Both the position numbers and the translations under genes were made by a program. Of a stretch of 54,781 bases of DNA, positions 1 through 54,781 are shown piece after piece; within the stretch, counting starts at the first letter, position 1; every line of letters starts with the position of its first letter. The notes under the pieces were generated by a model that worked only from the letters and a program-made list of their open reading frames with translations, ran no database searches and had not been told where the DNA came from. Source of the DNA: a virus; IMG/VR virus record IMGVR_UViG_3300021089_000283, positions 1-54,781 of that record; one strand, given 5' to 3'.

Positions 1-2
1 TA

Positions 3-476
3 TGTGGCAATGATACACTTGAAGTTAAAGGTAATGTTAGAATTTATGTGCGTGGTGATGCGAATATTTTAGTAGCAAAAGATCTAACTACACAAGTTGG
101 TGGCGATATGGTTGCAGATATAAAGGGTAACTCTGAGTCAACTATCACTGGCAATATGACAGCAACTGTTACTGGCAATATGACGGCAGAAATAACTGGT
201 ACAACTAGTCTAACCGGCGTGGGTGATATATCGATAACACAATCATCATTAGCTCAGACTGCACAAACTTTAACAATAAAATCAGAATATACTAATGATG
301 TTGGGTCAACATATTCAGGAATAATATCATTAGATGGCGATGTAGCAATTACTAAGAATTTGTCGATTGAAGGTATAACAACTACTAGTAACGCTACTGA
401 TAAACTTATATTAGATGGACATGTCCATAATGAGAACAATGTTAACCAAGATAGAACGGGTGGTCCGATTAATTAG
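3..476 (+). CDS. gp5-like baseplate central spike, C-terminal part (5' end outside window)
   Basis: The frame is open from base 3 with no stop, so the gene starts upstream of the window; a GTG at 48 is an internal codon rather than a convincing start. The visible part is a run of short beta-strand repeats of the type TGNMTATVTGN, typical of the triple-stranded beta-helix needle at the tip of gp5/VgrG-type spikes. Near the C-terminus is a His-x-His pair (DGHVHNEN); in P2 gpV-type spikes such a pair binds an iron ion at the tip, so a metal-capped tip is possible by analogy. Its place just before gp25 and gp6 fits a baseplate hub or spike. The lysozyme domain of T4 gp5, if present, would lie outside the window. 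Confidence 0.72.
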   Translation, partial: CGNDTLEVKGNVRIYVRGDANILVAKDLTTQVGGDMVADIKGNSESTITGNMTATVTGNMTAEITGTTSLTGVGDISITQSSLAQTAQTLTIKSEYTNDVGSTYSGIISLDGDVAITKNLSIEGITTTSNATDKLILDGHVHNENNVNQDRTGGPIN

Positions 477-484
477 TATAAATA
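477..484 (+). promoter_or_regulatory. T4-type late promoter (TATAAATA) before gp25
   Basis: Exact TATAAATA octamer, the consensus recognised by the T4 late sigma factor gp55. It ends six bases before the gp25 ATG at 491. There is no Shine-Dalgarno sequence between motif and start, so a transcript from this promoter would be leaderless or nearly so. Confidence 0.8.
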
Positions 485-490
485 AGATAT

Positions 491-889
491 ATGGCAGAGA
501 TAGCACGACAAGAAACGTATAAAGATTTAGATTTTACTTTTAAGCAAAATCCTAATACCAATGACATTGGAATAAAGAAGAACAATGCAGCGGTAATACA
601 AAGCTGTCTTAATATACTTCGCACTAATCACGGTGAGCGACCATTTGATTATAATTTTGGTGCAAACCTAAGAGCATATCTCTTTGAGAACATGACAAAT
701 GTAACAGCATCGAACATGGGAACAAGTGTTAATATAGCTTTAAAGAATTACGAGCCAAGAATAGAGGTACTTAATACTAATATTAACGCAAAGCCCGATG
801 AGAATATGGTATATATTACAGTAACCGGTAGAGTTAAATCAACTAACGAGATATTAGACATCGCTACCACAATAGAGAGAATACGATAA
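491..889 (+). CDS. gp25: gp25-like baseplate wedge protein
   Basis: 132 residues, the same length as T4 gp25. It carries the family core: the GERPFDYNFGANL segment at about residues 48-60 and the EPR motif at residues 88-90 (NYEPRIEV). In T4 and other contractile systems gp25 joins gp6 and gp53 to form the wedge core that binds the end of the sheath. The stop codon overlaps the ATG of the gp6 gene by one base, giving translational coupling within the wedge operon. The late promoter at 477-484 lies immediately upstream. Confidence 0.93.
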   Translation: MAEIARQETYKDLDFTFKQNPNTNDIGIKKNNAAVIQSCLNILRTNHGERPFDYNFGANLRAYLFENMTNVTASNMGTSVNIALKNYEPRIEVLNTNINAKPDENMVYITVTGRVKSTNEILDIATTIERIR

Positions 890-2778
890 TGGCAATAGAA
901 CGCAGAATTTCAGCAAGTGAATTAGACTTTGACCAAATAAAATTAAATCTAGTTAATTATATGAAGGCAACAGATACAACCTTCAATGATTATAACTACG
1001 ATGGCTCAGCGATGAGTACCATCATTGATGTATTAAGTTATATAACACACATCAACTCTATGAATGCGAACTTCGCTTTGAATGAAACATTTCTTGATAC
1101 AGCTCAGCTACGAACTTCAGTTGTATCTCATGCCAAACTATTAGGATATACTCCAAGATCTATTGCCCCTTCGGTTGCTTATGTCGATGTTAAAATGAAT
1201 TACGATACTACAGCAACTCCTTTATGGAATCATGATTCTGCTAATGCTCCATTGCCTTTGTCAATGCCAAGAGGTACTACATTCCAAACAATAATTAATG
1301 GTGTCACATATCCAATGTTTAATTCAGTTACAGAAAATATTGTATTTGATTCAACAGATGGTTGGAATTTCTCTAATGTTGCAATTGAACAAGGGGTATT
1401 AACTAGTATAACATACACATTCCAAAATAATAATTTCGAATCGTATATACTTCCTATGGTAAATGTTAACACAAGCTCGATTAAGGTAACAGTTACCGAT
1501 TCAAATTCAACATCAGCAGCTAAAGTTTATTCTCTTAATAGTAATATAGTTGACTTAGATGGTTCAAGTGAAGTGTTCTTCTTAGAAGAAGGAAGAGACG
1601 GGCATTATGAAGTTAAATTTGGTGATAACATTGTTGGTAAGAGACCAGGCAATGGTAACAGTGTTGAGATAGAATATTCACATATACCTACTGGTGTTAA
1701 TGTGAATGGTGCTACAGTGTTTAGTATGACAGGAACACTTAACGGCAATACCGATGAGACGATGACACTTGTGACTAAAGCTACTGGTGGTGCAGCAAGA
1801 GAAACTAAAGAGGCAATTAAATTTAATGCTCCTCTTGCTCACGTATCTCAAAACAGAGCTGTTACACCAGATGACTATAAAGCTATTATTAAAAACGAAT
1901 TTGCTGACGTTGAAGCAGTATCAGTATGGGGTGGTGAAGATCATGATGTACCTGATTATGGTAAAGTATATATTAGTATCAAGCCTTTATCGGCTGATGT
2001 ATTAACCACAGTACAAAAGGAAACAATCATTGGAAATATTCTTAAACCTAAAAATGTTGTAAGTATCACTCCTGTCCTTCTTGACCCTGAGTATACGTAT
2101 ATTAATTTAGAGGTTTTCTTTAAATTTAATCCGAACCTTGCTTCAGTAACTGCAGAAGGTTTGGCAACATCAGTAAGGAGTTCACTTATCTCACATAATA
2201 CCGACGTACTAAAAAGTTTTGGTGGAGTATTTAGAGCAAGTAATGTTATGAAGAAAATAGACGATACTAATATTGCTATCCTATCTAACATCACTCGTAT
2301 TAGAATGACAAAGAAGATCATACCAGTGCTTGGTACAGCAACATCATACTCACTTAAGTTTAATCAAAAGTTAGATAGTTTAGATGGTACTACATCAACT
2401 CTTGGTTCTTATGTGTCATCAAATTTATTTACATATAGTGGTCAGCAATGTATGTTAAAAGACTTCTATGATACTTCAAGCGGTACAAGAATTATTCAAA
2501 TCGTTGATGCTAATGGAATAATATATAATACAAATGCTGGTTCGGTAAATGAAACTACTGGAACTGTTACATTAAATGGCTTTAATCCAACTGCACTTCC
2601 TACTGGACAAACTACAATCGATGTTAAAGTTAATCCAGCATCGAATGATATTAAACCTATGAGAAATGAATTACTAACTATTGATACATCAGGCGCAACT
2701 ATAACAGGAACAATTGATACTATGGCTACTGGTGGTACGACTGCTGGAATCGATTACGAAACAGAGGCTAGCTGCTAA
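889..2778 (+). CDS. gp6: gp6-like baseplate wedge protein
   Basis: 629 residues, close to T4 gp6 (about 660). The N-terminal region (ISASELDFDQIKLNLVNYM) and the central region (HVSQNRAVTPDDYKAII, about residues 317-333) are typical of the gp6/baseplate J-like family, whose members dimerise and form the inner ring of the wedge. Position between gp25 and the next structural gene matches T4-like gene order. It overlaps neighbours by one base at each end. The C-terminal ~150 residues are Thr/Ser/Gly-rich and probably a beta-sandwich exposed on the baseplate. Confidence 0.9.
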   Translation: MAIERRISASELDFDQIKLNLVNYMKATDTTFNDYNYDGSAMSTIIDVLSYITHINSMNANFALNETFLDTAQLRTSVVSHAKLLGYTPRSIAPSVAYVDVKMNYDTTATPLWNHDSANAPLPLSMPRGTTFQTIINGVTYPMFNSVTENIVFDSTDGWNFSNVAIEQGVLTSITYTFQNNNFESYILPMVNVNTSSIKVTVTDSNSTSAAKVYSLNSNIVDLDGSSEVFFLEEGRDGHYEVKFGDNIVGKRPGNGNSVEIEYSHIPTGVNVNGATVFSMTGTLNGNTDETMTLVTKATGGAARETKEAIKFNAPLAHVSQNRAVTPDDYKAIIKNEFADVEAVSVWGGEDHDVPDYGKVYISIKPLSADVLTTVQKETIIGNILKPKNVVSITPVLLDPEYTYINLEVFFKFNPNLASVTAEGLATSVRSSLISHNTDVLKSFGGVFRASNVMKKIDDTNIAILSNITRIRMTKKIIPVLGTATSYSLKFNQKLDSLDGTTSTLGSYVSSNLFTYSGQQCMLKDFYDTSSGTRIIQIVDANGIIYNTNAGSVNETTGTVTLNGFNPTALPTGQTTIDVKVNPASNDIKPMRNELLTIDTSGATITGTIDTMATGGTTAGIDYETEASC

Positions 2779-4079
2779 TGGCCCATATCGGTAAATATAA
2801 TATATCATCTTATGTTAATGACTTAATACCGGAACATGTAGCTACTTCATATCCTGATCTTATTGAGTTCATTAAGGTATATGCATTATATTTAGAACGT
2901 CAAAACAAATCTGGATTCTATCTTAACGCATTAGATATCCAAAGAGATATTGATGAAGTAGAAGAGACATTACTTACAGAGCTTCAGAATGAAATTGGTA
3001 TTGCTATACCTAGAGACTTTGCTACAGATCCAAGGATGTTCTATAAGCATTTGATTGAGTTCTATAGAAGTAGAGGTACACCTGAATCAATCACATCATT
3101 TTTTAGAACTATATATGATGATGAAGTTGAGACATACTTTCCGTATATAGATTTACTTGTTCCATCAGATGGAGACTGGACGGATCAAGCTGCGGATATT
3201 AAAATTAATCAATCTAAGTATACCCCTTGGAATACATTTACAATATCCGGTACACCTACAGTCGTAAGTGGAAATAATGATGCAGGTAACTCTGCATTTT
3301 TTGATGACGATATTGTATTTGTAAATGATGTATATAAAACTCCAGGTACAGATTATGCTGAAGGAGTATATTCAGAATCAAGTACAACTAAATATAAATT
3401 AACATTTACAAGTGCATTAGCAAACAGCGATGTGGTTAAGACATATCCTAAAGGTTTGTTTACTACAGCAAATGGTTTCTTATCAGATAGAAAATATATA
3501 CAGGACTCTTATTATTATCAAAAGTTTTCATATGTTCTTAAGACTGGTAAAAATATTTCTGATTGGAAGAATGCATTTACAAGACTAATTCACCCTGCAG
3601 GATTTATATTCTTCGGGGAAGTATCAATATTTATTCAGCTATTAACTTCAACTAATGATGAAGTACAGCCTGGCTGGTTAGCAGCTGCTGGTCTGATAAA
3701 TATAAACATAGCACAACTTCAAATTGGTCCAGTTTCATTCCATGAAGTTGGAAGCTATTTAGAGAAAACTTGGACATACTTTGCAAGAGGTAGTTCAGAG
3801 TTCAGCATTATTGGAATGCAGAATCATTGGGATAACATGAAGTTTAGATATTTAGGTCCAAATTCAAACTTTGCTCATTATACACTTCAAGATGCTATAA
3901 ATAACAATATAAGGATACAACATAACCAAGAGGTTATGAAATTAACGTGTGATACCGTTGCCGTACAAGCTGGTGAACCATATACAAGTACATATACTAG
4001 ACCATATATAGTAAATGGAGTAAACCAAAATAGTGATATAACTTATTACGTGCAAGATTGTACATCAACATATTCATAA
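2778..4079 (+). CDS. Baseplate wedge/structural protein at the gp7 position
   Basis: 433 residues, starting on the ATG that overlaps the gp6 stop. The N-terminal 120 residues are helical and contain FYRSRGTPESITSFFRTIY, a segment I associate with structural proteins that follow gp6 in marine T4-like phages. The rest is aromatic-rich beta structure. T4 gp7 is more than twice as long, so this is either a reduced wedge protein or an unrelated protein occupying the same slot. A baseplate role is inferred from position and from the downstream gp8; I cannot show homology to gp7. Confidence 0.65.
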   Translation: MAHIGKYNISSYVNDLIPEHVATSYPDLIEFIKVYALYLERQNKSGFYLNALDIQRDIDEVEETLLTELQNEIGIAIPRDFATDPRMFYKHLIEFYRSRGTPESITSFFRTIYDDEVETYFPYIDLLVPSDGDWTDQAADIKINQSKYTPWNTFTISGTPTVVSGNNDAGNSAFFDDDIVFVNDVYKTPGTDYAEGVYSESSTTKYKLTFTSALANSDVVKTYPKGLFTTANGFLSDRKYIQDSYYYQKFSYVLKTGKNISDWKNAFTRLIHPAGFIFFGEVSIFIQLLTSTNDEVQPGWLAAAGLININIAQLQIGPVSFHEVGSYLEKTWTYFARGSSEFSIIGMQNHWDNMKFRYLGPNSNFAHYTLQDAINNNIRIQHNQEVMKLTCDTVAVQAGEPYTSTYTRPYIVNGVNQNSDITYYVQDCTSTYS

Positions 4080-4100
4080 ACATATAACAGAGGAAATAAA

Positions 4101-5603
4101 ATGTCAGCAATTATTACAAGTAAATTTAGATTAGATACAACGAATAAGTTCGTAGATAGTCTTGCAGCTAACCAATTCTATATGGCACTGGGAAGGCCGA
4201 ATGCTTGGGCAGACGACACCTCTCCAACGGTTCCATACGAAAATGATTATGCAAACAACACTTTATGGGAAAACATGTTTGCCATGAAGAAACTAGACGC
4301 AACAGATATTGTTCATTGCGCAACAAGAAACTTATGGGTATCTGGTACAACATACATCGAGTATGACGATCAAGATACAAATATTGAAAGCAAAAAGTAT
4401 TTTGTTATTACAGATAATAACAACGTATATATGTGCTTAAAAGCAGGAGCAGGAACAAGCTCAACTAACCCGGATATAATAGGTGTACAAACTTCTGGAG
4501 TTTTAAATCACTCAGGATCAGATGGTTACATATGGAAATATATGTTCACTGTCCCAACAGCGGATGTAACAAAATTCTTAACATCTACTTTTATACCAGT
4601 TAGACTTATTGAATCAGCTCCGGTAGCTGGATCAGATACTGCATTGACAAATCAATGGAGTGTTCAACAAGCGGCTATCGATGGTGCAATATATAATATG
4701 AAGATAACAGCGGGCGGTACAGGTTATACAAGTACTCCTACATTAACTATTACAGGTGACGGCACAGGTGCTACTGCTACGGCAACTCTTACATCAGGTG
4801 TTATTACAGACATCACGATGACGGCTGCTGGTACAGGATATACTCACGCGACTGTTGCAGTAAGCGTAAGTGGTGGTTCTGGTGGTGCGGTAAGACCAGT
4901 CATTGGTCCTCCAGGTGGATACGGCGCTAGCCCTACTAATGATTTACGTGCACACTATGTAACAATTAATAAAGCATTTACTGGTGATGAATCAGCTTCT
5001 ATTCCTGATGCAAACGACTTTAGACAAATAGCTATTTTGAAAAACCCAACTACATTAGCCGCTAGCTCAACTGCTATCGGTGGTGCTGGCTCAATGGTTG
5101 TTGGTCAATTTTATAAAATCTTAACATTAGGTAATAGCTCAGCTGCAAACTGGGCAACTGCTGGAGCACCAGCTGATTATGTTGTTGGAACTGTATTTAA
5201 AGCAATAGCTACTACAAGTACTGGTACAGGTACCGTTGGTGCTATAGCAAGTGCTACAGCATATAATACGTGTTCAAGCTTAACGGTTGCTACGGGTAAT
5301 ACATTCCCGTCAGACCAAGTTGTTGAAGGTACTATAACAGGTGCTAAGGCTTTTGTTGTTGAATATAATGCCACCTCTGGTGTATTACATTATATACAAA
5401 ACGAAGCTACAGGCTTTGTAGCATTCACTGCTTCAGATTATATTCGTGAAGAAGGCACATCAATTGCAGGACAAGACTGCACAGCAGTAACAGCACCTTT
5501 AATTAACCATCATTCAGGTGATGTTATGTTTATCGAGAATAAAACAGCAACTAGCAGGGCAACAGATCAAGTAGAAACAGTACGATTAGTAGTCGCATTT
5601 TAA
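4101..5603 (+). CDS. gp8: gp8-like baseplate wedge protein with inserted modules
   Basis: The start (MSAIITSKFRLDTTNKF) and the end (HHSGDVMFIENK...ATDQVETVRLVVAF) match the two ends of T4 gp8, as does a central SDGYIWKYMFTVP segment (about residues 139-151). In T4, gp8 is a dimeric wedge component that bridges gp7 and gp10. At 500 residues it is about 170 longer than T4 gp8. The extra length is two modules: a Gly/Thr-rich beta-repeat (AGGTGYTSTPTLTITGDG and a second copy) at about 205-270, and a module containing GQFYKILTLGNSSAANW at about 335-375 that I recognise from other marine phage structural proteins. It is preceded by an AGAGGAAA ribosome binding site. Confidence 0.88.
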   Translation: MSAIITSKFRLDTTNKFVDSLAANQFYMALGRPNAWADDTSPTVPYENDYANNTLWENMFAMKKLDATDIVHCATRNLWVSGTTYIEYDDQDTNIESKKYFVITDNNNVYMCLKAGAGTSSTNPDIIGVQTSGVLNHSGSDGYIWKYMFTVPTADVTKFLTSTFIPVRLIESAPVAGSDTALTNQWSVQQAAIDGAIYNMKITAGGTGYTSTPTLTITGDGTGATATATLTSGVITDITMTAAGTGYTHATVAVSVSGGSGGAVRPVIGPPGGYGASPTNDLRAHYVTINKAFTGDESASIPDANDFRQIAILKNPTTLAASSTAIGGAGSMVVGQFYKILTLGNSSAANWATAGAPADYVVGTVFKAIATTSTGTGTVGAIASATAYNTCSSLTVATGNTFPSDQVVEGTITGAKAFVVEYNATSGVLHYIQNEATGFVAFTASDYIREEGTSIAGQDCTAVTAPLINHHSGDVMFIENKTATSRATDQVETVRLVVAF

Positions 5604-5616
5604 ATAGGACAGACAC

Positions 5617-8600
5617 ATGGCAATTTCATTTAACGTAGAACCATATTGGGACGATTTTGAAACCGCAGGAGCGGATGGATTATCCCCAAAAGAAAAATAC
5701 CAAAGAGTATTATTCAGACCCGGTAAGGCTGTACAAGCAAGAGAGTTAACTCAGTTACAAACATCATTACAACATCAACTATCTTCTACGGGAGATCATA
5801 TATTTAAAGAAGGTTCGGTTGTTGTTCCTGGTGCACTTCACTTGCATAATAAACTTGACTATGTAAGACTATCAGCATGTAACACCGGTTTAGTTGCCGA
5901 TATAGTTGGTACTGAATATACCGATGGTACAAACGTTGCTAAAGTTATCCATGCAGCTCTAGCTTCGGGTGATGACTCTATAACAATATGGGTACAATAT
6001 ATATCTGGTGCAGTATTTGCATCAGGCGCTTCATTAACAGCAACAGGAAGTAAGACAGCGACTGTTGCAAGTTCTAATGATGCTAATGCAAATACGCCTA
6101 CAGGCTTTGGCTCTATTGTGTCACTAGAAGATGGCATATATTATATTAAGAAACATATGGTTGTAGCTAAGGCTAAGACAATTATATTATCTAAGTATAC
6201 AAGCAATGTGTCATTTGATATCGGCTTACTTGTCACTGAAGCTCTTGTTAGTTCAGGTACTGATGCATCGTTAAACGATAATGCTACAGGAACTCCTAAC
6301 GCATCAGCTCCAGGTGCACATCGTTATTCTATTACAGCAGTATTATCTACTCAAGCAGTTAATGCGACAACAGGTAACTTTGTTCTTATAGCTCGATTAG
6401 AAGAAGGCATTGTTATTAAGAATGCTCGCACCGCAGATTATAATCACCTTGAAGATGAATTAGCTCGTAGAACATTTGACGAATCTGGTAACTACTATGT
6501 AAATCCATTTAAAGCTCTTGTTAAAACACATCAAGCAGCAAGTCCTGATGCTACTAAATTAACTCTTGCTGTTGAGCCTTCTAAAGCTTATGTAAGAGGT
6601 TATGAAATCCAAACATTATCAACTACTAATGTAACCGTTGACAGAGCAAGAACATCAGAAGTTGTTTCAGATAAGCTTACAGAGGTAACACACAATAACT
6701 ATATTGAAGTCACAGCAATGACCGGCGTTCCTGATATTACTACATTCGGCAAAATCTCTATTGAGAATTCAGGTGGAAATGAAATTGGTACTTGCCGAGC
6801 TCGTTCGATTGAACGTGTTTCAGGTGATGGTGCAACGGCTGGATCAAGATATAGAATACATATATTTGAAGTTGTTCTTGATTTAGCAACGTATCCTACT
6901 GGTATGGCAGTTGCAACTCAACTAGATGACAAAGAAGGTACAGCGGCAGGTACAGCTTTTGCTGCGACTATTGCAACTTACAACTTTGGTCCAGACTCAT
7001 TAATATATGAATTACCATATAAAAGAATTAAGACACTTAACGGTGAAGTAGATCCAAACTTATCTGCTGTATATGACTTTAGTTATAATACTAATCGCAT
7101 CGTTGGTTCGGCTACAGTATCAGGTTCTGGTACCGCAACATTTACTGCGGCAGCTACTGGTGAACAATTTGGATCTAAGTCAGCTAATACAAACTGGATT
7201 CTAATAAATGATACTAATGATGGTGATGGCGGTGAAGAAGTTTTAGTTGGTGATATTACAATTGATAATAATGCAACTCCACCGAATGTTGTTATAGATG
7301 GCTTACCAACCACTGGAGATTTAGGCGGTGGCGGCAGTGATGGTGCTGTAGGTGATACAGTAAGATTAATTGCACCTATGGTTAGAACTCTAACACATAA
7401 GACTAAAACATTATCTGCAAATACATCCGTAGCTTTTGGTGCTGGTGTGACTGGAGGATATGATGGTGCAGCGGCTGGATATGAAAAAGGTCAAGCACTT
7501 GGTCATGCTGACGTACACCAATTAGTAACTGTTGTTGAGACTTCAGGTTCTACTGATGTTACTGAACATTTCGAATTAGATACAGGACAAAGAGATGATT
7601 ACTATGATGTAGGTCATGTTAAATTAAAGAGCACATCAAACTATACTGCGGCTGTAGCACTTACTGTTACATACAAATACTTCTCACATTCAACAGGAGA
7701 CTTCTTCACAGTTGATTCATACACTGGTCAAATCGATTATGCAGACATTCCTAAGCTTGGTGATTTAGAATTAAGAGCTTGTGTTGACTTTAGACCACGC
7801 GTAGCAGATGCTGGTGGTAACTTTACAGGAACAGGTAATTCAATATCAAATGCTCCAGTTAAAGGTACACAATTCTCAACTGATATTCAATTCTATCTAC
7901 CAAGAATAGATAAAGTTTATTTAAATTCTGCTGGTACATTTGGTGTTGCGCCTGGCGTTCCATCACGTTACCCAGAAAAACCAAATATTCCATCCGATGC
8001 AATGCATTTATATACATTAACTATTCCTGCATATACATTAAATCCAGGTGAAGTAGAAGTTGAATACATAGATCAGCGTAGATTTACTATGCGCGATATT
8101 GGTCGTATTGAAAAACGAATTAATCAAGTAGAATATTATAGTGTGCTTTCATTCTTAGAAGCTGAAGCACAGAATACACAAATTTTAGATGCATCTAATA
8201 ATGCAAGATGGAAATCAGGTTATTTAGTAGACGCATTTTCAAATACTAGAATGTCGAGATCTAATTCCTCAGAGTATAAAGCCTCTGTTGATTTAAAGAG
8301 TCGTACATTAAGACCTCCATTCTCTCAAGGTAATGCTTCATTAGATTATCATGCGTCATCTACTACAGTTAGAACTGGCGATTTAGTTACATTGCCATAT
8401 ACCTCAGCTGCTATGATAACACAAGGGCAGTACTCTGGTTTAATTAACGTTAACCCTTACGATGTATTTAATTGGACTGGTGGAATGACACTAACTCCTA
8501 CTACTGATGAATGGCGCGATGTTGATAGAAGGCCTGAAGTAGTAATTAATAACGATGGTGAATTTGATGCGATGGTAGCAAACCTTCAGCCTCAGGTAGG

Positions 8601-10725
8601 TACTGTATGGGGCGAATGGTCAACTAACTGGACTGGTCAAGAATGGCGTGGAGTCGGTGGTAGAACTAGTGGACTCTTTCAGACTGGTACATCTACACGA
8701 ACAGGTATTCAACAAACTATTGAGGTTGTAACATCAAGATTTAGTATTGGTGATCGTATTGTTGAAGTTAACTTTGTTCCATTTATGAGAACAAGACTTG
8801 TAGAATTTTCCGCAACACGCATGAAACCTGCAACTCAAGTCTATGCATTTTTTGATGGTACATCTGTAGCAGACTATGTATCTACTACATCAACAAGCTA
8901 TACACCTTTAGTTGGTGTTAATACTGTTACTGCTCACCCCGCTGGGGCCACGACATTAACAACCGATGCGAACGGCGCAATAAGTGGTACATTCTTAATA
9001 CCTAATAACTCTGCCTTAAATTTCCCAGCTGGTGAAAAAGAATTTAAACTAACTCAAAGATCTGATAATGACGATTCAATAACAACAACATCCGCTACAG
9101 CAATGTATACAGCTGCGGGATTAATTGAAACTAGAGAGAATGTTATTATTTCAACAAGAACTCCATTCATTCAGAAAACTTCGGCTGGTACTCAAACACA
9201 AAGTGCTAGTAGAGATACAGGACAAAGAACGACGCCGAGGGTTAATTGGGGTGATCCACTTGCTCAATCTATCTTACTTGACCAAGCTGCATTTGTTACT
9301 TCAGTAGATCTTAACTTTACTACTAAAGATGATAACATACCAGTTCAAATACAGATTAGAGAAATGGTTAATGGATTCCCAACACAGGTTATTATTCCAT
9401 TCTCTGATGTAACACTTAATCCAAGTGCTGTTAGTACATCTGCTGCAACAACATTTACATTCCCATCCCCTGTTTATTTACAAGATGGTGTTGAATATGC
9501 AATAACAGTTATATCTAACTCAAATAAATACCATGTGCGTTATGCTCAGATTGGTGATGAAGATCAAAATGGTAATAGAATAAGCCAACAGCCATACGCT
9601 GGTGTATTATTTAAATCACAGAATGCTTCAACATGGACTCCTGATCAGAATAAAGATTTAATGTTCACATTGAATAGAGCAGTATTTGATATTTCAACTT
9701 CACGTAATTGTGTACTTAGAAATGCTGCATTGCCTTCAAGAGCTTTAGAAGCAAATCCATTAACAACTGTAGCATCGGCTGCCGGTGCGGCTAATACATT
9801 TAAAGTAACTCATAGAGATCACGGCTTTAAAGTTGGTGACACAGTTACTTTAGCTGGATTTGCAGATACAAATGGTTATGATGCAGACGAATTAAATATA
9901 ACACACACTATTGTGGCAGTAACTATGGATAGTTATACTATTACAACAGCGGCTGGTTCTCCTGGTGGTCATGTTCTTGCGATTACTGCTGGTAATGGTG
10001 GTGGTACTGCATGTACTGCAACTCAACATCTAGCTTGGAATACAATACATCCAGTTGTACAAGGGATTGTATTACCTGATACTACAGCAACATGGACAGT
10101 TAAAGATGCATTAATGTCAAGTGGAACTATTACTGCTACTGGAGCGGCTATAGTACTTAACGAAGACTATACTCCTTTATATCCTAAAGTAATTAAATCT
10201 GGGGCCACGCAAACATTACAGTTTGATGGTACATTCGCTTCAACGAATGCTTACCTATCACCTGTTATTGATATGGAACGTTGTTCAGTAATTACTATTG
10301 GTAATAGAATTGATAATAATGCTGGTGTATTTAATGCAGGGTTAACTGCATTAACTGCTACTGCTGAGACAACGGCGGCATTAGGATCTAACTTAGCAAA
10401 GTATGTAACTAAAACAATTGAATTACAAGATACATCAGATGCAATTAAAATATATTTAGATATTAATAGACCAAACGGATCATTTGTTGACGTGTACTAT
10501 AAGACTGGTAACACGGCTGGAACATTTGATGCTGAGTCATGGGTTGAAGCTACACCTAATGCAACAGTTAAATTCTCGGATGGATCTACATACGATGAAA
10601 CAGTATATGATATTGCCCCTGCAGCTTCATTTACTATATTTGCAATTAAGATTGTAATGAGATCTACTGGTACAAGTTATATTCCAATGTGTCAAGATCT
10701 TAGGGCTATAGCAATGAGAGTGTAA
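5617..10725 (+). CDS. Giant DUF4815-type virion structural protein
   Basis: 1702 residues, the largest gene in the window. The N-terminus (YWDDFETAGADGLSPKEKYQRVLF followed by KAVQARELTQLQTSLQHQL) is the signature of DUF4815 proteins, found after gp8 in marine T4-like phages and thought to be baseplate or proximal tail-fibre components. A central region (about residues 740-1000) contains the long conserved stretch with YLPRIDKVYL and RIEKRINQVEYY. At about 1398-1450 there is an inserted HGFKVGDTV module. The protein is probably extended and mostly beta. It is separated from gp8 by 13 bases carrying AGGACAG as ribosome binding site, and its stop overlaps the next ATG. Confidence 0.85.
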   Translation: MAISFNVEPYWDDFETAGADGLSPKEKYQRVLFRPGKAVQARELTQLQTSLQHQLSSTGDHIFKEGSVVVPGALHLHNKLDYVRLSACNTGLVADIVGTEYTDGTNVAKVIHAALASGDDSITIWVQYISGAVFASGASLTATGSKTATVASSNDANANTPTGFGSIVSLEDGIYYIKKHMVVAKAKTIILSKYTSNVSFDIGLLVTEALVSSGTDASLNDNATGTPNASAPGAHRYSITAVLSTQAVNATTGNFVLIARLEEGIVIKNARTADYNHLEDELARRTFDESGNYYVNPFKALVKTHQAASPDATKLTLAVEPSKAYVRGYEIQTLSTTNVTVDRARTSEVVSDKLTEVTHNNYIEVTAMTGVPDITTFGKISIENSGGNEIGTCRARSIERVSGDGATAGSRYRIHIFEVVLDLATYPTGMAVATQLDDKEGTAAGTAFAATIATYNFGPDSLIYELPYKRIKTLNGEVDPNLSAVYDFSYNTNRIVGSATVSGSGTATFTAAATGEQFGSKSANTNWILINDTNDGDGGEEVLVGDITIDNNATPPNVVIDGLPTTGDLGGGGSDGAVGDTVRLIAPMVRTLTHKTKTLSANTSVAFGAGVTGGYDGAAAGYEKGQALGHADVHQLVTVVETSGSTDVTEHFELDTGQRDDYYDVGHVKLKSTSNYTAAVALTVTYKYFSHSTGDFFTVDSYTGQIDYADIPKLGDLELRACVDFRPRVADAGGNFTGTGNSISNAPVKGTQFSTDIQFYLPRIDKVYLNSAGTFGVAPGVPSRYPEKPNIPSDAMHLYTLTIPAYTLNPGEVEVEYIDQRRFTMRDIGRIEKRINQVEYYSVLSFLEAEAQNTQILDASNNARWKSGYLVDAFSNTRMSRSNSSEYKASVDLKSRTLRPPFSQGNASLDYHASSTTVRTGDLVTLPYTSAAMITQGQYSGLINVNPYDVFNWTGGMTLTPTTDEWRDVDRRPEVVINNDGEFDAMVANLQPQVGTVWGEWSTNWTGQEWRGVGGRTSGLFQTGTSTRTGIQQTIEVVTSRFSIGDRIVEVNFVPFMRTRLVEFSATRMKPATQVYAFFDGTSVADYVSTTSTSYTPLVGVNTVTAHPAGATTLTTDANGAISGTFLIPNNSALNFPAGEKEFKLTQRSDNDDSITTTSATAMYTAAGLIETRENVIISTRTPFIQKTSAGTQTQSASRDTGQRTTPRVNWGDPLAQSILLDQAAFVTSVDLNFTTKDDNIPVQIQIREMVNGFPTQVIIPFSDVTLNPSAVSTSAATTFTFPSPVYLQDGVEYAITVISNSNKYHVRYAQIGDEDQNGNRISQQPYAGVLFKSQNASTWTPDQNKDLMFTLNRAVFDISTSRNCVLRNAALPSRALEANPLTTVASAAGAANTFKVTHRDHGFKVGDTVTLAGFADTNGYDADELNITHTIVAVTMDSYTITTAAGSPGGHVLAITAGNGGGTACTATQHLAWNTIHPVVQGIVLPDTTATWTVKDALMSSGTITATGAAIVLNEDYTPLYPKVIKSGATQTLQFDGTFASTNAYLSPVIDMERCSVITIGNRIDNNAGVFNAGLTALTATAETTAALGSNLAKYVTKTIELQDTSDAIKIYLDINRPNGSFVDVYYKTGNTAGTFDAESWVEATPNATVKFSDGSTYDETVYDIAPAASFTIFAIKIVMRSTGTSYIPMCQDLRAIAMRV

Positions 10726-10919
10726 TGCATATACCAGTTCAAGGACATCCGGGAATGGTAAGAGATACAAACTCAGGTGCAGTTATAAATATGGGCAGCG
10801 AAGGTGATAGACATTCTGCTAATAGAGCAAGGATGGCACGAGAAGCTGAGAGATTAAATAAAGTAGAACAAGATGTATCGGAAATTAAAGATATGTTAAA
10901 ACAATTAATAGAGAGATAA
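10725..10919 (+). CDS. Small structural-operon protein with C-terminal coiled coil
   Basis: 64 residues; its ATG overlaps the stop of the DUF4815 gene (TAATG). The N-terminal half is Gly/Pro/polar (HPGMVRDTNSGAV), and the C-terminal half is a heptad-patterned helix (AERLNKVEQDVSEIKDMLKQL). Small proteins of this kind sit between the large tail protein and fibre genes in related phages. A role as a trimerising connector or fibre-attachment peptide is inferred from the coiled coil only. Confidence 0.6.
   Translation: MHIPVQGHPGMVRDTNSGAVINMGSEGDRHSANRARMAREAERLNKVEQDVSEIKDMLKQLIER
10794..10801 (+). promoter_or_regulatory. Possible intragenic late promoter
   Basis: TATAAATA octamer inside the 64-residue gene, 119 bases upstream of the tail-fibre start at 10921. 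Its position would allow separate late transcription of the fibre gene, but the motif also simply encodes part of a Val-Ile-Asn-Met stretch, so chance is possible. Confidence 0.35.
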
Positions 10920-10920
10920 T

Positions 10921-12126
10921 ATGGCAACAGTAAACGTAACAACAGCAAATACATTTGAAGAATGGAGAGTCAAGACCAATGAGTTGGGAACAGCTGTTGG
11001 TAACTTAACTAATCTGACTGAGCCATTAGCAGGTGCAACAGATATAGTTTCTGCATTAGCAGACCATGAGACACGAACAGAAGCGCTTGATCTTATTGTT
11101 GGTACTGCTGCATTATGGGACACAACTAATTATGGTACTTTGCGTAAAGCTGCAAATAAGAATCATGCAGATATTACGACACTAGCTGCAACAGCCGGTA
11201 TTGATTTAGCTAACAATAGTTTATCTGGATATAATGGTTCAGAGACAACTCTAGTAGCTATTCTTAATGCTCAATATGCAGTTGACAATACTCAAACAAC
11301 TAATATAACATCTAACGATACTGATATTGCTGCTATAAATACGAAGCTAGGTACAATCTCGGCAGCTGCGATGGGAACAACTGCGGCAACGGTTGGTCCT
11401 GCTATTTTAGAATTACACGGTGAATTAACCACCGCTACTTCAAATATTGCTGCCGTCGGTGCTGCTTATGTAGCTGTTGCTGGTGATACAATGACTGGCA
11501 CACTTGTTACTGCAAGCTCTGGATTAAGTGGTTCAACAGCGGGTGTAAGTGCTGCAACGCTATTAACATTTGGTACTGGTTCTAGTACAGCAATGCAAAT
11601 TAACTCAAGCCAACGTATTGGTATTGGTACAAGTGCTCACGCATCGCATAAGGTAGATGTATCTGGTAGCTTGAATGCTACAACATTATCATATGGCGGA
11701 ACAGATTTAAAATCAGTATTCCATGAACAAGGTGAGTCATTCCAAGATGCGGTAGGTGCAATGCTTGGTGGTACAGAAACTGGTGGAATATCAGTAACAT
11801 ATGATGATGCTAATAACCATATAGACTTCGCAATTGCAGATGATGGACATAATCACGTAGTTGGTAACATTGATAACTTCGCTGAAGAAGTTCAAGATGT
11901 TGTTGGCGCTATGGTTGGCTCTAATACTGAGTCAGGCATATCGGTTGTGTATCAAGATGGTGATGGAACTATTGACTTTGATGTTAACGATCCAACCATT
12001 ACTTTGACAGGTGCGGTTACAGGTTCTGGTACAATAACAAACTTAGGTTCAGTGAGCATAACAACAACAGGTGCGCCATCGCTTAAACTAGATATTTATG
12101 ATGTTGCTGGCAACCAGTTGTTCTAA
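10921..12126 (+). CDS. Tail fibre-like protein
   Basis: 401 residues. The N-terminal 120 residues are Ala/Thr-rich helix, followed by beta-repeat fibre modules. Two related copies of a module with VGAMLGGTETGGISVTYDD and VGAMVGSNTESGISVVYQD lie at about residues 277-305 and 328-352; the same module recurs at the start of the 843-residue fibre. The C-terminus ends in LKLDIYDVAGNQLF, close to the end of the 759-residue fibre (YRVDIYNAAGSLLN), suggesting a shared tip or assembly signal. It overlaps nothing and begins one base after the preceding gene. Role: receptor-contacting or connector fibre, inferred from module type. Confidence 0.72.
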   Translation: MATVNVTTANTFEEWRVKTNELGTAVGNLTNLTEPLAGATDIVSALADHETRTEALDLIVGTAALWDTTNYGTLRKAANKNHADITTLAATAGIDLANNSLSGYNGSETTLVAILNAQYAVDNTQTTNITSNDTDIAAINTKLGTISAAAMGTTAATVGPAILELHGELTTATSNIAAVGAAYVAVAGDTMTGTLVTASSGLSGSTAGVSAATLLTFGTGSSTAMQINSSQRIGIGTSAHASHKVDVSGSLNATTLSYGGTDLKSVFHEQGESFQDAVGAMLGGTETGGISVTYDDANNHIDFAIADDGHNHVVGNIDNFAEEVQDVVGAMVGSNTESGISVVYQDGDGTIDFDVNDPTITLTGAVTGSGTITNLGSVSITTTGAPSLKLDIYDVAGNQLF

Positions 12127-12137
12127 ATTGACAATAA

Positions 12138-12145
12138 TATAAATA
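12138..12145 (+). promoter_or_regulatory. T4-type late promoter
   Basis: Exact TATAAATA in the 32-base gap between the 401-residue fibre and the next gene. It leaves a 13-base leader with AGGGAA just before the ATG at 12159, so this promoter gives a conventional short leader, in contrast to the leaderless sites elsewhere. Confidence 0.78.
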
Positions 12146-12158
12146 AAGGTATAGGGAA

Positions 12159-12497
12159 ATGGCAGTATTAAGCAATTTAAGTATAGACCAAGGTGCAGAC
12201 TATAGTGCTGACATCGTGGTAGAAGATGGTAATGGTAACGTTGCAGATTTAACTGGATATACTGTAGCGGGTCAAATGCGAAAAAGCTATGCCTCAAGTA
12301 CCGCAACAAATTTTGGAGCTACTATAGCTAATGCCGGACAGGGATTAATTACAATAACTCTATCGAATTCGGTTACAAATGGATTGAAGGCCGGAAGATA
12401 CTTATATGATGTGGAGATAACCAAGACTTCTACAAGTGAGAAGACTAGGGTTGTCGAAGGACAAGTTACGATTAACCCAGGAGTTACACAAACATAA
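12159..12497 (+). CDS. Small tail protein, Ig-like/BppU-N-like fold
   Basis: 112 residues: a single beta-sandwich domain with DQGADYSADIVVEDGNGN at the N-terminus, DLTGYTVAGQMRKSY in the middle and RYLYDVEITKTS towards the end. This pattern resembles the small N-terminal domain of baseplate-upper/fibre proteins (BppU-like), which acts as an attachment module. I assign the fold by pattern only. The last base overlaps the start of the next gene, so the two are probably co-translated. Confidence 0.55.
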   Translation: MAVLSNLSIDQGADYSADIVVEDGNGNVADLTGYTVAGQMRKSYASSTATNFGATIANAGQGLITITLSNSVTNGLKAGRYLYDVEITKTSTSEKTRVVEGQVTINPGVTQT

Positions 12498-12748
12498 TGG
12501 CATTACAAGGAAAGATTACAGCAAATAGGGGATACCAATCCGCTGGAATCACAAAGAAAGTTATAATGGCAAGAAATGTAAGTGTCTCGGGGGTAACGTC
12601 GCAGCTCGCAGCGTTAACTGATGTTGATGTTTCTGCTAGAGCTGATGGTTCAATTATACAATGGGATGGTTCTGCCGGAACATTTAAAGTTAAGCCGACT
12701 ATGGAAGATACGAATAGTAATACAAAAATTAATGGAGGGTCATTTTAG
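12497..12748 (+). CDS. Small tail fibre-associated protein
   Basis: 83 residues. The segment LTDVDVSARADGSIIQWDG is a module common in marine phage fibres, here as a stand-alone protein. The C-terminus NGGSF is nearly the same as that of the following 623-residue fibre (DGGTF), hinting at a shared C-terminal signal. It starts on the ATG that overlaps the previous stop. Specific function unknown. Confidence 0.55.
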   Translation: MALQGKITANRGYQSAGITKKVIMARNVSVSGVTSQLAALTDVDVSARADGSIIQWDGSAGTFKVKPTMEDTNSNTKINGGSF

Positions 12749-12784
12749 TGGCGCTACAACTTAACAAATTAGAGGAGAAATAGG

Positions 12785-14656
12785 ATGGCAGGAACAGTCA
12801 TTGTAACTAAATATAGTTTAGCCACAGGCTCGCCGGCAACAGATGCATTAGCGGTTGGTGAACAGGCTTACTCATTTAGTTCAGATAAATTATTCATTGG
12901 CGAAACATCGGGTTCGGATGTAGTAGCACGAGTAATTGGTGGTCAAGTCTACACAGACATGTTGGACCACACTGCGGGTACGCTAACAGCGTCATCAGCA
13001 ATTATAACAGACGCATCGAGTAAAATTAGTGCATTAAATGTTGACAACTTAACATTAGATGGTAATGCAATCACATCAACAAATACAAATGGTGATATTA
13101 CAATCACACCACATGGATCTGGTAAGGTTATCCTTGATGGTTTATCTCATCCAACGGCTGACGGTTCGAATGGTCATGTCTTAACAACTGACGGTTCGGG
13201 TAACTTAAGCTTTACTGCACCAGCTTCATCAAGCTTATCGCTTGCTGCTGATTCAGGTTCAAATGATACCTTTAATACTGGTGAGACATTAACCTTTACA
13301 GGTGGTGATGGTATTGATACAACAGTATCAGATAATACAATAACAATTGCCGCAGAAGTTGCAACCTCAGCTAATAAGGGTGTTGTAACATTAAACACTG
13401 CTGACTTTGATGTAACATCAGGTGATGTAACGGTTAAAGCTTTAGGTATATCGAATGCACAACTTGCTGGTTCAATTGCTAATGGTAAATTAGCAAACTC
13501 AACTGTTGCATACGGTGGTGTTACATTATCATTAGGTACTGCAGATACAACTCCTGCATTTGACCTAACTGATGCAACTAACTATCCAACATCTTCATTA
13601 ACTGGCAGCATTACTAATGCTCAGTTAGCAGGTTCAATTGCTAACGGTAAACTAGCAAATGATGGTATAACAATTGGTTCTACTGACACATCTCTTGGTG
13701 ATACAATTACAGCATTAGCTGGAATGACAGCAATCGCTGTTGACAATGTATCAATAGATGGTAATGCAATTTCAACAACTGATTCAAACGGTAACCTATC
13801 ACTTGCACCACATGGTACAGGAACAGTTACGGTTCCTTCAAGTTATGAAGGTCGTGCTGGATTTGGTTCTGATTCACTTACAAATAAAGCATATGTTGAC
13901 TCTGTTGCAAACGGTTTAGATGTTAAAAAATCTTGTCGTGTTGCTACAACAGCCAACCTTGCTGCAACATATAACAATGGTGCAGGTACACTAACTGCAA
14001 CTTCAAACGCTGCAATTTCTATCGATGGTGTAACTCTTGTTGCAGATGATAGAATTCTTGTTAAAGACCAAACAGCTGGTTTACAAAATGGTTTCTATAA
14101 AGTAACAACTGTTGGTGATGGTTCTACTGCATTTGTTATAACAAGAACACCAGACGCTGATGCAGCCTCTGAATTAACCGCAGGTGCATTTACATTTGCT
14201 GAAGAAGGTACTGATAACGGAGACAATGGTTATGTAATGAGCACAAACGGTGCCATCACACTTGGTACAACTGCAATTACATTTGACCAATTCTCAGGTG
14301 CTGGTCAAATTAGTGCTGGAAATGGTTTAACTAAGTCTGGTAATACAATCAATGTTGTTGGTACAGCAAACAGATTAAGTGTTGCTGCTGATGCAATTGA
14401 TATTGATTCAAACTATGTTGGTCAAGCTACAATAACAACATTAGGTAGTATTGCTACAGGTACTTGGGCAGCAACAGATGTTGCAATAGCTCATGGTGGT
14501 ACAGGTGTAAGTTCACATACTGGTGACGGATATTGGGTATCAAACGCTGGCGGTACAGCATTAAGCTACATAACTGGTACACAATACCAGCATTTAGGAT
14601 TTAGTTCAACTGGAGTTCCACAAGCAAGTGGAACAATTGATGGTGGAACATTTTAA
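12785..14656 (+). CDS. Tail fibre protein
   Basis: 623 residues, preceded by a GAGGAG ribosome binding site. It is assembled from fibre modules: two NAQLAGSIANGKLAN repeats (about 225-300), a GADSGSND-type cassette related to the one in the 843-residue fibre, a module running from DVKKSCRVATTANL (about residue 379) to ITFDQFSGAGQ (about 508), and the widespread AHGGTGVSS fibre motif near residue 569. The C-terminus is DGGTF. The repeats predict a long thin trimeric fibre; a receptor-binding role is inferred. Confidence 0.78.
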   Translation: MAGTVIVTKYSLATGSPATDALAVGEQAYSFSSDKLFIGETSGSDVVARVIGGQVYTDMLDHTAGTLTASSAIITDASSKISALNVDNLTLDGNAITSTNTNGDITITPHGSGKVILDGLSHPTADGSNGHVLTTDGSGNLSFTAPASSSLSLAADSGSNDTFNTGETLTFTGGDGIDTTVSDNTITIAAEVATSANKGVVTLNTADFDVTSGDVTVKALGISNAQLAGSIANGKLANSTVAYGGVTLSLGTADTTPAFDLTDATNYPTSSLTGSITNAQLAGSIANGKLANDGITIGSTDTSLGDTITALAGMTAIAVDNVSIDGNAISTTDSNGNLSLAPHGTGTVTVPSSYEGRAGFGSDSLTNKAYVDSVANGLDVKKSCRVATTANLAATYNNGAGTLTATSNAAISIDGVTLVADDRILVKDQTAGLQNGFYKVTTVGDGSTAFVITRTPDADAASELTAGAFTFAEEGTDNGDNGYVMSTNGAITLGTTAITFDQFSGAGQISAGNGLTKSGNTINVVGTANRLSVAADAIDIDSNYVGQATITTLGSIATGTWAATDVAIAHGGTGVSSHTGDGYWVSNAGGTALSYITGTQYQHLGFSSTGVPQASGTIDGGTF

Positions 14657-14691
14657 TTAACGTATATATATAAGAAAGAGAGGAAAATAAT

Positions 14692-15669
14692 ATGCCAAAA
14701 CCTTTAAAGTGGAATGGAAGTGCAGGACTTAAGGAAATGTCCGCAGCTGAAATTGATGACAACGTCGATCTAATATTAGACCATTTTTCTGGAATGACAT
14801 CTAATAATACTGGCCACCTTGCAATGAATGCAGAGTCGGGCTGGACAGACATTGGTACATTCGCAGATACTAGACGTGACCAAGCACAGGGAACTCACCC
14901 GGCTAATACAACCATTCATACAGACAACTATGTCTTTAGACAAAACTTAACTGACGTTACTCCTAGCCCAACAGCTAGGCCGTTCGCAGTTAAATATGAT
15001 GGTGGTTCTTTTGATGGTATGATTGAAATGACAGATGCTGAATGCAGAGCTGACATTGTTGATAGAATCAATATTAAAATTGCTGCAGGTGGTGTAGGTT
15101 CATATGTATTACAACCAGCAGCTCCTGGTACAGGAACATGGACTAACGTTGGTACAGTTAATAACAAATTAGCTGTGGATTCAGTTGCTAATAGCACAAT
15201 ACTTTGGAAGAGAACAACTGGTTCGAATACAACTGCAACAAGACCTCTAAAATGGAATTCAAATCAAGTGAAAGAGATGTCTGATGCTGAGATTAATGAC
15301 TTAGTAGAAATGTATCAAGAATCTATTGTTGATACAGGTATTGGTAAGTACACATTAGCTGCAGCCGCTCCTGGTACAGGAACATGGCAAACAGTAGGTT
15401 CGGCCTTTGTTGATACAAGAAAACAAAGAACAGACCAAAACTATTCAGGTGATTATACTGGTGCTTATACCGGTAACTATACTGGAGCTTATACAGGTTA
15501 TTACTCAACATACTACTCAGGACGTCAAGTAGGTCCATATACTGGATATTACTCAGGCACATATACTGGATATTATTCAGGAACTTATACTGGTTCATAT
15601 ACTGGTGCAACAATTATGGCCGCAACAGACTCAGTAACTACAATGAAACTTTGGTTAAGGACAGCATAA
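14692..15669 (+). CDS. Tail-associated protein with a Tyr-Thr/Ser-Gly repeat tract
   Basis: 325 residues, preceded by GAGAGGAAAA. The first 245 residues contain related units built around a K/R-P-L-K-W-N start and a KEM-SxAEI motif (at about residues 3-25 and 186-205, with a diverged unit near 100) and two A-P-G-T-G-T-W turns. Residues 250-305 form a low-complexity tract of tetrapeptides of the form x-Tyr-Thr/Ser-Gly, about 13 copies, followed by a 20-residue tail ending KLWLRTA. Tyr/Gly repeats like this appear in other uncharacterised marine phage tail proteins. Its neighbours are fibres on both sides and, a little downstream, glycosyltransferase and oxygenase genes, so the tract is a plausible substrate for modification; that is inference. 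Confidence 0.7.
   Translation: MPKPLKWNGSAGLKEMSAAEIDDNVDLILDHFSGMTSNNTGHLAMNAESGWTDIGTFADTRRDQAQGTHPANTTIHTDNYVFRQNLTDVTPSPTARPFAVKYDGGSFDGMIEMTDAECRADIVDRINIKIAAGGVGSYVLQPAAPGTGTWTNVGTVNNKLAVDSVANSTILWKRTTGSNTTATRPLKWNSNQVKEMSDAEINDLVEMYQESIVDTGIGKYTLAAAAPGTGTWQTVGSAFVDTRKQRTDQNYSGDYTGAYTGNYTGAYTGYYSTYYSGRQVGPYTGYYSGTYTGYYSGTYTGSYTGATIMAATDSVTTMKLWLRTA
15439..15606 (+). repeat. Coding repeat: x-Tyr-Thr/Ser-Gly tetrapeptides
   Basis: Fourteen consecutive 12-base units encode NYSG, DYTG, AYTG, NYTG, AYTG, YYST, YYSG, RQVG, PYTG, YYSG, TYTG, YYSG, TYTG and SYTG. Codon use varies between units, so the repeat is kept at protein level rather than being a recent DNA expansion. Confidence 0.9.
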
Positions 15670-15670
15670 T

Positions 15671-16105
15671 ATGGCAAAGCATAAAATAGTTTCATGTTAT
15701 ACCAAATCAGGTGCAGCATTTAATACAATAACAGAAGCAATAGAAACACATATGGCGGCTTCATCTGCTACTGAAACAACAATTGCTGAGTATGAATCAT
15801 GGGTTGATGGACAAACTAACTTTACTGAAACAAAATCATTAACATCTAATGGTTCAGCTGTTGCCTCTGGTACTGCAGGTAATGGTTATGCATTAACTAG
15901 AACTTGGACACAAGCTAAGTTAGCAGCATTGGCAGCAACATGGACTTCTCTTGCTGAAGCTAAAGGTGAACCAACAACTATTGGTACTGGATGGACAGTA
16001 ACCCATACTGATACTGATCCTGCTAGTGGTAATCCATCACCTGTATGGGGTGGAGATGGAACAGGTGGTCCAGAAGGTTCAACATTTGGAGTAGAAGGCA
16101 TTTAA
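15671..16105 (+). CDS. Hypothetical tail-region protein
   Basis: 144 residues, starting two bases after the previous stop. The N-terminal part (KHKIVSCYTKSGAAFNTI) looks like a small alpha/beta unit; the middle is Ala/Thr-rich with repeated WT/TW pairs, and the C-terminal 35 residues are Gly/Pro-rich (DGTGGPEGSTFGVEGI) and probably flexible. I do not recognise the family. Position between the YTG-repeat protein and a late promoter suggests it closes the first fibre operon. Confidence 0.55.
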   Translation: MAKHKIVSCYTKSGAAFNTITEAIETHMAASSATETTIAEYESWVDGQTNFTETKSLTSNGSAVASGTAGNGYALTRTWTQAKLAALAATWTSLAEAKGEPTTIGTGWTVTHTDTDPASGNPSPVWGGDGTGGPEGSTFGVEGI

Positions 16106-16113
16106 TAAGCGAG

Positions 16114-16121
16114 TATAAATA
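16114..16121 (+). promoter_or_regulatory. T4-type late promoter
   Basis: Exact TATAAATA in the 44-base gap. The 28-base leader that follows includes GAAAGGA ahead of the ATG at 16150, a standard leader with ribosome binding site. It would drive the 149-residue gene and the overlapping modification cassette behind it. Confidence 0.78.
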
Positions 16122-16149
16122 ATTATATTATAACTGAAAGGAATATATC

Positions 16150-16599
16150 ATGGCAACTGAGAATAAAAAAATCAATGATCCGTACTACGCGGATGCATCT
16201 TCCAATCTAATCGTATGCGACTTCTTATATGAAGATGGCACATCTACAACTGTGTCAATTGGAAATACTCCTAAGGGAGAAAAAGATAATCCGGATTGGA
16301 AACAAGTATTTAAAGAGTTTACTCACGAAGAAATTAAAGCAAATACTAAATTAAAAGAAGATTCATATCATGCTAACCAAGCTGGAAGACTGGCCAAAGA
16401 AAAAGCTGATCAAGATAAAGCAAAGAATGAAGCATTATTTGCAGCAAAGGTTGATGCCTTTGAAATCGCAGAGGTTAAAGCTTCTAAGAATAGAGTGGCA
16501 AAATCTAAAATTCGTAAAGCAAGTAATCTAGTAGAGATCTTTGCTTATAGTGCATCTATTATCTTAGAAGAAAATGCCAAACCAAAAGAAGAAGCTTAA
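16150..16599 (+). CDS. Hypothetical charged helical protein
   Basis: 149 residues. Residues 15-50 form a small beta region (NLIVCDFLYEDGTSTTVSI), and the rest is Lys/Glu/Ala-rich helix with likely coiled-coil stretches (about 75-145), ending in NAKPKEEA. It may be a scaffold or chaperone for the fibre or modification genes, but nothing diagnostic is present. Its 3' end overlaps the next gene by 26 bases, so the two are likely co-translated. Confidence 0.5.
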   Translation: MATENKKINDPYYADASSNLIVCDFLYEDGTSTTVSIGNTPKGEKDNPDWKQVFKEFTHEEIKANTKLKEDSYHANQAGRLAKEKADQDKAKNEALFAAKVDAFEIAEVKASKNRVAKSKIRKASNLVEIFAYSASIILEENAKPKEEA

Positions 16600-17287
16600 T
16601 GGGTTCATAATTGTAGCAAGTCAGTTTTACGAGTATTATGAGGCGGCTCATATGCTTATAGATTCACTGCTAGATTATATGCCAGAGGCAAACATTGCCC
16701 TATTCGCTCATGACCAATGGACCAAGAATGATTCACGCTGTGATGATCTTTATATGGTTGATGATTGTCCTAATCATGTTCGAGCCAAACTCTATTGCCT
16801 ATCTAAAACCCCATTTGATAAAACTGTATACTTAGATGCTGATACTTATGTGCAGCATGAAGATGTATCTAAGATGTTTGACTTCGATTCCGATTTAGTA
16901 TTCACTAATATAAGACCATACGCAGGTAAGATAGCTAAGTTTGTTGGAGGTGAAATGGTATTACATGGTGGCGTATTCGGTTATAAGTCAACGCCTAGAG
17001 TATTTCAATTCATGGATGATTGGTGGAATTATTATAATAAGCAAAGAACTAATGAATGGTGGCCAGAAGGGGTTCAACCAAAATCACAATTAATTAGTTG
17101 GGATCAGCTAACTTTATGGTGGTTAACTGAAAATACGTATTCTGATTTAGATATAAGTATATACGAAGATGATGCAAGATGGAATTTTGTTTATGTATAT
17201 AAAGAAGATGAATGCAAAGGACCAATAGTAATATGGCATTATACATTACCATTAAAAAAACCGGCAGATGCGCGAAGTCTTAATTAA
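16574..17287 (+). CDS. Glycosyltransferase, GT-A fold (GT8-like)
   Basis: 237 residues. It has a nucleotide-sugar-transferase layout: beta strand FIIVASQFYEYYEAA at the start, a segment ending KLYCLSKTPFDKTVYLDADTYV that carries the metal-binding D-A-D at residues 88-90, and a later GGEMVLHGGVFGYKS acceptor-side segment (about 131-145). Enzymes of this fold move a sugar from a UDP- or GDP-sugar to an acceptor using Mn2+. The ATG at 16574 lies inside the upstream gene and no later in-frame ATG fits. It is the first gene of a four-gene modification cassette inside the tail-fibre block, so a fibre or other virion protein is a reasonable acceptor, not shown. Confidence 0.75.
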   Translation: MPNQKKKLNGFIIVASQFYEYYEAAHMLIDSLLDYMPEANIALFAHDQWTKNDSRCDDLYMVDDCPNHVRAKLYCLSKTPFDKTVYLDADTYVQHEDVSKMFDFDSDLVFTNIRPYAGKIAKFVGGEMVLHGGVFGYKSTPRVFQFMDDWWNYYNKQRTNEWWPEGVQPKSQLISWDQLTLWWLTENTYSDLDISIYEDDARWNFVYVYKEDECKGPIVIWHYTLPLKKPADARSLN

Positions 17288-17888
17288 AAATAAAGAGATA
17301 TTAAAAAGACTTGATGGCTTTATTGAAAGTATCAAGGGCCTTGACATGTCTATTTTAGATATTAAAGAGCAAGGAGACAAGGGTAAAATATATGCCACCT
17401 CCAAAGAATATCTACAACTCGTATTAAATAAAGCTGAGAATAAACAATTTAGAGGGCCACCTGAAATGATGTGGGGTGTAGACTTATGTAACAATCATAA
17501 GTACGGTGGCGAATGGTTAATACTTGCAGAGGATGTAGGATTTAATTTTGCAAGAGAATTAGGTGCACAACAGAATGCATTGTTCATGTATTATCCTAAG
17601 GATGGTTATATAGGTTGGCATGATAATAGAGATGCTCCAGGATATACTATATTATTTAATTGGAGTGAGGGTGGAGATGCATTCTATAGATATCGTGATT
17701 GGAAAACTGGTAAGGTGCATACTATACATGACAGACCTGGTTGGACCTGTAAGACTGGTTGGTATGGACCAGGTAAAGAGTCAACATTCCATTGCGCTAT
17801 GACTAATGAACCAAGATGGAGTATAGCATTCTATGCACGTAATGAGACGATGAGAGATCTAATCATTGATGAAATAGAAAATGACTAA
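17268..17888 (+). CDS. 2OG-Fe(II) oxygenase-like protein with a His-x-Asn variant
   Basis: 206 residues. The second half has the double-stranded beta-helix layout of prolyl-4-hydroxylase-like enzymes: FMYYPKDGYIGWHDNRDAPGY, then ILFNWSEGGDAFY, a DRPGWTCKTGWYG loop, and STFHCAMTNEPRWSIAFYAR. Candidate iron ligands are H118 and H175, with R183 for 2-oxoglutarate. At the usual Asp position (H-x-D) the protein has Asn120. This WH-x-N form is, from memory, shared by related proteins in marine T4-like phages. The N-terminal 60 residues are helical. It overlaps the upstream glycosyltransferase by 20 bases and the next gene by 8. Confidence 0.65.
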   Translation: MREVLIKNKEILKRLDGFIESIKGLDMSILDIKEQGDKGKIYATSKEYLQLVLNKAENKQFRGPPEMMWGVDLCNNHKYGGEWLILAEDVGFNFARELGAQQNALFMYYPKDGYIGWHDNRDAPGYTILFNWSEGGDAFYRYRDWKTGKVHTIHDRPGWTCKTGWYGPGKESTFHCAMTNEPRWSIAFYARNETMRDLIIDEIEND

Positions 17889-19251
17889 AACAAAACTCAT
17901 AAAATTTATAAAAGACAACAAACATAAATTTGTATTCTTTAATTATAGAGGTGGAATGGGTGGTGAAACCATTTGTAATCATCTAACACTAACAAATGAT
18001 TACTTCTATAATGAAACTTTTAAGCAAGATATCATAGATAATAAGTCACACATATTCAGTGCCGAGCTAGATGATGGAGGTTCTAAGCCTGTAACAGATG
18101 CTTATGATACCGCAAATAGATCTAGGTTTAGAGATTGGATGTTCGGAGATTGGTTTATGCTACATTCATTATACGATAATTATAATTCTAATAATAATAA
18201 CCTATGGGATGGTGAAAATATATTTCCACAGTATGATGATGTACATGGTGATAATGAATTTTATGATAAACTATATGAGATATCAGATTCAATAGAACAT
18301 AGAAATTCAAATCTAGGTGATATCAATTGTATTTTTGGTTGGGACAATAGAATTAATGATGGTAAATGGGACCATGAATGGAAAGATGTAGATCATGAAT
18401 GCGATGAAGTATTAGAAAGATTTGCTGCACAAGATAAACCTTACTTGATTCGAACACATGGTATAACCCCTTTTATGAAATTTTTAGGTGGTGCAAAGTT
18501 TATTGATATTGTTTGTAATGAATGGGAAAGGTATTGTACAAGTTTATCCGAAGCAAAAGTATTTGTTAATCCTATTAAAGGCAAAGAAGAAATAGCCGCT
18601 ATGGTTAAACAGGTAATACATTGTTGGTCAATTGGACTCGAAGCAATTGGTGTAGATAATAAGAATCAACCAGTGGGTGGAGTGTCACCTATTATAACAC
18701 ATAGCGAGATGGAAGCAGAACTTAAAGAAAAATTTGTTTTAGATTATATAGGTGATGCGGAAGAGATATGTCTTAAGACAATAGGTGTTATAATAGATCC
18801 TGAAAAATATGAATTAAATTTAAATACTTTTAAAGATGCAACTGAATTAAATAAATTTGTTCATGCGTTACAAATGTTTAGATCATATCCAAAGATGCTA
18901 CCTTTTTTTATGAGAGATGAACTTACAAAATGGGATATGGGTGGACCATGGGGAACAAAGATTGAAGAGCCAAATCATAAAGGTGCATGGTGGCAAACAA
19001 TATATAAGCATGAGCGATGGTGGTATGACATAATTAACCCACAATTATATAATATGCAAGATATGTTTGATGGTGATTGGGTAGAAGAACAATTCGGAAT
19101 GGATCCAAAACCTATAAGAGAAATGATGGCTAAATGGCATGAAGGCAATTGTAAGTTCTTAGACGATATGCATATTACTAATTATCTTCCTAAGGCACCT
19201 TCAAAAGAAGCACAAGATATATACCATACACATCGAATAACGCCGTCATGA
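17881..19251 (+). CDS. Glycine-loop protein, possibly sulfotransferase/P-loop-like
   Basis: 456 residues. After a short basic helix comes a beta strand plus glycine-rich loop plus helix, FVFFNYRGGMGGETICNHL (loop at residues 23-29). The same arrangement (P-G-x-G-G-D) opens two proteins in the later enzyme block at 36402 and 37061. Sulfotransferases and P-loop kinases both bind a phosphate group with a loop in this place, so a nucleotide- or PAPS-binding transferase is plausible, but no canonical Walker A or sulfotransferase signature is present. The rest is rich in Trp, Asp and His. It overlaps the next gene by 4 bases (ATGA). Function unassigned. Confidence 0.5.
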   Translation: MTKTKLIKFIKDNKHKFVFFNYRGGMGGETICNHLTLTNDYFYNETFKQDIIDNKSHIFSAELDDGGSKPVTDAYDTANRSRFRDWMFGDWFMLHSLYDNYNSNNNNLWDGENIFPQYDDVHGDNEFYDKLYEISDSIEHRNSNLGDINCIFGWDNRINDGKWDHEWKDVDHECDEVLERFAAQDKPYLIRTHGITPFMKFLGGAKFIDIVCNEWERYCTSLSEAKVFVNPIKGKEEIAAMVKQVIHCWSIGLEAIGVDNKNQPVGGVSPIITHSEMEAELKEKFVLDYIGDAEEICLKTIGVIIDPEKYELNLNTFKDATELNKFVHALQMFRSYPKMLPFFMRDELTKWDMGGPWGTKIEEPNHKGAWWQTIYKHERWWYDIINPQLYNMQDMFDGDWVEEQFGMDPKPIREMMAKWHEGNCKFLDDMHITNYLPKAPSKEAQDIYHTHRITPS

Positions 19252-19907
19252 ATATAGTAACAGTTAAATGGGGTGACAAATATTCTGTTGATGATGTTAA
19301 TAAATTGTATTATAGTTGCGTAGCTACTACTCATGAGAATGATATTCATTTTTATTGTTATACAGATGATTCTATTGGGTTAAATCCTCATATAAATTGG
19401 TTACCTCTTATTGATATGGATCTAGATGGGGTATGGAATAAGTTATCATTGTTTAAGCCGGGTATGTTACCAGAAGGTAAGTGGTTATATTTAGACTTAG
19501 ATGTAATTATACAAGGTAGATTAGATGAGATCTATATGCAAAATCAGTTTACAATGGTTAAATGCTATTGGAAACCTATAGAAGTTCTTCGCCCTGATTG
19601 GGTATTTGAAGGCAGAACTATAAGAGATCATGATATAAACTCTTCTGTTATGTTGTTTCATAATGATGAGAACCATCATATATGGGAACACTTTTGGGAA
19701 TCACCTGATGATTATATGATGGCTTATCCAGGAATAGATGGGTTTATATATTGTGAAGGCTTTGCCCCTAACAATTATTGGAAACAAGGTAGGATATATT
19801 CAAAGTACTATGGAATTAAAGAAGAGTCATGGTATAATCCACCTGATGAGCCTTATTATTTAGAAACAGCTGCAATCTGTTTACTTAACGGACCCCTTAA
19901 GATATAA
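19248..19907 (+). CDS. Glycosyltransferase-like protein (KWGDKY family)
   Basis: 219 residues. It starts TVKWGDKYSVDDVNKLYYS, has a CYTDDS step at about 37-42 and the metal-binding D-L-D at residues 83-85 (WLYLDLDVII), and ends with a GPL segment. It is clearly related to the protein at 39228 (FFTFKWGDKYGPEYVNRLYAS; TDNSAG; WIDLDVLI). This is a GT-A-type sugar transferase by pattern. It closes the cassette inside the fibre block and overlaps the upstream gene by ATGA. The donor and acceptor cannot be read from sequence. Confidence 0.72.
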   Translation: MNIVTVKWGDKYSVDDVNKLYYSCVATTHENDIHFYCYTDDSIGLNPHINWLPLIDMDLDGVWNKLSLFKPGMLPEGKWLYLDLDVIIQGRLDEIYMQNQFTMVKCYWKPIEVLRPDWVFEGRTIRDHDINSSVMLFHNDENHHIWEHFWESPDDYMMAYPGIDGFIYCEGFAPNNYWKQGRIYSKYYGIKEESWYNPPDEPYYLETAAICLLNGPLKI

Positions 19908-19910
19908 ATA
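19903..19910 (+). promoter_or_regulatory. T4-type late promoter (first of tandem pair)
   Basis: Exact TATAAATA overlapping the stop codon of the upstream glycosyltransferase gene. A second copy follows 36 bases later, so the next fibre operon has two late starts. Confidence 0.7.
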
Positions 19911-19938
19911 AAGCTATAAGGATTGAATATTCAATTAT

Positions 19939-19946
19939 TATAAATA
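19939..19946 (+). promoter_or_regulatory. T4-type late promoter (second of tandem pair)
   Basis: Exact TATAAATA 48 bases before the ATG at 19995. The 87-base gap between genes holds only these two promoters and a short leader containing TTAGAGC; nothing else is recognisable in it. Confidence 0.78.
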
Positions 19947-19994
19947 AAGACAACGGTGGTTATATAATCATCACAATAAAATTAGAGCATAGAT

Positions 19995-20273
19995 ATGGCT
20001 GGTACTGTAGTAAAAATCAAGCAGTCCTCTGTTGCAGGTAAAGTACCTTCAGCGAGTGACTTACAACAAGGCGAATTAGCACTTAACACGGCTGATGTCA
20101 AGCTATACTCAAAGAACGGATCAGGAGAAGTCATTACGTTAGCGGCGGGGGCTAGTACGTTTACTCAAACATTTGATATGGGTAACCATGCTGGAGATGT
20201 AATATTAGACGGCGGTGATTATAATGATTCAATTTATGTAACACAGGGTTCATATGACGGCGGGGGAGCATAA
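19995..20273 (+). CDS. Small tail fibre-like protein
   Basis: 92 residues. The N-terminus VVKIKQSSVAGKVPSASDL followed by QQGELALNTADVKLYSKNG is the attachment-type module seen at the start of many marine phage fibres, here without a long shaft. The C-terminus is Gly/Asp/Tyr-rich (TQGSYDGGGA); the codons of the final Gly run also supply the GGGGGAG ribosome binding site of the next gene. It is likely a short fibre, connector or adaptor of the 843-residue fibre. Confidence 0.65.
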   Translation: MAGTVVKIKQSSVAGKVPSASDLQQGELALNTADVKLYSKNGSGEVITLAAGASTFTQTFDMGNHAGDVILDGGDYNDSIYVTQGSYDGGGA

Positions 20274-20276
20274 GAT

Positions 20277-22808
20277 ATGGCAACAATATTTAAGATAAGA
20301 AGAGATACGGCGGCCAATTGGGCGTCTGGCAATCCTACCCTAGCAGCGGGAGAAATGGGTCTTGACCAAACAAATAACTTCATCAAAATGGGTGATGGCT
20401 CAACTGCTTGGAATTCGTTAGCCCAATTCACACAAAACATTGAGAACGTAGAGGATTTAGTAGGTGCAATGGTCACCTCAAATACTGAAACATTTATTAC
20501 AGTAACCTACGATGACTCAGATGGAACACTAGATTTCGTTGTTCCAGTATTAGATGAAGACAACTTATCAACAGATTCCGCAACACATTTAGCTACACAA
20601 CAAAGTATTAAAGCATACGTGGATGGACAAACCCACTTAAGCTTACTTGACGAAGACAATATGGCATCTAACAGTGCTACGCAAGCCGCTTCTCAACAAT
20701 CAATCAAAGCTTATGTGGATGCACAAGTAGATACAGAAGATACCCTTGCTGAATTAGATGATGTTACTCTTACAACTCCAGCAGATGGTTCCCTATTACT
20801 TTATGATACTGGCAACTCAGTTTGGATTGACAATATCATGTCAGGTGATGCTACTCTATCAGACACTGGTGCTATAACACTTGCAACAGTTAATTCAAAT
20901 ACTGGTGCAATTGGTTCATCAACAGCTATTCCAATTATTACAACTAACGCCAAGGGTTTAGTTACAGCAGTAAGCACGGCAAGTATTACAACATCATTAA
21001 CGGTTGGAGCTGATTCAGGTTCTAATGATGCAGTAGCTCTAGCCACTGATACATTAGATTTCTCAGGTGGTACAGGTATTGATACAACAGTTTCTGATAA
21101 TGATATCTCAATTGCTATCGACGCTACTGTTGCTACATTAGCTGGTTCACAAACATTAACAAATAAAACATTAACTAGTCCAGTTCTAAATACGGGTGTT
21201 AGTGGTACTGCGGTTAAAGATGAAGATAATATGGCGAGTAATTCTGCCACTCATCTTGCTACTCAACAATCTATTAAAGCATATGTTGATAGCGTAGCGG
21301 ATGCTCAAGATAATACAGATGAAATAACAGAAGGTTCAACTAACTTATATTTCACTAACGCAAGAGCTAGAGCTGCGGTATCTGTTACAGATGCGGGTGG
21401 CGATGGTTCATTAGCATATAACTCTTCAACAGGTGTTATCACATATACAGGCCCAAGTGCTGCAGAAGCCAGAGCACATATTAGTGTTACTGATGCTGGT
21501 GGTGATGGTTCAGCTGCATACAATAGTTCAACTGGTGTTATAACTTATACTGGTCCAAGTGCCGCAGAGGTTAGAGCTCATATAAGTGCTGGTACTGGCG
21601 TTGCAATTTCAAATGGTGCAATATCTATTGGACAAGCAGTAGCCACAAGTTCTGATGTTCAATTTGCTGACCTAGTATTAAGTGGTGATTTAACTATTAA
21701 TGGTACTACTACAACAGTTGCCTCAACTAACACTACACATACAGATGCATTAATTGAATATGCTACTGGTACCACAGGTACACCGGCTAATGATGCTGGT
21801 ATTGTTATTGAACGTGGTGATCAGAATAATGCATTCATCGGTTATGATGAGAGTGCAGACGAATTTACTATGGGTACAGGTTCATTTACAGGTGCTTCAA
21901 CCGGTAACTTAACAATTACAACTGGTACCCTTAATGTTGGTCAAGTAAAAGCCACATCGATGGCTTTGACAGGAGCTGTTACAACTAATTCCACATTTGA
22001 TGGACGAGATGTAGCAACCGATGGTGCTAAGCTAGATAATATTGAAGCTTCAGCAACAGCTGACCAAACAGGTGCACAAATTAAAGTATTATATGAAGCA
22101 GAATCTTCAGCATTTACAGATGCACAATTTACTAAGCTAGCTAATATTGAAACTGCAGCTGATGTAACCGATGCAACAAATGTTAATGCTGCTGGTGCTC
22201 TTATGTTATCAGATACTTCAACCTCTGGTTTGGGTATTGTTGTTGATGAAGATAACTTAGTATCAGATAGTGCTACTAAAGTACCTACTCAACAAAGTGT
22301 TAAAGCATATGTCGATGCTGGATTAGCAGCACAAAATCACCTAAATGAAATGTTAGGTAATATGGATGACATAGATAATGGTACAACATTTGTTAAAACA
22401 GCAAACAACTTTACAGATGCTTTAAAGACTTCATTAGATACAATGGAAGACAATGCAGATGTCACAGATGCTACTAATGTAGCGGCTGCTGGCGCTGTAA
22501 TGGAATCAGGTGATACAGCTTCGGCTAAGATACCTGCTGGAACAACGGCACAGAGAGACGGTTCACCGAGTGCAGGTTATTTCAGATGGAATACAACATC
22601 CGGTGGTGCTGAGATATTTGACGGCACTTCTTGGGGATTAGTAGGTGGTGGTAACACTACCGGAAAGGCGGTATGGGAACATAGTTATACAGTTGCAGAA
22701 GATTATGAAGTAACTTCTGGTAACAACGCATTAACAGCGGGACCAATTACCATTAATACTGGCTATTCAGTCACTGTTCCTTCGGGATCATCGTGGGTGA
22801 TAGTTTAA
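20277..22808 (+). CDS. Large tail fibre protein with Mtd-N-like start
   Basis: 843 residues. Residues 4-50 (FKIRRDTAANWASGNPTLAAGE...FIKMGDGSTAW) match the N-terminal domain seen in Bordetella phage major tropism determinant and many tail fibres. The shaft is repetitive: four EDNxxSxSATxxxTQQSxKAYVD units, a perfect-looking tandem pair of a ~38-residue module (SVTDAGGDGS...YNSSTGVITYTGPS, about 367-437), and a DGRDVATDGAKLDNIEASATADQ module also present in the next fibre. No reverse transcriptase or template repeat is visible, so there is no sign of a diversity-generating retroelement. The C-terminus is SGSSWVIV. Likely a long receptor-contacting fibre. Confidence 0.78.
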   Translation: MATIFKIRRDTAANWASGNPTLAAGEMGLDQTNNFIKMGDGSTAWNSLAQFTQNIENVEDLVGAMVTSNTETFITVTYDDSDGTLDFVVPVLDEDNLSTDSATHLATQQSIKAYVDGQTHLSLLDEDNMASNSATQAASQQSIKAYVDAQVDTEDTLAELDDVTLTTPADGSLLLYDTGNSVWIDNIMSGDATLSDTGAITLATVNSNTGAIGSSTAIPIITTNAKGLVTAVSTASITTSLTVGADSGSNDAVALATDTLDFSGGTGIDTTVSDNDISIAIDATVATLAGSQTLTNKTLTSPVLNTGVSGTAVKDEDNMASNSATHLATQQSIKAYVDSVADAQDNTDEITEGSTNLYFTNARARAAVSVTDAGGDGSLAYNSSTGVITYTGPSAAEARAHISVTDAGGDGSAAYNSSTGVITYTGPSAAEVRAHISAGTGVAISNGAISIGQAVATSSDVQFADLVLSGDLTINGTTTTVASTNTTHTDALIEYATGTTGTPANDAGIVIERGDQNNAFIGYDESADEFTMGTGSFTGASTGNLTITTGTLNVGQVKATSMALTGAVTTNSTFDGRDVATDGAKLDNIEASATADQTGAQIKVLYEAESSAFTDAQFTKLANIETAADVTDATNVNAAGALMLSDTSTSGLGIVVDEDNLVSDSATKVPTQQSVKAYVDAGLAAQNHLNEMLGNMDDIDNGTTFVKTANNFTDALKTSLDTMEDNADVTDATNVAAAGAVMESGDTASAKIPAGTTAQRDGSPSAGYFRWNTTSGGAEIFDGTSWGLVGGGNTTGKAVWEHSYTVAEDYEVTSGNNALTAGPITINTGYSVTVPSGSSWVIV

Positions 22809-22826
22809 TTTTTTAGGAGACGATAA

Positions 22827-25106
22827 ATGTCGAAATTAAAACTAAAGGGTGACTCAGGCGGAACTGGTGTATTTACATTAACTTCTCCTAATTCAAACAC
22901 CGATAGAACAATTACTTTACCAGATGATACTGGTAATATTTTAACTTCAGCACAAACTACGGTAGCTGCATCATCGTGGGTTATTGATGAAGATAACATG
23001 GCAAGTGATTTAGCAACAAAAGTACCTACACAGCAATCCGTCAAAGCTTATGTAGATGCTCAAATTAGCGCTGAAAACACACTAGCTGAAGACAACGATG
23101 TTAACCTTACCTCACCAGGTGATGGTGCATTATTAATATATGATACAGGTACATCAACATGGCGCGATGGTGCTATGTCTGGTGATGCAACGATTAGTGA
23201 TACAGGTGCTTTAACAATTGCTAATGATGCTATCGATAGTCAACACTATGCTGCTGATTCAATCGATGCAGAACATTATGCTGCAGGTTCAGTTGATGGA
23301 ACTGCTATAGCAAACGATGCTGTTGATAGTCAACATATAGCTGCGGATAGTATTGATGCAGAACATTATGCTGCTGGTTCAGTAGATGGCACAGCAATAG
23401 GTAATGACCAAGTTGATAGCCAACACTACGTAGCAGGTTCAATTGATAACGAACACTTAGCAGCGAACTCGGTTGATTCCGACAACTATGTTGATGCTTC
23501 AATTGATCTAGCCCATATGAGTGTAAACTCAATTGATTCAGATCAATATGTGGACGGTTCAATTGATACAATACATATTGCAGCAAGTAATATAACAAAC
23601 GCTTTGATGGCAGATGATGCTATTGATTCAGCAGAGATTGCTGATGGTGCGGTTGATCTAGTTCATATGAGTCCAAACTCAGTGGATAGTGACCAATACG
23701 TTGACGGATCTATTGATACAGTTCATATTGGAGCAGATCAAATCACTGCAGCTTTGATTGCAGATGATGTAATTAATAGTGAGCACATTGTTGCAGACTC
23801 TATTGATGCGGAACATCTAGCACCAAACTCAGTTAACACTGATGCTATTATTGATGCTGCTGTAAGAACAGCTCATATACAAGCTGATAATATTACATCG
23901 GCACTTATTGCTGATGACCAAATTGATTCAGAACATATTGTAGATGCTTCAGTCGATCTAGCCCATATGGCGGCTAACTCTGTAGATAGTGACCAATACG
24001 TTGATGGTTCAGTGGATAATGTTCACTTAGCTAACTCTGCTATTACAGTTTCAGATGGTTCAAACACAACAGCTATATCACTCGGAGGCACTGCTACTTT
24101 CGCCGGTACGGCCAACGAGGTTACAGTTGCTGAAAGTTCAGGAACGATCACTGTAGGTTTACCAGATAATGTAACAATTGCTGGTAACTTAACTGTATCA
24201 GGTACAAACACTTCAGTTAGTTCAACAACTATCGAAGTTGCTGATCCATTACTACACTTAGCAACAACCAATAATGCTGCGGACGCAGTTGATATTGGTA
24301 TGTATGGTTTGTATGATACATCAGGTTCATTAGACCTTTATGGTGGTATCTTTAGGGATGCTTCTGATTCAGGTAAGTGGAATATATTTAAAGACTTACA
24401 AGCTGCTCCAACTACAACGGTTAATAAATCGGGTACTGGATATGCAGTTGGTACATTAGTATCAAACCTTGAAGGTGATGTTACTGGTGATGTAACAGGT
24501 GACTTAACTGGTACAGCTTCATTAGCAACAAGCATTACGCTTACAGCTAATGACTCAACTGATGAGACCGTTTATCCGGTATTTGTTGATGGTGCTACAG
24601 GTACACAGGGTCTTGAAACTGATACTGGATTATCATATAATCCTTCATCAGGTAACTTAGTTATCGGTGGTACGGTTGATGGTCGTGATCTACAAACTGA
24701 TGGTACTAAATTAGATACTATTGAAACTAGTGCGACAGCAGACCAAACAAATGCAGAGATAAGAACAGCTGTTGAAGCTGCGTCTGATTCAAATGTGTTT
24801 ACCGATGCTGACCATAGTAAACTGAATGCTATTGAAGCTTCAGCTACTGCGGACCAGTCAAATGCTGAGATTAGAGCGGCAGTAGAAGCGGCAAGTGATT
24901 CAAATGTATTCACAGATGCCGACCATACTAAATTAAATGCAATTGAAGCTTCTGCAACGGCTGATCAAACAGCTGCAGAGATTTTAACTGCTATTAAAAC
25001 AGTTGATGGTGCAGGTTCTGGTTTAGATTCTGACTTGCTAGATGGTCAATCCGGTGCTCATTACCGTGTTGATATCTACAACGCAGCAGGTTCACTACTT
25101 AACTAA
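22827..25106 (+). CDS. Large tail fibre protein with DSID/SVD repeats
   Basis: 759 residues, preceded by TTAGGAGACG. Residues 130-402 are an array of ~10-residue units such as ADSIDAEHYA, AGSVDGTAIA and NSVDSDQYVD, predicting a long beta-solenoid-like or coiled shaft. A GNLTVSGTNTSVSSTTIEV module follows, then repeats of LDTIETSATADQT and EAASDSNVFTDADH. The end, YRVDIYNAAGSLLN, resembles the end of the 401-residue fibre. It is the last gene of the fibre operon; a strong terminator lies 14 bases after the stop. Confidence 0.78.
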   Translation: MSKLKLKGDSGGTGVFTLTSPNSNTDRTITLPDDTGNILTSAQTTVAASSWVIDEDNMASDLATKVPTQQSVKAYVDAQISAENTLAEDNDVNLTSPGDGALLIYDTGTSTWRDGAMSGDATISDTGALTIANDAIDSQHYAADSIDAEHYAAGSVDGTAIANDAVDSQHIAADSIDAEHYAAGSVDGTAIGNDQVDSQHYVAGSIDNEHLAANSVDSDNYVDASIDLAHMSVNSIDSDQYVDGSIDTIHIAASNITNALMADDAIDSAEIADGAVDLVHMSPNSVDSDQYVDGSIDTVHIGADQITAALIADDVINSEHIVADSIDAEHLAPNSVNTDAIIDAAVRTAHIQADNITSALIADDQIDSEHIVDASVDLAHMAANSVDSDQYVDGSVDNVHLANSAITVSDGSNTTAISLGGTATFAGTANEVTVAESSGTITVGLPDNVTIAGNLTVSGTNTSVSSTTIEVADPLLHLATTNNAADAVDIGMYGLYDTSGSLDLYGGIFRDASDSGKWNIFKDLQAAPTTTVNKSGTGYAVGTLVSNLEGDVTGDVTGDLTGTASLATSITLTANDSTDETVYPVFVDGATGTQGLETDTGLSYNPSSGNLVIGGTVDGRDLQTDGTKLDTIETSATADQTNAEIRTAVEAASDSNVFTDADHSKLNAIEASATADQSNAEIRAAVEAASDSNVFTDADHTKLNAIEASATADQTAAEILTAIKTVDGAGSGLDSDLLDGQSGAHYRVDIYNAAGSLLN
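23218..24031 (+). repeat. Coding repeat array in fibre shaft (DSID/SVD units)
   Basis: About 25 related ~30-base units encoding decapeptides with the pattern (A/D)(D/N/G)S(I/V)D-x-(E/D)(H/Q)(Y/I/L/M). Neighbouring units share up to 20 identical bases, so recombination between units could change fibre length. Confidence 0.85.
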
Positions 25107-25119
25107 TAAGTAAAATTCT

Positions 25120-25143
25120 AAGGGCTCTTCGGAGCCCTTTTTT
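25120..25143 (+). terminator. Intrinsic terminator after the tail-fibre operon
   Basis: An AAGGGCTC stem, TTCG loop and GAGCCCTT stem are followed by a T run. The UUCG-type tetraloop and GC stem make it strong. It separates fibre transcription from the enzyme block, whose first promoter starts five bases further on. Confidence 0.93.
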
Positions 25144-25147
25144 ATTA

Positions 25148-25155
25148 TATAAATA
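25148..25155 (+). promoter_or_regulatory. T4-type late promoter, predicted leaderless
   Basis: Exact TATAAATA directly behind the terminator and ending five bases before the ATG at 25161. T4 late transcription starts about six bases after the octamer, so the predicted +1 is the A of the ATG. There is no ribosome binding site. Confidence 0.82.
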
Positions 25156-25160
25156 TTGTT

Positions 25161-26594
25161 ATGAAAACAAGTGATACTTTTTGTGCCCTTCCATGGGTAC
25201 ACCTCTCAACAAGACCGAATGGACATATGCGGGTATGTTGTACAGCAAATGCTTCCGGCGTTCAGAACCCAGACTCTCAAGATAAGATAGAATCAGACAT
25301 TGGCATTTTAAAGAATGATGATGGTATGCCTTCTAATCTTGCCAACACATCATTAGCTGATGCTTGGAATAATAACTATATGAGAGGAACACGTAAAGCA
25401 ATGATGCGTGGTGAAAAGCCTGCAAGTTGTATTAAATGTTATAAAGAAGAAGATGCAGGACATAGATCCAAGAGGATGTGGGAGACCGATAAATGGATTA
25501 AGAAACTTGGTATAGAGTCAGTATTAGAAGGATATGATCCAGAGACTGGTACAGTGCCACCACAAATCCGATACGTGGATCTTCGCCTTGGGTCTAAGTG
25601 TCAGTTAGCTTGTGTTATGTGTTCACCTAATGATTCATCGGGTTGGATAGTAGAACATAAAAAGATACATCCTAAATTAAAGAACGATAATCTAGAAAAA
25701 ACAATGCGTTGGGAGAAGGAGACAGGTAAATTAGCCTTTGTAGGTGGTAGTTATGCGTGGCATAAAAAGAATCCAATGTTCTTTGATGAACTCTATGAAC
25801 AGATACCTAAGCTAAAACAATTATATTGGGCAGGTGGTGAACCACTTGTTATGAAAGAACATTACTTTTTATTGCAACAAATCATTGATGATGGTTATGC
25901 AAGTGAGATTGAAGTGAGATATAACTCAAACGGAATGGAGTGGGAGCCTGAGCTCTTTGACTTATGGAAGCATTTTAAGGAAGTTATATTTCATTTCTCT
26001 ATTGATGACATGGAAGATAGGTTACATTATATAAGATATCCTGCAACATTCGACCATCTCACTATGAAAATGAGGGAGTTAGATAATTATCCTCATGGAA
26101 ACCTTAGGCTAACTACTGCTTATACTATACAGCTACTTAATATATGGTCTATACCAGATTTTGTTAGGTGGAAATTAACAAACAAATGGAAACTATTAAA
26201 TCAATGGCCGCAAGGTGGAGGTATGATTGATAATCATTTGGCATATTGGCCGCCCCAATTAAATTGTAAAGCATTGCCATTAGACTTTAAAAAGAAAGTA
26301 ACTGAAAAGTATGAGGCTTTCTATCCATGGTTAGAAGAGAACTGGGAATTATCTGGCGCACCTAGCAAAGAATTATTCATGGAAAACAATTATACAATAA
26401 ACCGTCTTAAAGGGATTGCATCATTTATGAATGCAGAAGATTGGTCAGTACGATTGCCTGAAACTGCTGAATGGTGTTATAGAGTTGCAGAAGAAAGAAG
26501 TCTAGACTTTGATAAGATCTTTCCAGAGTTATCTTGGTTACAAGATTATCATACGCCCCACGAAGATTTTCCGTTAGTAATTAATACTTCTTAA
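25161..26594 (+). CDS. Radical SAM protein 1, N-terminal twitch/SPASM-like domain
   Basis: 477 residues. The radical SAM [4Fe-4S] motif C-x3-C-x2-C is C147, C151, C154 (KCQLACVMC), and the SAM-contacting G-G-E is at 225-227 (YWAGGEPLV). Ahead of the barrel is an auxiliary-cluster domain: C8 (FCALPW), C24-C25 (MRVCCTAN) and C90/C93 (CIKC). I know this layout as the N-terminal-twitch radical SAM group. Members usually modify peptides or proteins by radical chemistry, but the substrate here is unknown. It is the first gene of the enzyme block. Its 3' end overlaps a convergent gene by 14 bases. Confidence 0.9.
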   Translation: MKTSDTFCALPWVHLSTRPNGHMRVCCTANASGVQNPDSQDKIESDIGILKNDDGMPSNLANTSLADAWNNNYMRGTRKAMMRGEKPASCIKCYKEEDAGHRSKRMWETDKWIKKLGIESVLEGYDPETGTVPPQIRYVDLRLGSKCQLACVMCSPNDSSGWIVEHKKIHPKLKNDNLEKTMRWEKETGKLAFVGGSYAWHKKNPMFFDELYEQIPKLKQLYWAGGEPLVMKEHYFLLQQIIDDGYASEIEVRYNSNGMEWEPELFDLWKHFKEVIFHFSIDDMEDRLHYIRYPATFDHLTMKMRELDNYPHGNLRLTTAYTIQLLNIWSIPDFVRWKLTNKWKLLNQWPQGGGMIDNHLAYWPPQLNCKALPLDFKKKVTEKYEAFYPWLEENWELSGAPSKELFMENNYTINRLKGIASFMNAEDWSVRLPETAEWCYRVAEERSLDFDKIFPELSWLQDYHTPHEDFPLVINTS

Positions 26595-27261
26595 AAGCCC
26601 AGAATTTCTCTTTACACCACCAACATTTCTTACATGGCTTTGTAAACTTCTTTGTCTTATCAGCTTGGCCTTCACAAGATCTTGTTAAAGGAAATAAACC
26701 TTTCATTAAACCTTCGCTTTCAAAGCATCTAGCTATAAATTGTTTATCATGATTAGCAAATGGCTTTGAGTTATGTTTTCTATGTGTACCATCTCTGTAT
26801 TTTGGTCTTTCATCGGTATACATATTATGCTCTTGCATAACAGGTCTTGCTGGGTTCTTTGTAACAAATCCAATATTTTCTTTTAGCTTATACTTAGTTT
26901 TATTGTTATCATATACCTTTTGCCATTCTTCATCAAGAATTCTTAAACCAACTTTAGGTGGAGTAGGTACAACAATATGTTGAAACTTCTGGGTCTTAGT
27001 TAACTTCAATTCTTTTTCAACCCAAGCCATAATCTTTTTAGCGTGTGTAACATTCCAATCTTTAGCCGCTTGCTTCTGATAACCTGGATTATCGTTTTGG
27101 TCTCTCTTCCAAGTAGCAATAACAATCTTATTCTTAAGTTTATTCTCTTTAATATGTTTGGCTATAACATATAAACCTAAAGCTGAATCAAGTCCACCGC
27201 TCACCCATAATAGTATGTTGCCAGTCTTTGGTAAATCTATTTGAACGTTCTTATAAATCAT
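26581..27261 (-). CDS. QueC-like PP-loop ATPase 1
   Basis: 226 residues on the minus strand. The PP-loop S-G-G-L-D-S at residues 21-26 binds ATP and marks the N-type ATP pyrophosphatase fold. The C-terminus has a zinc-type cysteine set C196, C210, C213, C216 (SCEG ... PCKKCWWC), the layout of QueC (7-cyano-7-deazaguanine synthase) and relatives. It is the only minus-strand gene in the first 53 kb and sits between radical SAM genes 1 and 2. It is clearly related to the gene at 34463. No queuosine/deazaguanine partners (FolE, QueD, TGT/DpdA) are visible, so it may adenylate another carboxylate. It has its own late promoter. Confidence 0.78.
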   Translation of the reverse strand: MIYKNVQIDLPKTGNILLWVSGGLDSALGLYVIAKHIKENKLKNKIVIATWKRDQNDNPGYQKQAAKDWNVTHAKKIMAWVEKELKLTKTQKFQHIVVPTPPKVGLRILDEEWQKVYDNNKTKYKLKENIGFVTKNPARPVMQEHNMYTDERPKYRDGTHRKHNSKPFANHDKQFIARCFESEGLMKGLFPLTRSCEGQADKTKKFTKPCKKCWWCKEKFWAFKKY

Positions 27262-27268
27262 ATAAATA
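27261..27268 (+). promoter_or_regulatory. T4-type late promoter, plus-strand half of a mirrored pair
   Basis: Exact TATAAATA whose first base is also the last base of the minus-strand start codon (CAT at 27259-27261). It ends 31 bases before the ATG at 27300 and would drive radical SAM genes 2-9. Confidence 0.82.
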
Positions 27269-27292
27269 ATAATAAATTGATTAACATAACTT

Positions 27293-27300
27293 TATTTATA
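27293..27300 (-). promoter_or_regulatory. T4-type late promoter, minus-strand half of a mirrored pair
   Basis: TATTTATA on the plus strand is TATAAATA on the minus strand. It ends 31 bases before the minus-strand ATG at 27261 and its far base overlaps the plus-strand ATG at 27300, so the two promoters are arranged symmetrically. Confidence 0.82.
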
Positions 27301-28643
27301 TGAAAAAAAATACCTTCTGTCCACTTCCTTGGAATTCTATTAACCTAAGAAATAACGGCGATATGCGGATCTGCTGTAATACAAACTCGTATTCACCGCA
27401 ACGTGGTATAATGAAGACTGAAGATGGTGAGACTTATAACGCTGGTAAGCATGACTTTAATGAAGCACGTAATGCACAGATATTAAAAGATGTTCGTGCA
27501 GATATGCTTAAGGGTGAATGGAATCCTGAGTGTGAACGTTGTAGACAAGAAGAGATAAACGGTATACCGTCTCGTCGTCAATATGAGAATAATGATTGGG
27601 AAATAAAATTAGATACAGCTATTCCAATGACTCAGGAAGATGGAACTCTTGATGTAGATAAACAACTAATAGAATTTATTGATATACGTTATGGTAATTT
27701 CTGTAATCTTAAATGCAGAATGTGTGGGCCAACTGATTCTCATATGTGGTACCCAGACTTTATTAAACTTACAGACGGTAAGGTAACATCATATAAAGAT
27801 ACGCATACTCGTATACAACTTGAACAAACATCGACTGGCAAATGGACTACAGACCAATATGATTGGTTTAAAGATGCTCCTATTTACTGGGACAACTTTG
27901 AAAAGTATGCGCATGATGCAAAGAAACTTTATATTGTTGGTGGTGAACCTTTAATTATTGCTGAACATGAGAAGAGTTTACAGTTATTAGTTGATGGTGG
28001 TAAAGCACATAACATAGAGATAGAGTATAATTCTAATCTAACAAATGTAACAAACAAATACATAGAGCTATGGTCACAGTTTAAACAGATTCGTGTCGGT
28101 GCATCTGTTGATGGATTTGGTAAAGTATTTAATTATCAGCGTACGCCAGCTAAATGGGAATCTGTATATGAGCATATGAAAAAGCTAAATGATAATCGTG
28201 AAGTAAATCTAAAATGTTGGTTTACATTTACTGTTACACCTTATAATGTATATCATATGCCTGAGTTTATGAAATGGAAATTAGAAGAGAGTGAGTTAGA
28301 TAGATATAATCCTATCGATGGTATGAGACCAACCATAACTCAACACATGTGTCACTCCCCTAAGTACTATAATATTAAAGTATTACCGCAACATCTTAAA
28401 GATGACATTGAAGATCATTATGAATTATACAAATCATGGGTTGACGGTAGTAATTATTCAGATAAAGTTAAAGCACATTTCCATGAGGTATGTGATAGCA
28501 CAATAAGATTTATGCAGTCCGAGTCTTATGAAAAAGATCACCTACAAGGATTCATAGATATAACAAATAAATTAGATAAGATACGAGGTCAAGATGTAAG
28601 GGAAATTGTTCCTGAATATATCGAAATGTTCGATGCGCACTAA
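27300..28643 (+). CDS. Radical SAM protein 2, N-terminal twitch/SPASM-like domain
   Basis: 447 residues. Radical SAM motif C135, C139, C142 (FCNLKCRMC); G-G-E at 214-216. The N-terminal auxiliary domain has C7 (FCPLPW), C25-C26 (MRICCNTN) and C78/C81 (ECERC). It is a paralogue of protein 1 with the same domain order. The start has no ribosome binding site; the ATG lies 31 bases after its late promoter. It opens a run of tightly overlapping genes with no gap above about 20 bases until 43592, consistent with one very long late operon. Confidence 0.9.
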   Translation: MKKNTFCPLPWNSINLRNNGDMRICCNTNSYSPQRGIMKTEDGETYNAGKHDFNEARNAQILKDVRADMLKGEWNPECERCRQEEINGIPSRRQYENNDWEIKLDTAIPMTQEDGTLDVDKQLIEFIDIRYGNFCNLKCRMCGPTDSHMWYPDFIKLTDGKVTSYKDTHTRIQLEQTSTGKWTTDQYDWFKDAPIYWDNFEKYAHDAKKLYIVGGEPLIIAEHEKSLQLLVDGGKAHNIEIEYNSNLTNVTNKYIELWSQFKQIRVGASVDGFGKVFNYQRTPAKWESVYEHMKKLNDNREVNLKCWFTFTVTPYNVYHMPEFMKWKLEESELDRYNPIDGMRPTITQHMCHSPKYYNIKVLPQHLKDDIEDHYELYKSWVDGSNYSDKVKAHFHEVCDSTIRFMQSESYEKDHLQGFIDITNKLDKIRGQDVREIVPEYIEMFDAH

Positions 28644-29820
28644 ACCATATTGTAAGGCTCCATGGGTTGGATTATCTTATGTAGGAACTGAAGGTTGCAA
28701 GCCATGTTGTGAATGGAAAGGTGGCCAGTTCTTTGGCACTCATAAAGAATATATTGAATCAGATTACTTAAAAGAATTTAAGGAAATGATGTACAATGAT
28801 GATATGAATGAGGCATGTATAGAATGTATTCATAATGAAAAGATTCAAAAACTAGGCGGGTCGAGAAGACAGCGGTTCATGAAATATGATATTGATGGTG
28901 GATTAGTAAGGTTAGATTTTAGGGCTGGAAATAAATGTAATATGAAATGTAGAATGTGTGGTTCACATTCATCATCTCTTTGGGAAGACGAAGATATTAA
29001 GTGGGGATCAAATGTATATTTAGATCCACCTCATGTTATTCCAAGATTAGATACATCAGATGTATATAATATCGATTTCACATCTTTGCAGAAAGTTATG
29101 ATTCTAGGCGGTGAGCCTTCAGTTGATTTAGAAGTAAGAAAGTTTATAGATCATATTAAACATCTAGATTGTTTTGTTGGTATAACTACTAATTGTTCCA
29201 ACGCATCTGAGAAATGGTTTCGTTCATTAGAAACTATTAAAAAATTAGAGCTTGATTTGTCAATAGATGGCTGTGGTCCTGTAGCAGAATATCAAAGGCA
29301 TGGTGTTACTTGGGATAAGATCAAAACTAATCTATGGAAATATAAAGCATTATTTAATGGAGATAAAGGTGCTGTTCAAATAGATGATATTATGTATCAC
29401 AATTCACTTACGAGGTGGAAAGATGCAAATGGCACATGGGGTGATGCTCATATAAACTTTGCAGTAACTGCAATTAACTTTCCTATATTAGATACATGGT
29501 GGGATGAGTTAATGGATTTTGAAATACAAACATTTTTTAGTGTAGTTCATTTGCCATTGTCACATAGCATAAATGCAATACCAAAAGAATATTTAGATTA
29601 TCAAATAGCTTGGTTAAAGAAATGGATTGATGACGGTAAAGCAAATAATATTAACCGTAAACAAGCTGCTGAGATGGCTATAAGTGTAATGGAAAATTCA
29701 AAGTATGATCTGTTTTGTCATGAACAATTTGTAAAGATAACAAAAGAATTGGATAAGCGAAGGGATGAAAATATATATGATTTAGATGAAAGGTTTGAGG
29801 ATATAATGAATGAAAGATAA
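28633..29820 (+). CDS. Radical SAM protein 3, N-terminal twitch/SPASM-like domain
   Basis: About 395 residues from the ATG at 28633, chosen because family alignment begins at MRTKPYCKAPW; an upstream ATG at 28606 would add nine residues inside the previous gene. Auxiliary cysteines C7, C22, C25-C26 and C62/C65; radical SAM motif C102, C106, C109 (KCNMKCRMC); G-G-E at 159-161 (LGGEPSV). The linker between auxiliary domain and barrel is shorter than in proteins 1 and 2. It overlaps both neighbours by 11 bases. Confidence 0.88.
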   Translation: MRTKPYCKAPWVGLSYVGTEGCKPCCEWKGGQFFGTHKEYIESDYLKEFKEMMYNDDMNEACIECIHNEKIQKLGGSRRQRFMKYDIDGGLVRLDFRAGNKCNMKCRMCGSHSSSLWEDEDIKWGSNVYLDPPHVIPRLDTSDVYNIDFTSLQKVMILGGEPSVDLEVRKFIDHIKHLDCFVGITTNCSNASEKWFRSLETIKKLELDLSIDGCGPVAEYQRHGVTWDKIKTNLWKYKALFNGDKGAVQIDDIMYHNSLTRWKDANGTWGDAHINFAVTAINFPILDTWWDELMDFEIQTFFSVVHLPLSHSINAIPKEYLDYQIAWLKKWIDDGKANNINRKQAAEMAISVMENSKYDLFCHEQFVKITKELDKRRDENIYDLDERFEDIMNER

Positions 29821-31012
29821 TGGTGTAATATGCATGTTGCCTTGGGTTCATACCACCGTGAGTATGAAAAATACTTTGCGGCCTTGCTGTAGATTTAGAG
29901 TGGGTAGAGAAGATGAAGGTATAACCGCTGACTCTGAATCAGATATTAAAGATAAATTTAGATGGTTACGTACAGAAATGTTAGCAGGCAGACCTGTAGA
30001 GAAGTGTTCATTGTGTTATCAACAAGGTGACAAGTCTATGAAGTGGACAGCTAATAAAGAATTTGATTTAGAAAATGCAGAGCTTACAGAAGATTTTGAT
30101 AAGCTAAGGTCAGTAGAATTATCCCTAGATAACCTATGTAATCTTCAATGCAAGATGTGTGATTCATTATTCTCAAGTAAGTTATATGATAGGGACAAGT
30201 ATCTAATAGAGGTACATAATCTTAAAGGTAGAAACCCAACAAAGATACCTAAACAAAGAATTGAATTCCTCAAGGGCCTTGATATAGATTGGCATGCATT
30301 AGAACATATTAAAATTCTTGGTGGTGAACCATTCTTCTCACCTAATTTCCCTAAGCTAATTGATTTTCTATTAGAACATTCTGAAGTAAAGAATGTCACA
30401 TTAGAGATTGTAAGCAACTGTACAAATAGATTAGATCAAGATATGATTGATAAATTAAATCAATTTGGGTTTATAATACTTACATGTTCTCTTGATGGCT
30501 GTAATGAATTTAATACATATCAAAGATGGGGTTCACCTGGATGGGAGGAGACATTAGATACCTATAAGTGGTATCATACAGTGTTAAACAATATGGTTAA
30601 AAAACATATACATTCCACATATACTATTCTTAATTTGTCTGGTCTTGCAAATGATATGAAATACTGGGAAAATAATCACCCTGACTGGTCAGTGTCATTT
30701 AACTTTGTTACTACAGGTGAATACTCTCCATACATTGTTCCGACATGGTATAGAGATTGGATATTAGAACAATGGGGAGATAAAGACAACGAGAGAATAA
30801 CTTTAGCTCGTAAGATGTTACGAGAAAATCAGATTAAATATAAACCATGGAAGACATGGGGATTAGCTATGTTAAAGCTTCATGCCATTGACGGCTATTA
30901 TGATTCTGAATTAGGTGACTATTGTCCTGATCTAGAAATGTTATTATTAAAACACGATAAGACATATCAACATAATCAATACTATGAAACAATAGAGGAC
31001 TTTGATGTTTGA
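29810..31012 (+). CDS. Radical SAM protein 4, N-terminal twitch/SPASM-like domain
   Basis: 400 residues. Auxiliary cysteines C8 (CMLPW), C26-C27 (RPCCRF) and C66/C69 (CSLC); radical SAM motif C110, C114, C117 (LCNLQCKMC); G-G-E at 171-173 (LGGEPFF). The C-terminal part after the barrel is Trp/Tyr-rich and lacks a second auxiliary cluster. The ATG lies inside the end of the upstream gene. Confidence 0.9.
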   Translation: MKDNGVICMLPWVHTTVSMKNTLRPCCRFRVGREDEGITADSESDIKDKFRWLRTEMLAGRPVEKCSLCYQQGDKSMKWTANKEFDLENAELTEDFDKLRSVELSLDNLCNLQCKMCDSLFSSKLYDRDKYLIEVHNLKGRNPTKIPKQRIEFLKGLDIDWHALEHIKILGGEPFFSPNFPKLIDFLLEHSEVKNVTLEIVSNCTNRLDQDMIDKLNQFGFIILTCSLDGCNEFNTYQRWGSPGWEETLDTYKWYHTVLNNMVKKHIHSTYTILNLSGLANDMKYWENNHPDWSVSFNFVTTGEYSPYIVPTWYRDWILEQWGDKDNERITLARKMLRENQIKYKPWKTWGLAMLKLHAIDGYYDSELGDYCPDLEMLLLKHDKTYQHNQYYETIEDFDV

Positions 31013-32111
31013 ATTAGAAACATGCTTAGCTCCACAAGCATCCGTTACAGTAAGTCAAAAAGGTTATATAGCTCCATGTTGCCAGTTTAATCTTTGGCCG
31101 GAAGATGAATGGTTTAGTATATATGATTTAGATTCATTACATGAAGCACATGGTACAGATCGGTGGAACAAATATGATTCAGAGCTATCTAAATATGATG
31201 GCAGTAATAAATGTCGTACATGTATTCGTGAAGAAGAATCAGGGGCACATTCTTTAAGACAGACTTGGAATGAAAAGATAAAAAAAGAAGATAAGCATAT
31301 AGAACATTTAGAAATCTCATTAGACTTTACATGTAATATGATGTGTAGATCTTGTGGACCAAGTCAAAGTTCTAAATGGAATGGCAGTTCAATACTAGAA
31401 GAATTGCAAATGTTAAATATGCCAGATAATGAAGGTGCATATACTGCAATTAAAAACCCTAGAAATTATCAAGATAATATCAAACGTGTTCTTAGTAATA
31501 CAGATCTATCGCACTTAAAAGAAGTAACATTAGTAGGTGGTGAACCATTATATTCTAAAAGCTTACCTTGGTTTCTTAGTTTATTGCATGAAGATGTTCG
31601 GCTTATAGTTGTTACTAACGGAAGTTTATTACCATCCGATGAGATGTTTTCTAAATTTAAATATGTTAAATTCCAAGTATCTATTGATGCTATTGGAGAT
31701 TTAGGAACTGCAATGAGAATGAAAGTTCCATTTGAAACCATTGATAAAAACATTAGACAGATGATAAAGAAATATCATATTGGTGTCCACACAACCATTT
31801 CTGTACAGAATATAAATAGACTATACGAGCTTGATAAATATTGTGTAAATTTAGGACAGGAGAAGGTACAACATAGCGTTGCATTGCTGCACGATCCTTC
31901 ATATATGAGAATAGATATCATACCTCTTGAAATTAGAATGAAGTGGTTAACTGATAATAAGGAAATAAATCCGTATTTAAATATGCCATATAGAGAATCA
32001 ATAAGTGATGTGCAACACTTTTTAGAAAATATGGAAATAATGGATGATGAATCATCAATTAAATTTAAAGATGCTAACCCAGAAATAATGGATATACTAA
32101 ATGAAATGTAG
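31005..32111 (+). CDS. Radical SAM protein 5, N-terminal twitch/SPASM-like domain
   Basis: 368 residues from the ATG at 31005, which has AGAGGA six bases upstream and overlaps the previous stop by eight bases. Auxiliary cysteines C7 (CLAPQ, where other members have P-W), C25-C26 (APCCQF) and C70/C73 (CRTC); radical SAM motif C110, C114, C117 (TCNMMCRSC); G-G-E at 178-180 (VGGEPLY). A TATAAATA at 31811 inside the gene is probably chance. Confidence 0.89.
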   Translation: MFELETCLAPQASVTVSQKGYIAPCCQFNLWPEDEWFSIYDLDSLHEAHGTDRWNKYDSELSKYDGSNKCRTCIREEESGAHSLRQTWNEKIKKEDKHIEHLEISLDFTCNMMCRSCGPSQSSKWNGSSILEELQMLNMPDNEGAYTAIKNPRNYQDNIKRVLSNTDLSHLKEVTLVGGEPLYSKSLPWFLSLLHEDVRLIVVTNGSLLPSDEMFSKFKYVKFQVSIDAIGDLGTAMRMKVPFETIDKNIRQMIKKYHIGVHTTISVQNINRLYELDKYCVNLGQEKVQHSVALLHDPSYMRIDIIPLEIRMKWLTDNKEINPYLNMPYRESISDVQHFLENMEIMDDESSIKFKDANPEIMDILNEM

Positions 32112-33294
32112 AATGGCATGGTCGCACTTAGACTTTAAGAAGGGAGGATATGCTCCCTGTTATAGGTTTAAAAATTATGCTGGATATTGGGATCACTCTA
32201 GTGATGATAAGCTTCCATCTCAAGTAATAAATAATTCAGATTTTATATCTGTTAGAAGACAACTACGTAATAACCAATGGCCCAAAGGTTGTATCGATTG
32301 TAAACGTCAAGAGTCAGAAGGTATGTCCTCATATAGAACTCGTTCATTGGAAGAAGAGGATGATGTTAATCGTACCAATAAAGTATTTACTCCTGTAGAT
32401 TATGATAGTGACACTGCTGTAATAAAAGATTTACAATTAAAAATGTCGCGAGCATGTAATTATAATTGCAGACATTGTGACTCAGCATCTAACTCTTCAT
32501 TTGAAAAACTAGGTCATCAATTTCCTGAGATAGAGAATGAATTAAAAACTAAATATGAATTTAATCACATATCAATGGCAGGTAATAATAAAATTGTTAT
32601 ACCAACCGATGAAGTTATGGATGATCTATTTGAAAATATTATGCCTACTGTTGAACAACTTGAATTTTCTGGCGGTGAACCATTTTATCAACATGAAATG
32701 TATAAGACATTACAGAGATTGATTGATGGTGATTTTGCTAAGAATATAACATTAGTGTTTAATACTAATATGAGTATATTAGAGCATAAGAAATATAAGA
32801 TAGCAGATTATCTGCCTCACTTTAAAACAGTTAATATCACATGTTCTATGGATGGTACAGGTAAACTGTTTGATTACTTTAGAGTTGGTGGAGACTATAA
32901 TAATGTTATAAATAATATTAAAGAGATTGCACCATTAGTAGATACATTTTTATTCGTATGTACAACAAGTGCATATCATGCCTTCTATATGAATGAAATA
33001 TATAATGATCTAACTGAATTGCAAAACTCTATTAAAACAAAATCATCTATAAGATCAACGTTTGTACATTGGCCTAAAGCGTTAGATATTATTAATTTAG
33101 AAGAAGATGTTAAAAGTAAAATTATGGAAACATTAGAAGTGAATGAGTTTACTAAAGAGTTTGCTATACGAATGACTCAATCTAAAGGCGAAATTGAGCC
33201 TTGCTTTAAAGGATTAGTAAAGACTCAAGATCTATTATATGATAAATCATGCCAAGAAATGGCTCCTAAAATTTGGGATTATATATGCAGTTAA
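32101..33294 (+). CDS. Radical SAM protein 6, diverged N-terminal auxiliary domain
   Basis: 397 residues. Radical SAM motif C119, C123, C126 (ACNYNCRHC); G-G-E at 191-193 (SGGEPFY). The auxiliary domain is shortened: C3 (CRMAW), a single C20 (APCYRF, where paralogues have Cys-Cys) and C64/C67 (CIDC). Loss of one of the paired cysteines still leaves four possible ligands. It overlaps the upstream stop by 11 bases and the next gene by 10. Confidence 0.88.
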   Translation: MKCRMAWSHLDFKKGGYAPCYRFKNYAGYWDHSSDDKLPSQVINNSDFISVRRQLRNNQWPKGCIDCKRQESEGMSSYRTRSLEEEDDVNRTNKVFTPVDYDSDTAVIKDLQLKMSRACNYNCRHCDSASNSSFEKLGHQFPEIENELKTKYEFNHISMAGNNKIVIPTDEVMDDLFENIMPTVEQLEFSGGEPFYQHEMYKTLQRLIDGDFAKNITLVFNTNMSILEHKKYKIADYLPHFKTVNITCSMDGTGKLFDYFRVGGDYNNVINNIKEIAPLVDTFLFVCTTSAYHAFYMNEIYNDLTELQNSIKTKSSIRSTFVHWPKALDIINLEEDVKSKIMETLEVNEFTKEFAIRMTQSKGEIEPCFKGLVKTQDLLYDKSCQEMAPKIWDYICS

Positions 33295-34463
33295 CTATTG
33301 AAGTAACATCTAATTGTCAAGCTCAATGCCCTGGTTGTATTCGTAAGAATGTTATAAACCCAACTACTGGAGAAATAGGTTATACTAAAGGTGTTCCTAA
33401 GAATGTTAACATGACCCTTGAAGCACACAATAGATTAATAGATGAGGCAGGAGAAGATTTAAATTGGGTAAGTTATGACGGTGGATTCGGTGATTCACCA
33501 TTGCATCCAGACTTTTTAGATATGATAAGACATGTTGTGTCTAAACCACAAATGCAAATCGTTGCTATATCAACCAATGGAAGTTATCAAACCGAAGAAT
33601 TTTGGTTTGAGTTAGGACAGATACTTAATGAAAATCAACCACATGACCCAGAATATTTCGGTGACTTACCACGAATGGAGAGAGGCCATTTAGTATTTTG
33701 GGATTTAGATGGTGTTGATAATGAAACACAAAATAAATATAGGGTTAAAACAAATTTTGATAGGATCATCCGTAATGCTAAAGCTTATATAGCTGGTGGT
33801 GGTTATGCTGTATGGAAGATGATTCCATTTGACTTCAATGAAGAATTAGAAGAGCGTGGAATGGAGTTAGCTAAAGAGCATGGCTTTGCTGAGTTTAGAA
33901 GAACACGTGTACATAGAGTAGAACAACAAGCAACGTTAATGGCATTAGCTGAAAAGCAAGGACAAGACTTAGGAGATCTTAACGATGGTGAAATAGACAG
34001 GGCTGATCCAGCTGACATTAAAGAAAATATAGAAAAAGCTCAAACATTAATACAAGAGATTCCAATAGATCCTTATAAATCTCCACGAGAAAATATGGCG
34101 GTAGCTAAAGAGAAAGCTGGCATTACATGTAAGTGGGCAAACGATACTCCTGGTGGTAATTACCAAGTAAGCCATGATGGTTCTGTATGGAGATGTTGTT
34201 GGCATAACTCAGCCTATCAATTTAGAACGAGATTAAATAGTGGTGATAGAGATGGGTGGGAAAGGTTTATACAATTCTATGCGGATGACTGGAATAACAT
34301 ATATACTAATAGCTTCCAAGAAATTATAACTCATCCGTTTTTTACAGAAGATTTGTATGAAAGTTTTGATAATGATTATGATGATCCTATTAATCCGAAG
34401 TTAAAGGTATGCACTAACAGGTGCTCTAATTTAAATTTACAAGAAAGTGAGAGGTTTTGCTAA
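33285..34463 (+). CDS. Radical SAM protein 7, C-terminal SPASM-like domain
   Basis: 392 residues from the ATG at 33285 (MQLTIEVTSNC). The radical SAM motif is at the very N-terminus: C11, C15, C18 (NCQAQCPGC). The G-G-E is replaced by a YDGGFGDSPLHP segment (about 65-76). The auxiliary-type cysteines are at the C-terminus: a Cys in ITCKWAN, C304-C305 (WRCCWH), C376/C380 (CTNRC) and a final Cys. The order of barrel and auxiliary domain is thus opposite to proteins 1-6. It precedes the second QueC-like gene, overlapping it by one base. Confidence 0.87.
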   Translation: MQLTIEVTSNCQAQCPGCIRKNVINPTTGEIGYTKGVPKNVNMTLEAHNRLIDEAGEDLNWVSYDGGFGDSPLHPDFLDMIRHVVSKPQMQIVAISTNGSYQTEEFWFELGQILNENQPHDPEYFGDLPRMERGHLVFWDLDGVDNETQNKYRVKTNFDRIIRNAKAYIAGGGYAVWKMIPFDFNEELEERGMELAKEHGFAEFRRTRVHRVEQQATLMALAEKQGQDLGDLNDGEIDRADPADIKENIEKAQTLIQEIPIDPYKSPRENMAVAKEKAGITCKWANDTPGGNYQVSHDGSVWRCCWHNSAYQFRTRLNSGDRDGWERFIQFYADDWNNIYTNSFQEIITHPFFTEDLYESFDNDYDDPINPKLKVCTNRCSNLNLQESERFC

Positions 34464-35362
34464 TGATAAAAGATAAAAGTATAATATATAATAAAGATGA
34501 AATAGTTGAAGAATGGAATATAGAATTAAATTTAGACTATGACCATTTATTAGTTGGCATGTCAGGAGGAATGGATTCATCTATTCTATATTGGATGATG
34601 GCCTATCATATGGATAAGAATAATTTAAGTGGAACACTACATGCATATTCATGTATCCATGAAGAGAGACCATGGCAAGCACATCACGCTAAGAAAGTAA
34701 TTAAATATGTGAAAGAACAATTTCCTAATATTAAATATGGAGTACATACAATTGCGACTACGCCTGGAACATCTTATATTGATAATGGTACTGCACTACA
34801 ATGGAAGACAAGCTATGAGTTAGCGCAAAGCGATGGTGGAACTGTAGCTACGTATAATGGTGTGACACTTAACCCACCAGACGAATTAGGTAAATATATA
34901 TGGCGACACTCATGGGGTAGACGTGCTGTCGGAAGAGATGTATCTACACTTGACAAATGGGAAAAGGTTGATGGTGAACAGATAGAACATAACAACGAAG
35001 ATTTTTTTGTGAAGGCTGGTTTACATTGGGAAGAAGATGGTTCGCTTGTACATTGGGGAACAAATGATGAAGAGCAGGAACAAGCAGCGAGAGATCATAA
35101 CGAATATCATATTCAGCATTATCCATTTTGTACTCAAGATAAACGTGTAGTACTTGCATTCTATAAGAAGTATGGACAATTAATATCTTTAGGAGAATTA
35201 ACTAATTCATGTGAGGGTCATATTAGTATGAGAGGTGATCCTAAATATTCCAAGCCTTGTCATTGGTGTTGGTGGTGTATAGAAAAAGAATGGGCTACAA
35301 GCGAAATCTTTCACTATGATCCAATAAAGAGTATGGAAGACTGGCCAGCATTTCATAACTAA
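34463..35362 (+). CDS. QueC-like PP-loop ATPase 2
   Basis: 299 residues from the ATG at 34463, with GAGAGG eight bases upstream; it overlaps the previous stop by one base. PP-loop S-G-G-M-D-S at residues 34-39; zinc-type cysteines C250, C266, C269, C272 (SCEG ... PCHWCWWC) match those of the minus-strand gene at 26581, including the unusual C-W-W-C. The middle carries an extra ~60-residue insert relative to that copy. It lies between two C-terminal-SPASM radical SAM genes, so it is more likely part of their pathway than a stand-alone tRNA or DNA base enzyme. Confidence 0.78.
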   Translation: MIKDKSIIYNKDEIVEEWNIELNLDYDHLLVGMSGGMDSSILYWMMAYHMDKNNLSGTLHAYSCIHEERPWQAHHAKKVIKYVKEQFPNIKYGVHTIATTPGTSYIDNGTALQWKTSYELAQSDGGTVATYNGVTLNPPDELGKYIWRHSWGRRAVGRDVSTLDKWEKVDGEQIEHNNEDFFVKAGLHWEEDGSLVHWGTNDEEQEQAARDHNEYHIQHYPFCTQDKRVVLAFYKKYGQLISLGELTNSCEGHISMRGDPKYSKPCHWCWWCIEKEWATSEIFHYDPIKSMEDWPAFHN

Positions 35363-36411
35363 TGTATAGCTACTCTGACATAAGACAGGTTCATCTTGAG
35401 CCGACGCAGAAGTGTCAGGCTAGATGTCCTATGTGTGATAGGAATGAAAACGGTGGTAAAGATAATAAGTATCTAACTAATGCCGACCTATCCTTAATGG
35501 ATATAAAAATGATTATGCCTAAAGAATTTGTAAGGCAACTTGATAATCTCTATATGTGTGGTAATCATGGTGACCCTATGATGGCACCCGAAGCATTAGA
35601 AATATGTAAATGGTTAAAGGAAGTAAACCCAAAGATTAGACTTGCAATGAATACAAATGGTGGTGCAAGAAGACCAACATGGTGGGCAGAGCTAGCACAA
35701 GTTATTGACCATGTAACATTCTCTGTTGATGGTCTTGATGATACTAATCATCTATATAGACAAGGAGTAACTTGGGAAAGAGTTGAAGCTAATATGCATG
35801 CGTTCTGTAGAGCTGGTGGTAATGCTAAATGGGAATTTTTAGTATTCAAACATAATGAACATCAACTGGAAGAGGCCGAATTATGGTCAAAGACACTAGG
35901 GGTAAAAACGTTTAGCGTAAAGAAATCAGGTAGATATATTTCTAGCGCTACTTTAAAAAAGAAAGATTCACATCAAGCAAAGGATAGACATGAACAACAC
36001 ACACAACTCTTGGAGCCACCTACTATGGCGCGCTTTAAGAACGCCGCAAGTAAAGACTTTGATAATATCACTGCTAAATTTGGCAACATGGATTCTTATT
36101 TGGATGTGGCTGACATAGAACCGAAATGTATAAAGAAGAAAGAAATATATATTTCAGCTGAGGGATATGTATTCCCTTGTTGTTGGACCGCTGGTCAAAT
36201 GTATAAATGGTGGCAAAAACCAGGTGAGGCACAGATATGGGAACACATAGATCAGTACGATATTAATGGAATCACTACACCTATAGAAGAAATTATAAAT
36301 ACTTTTTTTAATTCAATAGAGGAAGCATGGGAAGTTGGGCCGGACCGATTAAAGGTTTGTGCTCTCAAATGTAATAAAGCATTTGACCCATTCGCAGCAC
36401 AATGGCAGTAA
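35362..36411 (+). CDS. Radical SAM protein 8, C-terminal SPASM domain
   Basis: 349 residues; the ATG overlaps the previous stop. Radical SAM motif C18, C22, C25 (KCQARCPMC) after the typical HLEPTQ strand. In place of G-G-E it has CGNHGDPMMAP (about 71-81), as in many SPASM enzymes. The C-terminal SPASM-type set is a Cys in PKCIKKK, C273-C274 (FPCCWT) and C333/C337 (CALKC). It is most similar in layout to protein 7. SPASM enzymes typically modify ribosomally made peptides or proteins; the substrate is not evident. Confidence 0.89.
   Translation: MYSYSDIRQVHLEPTQKCQARCPMCDRNENGGKDNKYLTNADLSLMDIKMIMPKEFVRQLDNLYMCGNHGDPMMAPEALEICKWLKEVNPKIRLAMNTNGGARRPTWWAELAQVIDHVTFSVDGLDDTNHLYRQGVTWERVEANMHAFCRAGGNAKWEFLVFKHNEHQLEEAELWSKTLGVKTFSVKKSGRYISSATLKKKDSHQAKDRHEQHTQLLEPPTMARFKNAASKDFDNITAKFGNMDSYLDVADIEPKCIKKKEIYISAEGYVFPCCWTAGQMYKWWQKPGEAQIWEHIDQYDINGITTPIEEIINTFFNSIEEAWEVGPDRLKVCALKCNKAFDPFAAQWQ
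36294..36301 (+). promoter_or_regulatory. Possible intragenic late promoter
   Basis: TATAAATA inside radical SAM gene 8, about 100 bases before the gene at 36402. It is followed by a T-run, not a leader with ribosome binding site. It may give internal transcription of the glycine-loop genes or be chance. Confidence 0.3.
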
Positions 36412-37070
36412 TAGCATGGACGCCTGGAATGGGTGGTGATATGATTCGCACATGTCTTATGTGTTTGACAACTCCTGGTAAATGGGAATATAAACCTGCT
36501 CGTCCTGAATTTTATGAAGAGAATAAACTGGCTTTACACTTTCAAGGATTTTGGGATGTATTATATCTTGATAATAAGTTTGTAAGCTTTATTGATTGGA
36601 GAGGACAAGCGCAAACAAAATTAGGTGAAGGAACTATACATGGTGCACATTATATTGAATCAAACCAAGATACAATAGATAATGTTATGGATTCTGGTAA
36701 AGGTCATGTAACCTTTATAACTGTTAATGATATACGTTATTTAAAGTTAGCACAAAAGAATTGGTTAATGAAGTCTAGTGTTACAGATGGAGATAAGAAT
36801 AGTATAGCTTGGTGGGACAATGAATATGAAAAAGCATTTATTAGGCGGCAGCAAATATATGAACCTAATAAGAGTTTATTTGATTTGGGTGATAGAAAGC
36901 ATTGTTTCTGGATGGATACAATTTATAAATGGGAATCATTTAAACAAGAGCTAGATAATTATATAGGCTTTTATGATATACCATTTGAAGAAAGACAATA
37001 TAAGAATTGGGATATAGTACAAAAATTTTGGCAGGAATGGATGGATGCGCAGAGGTTACCATGGCAATAG
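36402..37070 (+). CDS. Glycine-loop protein, possibly sulfotransferase/P-loop-like, copy A
   Basis: 222 residues. It begins with a strand, a P-G-M-G-G-D loop (residues 8-13, IAWTPGMGGDMIRTCL) and a helix, the layout of a phosphate-binding loop. It shares with the next gene a VNDIRYLKLAQKNW segment (about 107-120), a GDRKHCFWMD segment (about 164-173) and the ending KFWQEWMDAQRL, so the two are tandem duplicates. Whether it is a sulfotransferase, kinase or something else cannot be decided by eye. It overlaps neighbours by about 10 bases on each side. Confidence 0.55.
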   Translation: MAVIAWTPGMGGDMIRTCLMCLTTPGKWEYKPARPEFYEENKLALHFQGFWDVLYLDNKFVSFIDWRGQAQTKLGEGTIHGAHYIESNQDTIDNVMDSGKGHVTFITVNDIRYLKLAQKNWLMKSSVTDGDKNSIAWWDNEYEKAFIRRQQIYEPNKSLFDLGDRKHCFWMDTIYKWESFKQELDNYIGFYDIPFEERQYKNWDIVQKFWQEWMDAQRLPWQ

Positions 37071-37867
37071 GAAATAAAATAGTTTTATCTTGGCCTCCTG
37101 GTACAGGCGGGGATTTTGTACGGTCTTGTCTATATGTAATTATGCATCATGGTAATTGGGAATACAGGCAATGGGAAGAACATGAAGAACCTATTGACGG
37201 CTGGACTGAGATTAGTGCTGATCCATATCCTAAGGCTCTAGTATGGAATAATAATCTTATATCTTTTATTGATTACAAAGGACAAGTACAGTCACCTGTT
37301 ATGTGGAAACATTTTAGATGGAATGAATTTCTTGAGGGCAAGAAAAATGAATTAGGTATTACTGCTTTAAAAGCAGATTTATATAGACTTGTATTTTGTA
37401 TTCATAAACGTCATCATACAGAAACTAATGTTGACCAATTAATGGAAATTCAGAATGAAGCATATAGACTTGATGATTTAAACCCAGTCGTTACATATAT
37501 TTGTGCCAAGGATACTAAGTATCTTAGATTAGCACAAGAAAATTGGAATTTAAAAACTCATGAATATAATCATTATATTGCTAATCAAGAAATAAATTGG
37601 TGGGATACAGCGCTAGCTGAGACTATTGATTGGAGAGATAGAAACCCAGAGAAAATTAATCATACTTTATTTGAGTTTGGTGATAGAAAACATATGATGT
37701 TTATGGATAGCTTTTTTGAATGGGAAACATTCAGACAAGAATTAGAATGGTTTAGGGGGTTTTATCATAACGCAGGTTGTATGCCAGTGCAAAATGATGC
37801 CCATTGGTATGTAGTTAAACAATTTTGGCAGGAATGGATAGATGGACAAAAACTTAAAGTGGAGTGA
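37061..37867 (+). CDS. Glycine-loop protein, possibly sulfotransferase/P-loop-like, copy B
   Basis: 268 residues from the ATG at 37061 (MAIGNKIVLSWPPGTGGDF), which has AGAGG five bases upstream; an in-frame ATG at 37007 would add 18 residues of no family character. The glycine loop P-P-G-T-G-G-D is at residues 12-18. It shares CAKDTKYLRLAQENW, FGDRKHMMFMD and the ending QFWQEWIDGQKL with the preceding gene and carries an extra ~45-residue central insert. It lies inside the radical SAM run, so it is likely to act in the same pathway. Confidence 0.55.
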   Translation: MAIGNKIVLSWPPGTGGDFVRSCLYVIMHHGNWEYRQWEEHEEPIDGWTEISADPYPKALVWNNNLISFIDYKGQVQSPVMWKHFRWNEFLEGKKNELGITALKADLYRLVFCIHKRHHTETNVDQLMEIQNEAYRLDDLNPVVTYICAKDTKYLRLAQENWNLKTHEYNHYIANQEINWWDTALAETIDWRDRNPEKINHTLFEFGDRKHMMFMDSFFEWETFRQELEWFRGFYHNAGCMPVQNDAHWYVVKQFWQEWIDGQKLKVE

Positions 37868-38972
37868 GTATGACTTCGGTCAAATACCTTTCGACGATAT
37901 AGAGCATTTTGGCACACGTTCTATGCTGGATAGGGACACGTTTACAGTATCTTGGTTACTAGGAAGATTCTGTAATTACCGTTGTTCTTATTGTTGGCCT
38001 TATGCTAGGTCAGATAAGAAAGACCATAGACCACTTAAAGCAACTATAGGAACTATTAATGAAATCAAAAGACAAGCAAGAGAAAGAGGATTTAATTCGT
38101 TTCACTTCTCACTTTCGGGAGGCGAACCGACATTTCATCCGCAGTACCTCGATATTGTACAGCATCTTAATAATGATGTTCCTAATTGTAATTTTCATTC
38201 CCTTCACATGACCTCAAATGTTTCTCGACCAATACAATGGTTTGAGAAATATTATCAAGCCTCAAAGGATATGCATAGAGTATCTATTACAGCTTCTTAC
38301 CATAGGGAACATGTCAATACTCCAAAGAAGGTTATTGAGTTTGCAGACAAATTAGAATTTTGTCAAGAACATAATATACAGATTACTATTAATATAGTTA
38401 TGGTACCTGAATTCTTTGAACAATTTTATGAGGAGGCATTATACTTTCATGATCGTGGTATTAATGTAACGCTTAAACCTCAGAGTGATCCGACAGCTTC
38501 ATTCGTTGTAGATGGATATACAGATGAACAGTTAAAGACTCTACATAATGGAATGCCTCAAAGGGGATATACTCAGGAAAAATCTACAGTAGAAAGACCT
38601 CATTATAAATGGAGAGATGCTGCGGTAGATAATAAGTATGGCAAAGTACCTGCCCACTTTGAAATAGAATTCACTGACAAGTACGGGAAGAAATGGTATA
38701 TGGATCAGGCAGAAAGATTCAATGCCTTTAACTTTAATAACTTTAATGGATGGGAATGCTCATCAGGTTATAGAAGTATTATTATACGTGAACCAGATGG
38801 TACAATCAAAAGAAGTTATTCTTGTCATGATGAACCATTAGGTCAAATAGAAACTGGGTTTAAGTTATATGATGGACCCAAGATATGTACAACAAGCGCA
38901 TGTGTATCTTCAGCTGATAGCAAGATACCTAAACGCAAACCAGGAAATATGATACCATTATGGACAGTGTAG
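37842..38972 (+). CDS. Radical SAM protein 9, classical barrel
   Basis: 376 residues. Radical SAM motif C44, C48, C51 (FCNYRCSYC); G-G-E at 93-95 (LSGGEPTFHP); later strands include LHMTSNVS and ITINIVMVP. It lacks the N-terminal auxiliary domain of proteins 1-6. Scattered C-terminal cysteines (NGWECSSG, SYSCHDE, KICTTSACV) could bind an extra cluster. It forms the end of the radical SAM run and overlaps the upstream gene by 26 bases and the next by 13. Confidence 0.9.
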   Translation: MDKNLKWSEYDFGQIPFDDIEHFGTRSMLDRDTFTVSWLLGRFCNYRCSYCWPYARSDKKDHRPLKATIGTINEIKRQARERGFNSFHFSLSGGEPTFHPQYLDIVQHLNNDVPNCNFHSLHMTSNVSRPIQWFEKYYQASKDMHRVSITASYHREHVNTPKKVIEFADKLEFCQEHNIQITINIVMVPEFFEQFYEEALYFHDRGINVTLKPQSDPTASFVVDGYTDEQLKTLHNGMPQRGYTQEKSTVERPHYKWRDAAVDNKYGKVPAHFEIEFTDKYGKKWYMDQAERFNAFNFNNFNGWECSSGYRSIIIREPDGTIKRSYSCHDEPLGQIETGFKLYDGPKICTTSACVSSADSKIPKRKPGNMIPLWTV

Positions 38973-39313
38973 ACCTTTTTGGTCAAAAAGGTCGATACCG
39001 TCAGGACGGTGTAGAAGGGCCTTTTGGGCCAATAGAAAAATACCCACCTATTATAAAGACAACACCTAATGTGCCGGTCGACCAGCCAGGTGTGGAAGGC
39101 CTTATAAATACTTTTGAGATGAGAGAACTTCAGCTTGAAGCTGCGTTAGTTATAAGCTCACATAATGCAAACAATATTTGGATAAAACAATTTAAGGCAG
39201 ATCATAACTCGGAGGAATTTTATAAGAATGTCATCAGATGGTATATTAATGAATACGGAGGACTTCCTAGCGAAGTCGAACCCGGAAATAAAATACAACT
39301 TCTTTACGTTTAA
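38960..39313 (+). CDS. Hypothetical protein
   Basis: 117 residues. The first 50 are Gly/Pro-rich and probably unstructured (YRQDGVEGPFGPIEKYPP), and the rest is helical (LQLEAALVISSHNANNIWIKQF; EEFYKNVIRWYINEYGG). I do not recognise it. It is locked into the operon by a 13-base overlap upstream and an 86-base overlap with the next glycosyltransferase gene if that gene starts at 39228. It could be a small adaptor or a peptide substrate of the radical SAM enzymes; there is no direct support for either. Confidence 0.5.
   Translation: MDSVDLFGQKGRYRQDGVEGPFGPIEKYPPIIKTTPNVPVDQPGVEGLINTFEMRELQLEAALVISSHNANNIWIKQFKADHNSEEFYKNVIRWYINEYGGLPSEVEPGNKIQLLYV
39103..39110 (+). promoter_or_regulatory. Possible intragenic late promoter
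   Basis: TATAAATA inside the 117-residue gene, 117 bases before the glycosyltransferase start at 39228. It could give extra late transcription of the downstream genes, or be a chance Leu-Ile-Asn coding stretch. Confidence 0.35.
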
Positions 39314-40037
39314 GTGGGGAGATAAATATGGACCAGAATATGTTAATAGATTATACGCGAGTCTGGTAGAACATTGTGATGTTCCTTTTGCTTTCACTTG
39401 TGTTACTGACAATAGTGCTGGGATACGTCCTGAAGTACTTCTTTTAGATTACAATCAAATAGGTCCAGACTCTTGGAGATCTTACGGTCAAGATAAGATT
39501 TTTACTCGTGAGAAACTTTGTCTTATGGATCTAGATATTCCCGGCACAAAAGGTTGGATTGATTTAGATGTATTGATTAGAAAAGAAGTCACATCTATGG
39601 TGACTAGAGACTTTAAGAAGCCTACCTTTATTCTTAATCATTGGAATATGAAAAAAGAAAATTCATTCAAATGGTTTGGTAAAGGATCTGACTGTCATGT
39701 GAATAGTAGCTTTGTAATGTGGAAAGATGATGTTGCGCAATGGTTGTTTGATTATACTGACAAGCATTTAGAGAAGCTAATGTTCACTTATAAATCCTTA
39801 GATAAATACTTATATTACCAACATTGGCGTACAGATAGATTAACATTTTGGGAAGAGGGATTAGTAGATAACTTTAATTTTAGTGATCCGCCTCATATAA
39901 AAAGGAAAGGAGTGAGAGTAACTTTATTTAATACCTCACATATTATTATACAAGGCATGGATATAGAAGCATACGAGTTACATGAAACAGAAGGTATGTG
40001 GCCGTGGGAATATTGGATGAAATATGACAAAAGTTGA
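39228..40037 (+). CDS. Glycosyltransferase-like protein (KWGDKY family)
   Basis: 269 residues from the ATG at 39228, which has GGAGGA about 11 bases upstream; an ATG at 39249 is an alternative, and the family match begins only at FFTFKWGDKYGPEY (about residue 25). Metal-binding D-L-D is at 112-114 (WIDLDVLI), with another D-L-D at 98-100. It is a paralogue of the gene at 19248 in the tail cassette, tying the two clusters together. Acceptor unknown. Confidence 0.7.
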   Translation: MSSDGILMNTEDFLAKSNPEIKYNFFTFKWGDKYGPEYVNRLYASLVEHCDVPFAFTCVTDNSAGIRPEVLLLDYNQIGPDSWRSYGQDKIFTREKLCLMDLDIPGTKGWIDLDVLIRKEVTSMVTRDFKKPTFILNHWNMKKENSFKWFGKGSDCHVNSSFVMWKDDVAQWLFDYTDKHLEKLMFTYKSLDKYLYYQHWRTDRLTFWEEGLVDNFNFSDPPHIKRKGVRVTLFNTSHIIIQGMDIEAYELHETEGMWPWEYWMKYDKS

Positions 40038-40467
40038 TGCGTGGATATACACACAAGTAACAACATTTAGCGATGCTGAAACAATTGCTATTGTTGGACC
40101 GGCTGGTAAGAGAAATTTATATGACGAATTTAAACAGATAAAATCTTTTAAAGAAGTTAATATGTATGACTATGATCCTGCACGTGGAAAAGATGAGAAT
40201 ATAATTAACAAAGATGTTGTATTTGATATAGAACTAAAAGAAGATCTTATTATAAATTATGCGTGTGAGAAAATGTGGCCCTTAGGTAAGATATATAAGG
40301 ATAGAGAGTTTATATTAGTGGGTGATAATGAAAGGCATAACGGTGATTGTAATCCTATAACGAGTAATAGAATGTTAATAGAACAGAATGGGATAGAAGA
40401 AATTTGGTCATTCAATGAATTTACAAGATGGAAAGGTAAATATTTTGTGGTGTTTGGATGCAATTAG
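40024..40467 (+). CDS. Shortened Rossmann-like protein, paralogue of the next gene
   Basis: 147 residues. The segments AIVGPAGKRNL, MYDYDPARG and INYACEKMWPLGKIYKDREFILVGDN...EQNGIEE line up with IVGGWFGFPM, FDVDPFAAK and INTSCEHMPDMIDMKQYYFDPDRT...EKNGIA in the 255-residue protein that follows. It lacks about 100 residues at the N-terminus. The pattern suggests a class I methyltransferase-like fold, but the cofactor loop is poor, so it may be a non-catalytic partner of its neighbour. Confidence 0.5.
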   Translation: MTKVDAWIYTQVTTFSDAETIAIVGPAGKRNLYDEFKQIKSFKEVNMYDYDPARGKDENIINKDVVFDIELKEDLIINYACEKMWPLGKIYKDREFILVGDNERHNGDCNPITSNRMLIEQNGIEEIWSFNEFTRWKGKYFVVFGCN

Positions 40468-41225
40468 TAGATACATCAACGCGTCAACGATCAAGTGAGG
40501 CAGATCATTTAGGTGCTGATTTAAAAAATAATAAAACTCAAGATCTAGACATATATTATAATATGCTTAAATGGTTTCACAGGAATTATCCTGAAAGGCT
40601 AGATAGGTTTATTGAGAGTTGTTCGCCTAACCAGATAGAAGGTAAGACCTGGTTAGTAGAAGAGCTAGACAATGTACAGATACCACGTGATGAAGAAGGT
40701 AAATTTAAGATTGAAATCGTTGGTGGTTGGTTTGGTTTTCCTATGATAGATTTATTATACGAAAAGTATGGTGATGAAATAAGAGCAATAGATTTTTTTG
40801 ATGTGGATCCATTTGCTGCTAAAGTGTTTGGTGTATATCTAAGTATGTGGGATGTAGATATGCAAGATGTTAAAATATTTACTAATGCTCAAGGAGATTA
40901 TTTTAATTATAAAGAAAAGCGAAGAGCACATTTAATAATAAATACATCATGTGAACATATGCCTGATATGATTGATATGAAACAATACTACTTTGATCCT
41001 GATAGAACATTGTTAGTATTACAAAGTAATGACAAAGATGATGAGCCTGATCATATTAATTGTGTTGAGAGTGAAACACAATTAGCTGAAAAGAATGGCA
41101 TAGCTTTATTAAATGGCGGATGGCGAACAATGAAAAGTAAAGTACTTAAACGAGAAATACAGGGTGGAGATAAAAAGAAAATCTCTTGGTGGAATAGATA
41201 TATGGCAATGGGAAAATGGACTTAG
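40458..41225 (+). CDS. Rossmann-fold, methyltransferase-like protein
   Basis: 255 residues. The central part has a cofactor-binding pattern: IEIVGGWFGFPMIDLLY (about 90-106), acidic strand AIDFFDVDPFAAKVFG (about 114-129), DYFNY near 149-153, and INTSCEHMPD (about 162-171), which resembles the N/D-PP-type substrate step of SAM methyltransferases. The N-terminal helical region (HRNYPERLDRFIESC) is extra. Function and acceptor unknown. It overlaps neighbours by about 10 bases. Confidence 0.6.
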   Translation: MQLVDTSTRQRSSEADHLGADLKNNKTQDLDIYYNMLKWFHRNYPERLDRFIESCSPNQIEGKTWLVEELDNVQIPRDEEGKFKIEIVGGWFGFPMIDLLYEKYGDEIRAIDFFDVDPFAAKVFGVYLSMWDVDMQDVKIFTNAQGDYFNYKEKRRAHLIINTSCEHMPDMIDMKQYYFDPDRTLLVLQSNDKDDEPDHINCVESETQLAEKNGIALLNGGWRTMKSKVLKREIQGGDKKKISWWNRYMAMGKWT

Positions 41226-41860
41226 AATTATTTTTGTGGGCAACCTTTTTAGGATTCTTATGGTGTCAGGTAGTTACACACTATGCTGTCTCTGTAGGAC
41301 TACATAGGTACTTTGCTCATAACCAATTTAAAACAAGCTTATTTCATGAGGTTGGCTTCATAATAGGAATTATGATTGCATGTGTTCGTACACCTATTGG
41401 TTGGGTGGCAAGTCACAGAATGCACCATGCAGATACAGAGGGACCATTAGATCCTCACGATGCTAAACAAATAGGTTATTGGAAAGTGGCAACTACCACT
41501 TGGGATTTGAAACATGTGCCTATTAAATTTGCAAAGGATCTATATGATAACCCAAGACTTGTATGGGCTCATGAGAATTGGGATACATTCTTATGGTATT
41601 ACTGGGCTGCATGTATGTTAATCTCACCTTATTTCTGGTGGGCTGCAGCATTTATGCCTTATGTATTTGCTAAGGTTGGATTTGGTATGTTAAATATATT
41701 TGGACATTGGAATGGACCAACTGATGGTGTTTGGATGAATTGGATTTTGGGTGGTGATGGATATCACAAAGTACATCATGAACATCCATATAGATTAAAA
41801 CTTGGTAAGTATGATTTAGGTGGTTATTTAGCGGAGAGATTTTGGAAAAAGAAACTTTAA
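41216..41860 (+). CDS. Compact fatty acyl desaturase (stearoyl-CoA/delta-9 type)
   Basis: 214 residues with the three histidine boxes of membrane acyl desaturases: H-R-Y-F-A-H at 30-35, H-R-M-H-H at 67-71, and H-K-V-H-H at 184-188. Hydrophobic segments lie before the first box (ELFLWATFLGFLWCQVV), between the first and second (VGFIIGIMIACV), and at about 120-160. Family members hold two irons and insert a cis double bond in acyl-CoA or acyl-lipid in the membrane. Bacterial enzymes usually exceed 300 residues, so this is a minimal version. It could act on lipids for a membrane-linked modification or alter host membranes. Confidence 0.85.
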   Translation: MDLELFLWATFLGFLWCQVVTHYAVSVGLHRYFAHNQFKTSLFHEVGFIIGIMIACVRTPIGWVASHRMHHADTEGPLDPHDAKQIGYWKVATTTWDLKHVPIKFAKDLYDNPRLVWAHENWDTFLWYYWAACMLISPYFWWAAAFMPYVFAKVGFGMLNIFGHWNGPTDGVWMNWILGGDGYHKVHHEHPYRLKLGKYDLGGYLAERFWKKKL

Positions 41861-42666
41861 AAAAATCCCAATGGGTAGATGTACCTATGTCAGAAGATGT
41901 TTGGCATCTCCTGAAAGAACAACGTGTATCTGAAACTTATTACAACCGTGGGTCAGGTAAAGCCACACAAGAATTAGAATGGCTTGAGGCAACACATAGA
42001 AACTGGGTTCATGAGATTACTGACTTAAGTGACTTTCCATACTGTTATGTTACTAATGGTACAACAGATGCAATTCATCATTGGTTACAAACAGAAGATC
42101 GTCAATGGCAATACATTAAAGGCGACTATGAATACCCTAATATAATCGATGCTGGTACAGAGATAGAACATTCATATTTTATTGACCCGCATAAAGTATT
42201 ATACCTATCTAATCCATTTGCTGGTGATGGTATGTTTAGAGATGTAGAAGTTGATTGCCCTGTTATATTAGACTGTACATATGTGTCTAGTACTGCTATA
42301 CAAAGAATACACATACCAAAAAATACTGAACAAGTTATGTTTAGTTTCTCAAAAGGATTTGGTATGATAGGAAACAGATGTGGTTTAGTCTATACAAAGA
42401 AACCTCATAAGACATTGCACTTATTAAAAGAATTTGAGAATTGGAATTATGCCAATGTTAAAACTATGCATCTTGTTATGAGTAACTTTACTGTTGATGA
42501 GATGTTCCATGAAAATAGAGAAAGGCAATTAGAGCTATGTCAAGAATATAGCTTAGTACCAGCTGATGTTTTTTTCCTTGCCCAGAGTGGTGATAAATAT
42601 TATAAAAGGAGAAGACGAATGCACGACAGTCCAACAGCAAGGCTTTGCTTAACACCTCTATGGTAG
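41842..42666 (+). CDS. PLP-dependent aminotransferase-like protein (fold I), short
   Basis: 274 residues if it starts at the TTG at 41842, which has GGAGAG just upstream; an in-frame ATG at 41887 has no ribosome binding site. Fold-type-I features: YVTNGTTDAIHHWL (about 69-82) for the phosphate pocket, VILDCTYVSST (about 139-149) with the Asp that contacts the pyridine nitrogen, and FSFSKGFGMIGNRCG with likely Schiff-base Lys171. It is about 100 residues shorter than standard aminotransferases because the C-terminal small domain is truncated, ending in a basic RRRR stretch. Transamination or another amino-acid step is possible. Confidence 0.68.
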   Translation: MEKETLKKSQWVDVPMSEDVWHLLKEQRVSETYYNRGSGKATQELEWLEATHRNWVHEITDLSDFPYCYVTNGTTDAIHHWLQTEDRQWQYIKGDYEYPNIIDAGTEIEHSYFIDPHKVLYLSNPFAGDGMFRDVEVDCPVILDCTYVSSTAIQRIHIPKNTEQVMFSFSKGFGMIGNRCGLVYTKKPHKTLHLLKEFENWNYANVKTMHLVMSNFTVDEMFHENRERQLELCQEYSLVPADVFFLAQSGDKYYKRRRRMHDSPTARLCLTPLW

Positions 42667-43592
42667 TACCAACTTATTTAGGATTATCTCTATCTGAATT
42701 AAACCCAGATAATATAGCTGAGTTAATTGGTAAAGCAGGTGTAGTTGTTATACGTGATAGTGGAGCAACGCCCGAAGAATATGCTGAATGGTCATTAGGT
42801 TTAGGTTATCATTTAAGCCCAGAGATATGGTGTACAGATAAAGAACATTCTAATTTGTTTTGGACTGTAACTAATGAGATGATGGATGATAGGAACCAAG
42901 GATTATTTGGTGACTATGAATTAGATTGGCATACAAACATGACACCAGTCGCTGATGCAGAAGAAGTGATAGGCTTATATGCTAAGACGATTACTTATGA
43001 AACTGAGACTTGGTTTGCTAATTCAATACCATACTTTAATCAATTACCTGAATCAGAACAAGAAAGATTGAGAGCCTTAACCGTTGTACTTGACCCTAAA
43101 AGAACATTAGGGGTTTATCAGGCAGCTTGGCAACCTGCATTTAAAAAGATATATGGTCAAGAAGTTCTTGATGAGATTAATAAGAATAGAAATACTCGTG
43201 AAGTATTCAATAGTATTAATATGGAACCTGAGAATAAAGAAAAGTTTGGGGCGAGTAGAGGTATAATGAATAATCATAGGCTTGTAGTTAATCACCCAAT
43301 AAAAGGTGTTGAGGGTTTATTCTTTAGTCCATATGAAGTACATGGATTTTTAAAAGATGGTAAACCTTATTATGGAGCAGAGTCATTATATTGGAAGTTA
43401 TGGAATGATTATGTATGTAATGATAGATACATATATAAACATACGTGGCAAGAAGGTGATATATGTTTGTTTGATAATATAATAGGAATACACAGAAGAC
43501 CAGATATACTTAAAGATAAACCAAGAAAATTATTACGTACAGCTAAATGGTATAAGTCACATATGAGGAGACACCATGATTATGTTGTATAA
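42660..43592 (+). CDS. TauD/TfdA-like oxygenase A, His-x-Asn variant
   Basis: 310 residues from the ATG at 42660, which overlaps the previous stop. Layout of 2-oxoglutarate/Fe(II) dioxygenases of the TauD family: LDWHTNMTP with H91 and N93, GDICLFDNIIGIHRRPD with distal H278, and a following LLRTAKW arginine. Canonical TauD enzymes have H-x-D; here the Asp iron ligand is Asn. The enzyme is longer than its three paralogues at 44879, 45672 and 46474. It is the last gene of the 27300-43592 run. Confidence 0.78.
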   Translation: MVVPTYLGLSLSELNPDNIAELIGKAGVVVIRDSGATPEEYAEWSLGLGYHLSPEIWCTDKEHSNLFWTVTNEMMDDRNQGLFGDYELDWHTNMTPVADAEEVIGLYAKTITYETETWFANSIPYFNQLPESEQERLRALTVVLDPKRTLGVYQAAWQPAFKKIYGQEVLDEINKNRNTREVFNSINMEPENKEKFGASRGIMNNHRLVVNHPIKGVEGLFFSPYEVHGFLKDGKPYYGAESLYWKLWNDYVCNDRYIYKHTWQEGDICLFDNIIGIHRRPDILKDKPRKLLRTAKWYKSHMRRHHDYVV

Positions 43593-43595
43593 ATA
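43588..43595 (+). promoter_or_regulatory. T4-type late promoter, predicted leaderless
   Basis: Exact TATAAATA overlapping the end of the TauD-like gene A and ending five bases before the ATG at 43601. No ribosome binding site lies between. Confidence 0.8.
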
Positions 43596-43600
43596 TAACT

Positions 43601-44236
43601 ATGGAAGCAAGAACAAAATATAAATTACCGACACATGGCGAATTAAAGCATATCGATATAGATCTTGATAAGCTTCAAGCAGCAACAGATAAATTAGCTG
43701 CCGAATATGTCGATGTCAAGACCGCTAATAAAATGTTATGTGATAATCATATGGCATTGAGTAAATCTGTATACGATAACTTTATGCAAATAAACTTAAC
43801 TGAATTTGGTGGTGATAAAGAATTAAAATATACAGATAGTATAAAAGAGCGTCTTCGTAGAGGTGAAGAAAAATTATATAATAAGCCTAACGACAAATAT
43901 ATAGGAAGTTACTTTGAAGAAATAACTAGCCAATTTAAATGTGATAAGATGAGAGTTCGTATCACTAAACTTGATCCTGGTACTGATGTACCTATGCATA
44001 TTGACTATGACCCTACCTATGCAACTAGAGTTGTCATACCAGTATACACAAACCCTAAAGTTAAAAATAGATTTAAGGTTAGAGGTGAAGAAGTTGAAAC
44101 ACATTTAGAAGCAGGCAAAGCATATTTCTTTAATACCGGTTTTGCTCATGGAGTATTTAATGAGAGTGATGAACCACGTATAGCCTTTATGTTTAGCTTA
44201 GATGGACAAGATGATATAACTGATATAAAATTATAA
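43601..44236 (+). CDS. Aspartyl/asparaginyl hydroxylase-like 2OG oxygenase
   Basis: 211 residues. The C-terminal half is a cupin-type barrel: VPMHIDYDPTYATRVVIPV with canonical H133-x-D135, NTGFAHGVFN with H183, and EPRIAFMFSLDG with R193. The arginine in YATRVV resembles the aspartyl/asparaginyl hydroxylase group. The N-terminal half is helical (KLQAATDKLAAEYVD). Unlike the TauD-like proteins it keeps the normal iron triad, so it is expected to hydroxylate a side chain. It is the first gene of the second oxygenase operon. Confidence 0.75.
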   Translation: MEARTKYKLPTHGELKHIDIDLDKLQAATDKLAAEYVDVKTANKMLCDNHMALSKSVYDNFMQINLTEFGGDKELKYTDSIKERLRRGEEKLYNKPNDKYIGSYFEEITSQFKCDKMRVRITKLDPGTDVPMHIDYDPTYATRVVIPVYTNPKVKNRFKVRGEEVETHLEAGKAYFFNTGFAHGVFNESDEPRIAFMFSLDGQDDITDIKL

Positions 44237-44237
44237 T

Positions 44238-44885
44238 ATGAATTTAGATATTGAGCACTACGTCTATAAGGCGAAATGGATTGACGACTCTATTTGTGAT
44301 GAAGCCATTAAAGTACTTAATGAGGAAAACACCTGGCTACCATTCCCTAAAGATGTAATCAATGCATATCCCGATGCTCCAAGAGCACAAGACGGTATTA
44401 AAGGATCTACACTCAGTATTGATTGGGCACAATTCTTAGGTGATCCTAGTATACCTGAACAAGATAGAAATTATGGTTTAGCCCATTTAAAAAATCAAGA
44501 TGTATTAAATAAAGTTAGATCTTGTATGAAGGCAGGATTAGATAATTATATTCACGAATATATGAAGGACATAGAGTGGTATGATTACTATACAGACTTT
44601 ACTGATCCTAAATTTATGAAGTATACTGAAAGTAATGACATGATGGAACATTGCGATCATGTAAGATATATATTTGATGGTAAAAAGAAAGGCATTCCTA
44701 CAGTTTCTATTGTAGGTAATTTAGGTGATGACTTTGAAGGTGGTGCAATAAGATTTTGGGATAAGACAGATTACTATATGAAAAAAGGTGAGCTAATGTT
44801 TTTTCCTAGTAATTTTTTGTATCCTCATAGGGTTAGAACAACAACTAAAGGTTTAAGATATTCTCTTGTGAGTTGGGTATGGTAA
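44238..44885 (+). CDS. Prolyl-4-hydroxylase-like 2OG-Fe(II) oxygenase
   Basis: 215 residues. The barrel starts MEHCDHVRYIFDG with canonical H138-x-D140, then DDFEGGAIRFW (about 166-176), KKGELMFFPSNFLYPHRV with H197, and KGLRYSLVSWVW with R207. The G-G-x-x-x-F/W and M-F-F-P-S blocks are typical of P4H-like enzymes (they hydroxylate Pro or other residues in proteins, or small molecules). It starts one base after the previous stop and overlaps the next gene by seven bases. Confidence 0.8.
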   Translation: MNLDIEHYVYKAKWIDDSICDEAIKVLNEENTWLPFPKDVINAYPDAPRAQDGIKGSTLSIDWAQFLGDPSIPEQDRNYGLAHLKNQDVLNKVRSCMKAGLDNYIHEYMKDIEWYDYYTDFTDPKFMKYTESNDMMEHCDHVRYIFDGKKKGIPTVSIVGNLGDDFEGGAIRFWDKTDYYMKKGELMFFPSNFLYPHRVRTTTKGLRYSLVSWVW

Positions 44886-45697
44886 ATATATTAGATTATA
44901 CTGACAAGCAGTTTAAAGAATTAGCAAAGAAAATTATTCAAGATGGTTCAGTAGTACTCCATGACCAAAACCTAACACGAGAACAACACGTTGAAGCATG
45001 TGCACGTTTTGGTGAACTCGAGAAACAAAGTTATTGGATGAATCCTAAAGACACCCCTGAAATTAGTATTGTATCTGGTCAAGTTGACAAAGAGGGTAAT
45101 GCTATTGGTATGTTCAGAGATCAGGAATTAGAGTGGCATGTTAATGGTGCAGGTAGACATAAGTTAACAGAATATTGTGTATCATTATATTGTGTAGAGG
45201 AATGTGTAGATACTGTATTATCAATATGTAATTGGACTGATATGTTTGCTGATCTATCCGAAGAACAAAAAGATTATTATAGAAGCATTGATGTTCATTT
45301 AGATGGAGCAGGTGTAAGCTTATGGCCCAATAGTAATTATAGAGGTAGAGAGGGTGAGTTTAATGTAAGCAATGAATATTATAAAGAAGTTATTCAAGAT
45401 GATGATAGACGACCACTTGTTGGTAAGCACCCAATAGATGGTAGAGAATATCTATATTTTCTAATTCAATATTTAAAAGAAGCATATATAGGTGATAAGC
45501 AATTAGACATCGATGAATTTTATGCTGACCTATGGCCGAAAGTATTTAGGTCGAAGTATATGTTTCATCATGTATTCAGGAGAGGTGACCTACTCTTTAT
45601 GGACCAATTACACACAATACATAGGAGATCGCCGATACACTTTATGGACAGAATGTTATGGAGGACAGCGTTTGACTACTCAAATATTAAATTTTAG
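44879..45697 (+). CDS. TauD/TfdA-like oxygenase B, His-x-Asn variant
   Basis: 272 residues from the ATG at 44879 (MVNILDYTDKQF). Iron-site segment LEWHVNGAGRHK with H87 and N89, distal GDLLFMDQLHTIHRRSP with H248 and the WRTAFDY arginine. Between them are the family-specific CVEECVDTVLSICNWTD and RRPLVGKHPIDGREYLYF blocks. It is the first of three tandem paralogues. The FDYSN stretch that closes the protein is reused in another frame as the start region of the next gene. Confidence 0.8.
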   Translation: MVNILDYTDKQFKELAKKIIQDGSVVLHDQNLTREQHVEACARFGELEKQSYWMNPKDTPEISIVSGQVDKEGNAIGMFRDQELEWHVNGAGRHKLTEYCVSLYCVEECVDTVLSICNWTDMFADLSEEQKDYYRSIDVHLDGAGVSLWPNSNYRGREGEFNVSNEYYKEVIQDDDRRPLVGKHPIDGREYLYFLIQYLKEAYIGDKQLDIDEFYADLWPKVFRSKYMFHHVFRRGDLLFMDQLHTIHRRSPIHFMDRMLWRTAFDYSNIKF

Positions 45698-46502
45698 TGA
45701 TGAACAATTAAAAGACTTAGCTGAAGAACTTATTGCAAAGGGCCATGTTATACTTTACGATCAGGTTATGACCATGGACCAATATGTTGAAGTGTGTAAT
45801 CGCATAGGTAATTGTGAGTATTATAATTACTTTATGAATCCACCTGAAAGGCCAGAGATTAGTTTTGTGTCAGGTGAGAGAGATGAGAACGGTAAAGTCT
45901 TAGGTGTCTTTGGTGATAGCGAATTACAGTGGCATGCAAATGGTGTAGCTCGTCATAAGTTTGACCAAATAATTGTATCATTATATTGTGTAGAGGAATG
46001 TATAGACACAGTGCTTTCTATATGTAATCAATGTGATGCGTTTGCTGAATTATCTGAAAGAGATAAGGAAAGATTTAGAAAGATTGATATACAGCTTGAT
46101 GATAAAAAAGATGCTATATATAAAATGTCTGACCATGATTTACCTGATCATCCAGCAAGAGAACGTGAAATTAAAACTGGCGCTGAATTTTATAAAGAAG
46201 ATATAGATAGACGGCCTTTAGTAGGTAAGCATCCGATAGATGGTAGAGAATATTTATATTTTATGGTACCATATATAGTTGGTGCATTTGAGAATGGAGA
46301 ACGAATTAATCATGAAGCTTTATATGAAGAACTATGGGAAAAGTTATTTAATTCAAGAAATATGAAACATCATGTATTTAGGAAAGGCGATTTATTGCTT
46401 ATGGACCAGTTACATACAACTCATAGGAGATCGCCCGTTAAAAGAAAAATAAGAAAATTATGGAGGTGTGCATTTGACTATTCAAATATCGACTTTACCT
46501 AG
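45672..46502 (+). CDS. TauD/TfdA-like oxygenase C, His-x-Asn variant, TTG start
   Basis: 276 residues from the TTG at 45672, chosen because GGAGGA stands six bases upstream and because alignment with paralogue B begins there (TTQILNFSDEQLKDLAEEL against VNILDYTDKQFKELAKKI). The ATG much further upstream would add 53 residues read from the wrong frame of gene B. Iron site LQWHANGVARHK with H88 and N90, distal H251. About 75% of the core blocks are shared with gene B by eye. Confidence 0.8.
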   Translation: MTTQILNFSDEQLKDLAEELIAKGHVILYDQVMTMDQYVEVCNRIGNCEYYNYFMNPPERPEISFVSGERDENGKVLGVFGDSELQWHANGVARHKFDQIIVSLYCVEECIDTVLSICNQCDAFAELSERDKERFRKIDIQLDDKKDAIYKMSDHDLPDHPAREREIKTGAEFYKEDIDRRPLVGKHPIDGREYLYFMVPYIVGAFENGERINHEALYEELWEKLFNSRNMKHHVFRKGDLLLMDQLHTTHRRSPVKRKIRKLWRCAFDYSNIDFT

Positions 46503-47265
46503 AGATAGACTTAAGTGGGAACTAACTAAAACCCAAATAGCAGGTCATAGTATATGGTATGACCAAGGATTAGATGCTAATGGTTTAACAGAATTCATGA
46601 ATTCAATTGGTGAATGTGAATGCCCTGACCTATTCATGAACCCTAAGAATACACCTGAGATCTTTATAGTCACTGGTAAGAAGGATAAGCATGGTAAGAA
46701 GCTTGGCATGTTTGGTGATACTGAACTTGGTTGGCACTCTAATGGTAACTCAAGACACAACGTTGATAAAATATTAATTGCTTTATATTGCGTTGAAGAA
46801 GATGATAATACTTGTTTGTCTATATGTAATACAACTCGACCATTCCAGGCTTTAACAGATGAACAACAAGAATACTATAGAGATATTACAATTAAACTCA
46901 AATTTAAAAATAATACTATATATAATTTAGAAGAAGGTGATCCAGAATTAGAATTCATGGAAGCTAGCAAAGGATCTATACGTAAATTAATAGGTAGGCA
47001 TCCACATACTGGCCAAGAGTATTTCTATTTTCCATATCATTTTATAGAGAGAGTTTGGTATAAGAAAAAGAAAATTGACGGTAATAAACTTATACAAGAG
47101 TTGAAGCAGGTTATATTTAAATCACAATACCAAACACATCACATATTTAAAAAGGGCGATCTATTATTAATGGATCAATTTACTTCGTTACATAGGAGGA
47201 CTCCAGTGTATGACAATAATAGATTACTATGGAGAGTTGCCTGTGACTATAGGAAGATAATGTGA
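46474..47265 (+). CDS. TauD/TfdA-like oxygenase D, His-x-Asn variant, TTG start
   Basis: 263 residues from the TTG at 46474, seven bases after GGAGG; a GTG at 46468 lies only one base after that ribosome binding site and is less likely. Iron site LGWHSNGNSRHN with H88 and N90, distal TSLHRRTPV with H240, then LLWRVACDY. It is the most diverged of the three tandem copies. Its 5' overlap with gene C repeats the arrangement between genes B and C almost base for base. Confidence 0.78.
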   Translation: MTIQISTLPRDRLKWELTKTQIAGHSIWYDQGLDANGLTEFMNSIGECECPDLFMNPKNTPEIFIVTGKKDKHGKKLGMFGDTELGWHSNGNSRHNVDKILIALYCVEEDDNTCLSICNTTRPFQALTDEQQEYYRDITIKLKFKNNTIYNLEEGDPELEFMEASKGSIRKLIGRHPHTGQEYFYFPYHFIERVWYKKKKIDGNKLIQELKQVIFKSQYQTHHIFKKGDLLLMDQFTSLHRRTPVYDNNRLLWRVACDYRKIM

Positions 47266-47927
47266 AAAAAATAGTTGCTGTAGCATTTAGTTATGCAGAA
47301 AATTCTATGAACATGAGAGGCTTAACCCTCATGGATGAATTGTTATTTTTTGATGGCCAATATGATATGAATGATTTTAATATGCCTCTTTGTAATTCAA
47401 ATAAATCAGATGGAAATGTTCCAGAAGGTGTGAATAAATTCATAAAGGTTATGAGAGATGCTGACATATTAGTGTTTGCTATACCTGAAGCTACAGGACA
47501 TTATGCGGCTGCGTTCAAGAATGCAATGGATTGGTTAATATGTGAGTCTAAGTTTAATAGTGATATTGCAGTTGATGGTGCATTTTATAATAAACCAGTA
47601 TGGGTTGTAACATTCACTCCTGTGATTCCCGCGGTAACTCCGGGTGAAAGTTATGAGATAGGTGCTGGAGGCCGACACTTTGAAATGACAAGACACCTAT
47701 TAAATGAGAAGATGGGTGGAGCTGTGCATCAAGAGATGTTTGTGTTTAATGATGGATGGCAACATTGCAGACCAGGAAATGTTGATTGGGTAAGAGATGC
47801 TTGTAATGAAATACTAAGAGCAATAGATTTTGATCCTGGTGAAAGGGCACCATCATATTCTATGAAGGATAGACCAGTAAAGTGGCTTAAACGATACGAA
47901 GAGTGGGATGCTTCATGGAAGGAATAG
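47262..47927 (+). CDS. NAD(P)H-dependent FMN reductase-like flavoprotein
   Basis: 221 residues, starting at a GTG that overlaps the upstream stop (GTGA). Flavodoxin-like fold: KKIVAVAFSYAENSMN at the start for the phosphate loop, ADILVFAIPEATGHYAAAFKNAMDWL (about 70-95), the hallmark of this family, and KPVWVVTFTP (about 115-124). Such enzymes use NAD(P)H to reduce FMN or pass electrons on. In this setting it could supply electrons to the radical SAM clusters or reduce a small molecule. No separate flavodoxin or ferredoxin gene is visible. Confidence 0.78.
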   Translation: MKKIVAVAFSYAENSMNMRGLTLMDELLFFDGQYDMNDFNMPLCNSNKSDGNVPEGVNKFIKVMRDADILVFAIPEATGHYAAAFKNAMDWLICESKFNSDIAVDGAFYNKPVWVVTFTPVIPAVTPGESYEIGAGGRHFEMTRHLLNEKMGGAVHQEMFVFNDGWQHCRPGNVDWVRDACNEILRAIDFDPGERAPSYSMKDRPVKWLKRYEEWDASWKE

Positions 47928-48493
47928 CCGAATACATTAATGTCGATTATAATAAAGAGTATCTAATACGAAAGCATAACGATGCGCGCGGTGCACATGG
48001 TAAAGAGTATATCGAATGTGGAACCGAATCTCATATCCTTAGAGATAACCCAGACTATTACAGACAATGGGATCATATACTTACAATCATGTGTGGTGTT
48101 CATATAGGTATGTGCGAACATGGTACAGGTTTTAATTTAAATGGAACTCTAAAAGCCGGGGTACCGCCCCATATAGATTTTGATGATAGAGAAGGTAATG
48201 GATTTAATTTATTATTACCTATGTTTGGTATAGCTAAGATTAATATATACGAAACCATACCTAGTCAATTAGAATTTAGACATGGCATGACCCATTGGAA
48301 TATGTTACAAGATAAATATCCACCAAGAAAGATAGGTGAAATAGTTGTAGATAAGCCTGTCTTATTAGATACAATGTACTTACATGATGTACAAGTAATC
48401 GATGCGCCTCGTGCAATATTTTGTGTTGCTTGGAGAGGTATAAATAAGACATATAATGAATTTAAAGACCATGCCGAAAAAACACTTACCTGA
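47915..48493 (+). CDS. 2OG-Fe(II) oxygenase-like cupin protein
   Basis: 192 residues from the ATG at 47915 (MEGIAEYINVD); a GTG at 47903 is less likely. Barrel features: GVPPHIDFDDREGNGFNLLLP with canonical H86-x-D88, DTMYLHDVQVI with H157, and APRAIFCVAWRG as the arginine strand. The layout is that of phage-encoded hydroxylases with a cupin core. It overlaps the FMN-reductase-like gene by 13 bases. A late promoter lies near its 3' end. Confidence 0.68.
   Translation: MEGIAEYINVDYNKEYLIRKHNDARGAHGKEYIECGTESHILRDNPDYYRQWDHILTIMCGVHIGMCEHGTGFNLNGTLKAGVPPHIDFDDREGNGFNLLLPMFGIAKINIYETIPSQLEFRHGMTHWNMLQDKYPPRKIGEIVVDKPVLLDTMYLHDVQVIDAPRAIFCVAWRGINKTYNEFKDHAEKTLT
48439..48446 (+). promoter_or_regulatory. 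Probable intragenic T4-type late promoter
   Basis: Exact TATAAATA within the end of the upstream gene, 9 bases before an ATG at 48456 and 24 before the ATG at 48471. Its placement just ahead of the methyltransferase gene makes it a better candidate than the other intragenic copies. Confidence 0.5.
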
Positions 48494-49895
48494 TCCAGAA
48501 AAGTATGAGCTAGGCGAGCCATATACCCATCTAGGAATACCATTCCCAAGGTTACCTGCTACCTTTGAAAAGAATTCAGTTCCATTAAAAGAAGATTACA
48601 AAATGAGATCTATGGATTACTTAGATACTCCTGAAGCTTATTCGTTATTTGAAAAGCAAGCTGACCTTATAATTGAAAATGGTTGGAAGGGTATTATTGA
48701 TGTTGGTTGTAGACATGGTCCAGTAGTTGATATATTAATGGATAAAGGATATACTGATTTCAACTATATGGGATTTGATACATCTGCTCAACCTATTGAA
48801 TATGCTCAAGAGACATGGCAAGAGTTTGATAATATAGAATATCGTGTTATGTCTTGGAATGAATTTGCGCCAGCTGGTGCAAGCAAAGGTCATAAGCAGC
48901 TTGGTCAAAACAATAAGAAAGAAACTGATGAGGAATGGTGGTCTAGAGCCGGTGTTAAATTCAAAGTAGACTTCCATGTTGATGTTATGATATGGTCAGG
49001 CGTTTTATTATATGAACCAACATATCATTTATGGTTCTTTCATAATATGCATAATGCGTATGGTGCACAAAATGCAATTATACAAGAACCTTTAAAAGAC
49101 CAAAGGCCAGAATGCTGGAGAGAAGATTTAGAATTAAATACTATTGAGCATAGACTTCATATGTATAAAACTAAATATTATGAATATGAATCTTGGGAAT
49201 TTGATTTAGATATATTTAGTGGTAGAAGAATAATATCACGTGTTAAATTATGGCAGGATGGTGATTCTAAATGGGAAGATTGGGTAGATACTCATGGTCA
49301 GCTAGCCGCTAATCCACACACTGAGATACTTCCATCAGGCTATAAAGTAATACCATATATATTTCGAGGTAAATTAAATTTTGAATTAAGCCAAAGGGAT
49401 CAGACTTTATGTCAAGTAGCTTTAGAGAAAATGTTTAAAGAGAGACATAGTCATAGGTTAGCAGATAATTATAGCAGAGATAAATTGCATTTAGGCAAAA
49501 TGTATATGTACAACTTTGTATTTGATGGTGATGAACCAGTCTTCTGCTCGGGTGTACAAAATGTTACTGATAAAGTTGTTAGAGTATTCTCTAGATACTT
49601 TGCTTTTGAAAAGTATAAGACAGATGGCACCACACTATTAGAGAAGAATGACAACTTTGAAGAATTACAATATGCTATGCATTGGATCCGTGATAGAATT
49701 ATATTTTGGAGTAGAGATAAATCTCCTAAGTTCTTTGAAAGGTTAAAAGTTAAAAATGAATTGTTTTCAGAGTGGACTGTACATCCTACAAAGATTAATA
49801 TAATCTATCCTAATAATGAACAATATATATTTTATACACCAAAGGTTCCAGCTGAATGGTGGAAAAATGGTAACTATGATGGATTTTTTAAATGA
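48471..49895 (+). CDS. Class I SAM methyltransferase-like protein with C-terminal extension
   Basis: 474 residues from the ATG at 48471 (an ATG at 48456 would add five). Motif I is IIDVGCRHGPVVDIL (about 75-89), followed by YMGFDTSAQPIEYAQE with the acidic residue after strand 2 and VDVMIWSGVLLYEPTYH (about 159-175) as motif IV and beyond. Residues 230-474 form an extra Trp/Tyr-rich region without a recognised signature. The acceptor is unknown. The stop overlaps the next ATG by four bases. Confidence 0.72.
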   Translation: MPKKHLPDPEKYELGEPYTHLGIPFPRLPATFEKNSVPLKEDYKMRSMDYLDTPEAYSLFEKQADLIIENGWKGIIDVGCRHGPVVDILMDKGYTDFNYMGFDTSAQPIEYAQETWQEFDNIEYRVMSWNEFAPAGASKGHKQLGQNNKKETDEEWWSRAGVKFKVDFHVDVMIWSGVLLYEPTYHLWFFHNMHNAYGAQNAIIQEPLKDQRPECWREDLELNTIEHRLHMYKTKYYEYESWEFDLDIFSGRRIISRVKLWQDGDSKWEDWVDTHGQLAANPHTEILPSGYKVIPYIFRGKLNFELSQRDQTLCQVALEKMFKERHSHRLADNYSRDKLHLGKMYMYNFVFDGDEPVFCSGVQNVTDKVVRVFSRYFAFEKYKTDGTTLLEKNDNFEELQYAMHWIRDRIIFWSRDKSPKFFERLKVKNELFSEWTVHPTKINIIYPNNEQYIFYTPKVPAEWWKNGNYDGFFK

Positions 49896-50953
49896 AGTTC
49901 TATGTTAACGGCACCCGTCGAGGGTTAGGCAAATATATCTATGATAGATTGAATGTAGTCGAGACTCTTGAAGAATGTGATGTATTCATTAATTGTAAGC
50001 ATGATGGATTCCTTCAGGTGGACTTATTATATAAAGCTTGTGAATTAGGCAAGAGAGTTATCAACATAGGTTCATATGCATCTGACTGGATATTCCATCC
50101 ACAACAAAAGAAATATACTTATGCTATTGAGAAGAAAGCATTAAGAGATGCTAACTCACAACTGTTTGATAATGGTTATAATACTACATGTTTAAACTTA
50201 GGTTATTTGGATAGTGAGAGTGTAGAACATATCACATCAAATAAGATGACACATAGATCTGTTGTAAATAATATTGAATGGATACTCACACATCCTCATC
50301 GTGTAAAAGAAATAACTATAACACCTAATGAATCAAAGAAAGAAAATAAGTACAATGACCAGGTCGTTAAAGAAATAGGAACTCTAGCATATGATGAACG
50401 TATAACAATATCAGATAACCTACGTGACTATTCAACCATGTATGCTAACTGTTATAAACAATTACACCAGTTCGGTCAATATGATTTAGAAAAGGTTAGA
50501 GCTGAAGTAGCTGTGTTATTAGAGGCACATGAATTACATGATAATCAAATTATGTTACAATCATTGGATGGTAAAGACTTCTATACTGGTATCACTCAAG
50601 TAAGTAAGATCCCTGAGGGTATAGTTGAGAATGATTTTGATAAGCTCAACGTTCATGAGGATTCAGAGATAGCTAGATTCATAAATGATTTAGGTATAAC
50701 AAGGGCAAGATTACTTGTCTTACCTGAGAAAACTTGTTATACATTCCATTTTGATCCGACTTCACGAATACATTTAGTGGTAAAAACAAATGAATGGGCC
50801 TTTATGGCTGATGAAAAGTGGAGATTATTCCATATGCCTGATGATGGTTATCCATGGTATGTTGACACTACATATCCACACACCGCAATTAACTCAGCAC
50901 TTGAAGACCGCATACATATAATGGGTCGTGCACCGCAAAAACCTTATAAATAG
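49892..50953 (+). CDS. Fusion of SDR-like domain and aspartyl/asparaginyl-hydroxylase-like domain
   Basis: 353 residues with two parts. Residues 1-130 look like a short-chain dehydrogenase: a G-x-x-x-G-x-G-type loop (NGTRRGLGKYI), DVFINCKHDG, VINIGSYASDW and a Y-x-x-x-K pair (YAIEKK). Residues 225-353 are a cupin-type oxygenase: ITRARLLVLPEKTCYTFHFDP with H286-x-D288, SRIHLVVKTN with R292, DTTYPHTAIN with H330, and EDRIHIMG as the final arginine strand. The oxygenase half matches stand-alone proteins I know from marine T4-like phages; the fusion to an SDR is new to me. It is the last gene of the oxygenase operon. Confidence 0.7.
   Translation: MKFYVNGTRRGLGKYIYDRLNVVETLEECDVFINCKHDGFLQVDLLYKACELGKRVINIGSYASDWIFHPQQKKYTYAIEKKALRDANSQLFDNGYNTTCLNLGYLDSESVEHITSNKMTHRSVVNNIEWILTHPHRVKEITITPNESKKENKYNDQVVKEIGTLAYDERITISDNLRDYSTMYANCYKQLHQFGQYDLEKVRAEVAVLLEAHELHDNQIMLQSLDGKDFYTGITQVSKIPEGIVENDFDKLNVHEDSEIARFINDLGITRARLLVLPEKTCYTFHFDPTSRIHLVVKTNEWAFMADEKWRLFHMPDDGYPWYVDTTYPHTAINSALEDRIHIMGRAPQKPYK
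50945..50952 (+). promoter_or_regulatory. T4-type late promoter, predicted leaderless
   Basis: Exact TATAAATA overlapping the end of the SDR fusion gene and ending five bases before the ATG at 50958. This also fixes the start of the lipoprotein gene, since an in-frame codon at 50928 would lie upstream of the promoter. Confidence 0.8.
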
Positions 50954-50957
50954 AAAT

Positions 50958-51404
50958 ATGATTGAGAAAATACTAGCGGGGACTCTCGCACTTTCGGTAG
51001 GTGGATGTAGCATGTTAGGCGGTTTCAACGCACTAGATCCCAAAAACCTTATTAAGACAGCAGCAACAACTGGTGTCACATACGTAATAGCAGGCCCCTT
51101 AGCAGCCGCGGGCAATGCTGCAACATCTATAGCAGTTGATTCAGTTCTACCTGATGACAAACCTGCAATAGGTGATATTGAGGCTGGAAACGAAGAACAA
51201 TTGAGGGCATATATGTTTCAAAACCTAACACAAACAGTACTATACGCGGTAATCGGATTCTTAATATTTACTAATGTTGTTGGACCATGGGCTGCACAGC
51301 GTAGAGCAAAGAGAAAAGCTGAGCAAGTAGCAGAAGACCAACGTCGTAAAGATAAATATGACGCAATGAAAGCTGAATTAACTGCGCGTCGAAATAAAGA
51401 ATAG
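50958..51404 (+). CDS. Membrane lipoprotein with C-terminal TM and basic coiled coil
   Basis: 148 residues from the ATG at 50958. The N-terminus MIEKILAGTLALSVGGCSM is a lipoprotein signal with lipobox V-G-G-C (Cys17). A Gly/Ala-rich stretch follows (about 33-60: TTGVTYVIAGPLAAAGNAA), then a transmembrane segment (about 96-114: TVLYAVIGFLIFTNVVGPW), then a Lys/Arg/Glu-rich helix to the end. Lipid anchor plus downstream membrane span could suit a lysis (holin- or spanin-type) or envelope-interaction role, but no lysis gene is next to it. It is not like known spanins in layout. Confidence 0.6.
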   Translation: MIEKILAGTLALSVGGCSMLGGFNALDPKNLIKTAATTGVTYVIAGPLAAAGNAATSIAVDSVLPDDKPAIGDIEAGNEEQLRAYMFQNLTQTVLYAVIGFLIFTNVVGPWAAQRRAKRKAEQVAEDQRRKDKYDAMKAELTARRNKE

Positions 51405-51412
51405 TATAAATA
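51405..51412 (+). promoter_or_regulatory. T4-type late promoter with long leader
   Basis: Exact TATAAATA one base after the lipoprotein stop. The next ATG is 109 bases away and preceded by AAGGAG. Confidence 0.75.
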
Positions 51413-51521
51413 TACTTGTAAGTAAGCGAGAATATCGAAATAGTCAGTAACACGGAGAGACACTCCAGATCGATCGGTTATGATTGCAATCTTACGTTTT
51501 TTTTAACTTAAGGAGAAGTAT
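51413..51521 (+). other. 109-base leader with short inverted repeats
   Basis: The non-coding stretch between late promoter and nitroreductase start holds a GGAG/CTCC hairpin (near 51454-51468), a CGATCGATCG palindrome region, and GTAAG near 51419 that can pair with CTTAC near 51495, closing a ~75-base element. It ends in a T-run and TTAAGGAGAA. It is the longest intergenic region in the window. It may be a structured 5' leader or small RNA; no known riboswitch is recognised. Confidence 0.35.
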
Positions 51522-52220
51522 ATGTTTAGACAAATGATTAAGAAGTCTATCCAAAAATCTCAGCATTGCAATCGCAACTGGGATTTAACACAAGAGATGC
51601 CTCAGGCAGATATCGATCTTATGATTGAAGCTGCTACACAGTGTCCTACTAAGCAAAACCTTAACCACTATAAAACCCACGTAATAACAGACCGTGCTAT
51701 AATCGAACAGATTGAAGCTGCGACTGCTATTCCTGATTTTGGTTCTGAAGACAATGACTTCAGAGGCTATGATGGCGTTCAGGGTTATGATGGAGGTTTT
51801 GGTCCAACTAACTCACAACTATCTGCTCATGCAGTCTTCGCGTTTGTTGAAGATGAGCCATGGCAAATGGGTGAGGAAGTTCGTGAGCCTTCAGAGTCTA
51901 CTAAGACTATGCATGGCAAAACAGGTGACGGCAAATTGGCTGAGTCTTATAAAGAAGACAGAGACCAAGCTGTTGGTATTGCTGCAGGATATTTAAACCT
52001 AGTATCAACTATGATGGGTTATTCTACTGGTTGTTGCAAGTGTTTTCATATGGACAAAGTTAACAAAGCATTGGGAGTACCGGAAGGTAAGAACACTGTA
52101 TTGTTAATGGGTATTGGTATTGCTGATCCTAGTCGTCAAAGACAGGAACATCATTCTGATGCAAGCTTTAGCTTCGGTTCTCATAAGAATATGAGAAAGT
52201 TCGAAACTCACTACGCTTAA
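51522..52220 (+). CDS. Nitroreductase-like flavoprotein
   Basis: 232 residues, with AAGGAGAAG as ribosome binding site. The N-terminus has the FMN-binding R-x-W pattern (NRNWDLTQEMPQADIDLMIEAA) followed by TQCPTKQNLNHYKTHVI (about 44-60), and later GIAAGYLNLVSTMMGYSTG (about 151-169) and NTVLLMGIGIAD (about 192-203), the order found in nitroreductases. These bind FMN and use NAD(P)H to reduce nitro groups, quinones or other compounds. It lies apart from the oxygenase operon, with its own promoter and terminator, so it may have an independent role. Confidence 0.78.
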   Translation: MFRQMIKKSIQKSQHCNRNWDLTQEMPQADIDLMIEAATQCPTKQNLNHYKTHVITDRAIIEQIEAATAIPDFGSEDNDFRGYDGVQGYDGGFGPTNSQLSAHAVFAFVEDEPWQMGEEVREPSESTKTMHGKTGDGKLAESYKEDRDQAVGIAAGYLNLVSTMMGYSTGCCKCFHMDKVNKALGVPEGKNTVLLMGIGIADPSRQRQEHHSDASFSFGSHKNMRKFETHYA

Positions 52221-52230
52221 ACAGTAACAC

Positions 52231-52258
52231 AAAGCCAGCTTCGGCTGGCTTTTTTTTT
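52231..52258 (+). terminator. Intrinsic terminator after nitroreductase gene
   Basis: An AAAGCCAGC stem, TTCG loop and GCTGGCTTT stem run into nine or more T. It lies ten bases after the stop. A late promoter follows within four bases, as at 25120-25155. Confidence 0.95.
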
Positions 52259-52261
52259 CTC

Positions 52262-52269
52262 TATAAATA
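52262..52269 (+). promoter_or_regulatory. T4-type late promoter, predicted leaderless
   Basis: Exact TATAAATA directly behind the terminator and ending five bases before the ATG at 52275. No ribosome binding site. Confidence 0.8.
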
Positions 52270-52274
52270 ATAAT

Positions 52275-52427
52275 ATGAATCATATCACTAGTCGTAATAT
52301 AGATAAGAAAGTACAATTAAAAAAGTTAAAAGAAAAACTACATGTTGCTGGACATGATAGAAGCAACAAAAAAGTTAACATGGTAAAAGCCTTAAAAAAT
52401 TTAATGAAGAGGGAAAAAAGAAAATGA
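52275..52427 (+). CDS. Small basic protein (50 residues)
   Basis: A short gene beginning MNHITSRNIDKKVQLKKL and ending MKREKRK, with 15 Lys, 4 Arg and little acid, predicted helical. The ATG sits exactly five bases after a late promoter, and the stop overlaps the next ATG (ATGA), so both ends are supported by context. The charge suggests DNA or RNA binding, or a small regulator; nothing more can be said. Confidence 0.65.
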   Translation: MNHITSRNIDKKVQLKKLKEKLHVAGHDRSNKKVNMVKALKNLMKREKRK

Positions 52428-53101
52428 TACAAGCATATGACGAAACTTGGCAGTTCTATATTAGACAACTGACTCTAACTTCGAGACGTCCGTTTGTTCA
52501 ACCTTATCCTATCATTCGTAGTTTATATGATTTTTTAAAAAGCACTGGTGATACCCCTGTATTAGATATTGGATGTGGAGAAAATAATCTAAAGCATTTC
52601 TTTCCTAATATAGATGGCATGGACATGACATGCGAAGCTGATATAAAATCTTATGTTGATAGCCAATCCTTTAAAGACGTACCTAAATATAAGTATGGCG
52701 TTGCAGTAAATGTTATGAACTGGCCAGATGGAAATACTATCGACAGTAAAATTAAATTAGCATTATCAAAATGTGATAAAGTGTGGTTCAGCATGAATGA
52801 CTTGCCTACTTTAATAATGCCAATAGAAGAATATAAAACAAAAGAAGCGTGGGAAAAATATGGTAAGGTAGAATCTTTTTGGCATGGTCAAGATCCAGAA
52901 ACTAAAAAAGATATTCGTGACTATTTAGAAAATGATCTCTTGTATTCACAAATGATGAAAATGCCACATAGAGATGGAGTCCAAGCAACGAGAGGCTTAA
53001 CGCAACTCCAACAGGATGTTGCAGAGATCTATACTAATGCCGTAGACCATGATGCATATTATGGTGTAGTTCGTGTATTAATAAGTGCAGAAAAAGATTA
53101 A
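52424..53101 (+). CDS. Class I SAM methyltransferase-like protein
   Basis: 225 residues. Motif I VLDIGCGENNLKHFFP (about 46-61) and acidic GMDMT after strand 2 are clear. A V-A-V-N-V-M-N-W-P segment (about 92-100) takes the motif IV place. The rest is helical and charged. The substrate is unknown; it is coupled to the small basic protein upstream by a four-base overlap, and the pair forms a short operon with the next small gene. Confidence 0.72.
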   Translation: MIQAYDETWQFYIRQLTLTSRRPFVQPYPIIRSLYDFLKSTGDTPVLDIGCGENNLKHFFPNIDGMDMTCEADIKSYVDSQSFKDVPKYKYGVAVNVMNWPDGNTIDSKIKLALSKCDKVWFSMNDLPTLIMPIEEYKTKEAWEKYGKVESFWHGQDPETKKDIRDYLENDLLYSQMMKMPHRDGVQATRGLTQLQQDVAEIYTNAVDHDAYYGVVRVLISAEKD

Positions 53102-53240
53102 AGGCATTCCACCCCATAGTAAATTTCCGTGTAGTTGTGGACGTTCACCTACTGGTAGATGTTGTGGCTGGCATAAGCTAACAGAAGAAGAATATATGAT
53201 TAAGTTTAAAGAATTTAAAGAGCTCGATAAATTTCAATAA
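53085..53240 (+). CDS. Small Cys-rich protein with CDGSH-like C-x-C ... C-C-G-W-H motif
   Basis: 51 residues from the GTG at 53085, three bases after an in-frame stop, overlapping the previous gene by 17 bases. The core reads PCSCGRSPTGRCCGWHKLTEEE (residues 15-36; no other strong feature). C-x-C, a Ser, then C-x-G-x-H resembles the CDGSH iron-sulfur motif but is one residue shorter and has Cys in place of Asp. Metal or [2Fe-2S] binding is plausible. Its 3' end overlaps the convergent cyclase gene by 26 bases. I recall similar small proteins in marine T4-like phages but cannot check. Confidence 0.6.
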   Translation: MQKKIKGIPPHSKFPCSCGRSPTGRCCGWHKLTEEEYMIKFKEFKELDKFQ

Positions 53241-54781
53241 TATCTTCCTTACCCTTCACTTTAATATCACCAATCTTTCTAGAGTTATGGAACATATCAG
53301 GCGGAAGCTGGTCTCTTGTCATTGAGGAATATATAGTTGGATATTCTGAATAATCTCCCCTACCTGCTGTTGCTTCTAGTCTTGCTGCTAGATTAACTGC
53401 ATCACCTATCACACTAAAGTCAAATCGAGTTGAGCTACCCATATTACCGATAATTGCTGGACCAGAATTCACACCTGTACCAACATTGATATCAGGTAAG
53501 CCTCTATCCTTATATCGTTGTTTTAGTTCTAATGTCTTTGCTTCTATTTCAACAGCAGACTTAACAGCCATCTCAGCATGATTAGGCATATCAAGTGGTG
53601 CACCGAACACTGCCATAATACAATCACCCATAAACTTATCGACCATACCACCATTAGCCAATATAATATTAGTCATCTCATCTAAGAACTCATTGACAAG
53701 AACAACTAAACCTTCAGGGTCATCATTGTTCTTATAGAATTCTGAGATAGGTGTGAACCCTATAATGTCCATAAACAAATAAGACATATCCTTTCTAGCA
53801 CCACCTAACTTAAGTAGATCAGGATTCTTTTGTAGTTCTTTGACTTGCCTTGGATCTAAGTAGTGTTCGAACTGTTTCTTGATCTGTTGCTTCTGCCTAA
53901 ACTCTAATATGAACCTATTAAATGTGGCATGGAATCCTACGATAAAGAATGTCAACAAGGCCCACGTGATATCTACAAGAACTAATTGTGTACTAAACAT
54001 ATATTGGAAGTAATACAAGGCCCCTGCAAATGTACCTATAAGTGATAGACCAATAAACCAGTATGGCAAAAATCTTGTTATAAGAATGATAGCAATACCC
54101 AATACAAGACCCGCAAGCAGTTCTATTAAAGGGTCATACCGCTTTATTGTTTCACCATCTAGGATTGTTTGGAGAGTCTGTGCAGATATAACATAGTCAT
54201 ATTGTTCACCTACTGGTGTTGCAACAACTCCACTTAATCCCTCTGCTGTCATAGCTATAATCACTGTTGTACCCGCAAGCGGCGTGAAGTCTTCAGACGC
54301 AGCACTCATAGTTTTAAATTCTTTATTCCATCTTACCCAAACTCTAGCTCTTGTATCTGTATTAATTGTAGCATAAGCAGGAACTCGCATAGCACTAATG
54401 CCAGCTTCGTCAGCTTTTACTTGATACGATGGGTCACCAACCGCAACTCGTATTGTTTCTATTGCCATGTTAGGATATACTTCCTCGCCTATCTTCATAA
54501 GCAATGGCACTCGTCTTACAACACCATCAATTTCAGGAGCGGTATTAATAACACCAACACCTCCTGCACATTCTGCAAGTTTAGGTAATGGACCAACCAT
54601 ACCATTCCACTCAAATAGATATGGTAATGGATCACCTATCTTTGCCACACCTCTTGGTACTGGATTAGATGTTCTCTTTTGTGCTGTACCAACCTGAGCA
54701 ATGACTACGCCATAACCTAATGTTTCACAAAATACTTCATCACCACCAAACCTATCCTCTTCACTAAATAATATAGGCATA
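53215..54781 (-). CDS. CHASE2-domain class III adenylate cyclase (5' end outside window)
   Basis: About 521 visible residues on the minus strand; the frame reaches the window edge and a Met codon at 54778-54780 is unlikely to be the true start. The first ~215 residues match the C-terminal part of a CHASE2 sensor (GGVGVINTAPEIDGVVRRVPLL; AGTTVIIAMTAEG). Three membrane segments follow (about 218-285). The C-terminal cyclase domain has both metal Asp (D338 in FMDIIGFT; D386), Lys382 in DKFMGD for adenine, and N463-x3-R467 in GDAVNLAARLE for the transition state. All catalytic residues are present, so cAMP synthesis is expected. This is common in bacteria and very unusual in a phage. Confidence 0.88.
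   Translation of the reverse strand, partial: MPILFSEEDRFGGDEVFCETLGYGVVIAQVGTAQKRTSNPVPRGVAKIGDPLPYLFEWNGMVGPLPKLAECAGGVGVINTAPEIDGVVRRVPLLMKIGEEVYPNMAIETIRVAVGDPSYQVKADEAGISAMRVPAYATINTDTRARVWVRWNKEFKTMSAASEDFTPLAGTTVIIAMTAEGLSGVVATPVGEQYDYVISAQTLQTILDGETIKRYDPLIELLAGLVLGIAIILITRFLPYWFIGLSLIGTFAGALYYFQYMFSTQLVLVDITWALLTFFIVGFHATFNRFILEFRQKQQIKKQFEHYLDPRQVKELQKNPDLLKLGGARKDMSYLFMDIIGFTPISEFYKNNDDPEGLVVLVNEFLDEMTNIILANGGMVDKFMGDCIMAVFGAPLDMPNHAEMAVKSAVEIEAKTLELKQRYKDRGLPDINVGTGVNSGPAIIGNMGSSTRFDFSVIGDAVNLAARLEATAGRGDYSEYPTIYSSMTRDQLPPDMFHNSRKIGDIKVKGKEDIIEIYRAL

Follow-up and report, generated by a model that had tools for sequence, protein, structure and literature searches.

An array of nine radical SAM genes in a phage locus, with a conserved core shared with Bdellovibrionota and a possible role in surface tailoring

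Why would a phage devote an almost continuous run of genes to radical SAM enzymes, and what might such a run make? In this study, we analyzed the window, a stretch of 54,781 nucleotides of viral DNA (IMG/VR record IMGVR_UViG_3300021089_000283), for which an earlier note had claimed nine genes with a C-x3-C-x2-C motif, seven of them with G-G-E. Both counts were borne out by inspection: CxxxCxxC is present in all nine ORFs within 25161-38972, and GGEP in those at 25161, 27300, 28606, 29810, 31002, 32101 and 37842 (it is missing from the ORFs at 33273 and 35362). Pfam Radical_SAM (PF04055) matches all nine proteins with E-values of 7e-6 to 2.6e-15, which is far outside chance and answers the objection that most of the nine might lack a radical SAM domain. 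Seven exceed the gathering score of 29.5 bits and two, from the ORFs at 28606 and 33273, lie slightly below it (Table 1). The cut-off of NCBIfam NF033640, the N-terminal twitch radical SAM family (170 bits), was passed by rSAM1-6, in the case of rSAM3 by 0.2 bits, and a six-frame search returned the identical six genes; rSAM7 had no hit to this model, and rSAM8 and rSAM9 stayed below the cut-off at 60.6 and 36.8 bits. To our knowledge, no reaction has been assigned to this family.

The description of the genes as paralogous but diverged holds for the six N-twitch proteins, which share 19–31% identity with the first. All nine array proteins have extra cysteine sets beyond the radical SAM motif, which by inspection are putative auxiliary Fe-S sites, and Pfam SPASM matched two of the nine, at sub-threshold level only. 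With the likelier ATG starts taken (28633, in place of the mechanical TTG start of rSAM3 at 28606, and 31005, 33285, 34463 and 37061), each of the 11 junctions between plus-strand genes in 27300-39313 is an overlap, of 1–26 bases (8–13 bases at eight junctions); the earlier note had proposed overlaps for nearly all of the array genes. Beyond these, the block includes two PP-loop genes, of which one is encoded on the minus strand, as well as a pair of related genes that Pfam does not match.

Table 1. Features of the window and the evidence behind each name
Feature	Position	Strand	Evidence
VrlC homologue	5617..10725	+	similarity to Pelagibacter phage proteins
Two tail-fibre genes, directly upstream of the array	20277..25106	+	PHROG hits and clustering
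rSAM1, core "anchor", N-terminal twitch radical SAM	25161..26594	+	NF033640 380 bits
QueC-like PP-loop protein a, divergent	26581..27261	-	SGGxDS and C..C-x2-C-x2-C set, 19-row alignment
rSAM2, N-terminal twitch, near-core	27300..28643	+	NF033640 364 bits
rSAM3, N-terminal twitch, variable	28633..29820	+	NF033640 170.2 bits; Pfam 28.2 bits
rSAM4, N-terminal twitch, mixed	29810..31012	+	NF033640 187.5 bits
rSAM5, N-terminal twitch, variable	31005..32111	+	NF033640 179.8 bits
rSAM6, N-terminal twitch, variable	32101..33294	+	NF033640 227 bits
rSAM7, C-terminal cysteine set, no GGE, variable	33285..34463	+	Pfam 26.7 bits
QueC-like PP-loop protein b	34463..35362	+	ATP_bind_3 22.2 bits (below gathering score); TilS_N E 5.5e-6
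rSAM8, core, C-terminal cysteine set	35362..36411	+	Pfam 48.4 bits
Glycine-loop family paralogue 1	36402..37070	+	38% identical to next gene
Glycine-loop family paralogue 2	37061..37867	+	paralogue of 36402..37070
rSAM9, core, most conserved	37842..38972	+	Pfam 57.4 bits
Conserved small protein, 74-aa family	38960..39313	+	alignment; N-terminal extension in window copy
Glycosyltransferase-like, by cluster only	39228..40037	+	clusters with 19248-19907
Methyltransferase-fold protein (MTnts family)	40458..41225	+	AF2 pLDDT 83.5 and Foldseek
Companion genes	41216..52220	+	mostly Pfam

Comparison with three related contigs separated a constrained core from a periphery. rSAM1, 2, 8 and 9 are under strong constraint, with dN/dS of 0.06–0.09, 0.08–0.13, 0.09–0.10 and 0.05–0.11, respectively. 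rSAM3, 5, 6 and 7 evolve faster or are replaced: rSAM3 is 46–49% and rSAM6 60–72% identical to its counterparts in these contigs, rSAM7 is 55–78% identical in related contigs, and the matches to rSAM5 are at paralogue level only (23.5–25.3%). rSAM4 is mixed, with 89% identity in one contig and 46–50% in two. Recent duplication does not appear to have generated the array, as judged from the nearest relatives of 852 radical SAM proteins, 838 of which are closest to a protein from another contig and 11 to one from the same contig. In the anchor, the cysteines (C8, C26/C27 and C90/C93, followed by C147-C151-C154 and GGEP from residue 225) are invariant across a 49-row alignment, except for the nearly invariant C27, and are kept in anchor orthologues; its AF2 model has a pLDDT of 88.2 and a pTM of 0.88. 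The C-terminal cysteines of rSAM7 are at residues 286, 308, 309, 380 and 384. rSAM8 has reciprocal best hits in phages and in Bdellovibrionota, and rSAM9 is 57–69% identical to 11 of the 12 other rows of its alignment and 90% to the twelfth.

The neighboring genes are more heterogeneous. PP-loop protein a has no Pfam hit by itself, glycine-loop paralogue 1 matches neither Pfam nor PHROG, and the gene at 39228..40037 has no Pfam or PHROG hit of its own, its label coming from 19248-19907, which matches the phrog_1962 glycosyltransferase. Among the 50 Foldseek matches listed for the MTnts protein, nearly all are SAM methyltransferase folds (best E 5.4e-8), and its family occurs in 76 of 95 phage contigs. 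The companions comprise desaturase-like, PLP-type (a label from reading, as there was no Pfam hit), four TauD, Asp/Asn hydroxylase-type, 2OG oxygenase, FMN reductase, methyltransferase-like and nitroreductase genes; the desaturase, the methyltransferase and a second hydroxylase fall below Pfam cut-offs.

Within the window, baseplate wedge PHROGs and the VrlC annotation in relatives indicate a T4-like myovirus; the VrlC homologue is 36% identical to the "putative VrlC" of Pelagibacter phage Mosig and 35% to the VrlC of HTVC008M. The suspicion that the block is bacterial DNA joined to a phage contig can be set aside, since it reappears in another dataset at 98–99% identity and is therefore not a chimera. 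The array does directly follow the tail fibres, as rSAM1 starts at 25161 after the gene at 22827-25106, which clusters with the PHROG tail-fibre hit at 20277-22808. In line with the suggestion of late promoters, late-type motifs are biased to the strand of the array. The motif TATAAATA, which we take to be the T4 late motif, occurs 21 times in the window versus 11.8 expected (an equally high count arose in 1 of 100 shuffles), 19 times on the coding strand versus two on the other, and the coding-strand bias recurs in 100 phage loci (128 versus 55) and is absent from 16 Bdellovibrionota loci (16 versus 22). However, it is not commoner within 100 bases of radical SAM genes (24/632) than of other genes (53/1084), and the core types nearly lack it within that distance (2/78, 2/38, 1/70 and 0/53). 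In the window, it begins 39 bases ahead of both the 27300 gene and the divergent 26581 gene, and 13 bases ahead of 25161, where a transcript would have almost no leader.

Surveys of other records showed how widely the core occurs. rSAM1 was also present in 43 of the 48 viral records found by rSAM9, all of which hold 5–22 NF033640 matches (at least one above the cut-off in 47), and rSAM9 had no match among 50,697 named phages. Bdellovibrionota bins also carry rSAM1, 8 and 9, with rSAM9 being 55–62% identical in 12 of 19 loci. Among 114 genomes from the phylum of one Bdellovibrionia bin, rSAM1 was found in five (three of them known carriers before the survey) and rSAM9 in six, once alone; all five rSAM1 carriers have rSAM9 on the same contig, cut by the contig end in one. 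This co-occurrence suits one pathway. The surroundings are less constant. The fibre-side gene cluster was seen in 44 of 89 rSAM1-seeded loci, its genes lie within 10 kb of rSAM9 in only 5 of 80 loci, and the 74-aa family was found in 50 of the 89. Of the 80 loci, 11 have the methyltransferase within the 10-kb flanks of rSAM9 and six have GTdep there. A VrlC-type PHROG turned up in 1 of 48 and 7 of 30 array records; strong matches are confined to relatives of the window and a few further records, and therefore most arrays sit in other phage lineages. Fibre-side profiles were unmatched in Bdellovibrionota loci except G068, and a phage-type fibre-side module is present on one Bdellovibrionales contig.

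The reading that we favor, tentatively, is a late tailoring pathway with a fixed core and variable decoration, for something displayed at the attacker's surface. It builds on several observations (which genes are present, their linkage to phage, the split into core and periphery, the sharing with bacterial bins and the motif bias), from which we infer expression time, chemistry, substrate and display. The core (rSAM1, rSAM8, rSAM9, often rSAM2 and probably the methyltransferase-fold protein) would build or install a common modification via radical chemistry, each core enzyme potentially having a second Fe-S site, and the periphery (rSAM3-7, the two QueC-like ATP-dependent enzymes, oxygenases and transferases) would decorate it differently in each phage. 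Expression would probably be late, together with the virion genes, and the product most likely displayed on the fibres or another virion part of the phage and, in Bdellovibrionota with the same core, on the cell surface. The earlier proposal of a biosynthetic or modification pathway thus stands insofar as the companions (QueC-like PP-loop proteins, TauD and Asp/Asn hydroxylase-type oxygenases, methyltransferase fold) suit tailoring chemistry, but its fibre link is weaker in other array-bearing phages; no substrate, precursor or product was found in this sequence-based analysis. A broader version, which we regard as rather unlikely, is a transferable attacker-surface chemistry common to phages and Bdellovibrionota, in which the radical SAM core writes a shared scaffold and an exchangeable pool of up to about 20 further radical SAM enzymes adds decoration specific to each lineage, on fibres or surface glycans.

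A somewhat doubtful alternative is that the island acts on the infected cell and remodels its envelope (an LPS/O-antigen-like glycan or lipid A), excluding other phages or altering the cell's appearance. The companions resemble surface-sugar and lipid tailoring genes (desaturase-like, UDP-sugar dehydrogenase, epimerase-like, aminotransferase), the five N-twitch-matching radical SAM genes of Vibrio phage K566 lie near a gene annotated PagP, and the available part of PMC7029224 argues for envelope remodelling by host recognition cluster glycosyltransferases. In addition, Bdellovibrionota loci carry GT2 and an O-acyltransferase; GT2-like glycosyltransferases, which also count for the favored surface-display reading, were seen in 11 of the 23 bacterial loci or regions surveyed (two of these overlap), and three were confirmed by Pfam. 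Envelope remodelling also needs no fibre link, which is missing from many loci, but early exclusion would sit oddly with the late-type motif bias and with the placement among the structural genes of the window, from which a clear LPS glycosyltransferase set is missing. It is quite unlikely that the array makes a diffusible RiPP-like peptide or small-molecule natural product, such as a toxin or signal. SPASM/twitch radical SAM enzymes are typical of RiPP pathways, and the anchor's sole PDB sequence match below 0.001 is the RiPP maturase SkfB (E 2.5e-4). However, no precursor-like peptide was noticed among those of 60 aa or more, the 74-aa protein is conserved almost to its C-terminus, which does not resemble the pairing of a leader with a variable core, and none of the nine proteins reached the cut-off of RiPP maturase models.

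We consider it very unlikely that a hypervariable region has simply collected auxiliary metabolic genes here, serving Fe-S metabolism or the metabolism of the host in general. The accessible part of PMC5332604 places 12 radical SAM genes within Fe-S-related metabolism, but the joint occurrence of rSAM1 and rSAM9 in viral records and bacterial carriers speaks against such a collection. Least probable is modification of phage DNA or nucleotides, whether deazaguanine-type hypermodification with QueC-like enzymes or viperin-like antiviral nucleotides. QueC-like PP-loop genes do occur in 44 of 89 rSAM1-seeded and 36 of 80 rSAM9-seeded loci, the QueD family was found in 5 of 24 large records, and there are weak viperin-profile hits (best 42.9 bits, rSAM9, against a cut-off of 180 bits for NF038283). 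QueD was nonetheless not found in the other 19 large records, which are fragments and include the window's 94-kb relative, and none of the nine array proteins reached a QueE or viperin cut-off. Neither window PP-loop protein matches the PF06508 QueC profile, whose cut-off was exceeded in 2 of the 24 large records; most island matches fall below it, with one island relative passing at 24.4 bits.

Should the tailoring reading be correct, tens of kilobases in many uncultured phages, whose records reach 382 kb, are given over to radical chemistry, and relatives of predatory bacteria employ the same core enzymes. If the broader attacker-surface chemistry is true, chemistry, beyond protein sequence, diversifies host or prey recognition. 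In either case, rSAM1 and rSAM9 provide a conserved entry point to an enzyme set that named phage records nearly lack, and they connect variable phage regions to chemical modification in a way that can be tested.

Known systems resemble the array in part. The anchor aligns with the SPASM/twitch RiPP maturases SkfB, SuiB and anSME chiefly across the radical SAM part; like the array proteins, these combine a radical SAM core with an extra cysteine set, but in six of the nine array proteins that set is N-terminal. The window PP-loop proteins share the SGGxDS loop and cysteine set of the QueC family (PF06508) as given in the available text of PMC13329287, and its VPxRN and YPDC motifs were not seen by eye in the island alignment. 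K566 has its five genes matching the N-twitch profile within 25 kb, without a core type, unlike the window; K567 is represented by a hit only, the host field is blank, and both are 22–24% identical to the window where tblastn aligns. Mosig (Pelagibacter phage EXVC030M, with a named host) has similar companions between fibres and VrlC, sharing desaturase, PLP-type, Asp/Asn hydroxylase-type, FMN reductase and methyltransferase genes with the window and a TauD 65% identical to the 46468 gene. Unlike the window, it has no N-twitch array in the 24 kb examined of this region; three genes there are annotated as molybdenum cofactor enzymes (MoaA-type), and rSAM8 and rSAM9 gave weak, partial-length alignments (22.9 and 24.7%).

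The closest parallels are published. The earlier note knew of no described phage with so many radical SAM genes, which no longer holds because PMC5332604, in the part available, reports a T4-like marine genome with 12. Radical SAM cassettes are also described, without a function in the accessible text, in the pelagimyophage host recognition cluster of PMC7029224, which is delimited by VrlC and the neck gene gp14. The window, likewise from a T4-like marine myovirus, was compared on the VrlC side and shares with that cluster a VrlC border, the tail fibres and variable cassettes that include radical SAM genes. As far as the available parts of the two papers go, they name genes only; the core/periphery constraint split, the sharing with Bdellovibrionota, the radical SAM subfamily, the evidence against recent duplication, and the co-occurrence of rSAM1 and rSAM9 together with the lack of rSAM9 matches in named phages come from the present analysis.

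Profile searches upheld the central claim of the earlier note, that nine genes carrying a C-x3-C-x2-C motif form a radical SAM array: CxxxCxxC is present in all nine and GGEP in seven, and Pfam Radical_SAM matches every one (E ≤ 7e-6), seven of them above the gathering score. Six of the nine (rSAM1–6, numbered along the block) also pass NF033640, the NCBIfam model of N-terminal twitch radical SAM proteins (cut-off 170 bits), although the third exceeds the cut-off by 0.2 bits. The genes are diverged paralogues that overlap, as had been described, identity to rSAM1 being 19–31% among the six N-twitch proteins and overlaps of 1–26 bases occurring at all 11 plus-strand junctions, assuming the likelier ATG starts. 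The predicted structure of rSAM1 (pLDDT 88.2) gave partial matches only in Foldseek (TM by query 0.2–0.34). Fold comparison makes us sure of its enzyme class, with DesII, BlsE, MoaA, SkfB and a viperin-like enzyme tied in VIA-align (Z 10.4–10.8), an alignment that did not separate substrate classes for rSAM1 and barely covered its N-terminal part. Searches of rSAM9 against the PDB gave weak matches to anSME, viperin and MoaA. Frames of 889 residues with two tandem N-twitch radical SAM domains were seen in three other records (G215, G216 and G220).

Positions of features in the window
Feature	Position	Strand	Remark
Nine radical SAM genes	25161–38972		rSAM1–9
Overlapping junctions	27300–39313	+	11 junctions
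Divergent pair of late-type motifs	27261–27300		starts 39 bases before the start codons of the genes at 26581 (−) and 27300 (+)
QueC-like PP-loop gene	26581	−	
QueC-like PP-loop gene	34463	+	
Glycine-rich loop protein	17881–19251		loop near N-terminus; resembles the next two by eye only; no family found
Glycine-rich loop protein	36402–37070		loop near N-terminus; paralogue of the next; no family found
Glycine-rich loop protein	37061–37867		loop near N-terminus; no family found
Small protein	38960–39313		
Glycosyltransferase-like gene (by cluster only)	39228–40037		
Methyltransferase gene (MTnts)	40458–41225		
Four TauD-type oxygenases	42645–47265		
Repeated 114-base stretch	45119–45232, 45915–46028		two copies, 81% identity
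TauD gene	46468		65% identity to a Pelagibacter phage Mosig gene
CHASE2 + adenylate/guanylate cyclase gene	53215–54780	−	right end of window

The window takes up an entire virus record (54,781 bases). To the left of the block lie T4-type baseplate wedge genes, tail-fibre genes and a VrlC-like protein of 1702 residues, which shows 36% identity to its counterpart in Pelagibacter phage Mosig, annotated as putative VrlC, and 35% to VrlC of HTVC008M. A chimera or bacterial insert is excluded by the presence of the array in a record from another dataset (3300034695_000088), which has 98–99% identity to the window over 17641–54308 except for a short gap near 29.4 kb; the possibility raised earlier, that bacterial DNA had been joined to a phage contig, was thus not borne out, and the block recurs in further viral records. 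Record 3300003937_000144 (94 kb) is 99.9% identical across nearly all of the window but may lack independence, given a second near-identical contig from its dataset, and three further records align piecewise at 74–91%. Because the array's recurrence in the other dataset extends to 54308, the CHASE2/cyclase gene is phage-linked too; it could mark a host junction.

Arrays of this kind occur in many uncultured viruses. Motif searches confirmed at least 588 among at least 600 stretches when seeded by six paralogues, and at least 525 among at least 599 when seeded by rSAM9. Our first survey comprised 114 loci, 89 seeded by rSAM1 or its paralogues and most others by the PP-loop family, so that its rSAM1 count (96 contigs) says little and its PP-loop count is (59 contigs) inflated. 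The survey was therefore repeated with rSAM9 as seed, giving 80 loci among the matches listed, whose 10-kb flanks held rSAM2 in 54, rSAM1 in 48, rSAM8 in 38, PP-loop genes in 36, the methyltransferase in 11, the small protein in nine and GTdep in six. Searches of 48 of these 80 records at full length (picked by length, 41–382 kb, and mostly outside the first survey) found 5–22 NF033640 matches in every one and rSAM1 in 43; at least five matches were likewise found in 40 of 50 first-survey records searched whole (maximum 21). Among 50,697 named phage records, rSAM9 had no match at 1e-5, while rSAM1 had three weak matches, rSAM2 three and rSAM8 four; a relative of rSAM9 (24–25%) occurs in two plasmid records. 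A viral record of 381,886 bases (G210, the contig of locus L239) holds rSAM1, rSAM9 and 13 NF033640 matches. Vibrio phage K566 (L268, 155000–180000) has five N-twitch-profile radical SAM genes near a PagP-annotated gene.

After the "MT" cluster (78 contigs), in which fusion proteins had joined two families, was split, the methyltransferase family MTnts was counted in 76 and the GTdep family in 64 of 95 phage contigs; the label MT40458 in locus listings covers both. Ten proteins, overlapping loci included, contain both families, and fusions of two GTdep-type domains with a methyltransferase reach 1222 residues. From its DGD motif we read GTdep as a putative glycosyltransferase, a reading to which Pfam, PHROGs and the PDB lent no support; the methyltransferase profile found nothing in the PDB, and the small protein matched engineered, antibody or chance chains only. 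The rSAM1-seeded loci include a small 74-residue protein in 50 of 89 and a QueC-like PP-loop protein in 44 of 89. PLP-type genes occur in 25 phage contigs, nitroreductase in 20, and carbamoyltransferase, amidinotransferase-like, B12-radical SAM and UDP-sugar dehydrogenase genes in 8–12, the names "amidinotransferase", "PLP" and "epimerase" being readings partly made without a profile result. The PP-loop family keeps SGGxDS and a cysteine set; of the canonical QueC motifs described in PMC13329287, VPxRN and YPDC were not seen by eye.

Within the array, a fixed core can be told from variable members. Amino-acid identity of rSAM1, 2, 8 and 9 is 85–100% across four related contigs, with dN/dS of 0.05–0.13 in the three more distant ones, where rSAM3 falls to 46–49% identity and rSAM5 has matches at paralogue level only. 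rSAM4 is conserved in one contig (89%, dN/dS 0.11) and at 46–50% in two, and rSAM6 and rSAM7 have dN/dS of 0.18–0.27; these are plain Nei-Gojobori counts, with dS near or above 1 making the variable-gene ratios unreliable and too few changes in most genes against the 3300034695 record. Reciprocal best hits in 101 other phage contigs (95 viral and six phage-like bins) numbered 96 for rSAM1 (itself the seed), 87 for rSAM8, 65 for rSAM9, 52 for rSAM2 and 16–30 for the others. Recent tandem duplication is ruled out, since across 121 loci the nearest relative of 838 of 852 radical SAM proteins lies in another contig (own contig, 11), a count favoured by the only partial removal of near-duplicate contigs.

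The same core recurs in bacteria. A pattern-based scan of bacterial genome contigs returned 27 loci matching the patterns used, of which 18 bear the labels Bdellovibrionales, Bdellovibrionia, Bacteriovoracaceae, Halobacteriovoraceae or Oligoflexia (taken from MAG titles) and one is labelled "bacterium". The other eight (L143–L145, L147, L154, L156, L168, L169) belong to bins assigned elsewhere and were left aside, their contigs being phage-like or fragmentary. Several loci lie in long contigs amid housekeeping-like genes, named ligA, gatAB, dnaG, rpoD, asd, dapA and pheST from readings of first residues. Among 19 such genomes, a set that takes in the phage-like bins, NF033640 exceeded its cut-off in 18, and one genome held as many as 42 matches. 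In 114 genomes sampled from the phylum of one carrier, the cut-off was exceeded in 30, with rSAM9 in six and rSAM1 in five; all five have rSAM9 on the same contig, three (G054, G059, G064) being already known carriers. For two of these five pairs, the rSAM9 match has one reported internal stop, probably the gene's own end. Reciprocal best hits in 19 bacterial loci were 18 for rSAM1 (one distant, 32.5%), 14 for rSAM8, 13 for rSAM9 (one distant, 26.0%), seven for rSAM2 and none or one for the others. Bacterial rSAM9 has 55–62% identity to that of the window in 12 of 19 loci, and 135 columns of its 13-row alignment are invariant. Of 23 bacterial loci or regions, two of which overlap, 11 encode GT2-like proteins. 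In one Bdellovibrionales contig (G068:C21; L183, 120000–139884), pheST-like genes lead directly to rSAM1, rSAM9 and a phage-type module (fibre-side clusters c11, c8, c4 and c7, a methyltransferase/GTdep cluster and radical SAM), either acquired by transfer or left behind by a phage; fibre-side genes beside bacterial islands were seen in this genome only.

The proposal that late promoters drive the array stood in part. The T4 late motif TATAAATA has a coding-strand bias both within the window and over 100 phage loci, absent in the Bdellovibrionota loci, but the radical SAM genes are not particularly marked: it lies within 100 bases upstream of 24 of 632 radical SAM genes (five reverse) and 53 of 1084 others (10 reverse), similar counts indicating that it marks late-type regions rather than these genes in particular.

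Against the earlier remark that no described phage pathway with so many radical SAM enzymes was known, PMC5332604 reports a T4-like marine genome of 183 kb with 12 such genes. PMC7029224 places radical SAM-related cassettes and glycosyltransferases in the pelagimyophage host recognition cluster, from VrlC to gp14, and PMC7150976, on samples from the Tasman Sea, reports joint enrichment of radical SAM genes with those for glycosyl- and methyltransferases; the available portions of these three papers demonstrate a function for the genes in none, and the literature searched yielded nothing further on such arrays. The most economical reading, which we hold tentatively, is one pathway in which a fixed core would be combined with exchangeable decoration, acting at the attacker's surface. 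Remodelling of the infected cell's envelope ranks close behind, because the fibre link of the arrays is not general. Of the 89 rSAM1-seeded loci, 44 include a fibre-side cluster (27 of 54 among those of at least 18 kb), and within 10 kb of rSAM9 such clusters were seen in five of 80 loci only. The VrlC-type PHROG, for which the window's relatives served as positive controls with strong scores, was found in seven of 30 first-survey records (one weak) and in one of 48 rSAM9-seeded records, as a weak partial match. These counts weaken a general fibre link and slightly lower our confidence in the surface reading and its transferable form, and the rarity of the PHROG suggests that several phage lineages carry arrays; the pelagimyophage-type place seems to be that of the window and a few others.

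With fibre-side genes seen beside bacterial islands in one genome only, a link between those islands and Bdellovibrio fibres is drawn as an analogy: PMC10769870 shows phage-like fibres on the surface of Bdellovibrio bacteriovorus, among them one that attaches to glycans of the prey surface. That the surface pathway is a transferable chemistry common to phages and Bdellovibrionota as attackers appears unlikely.
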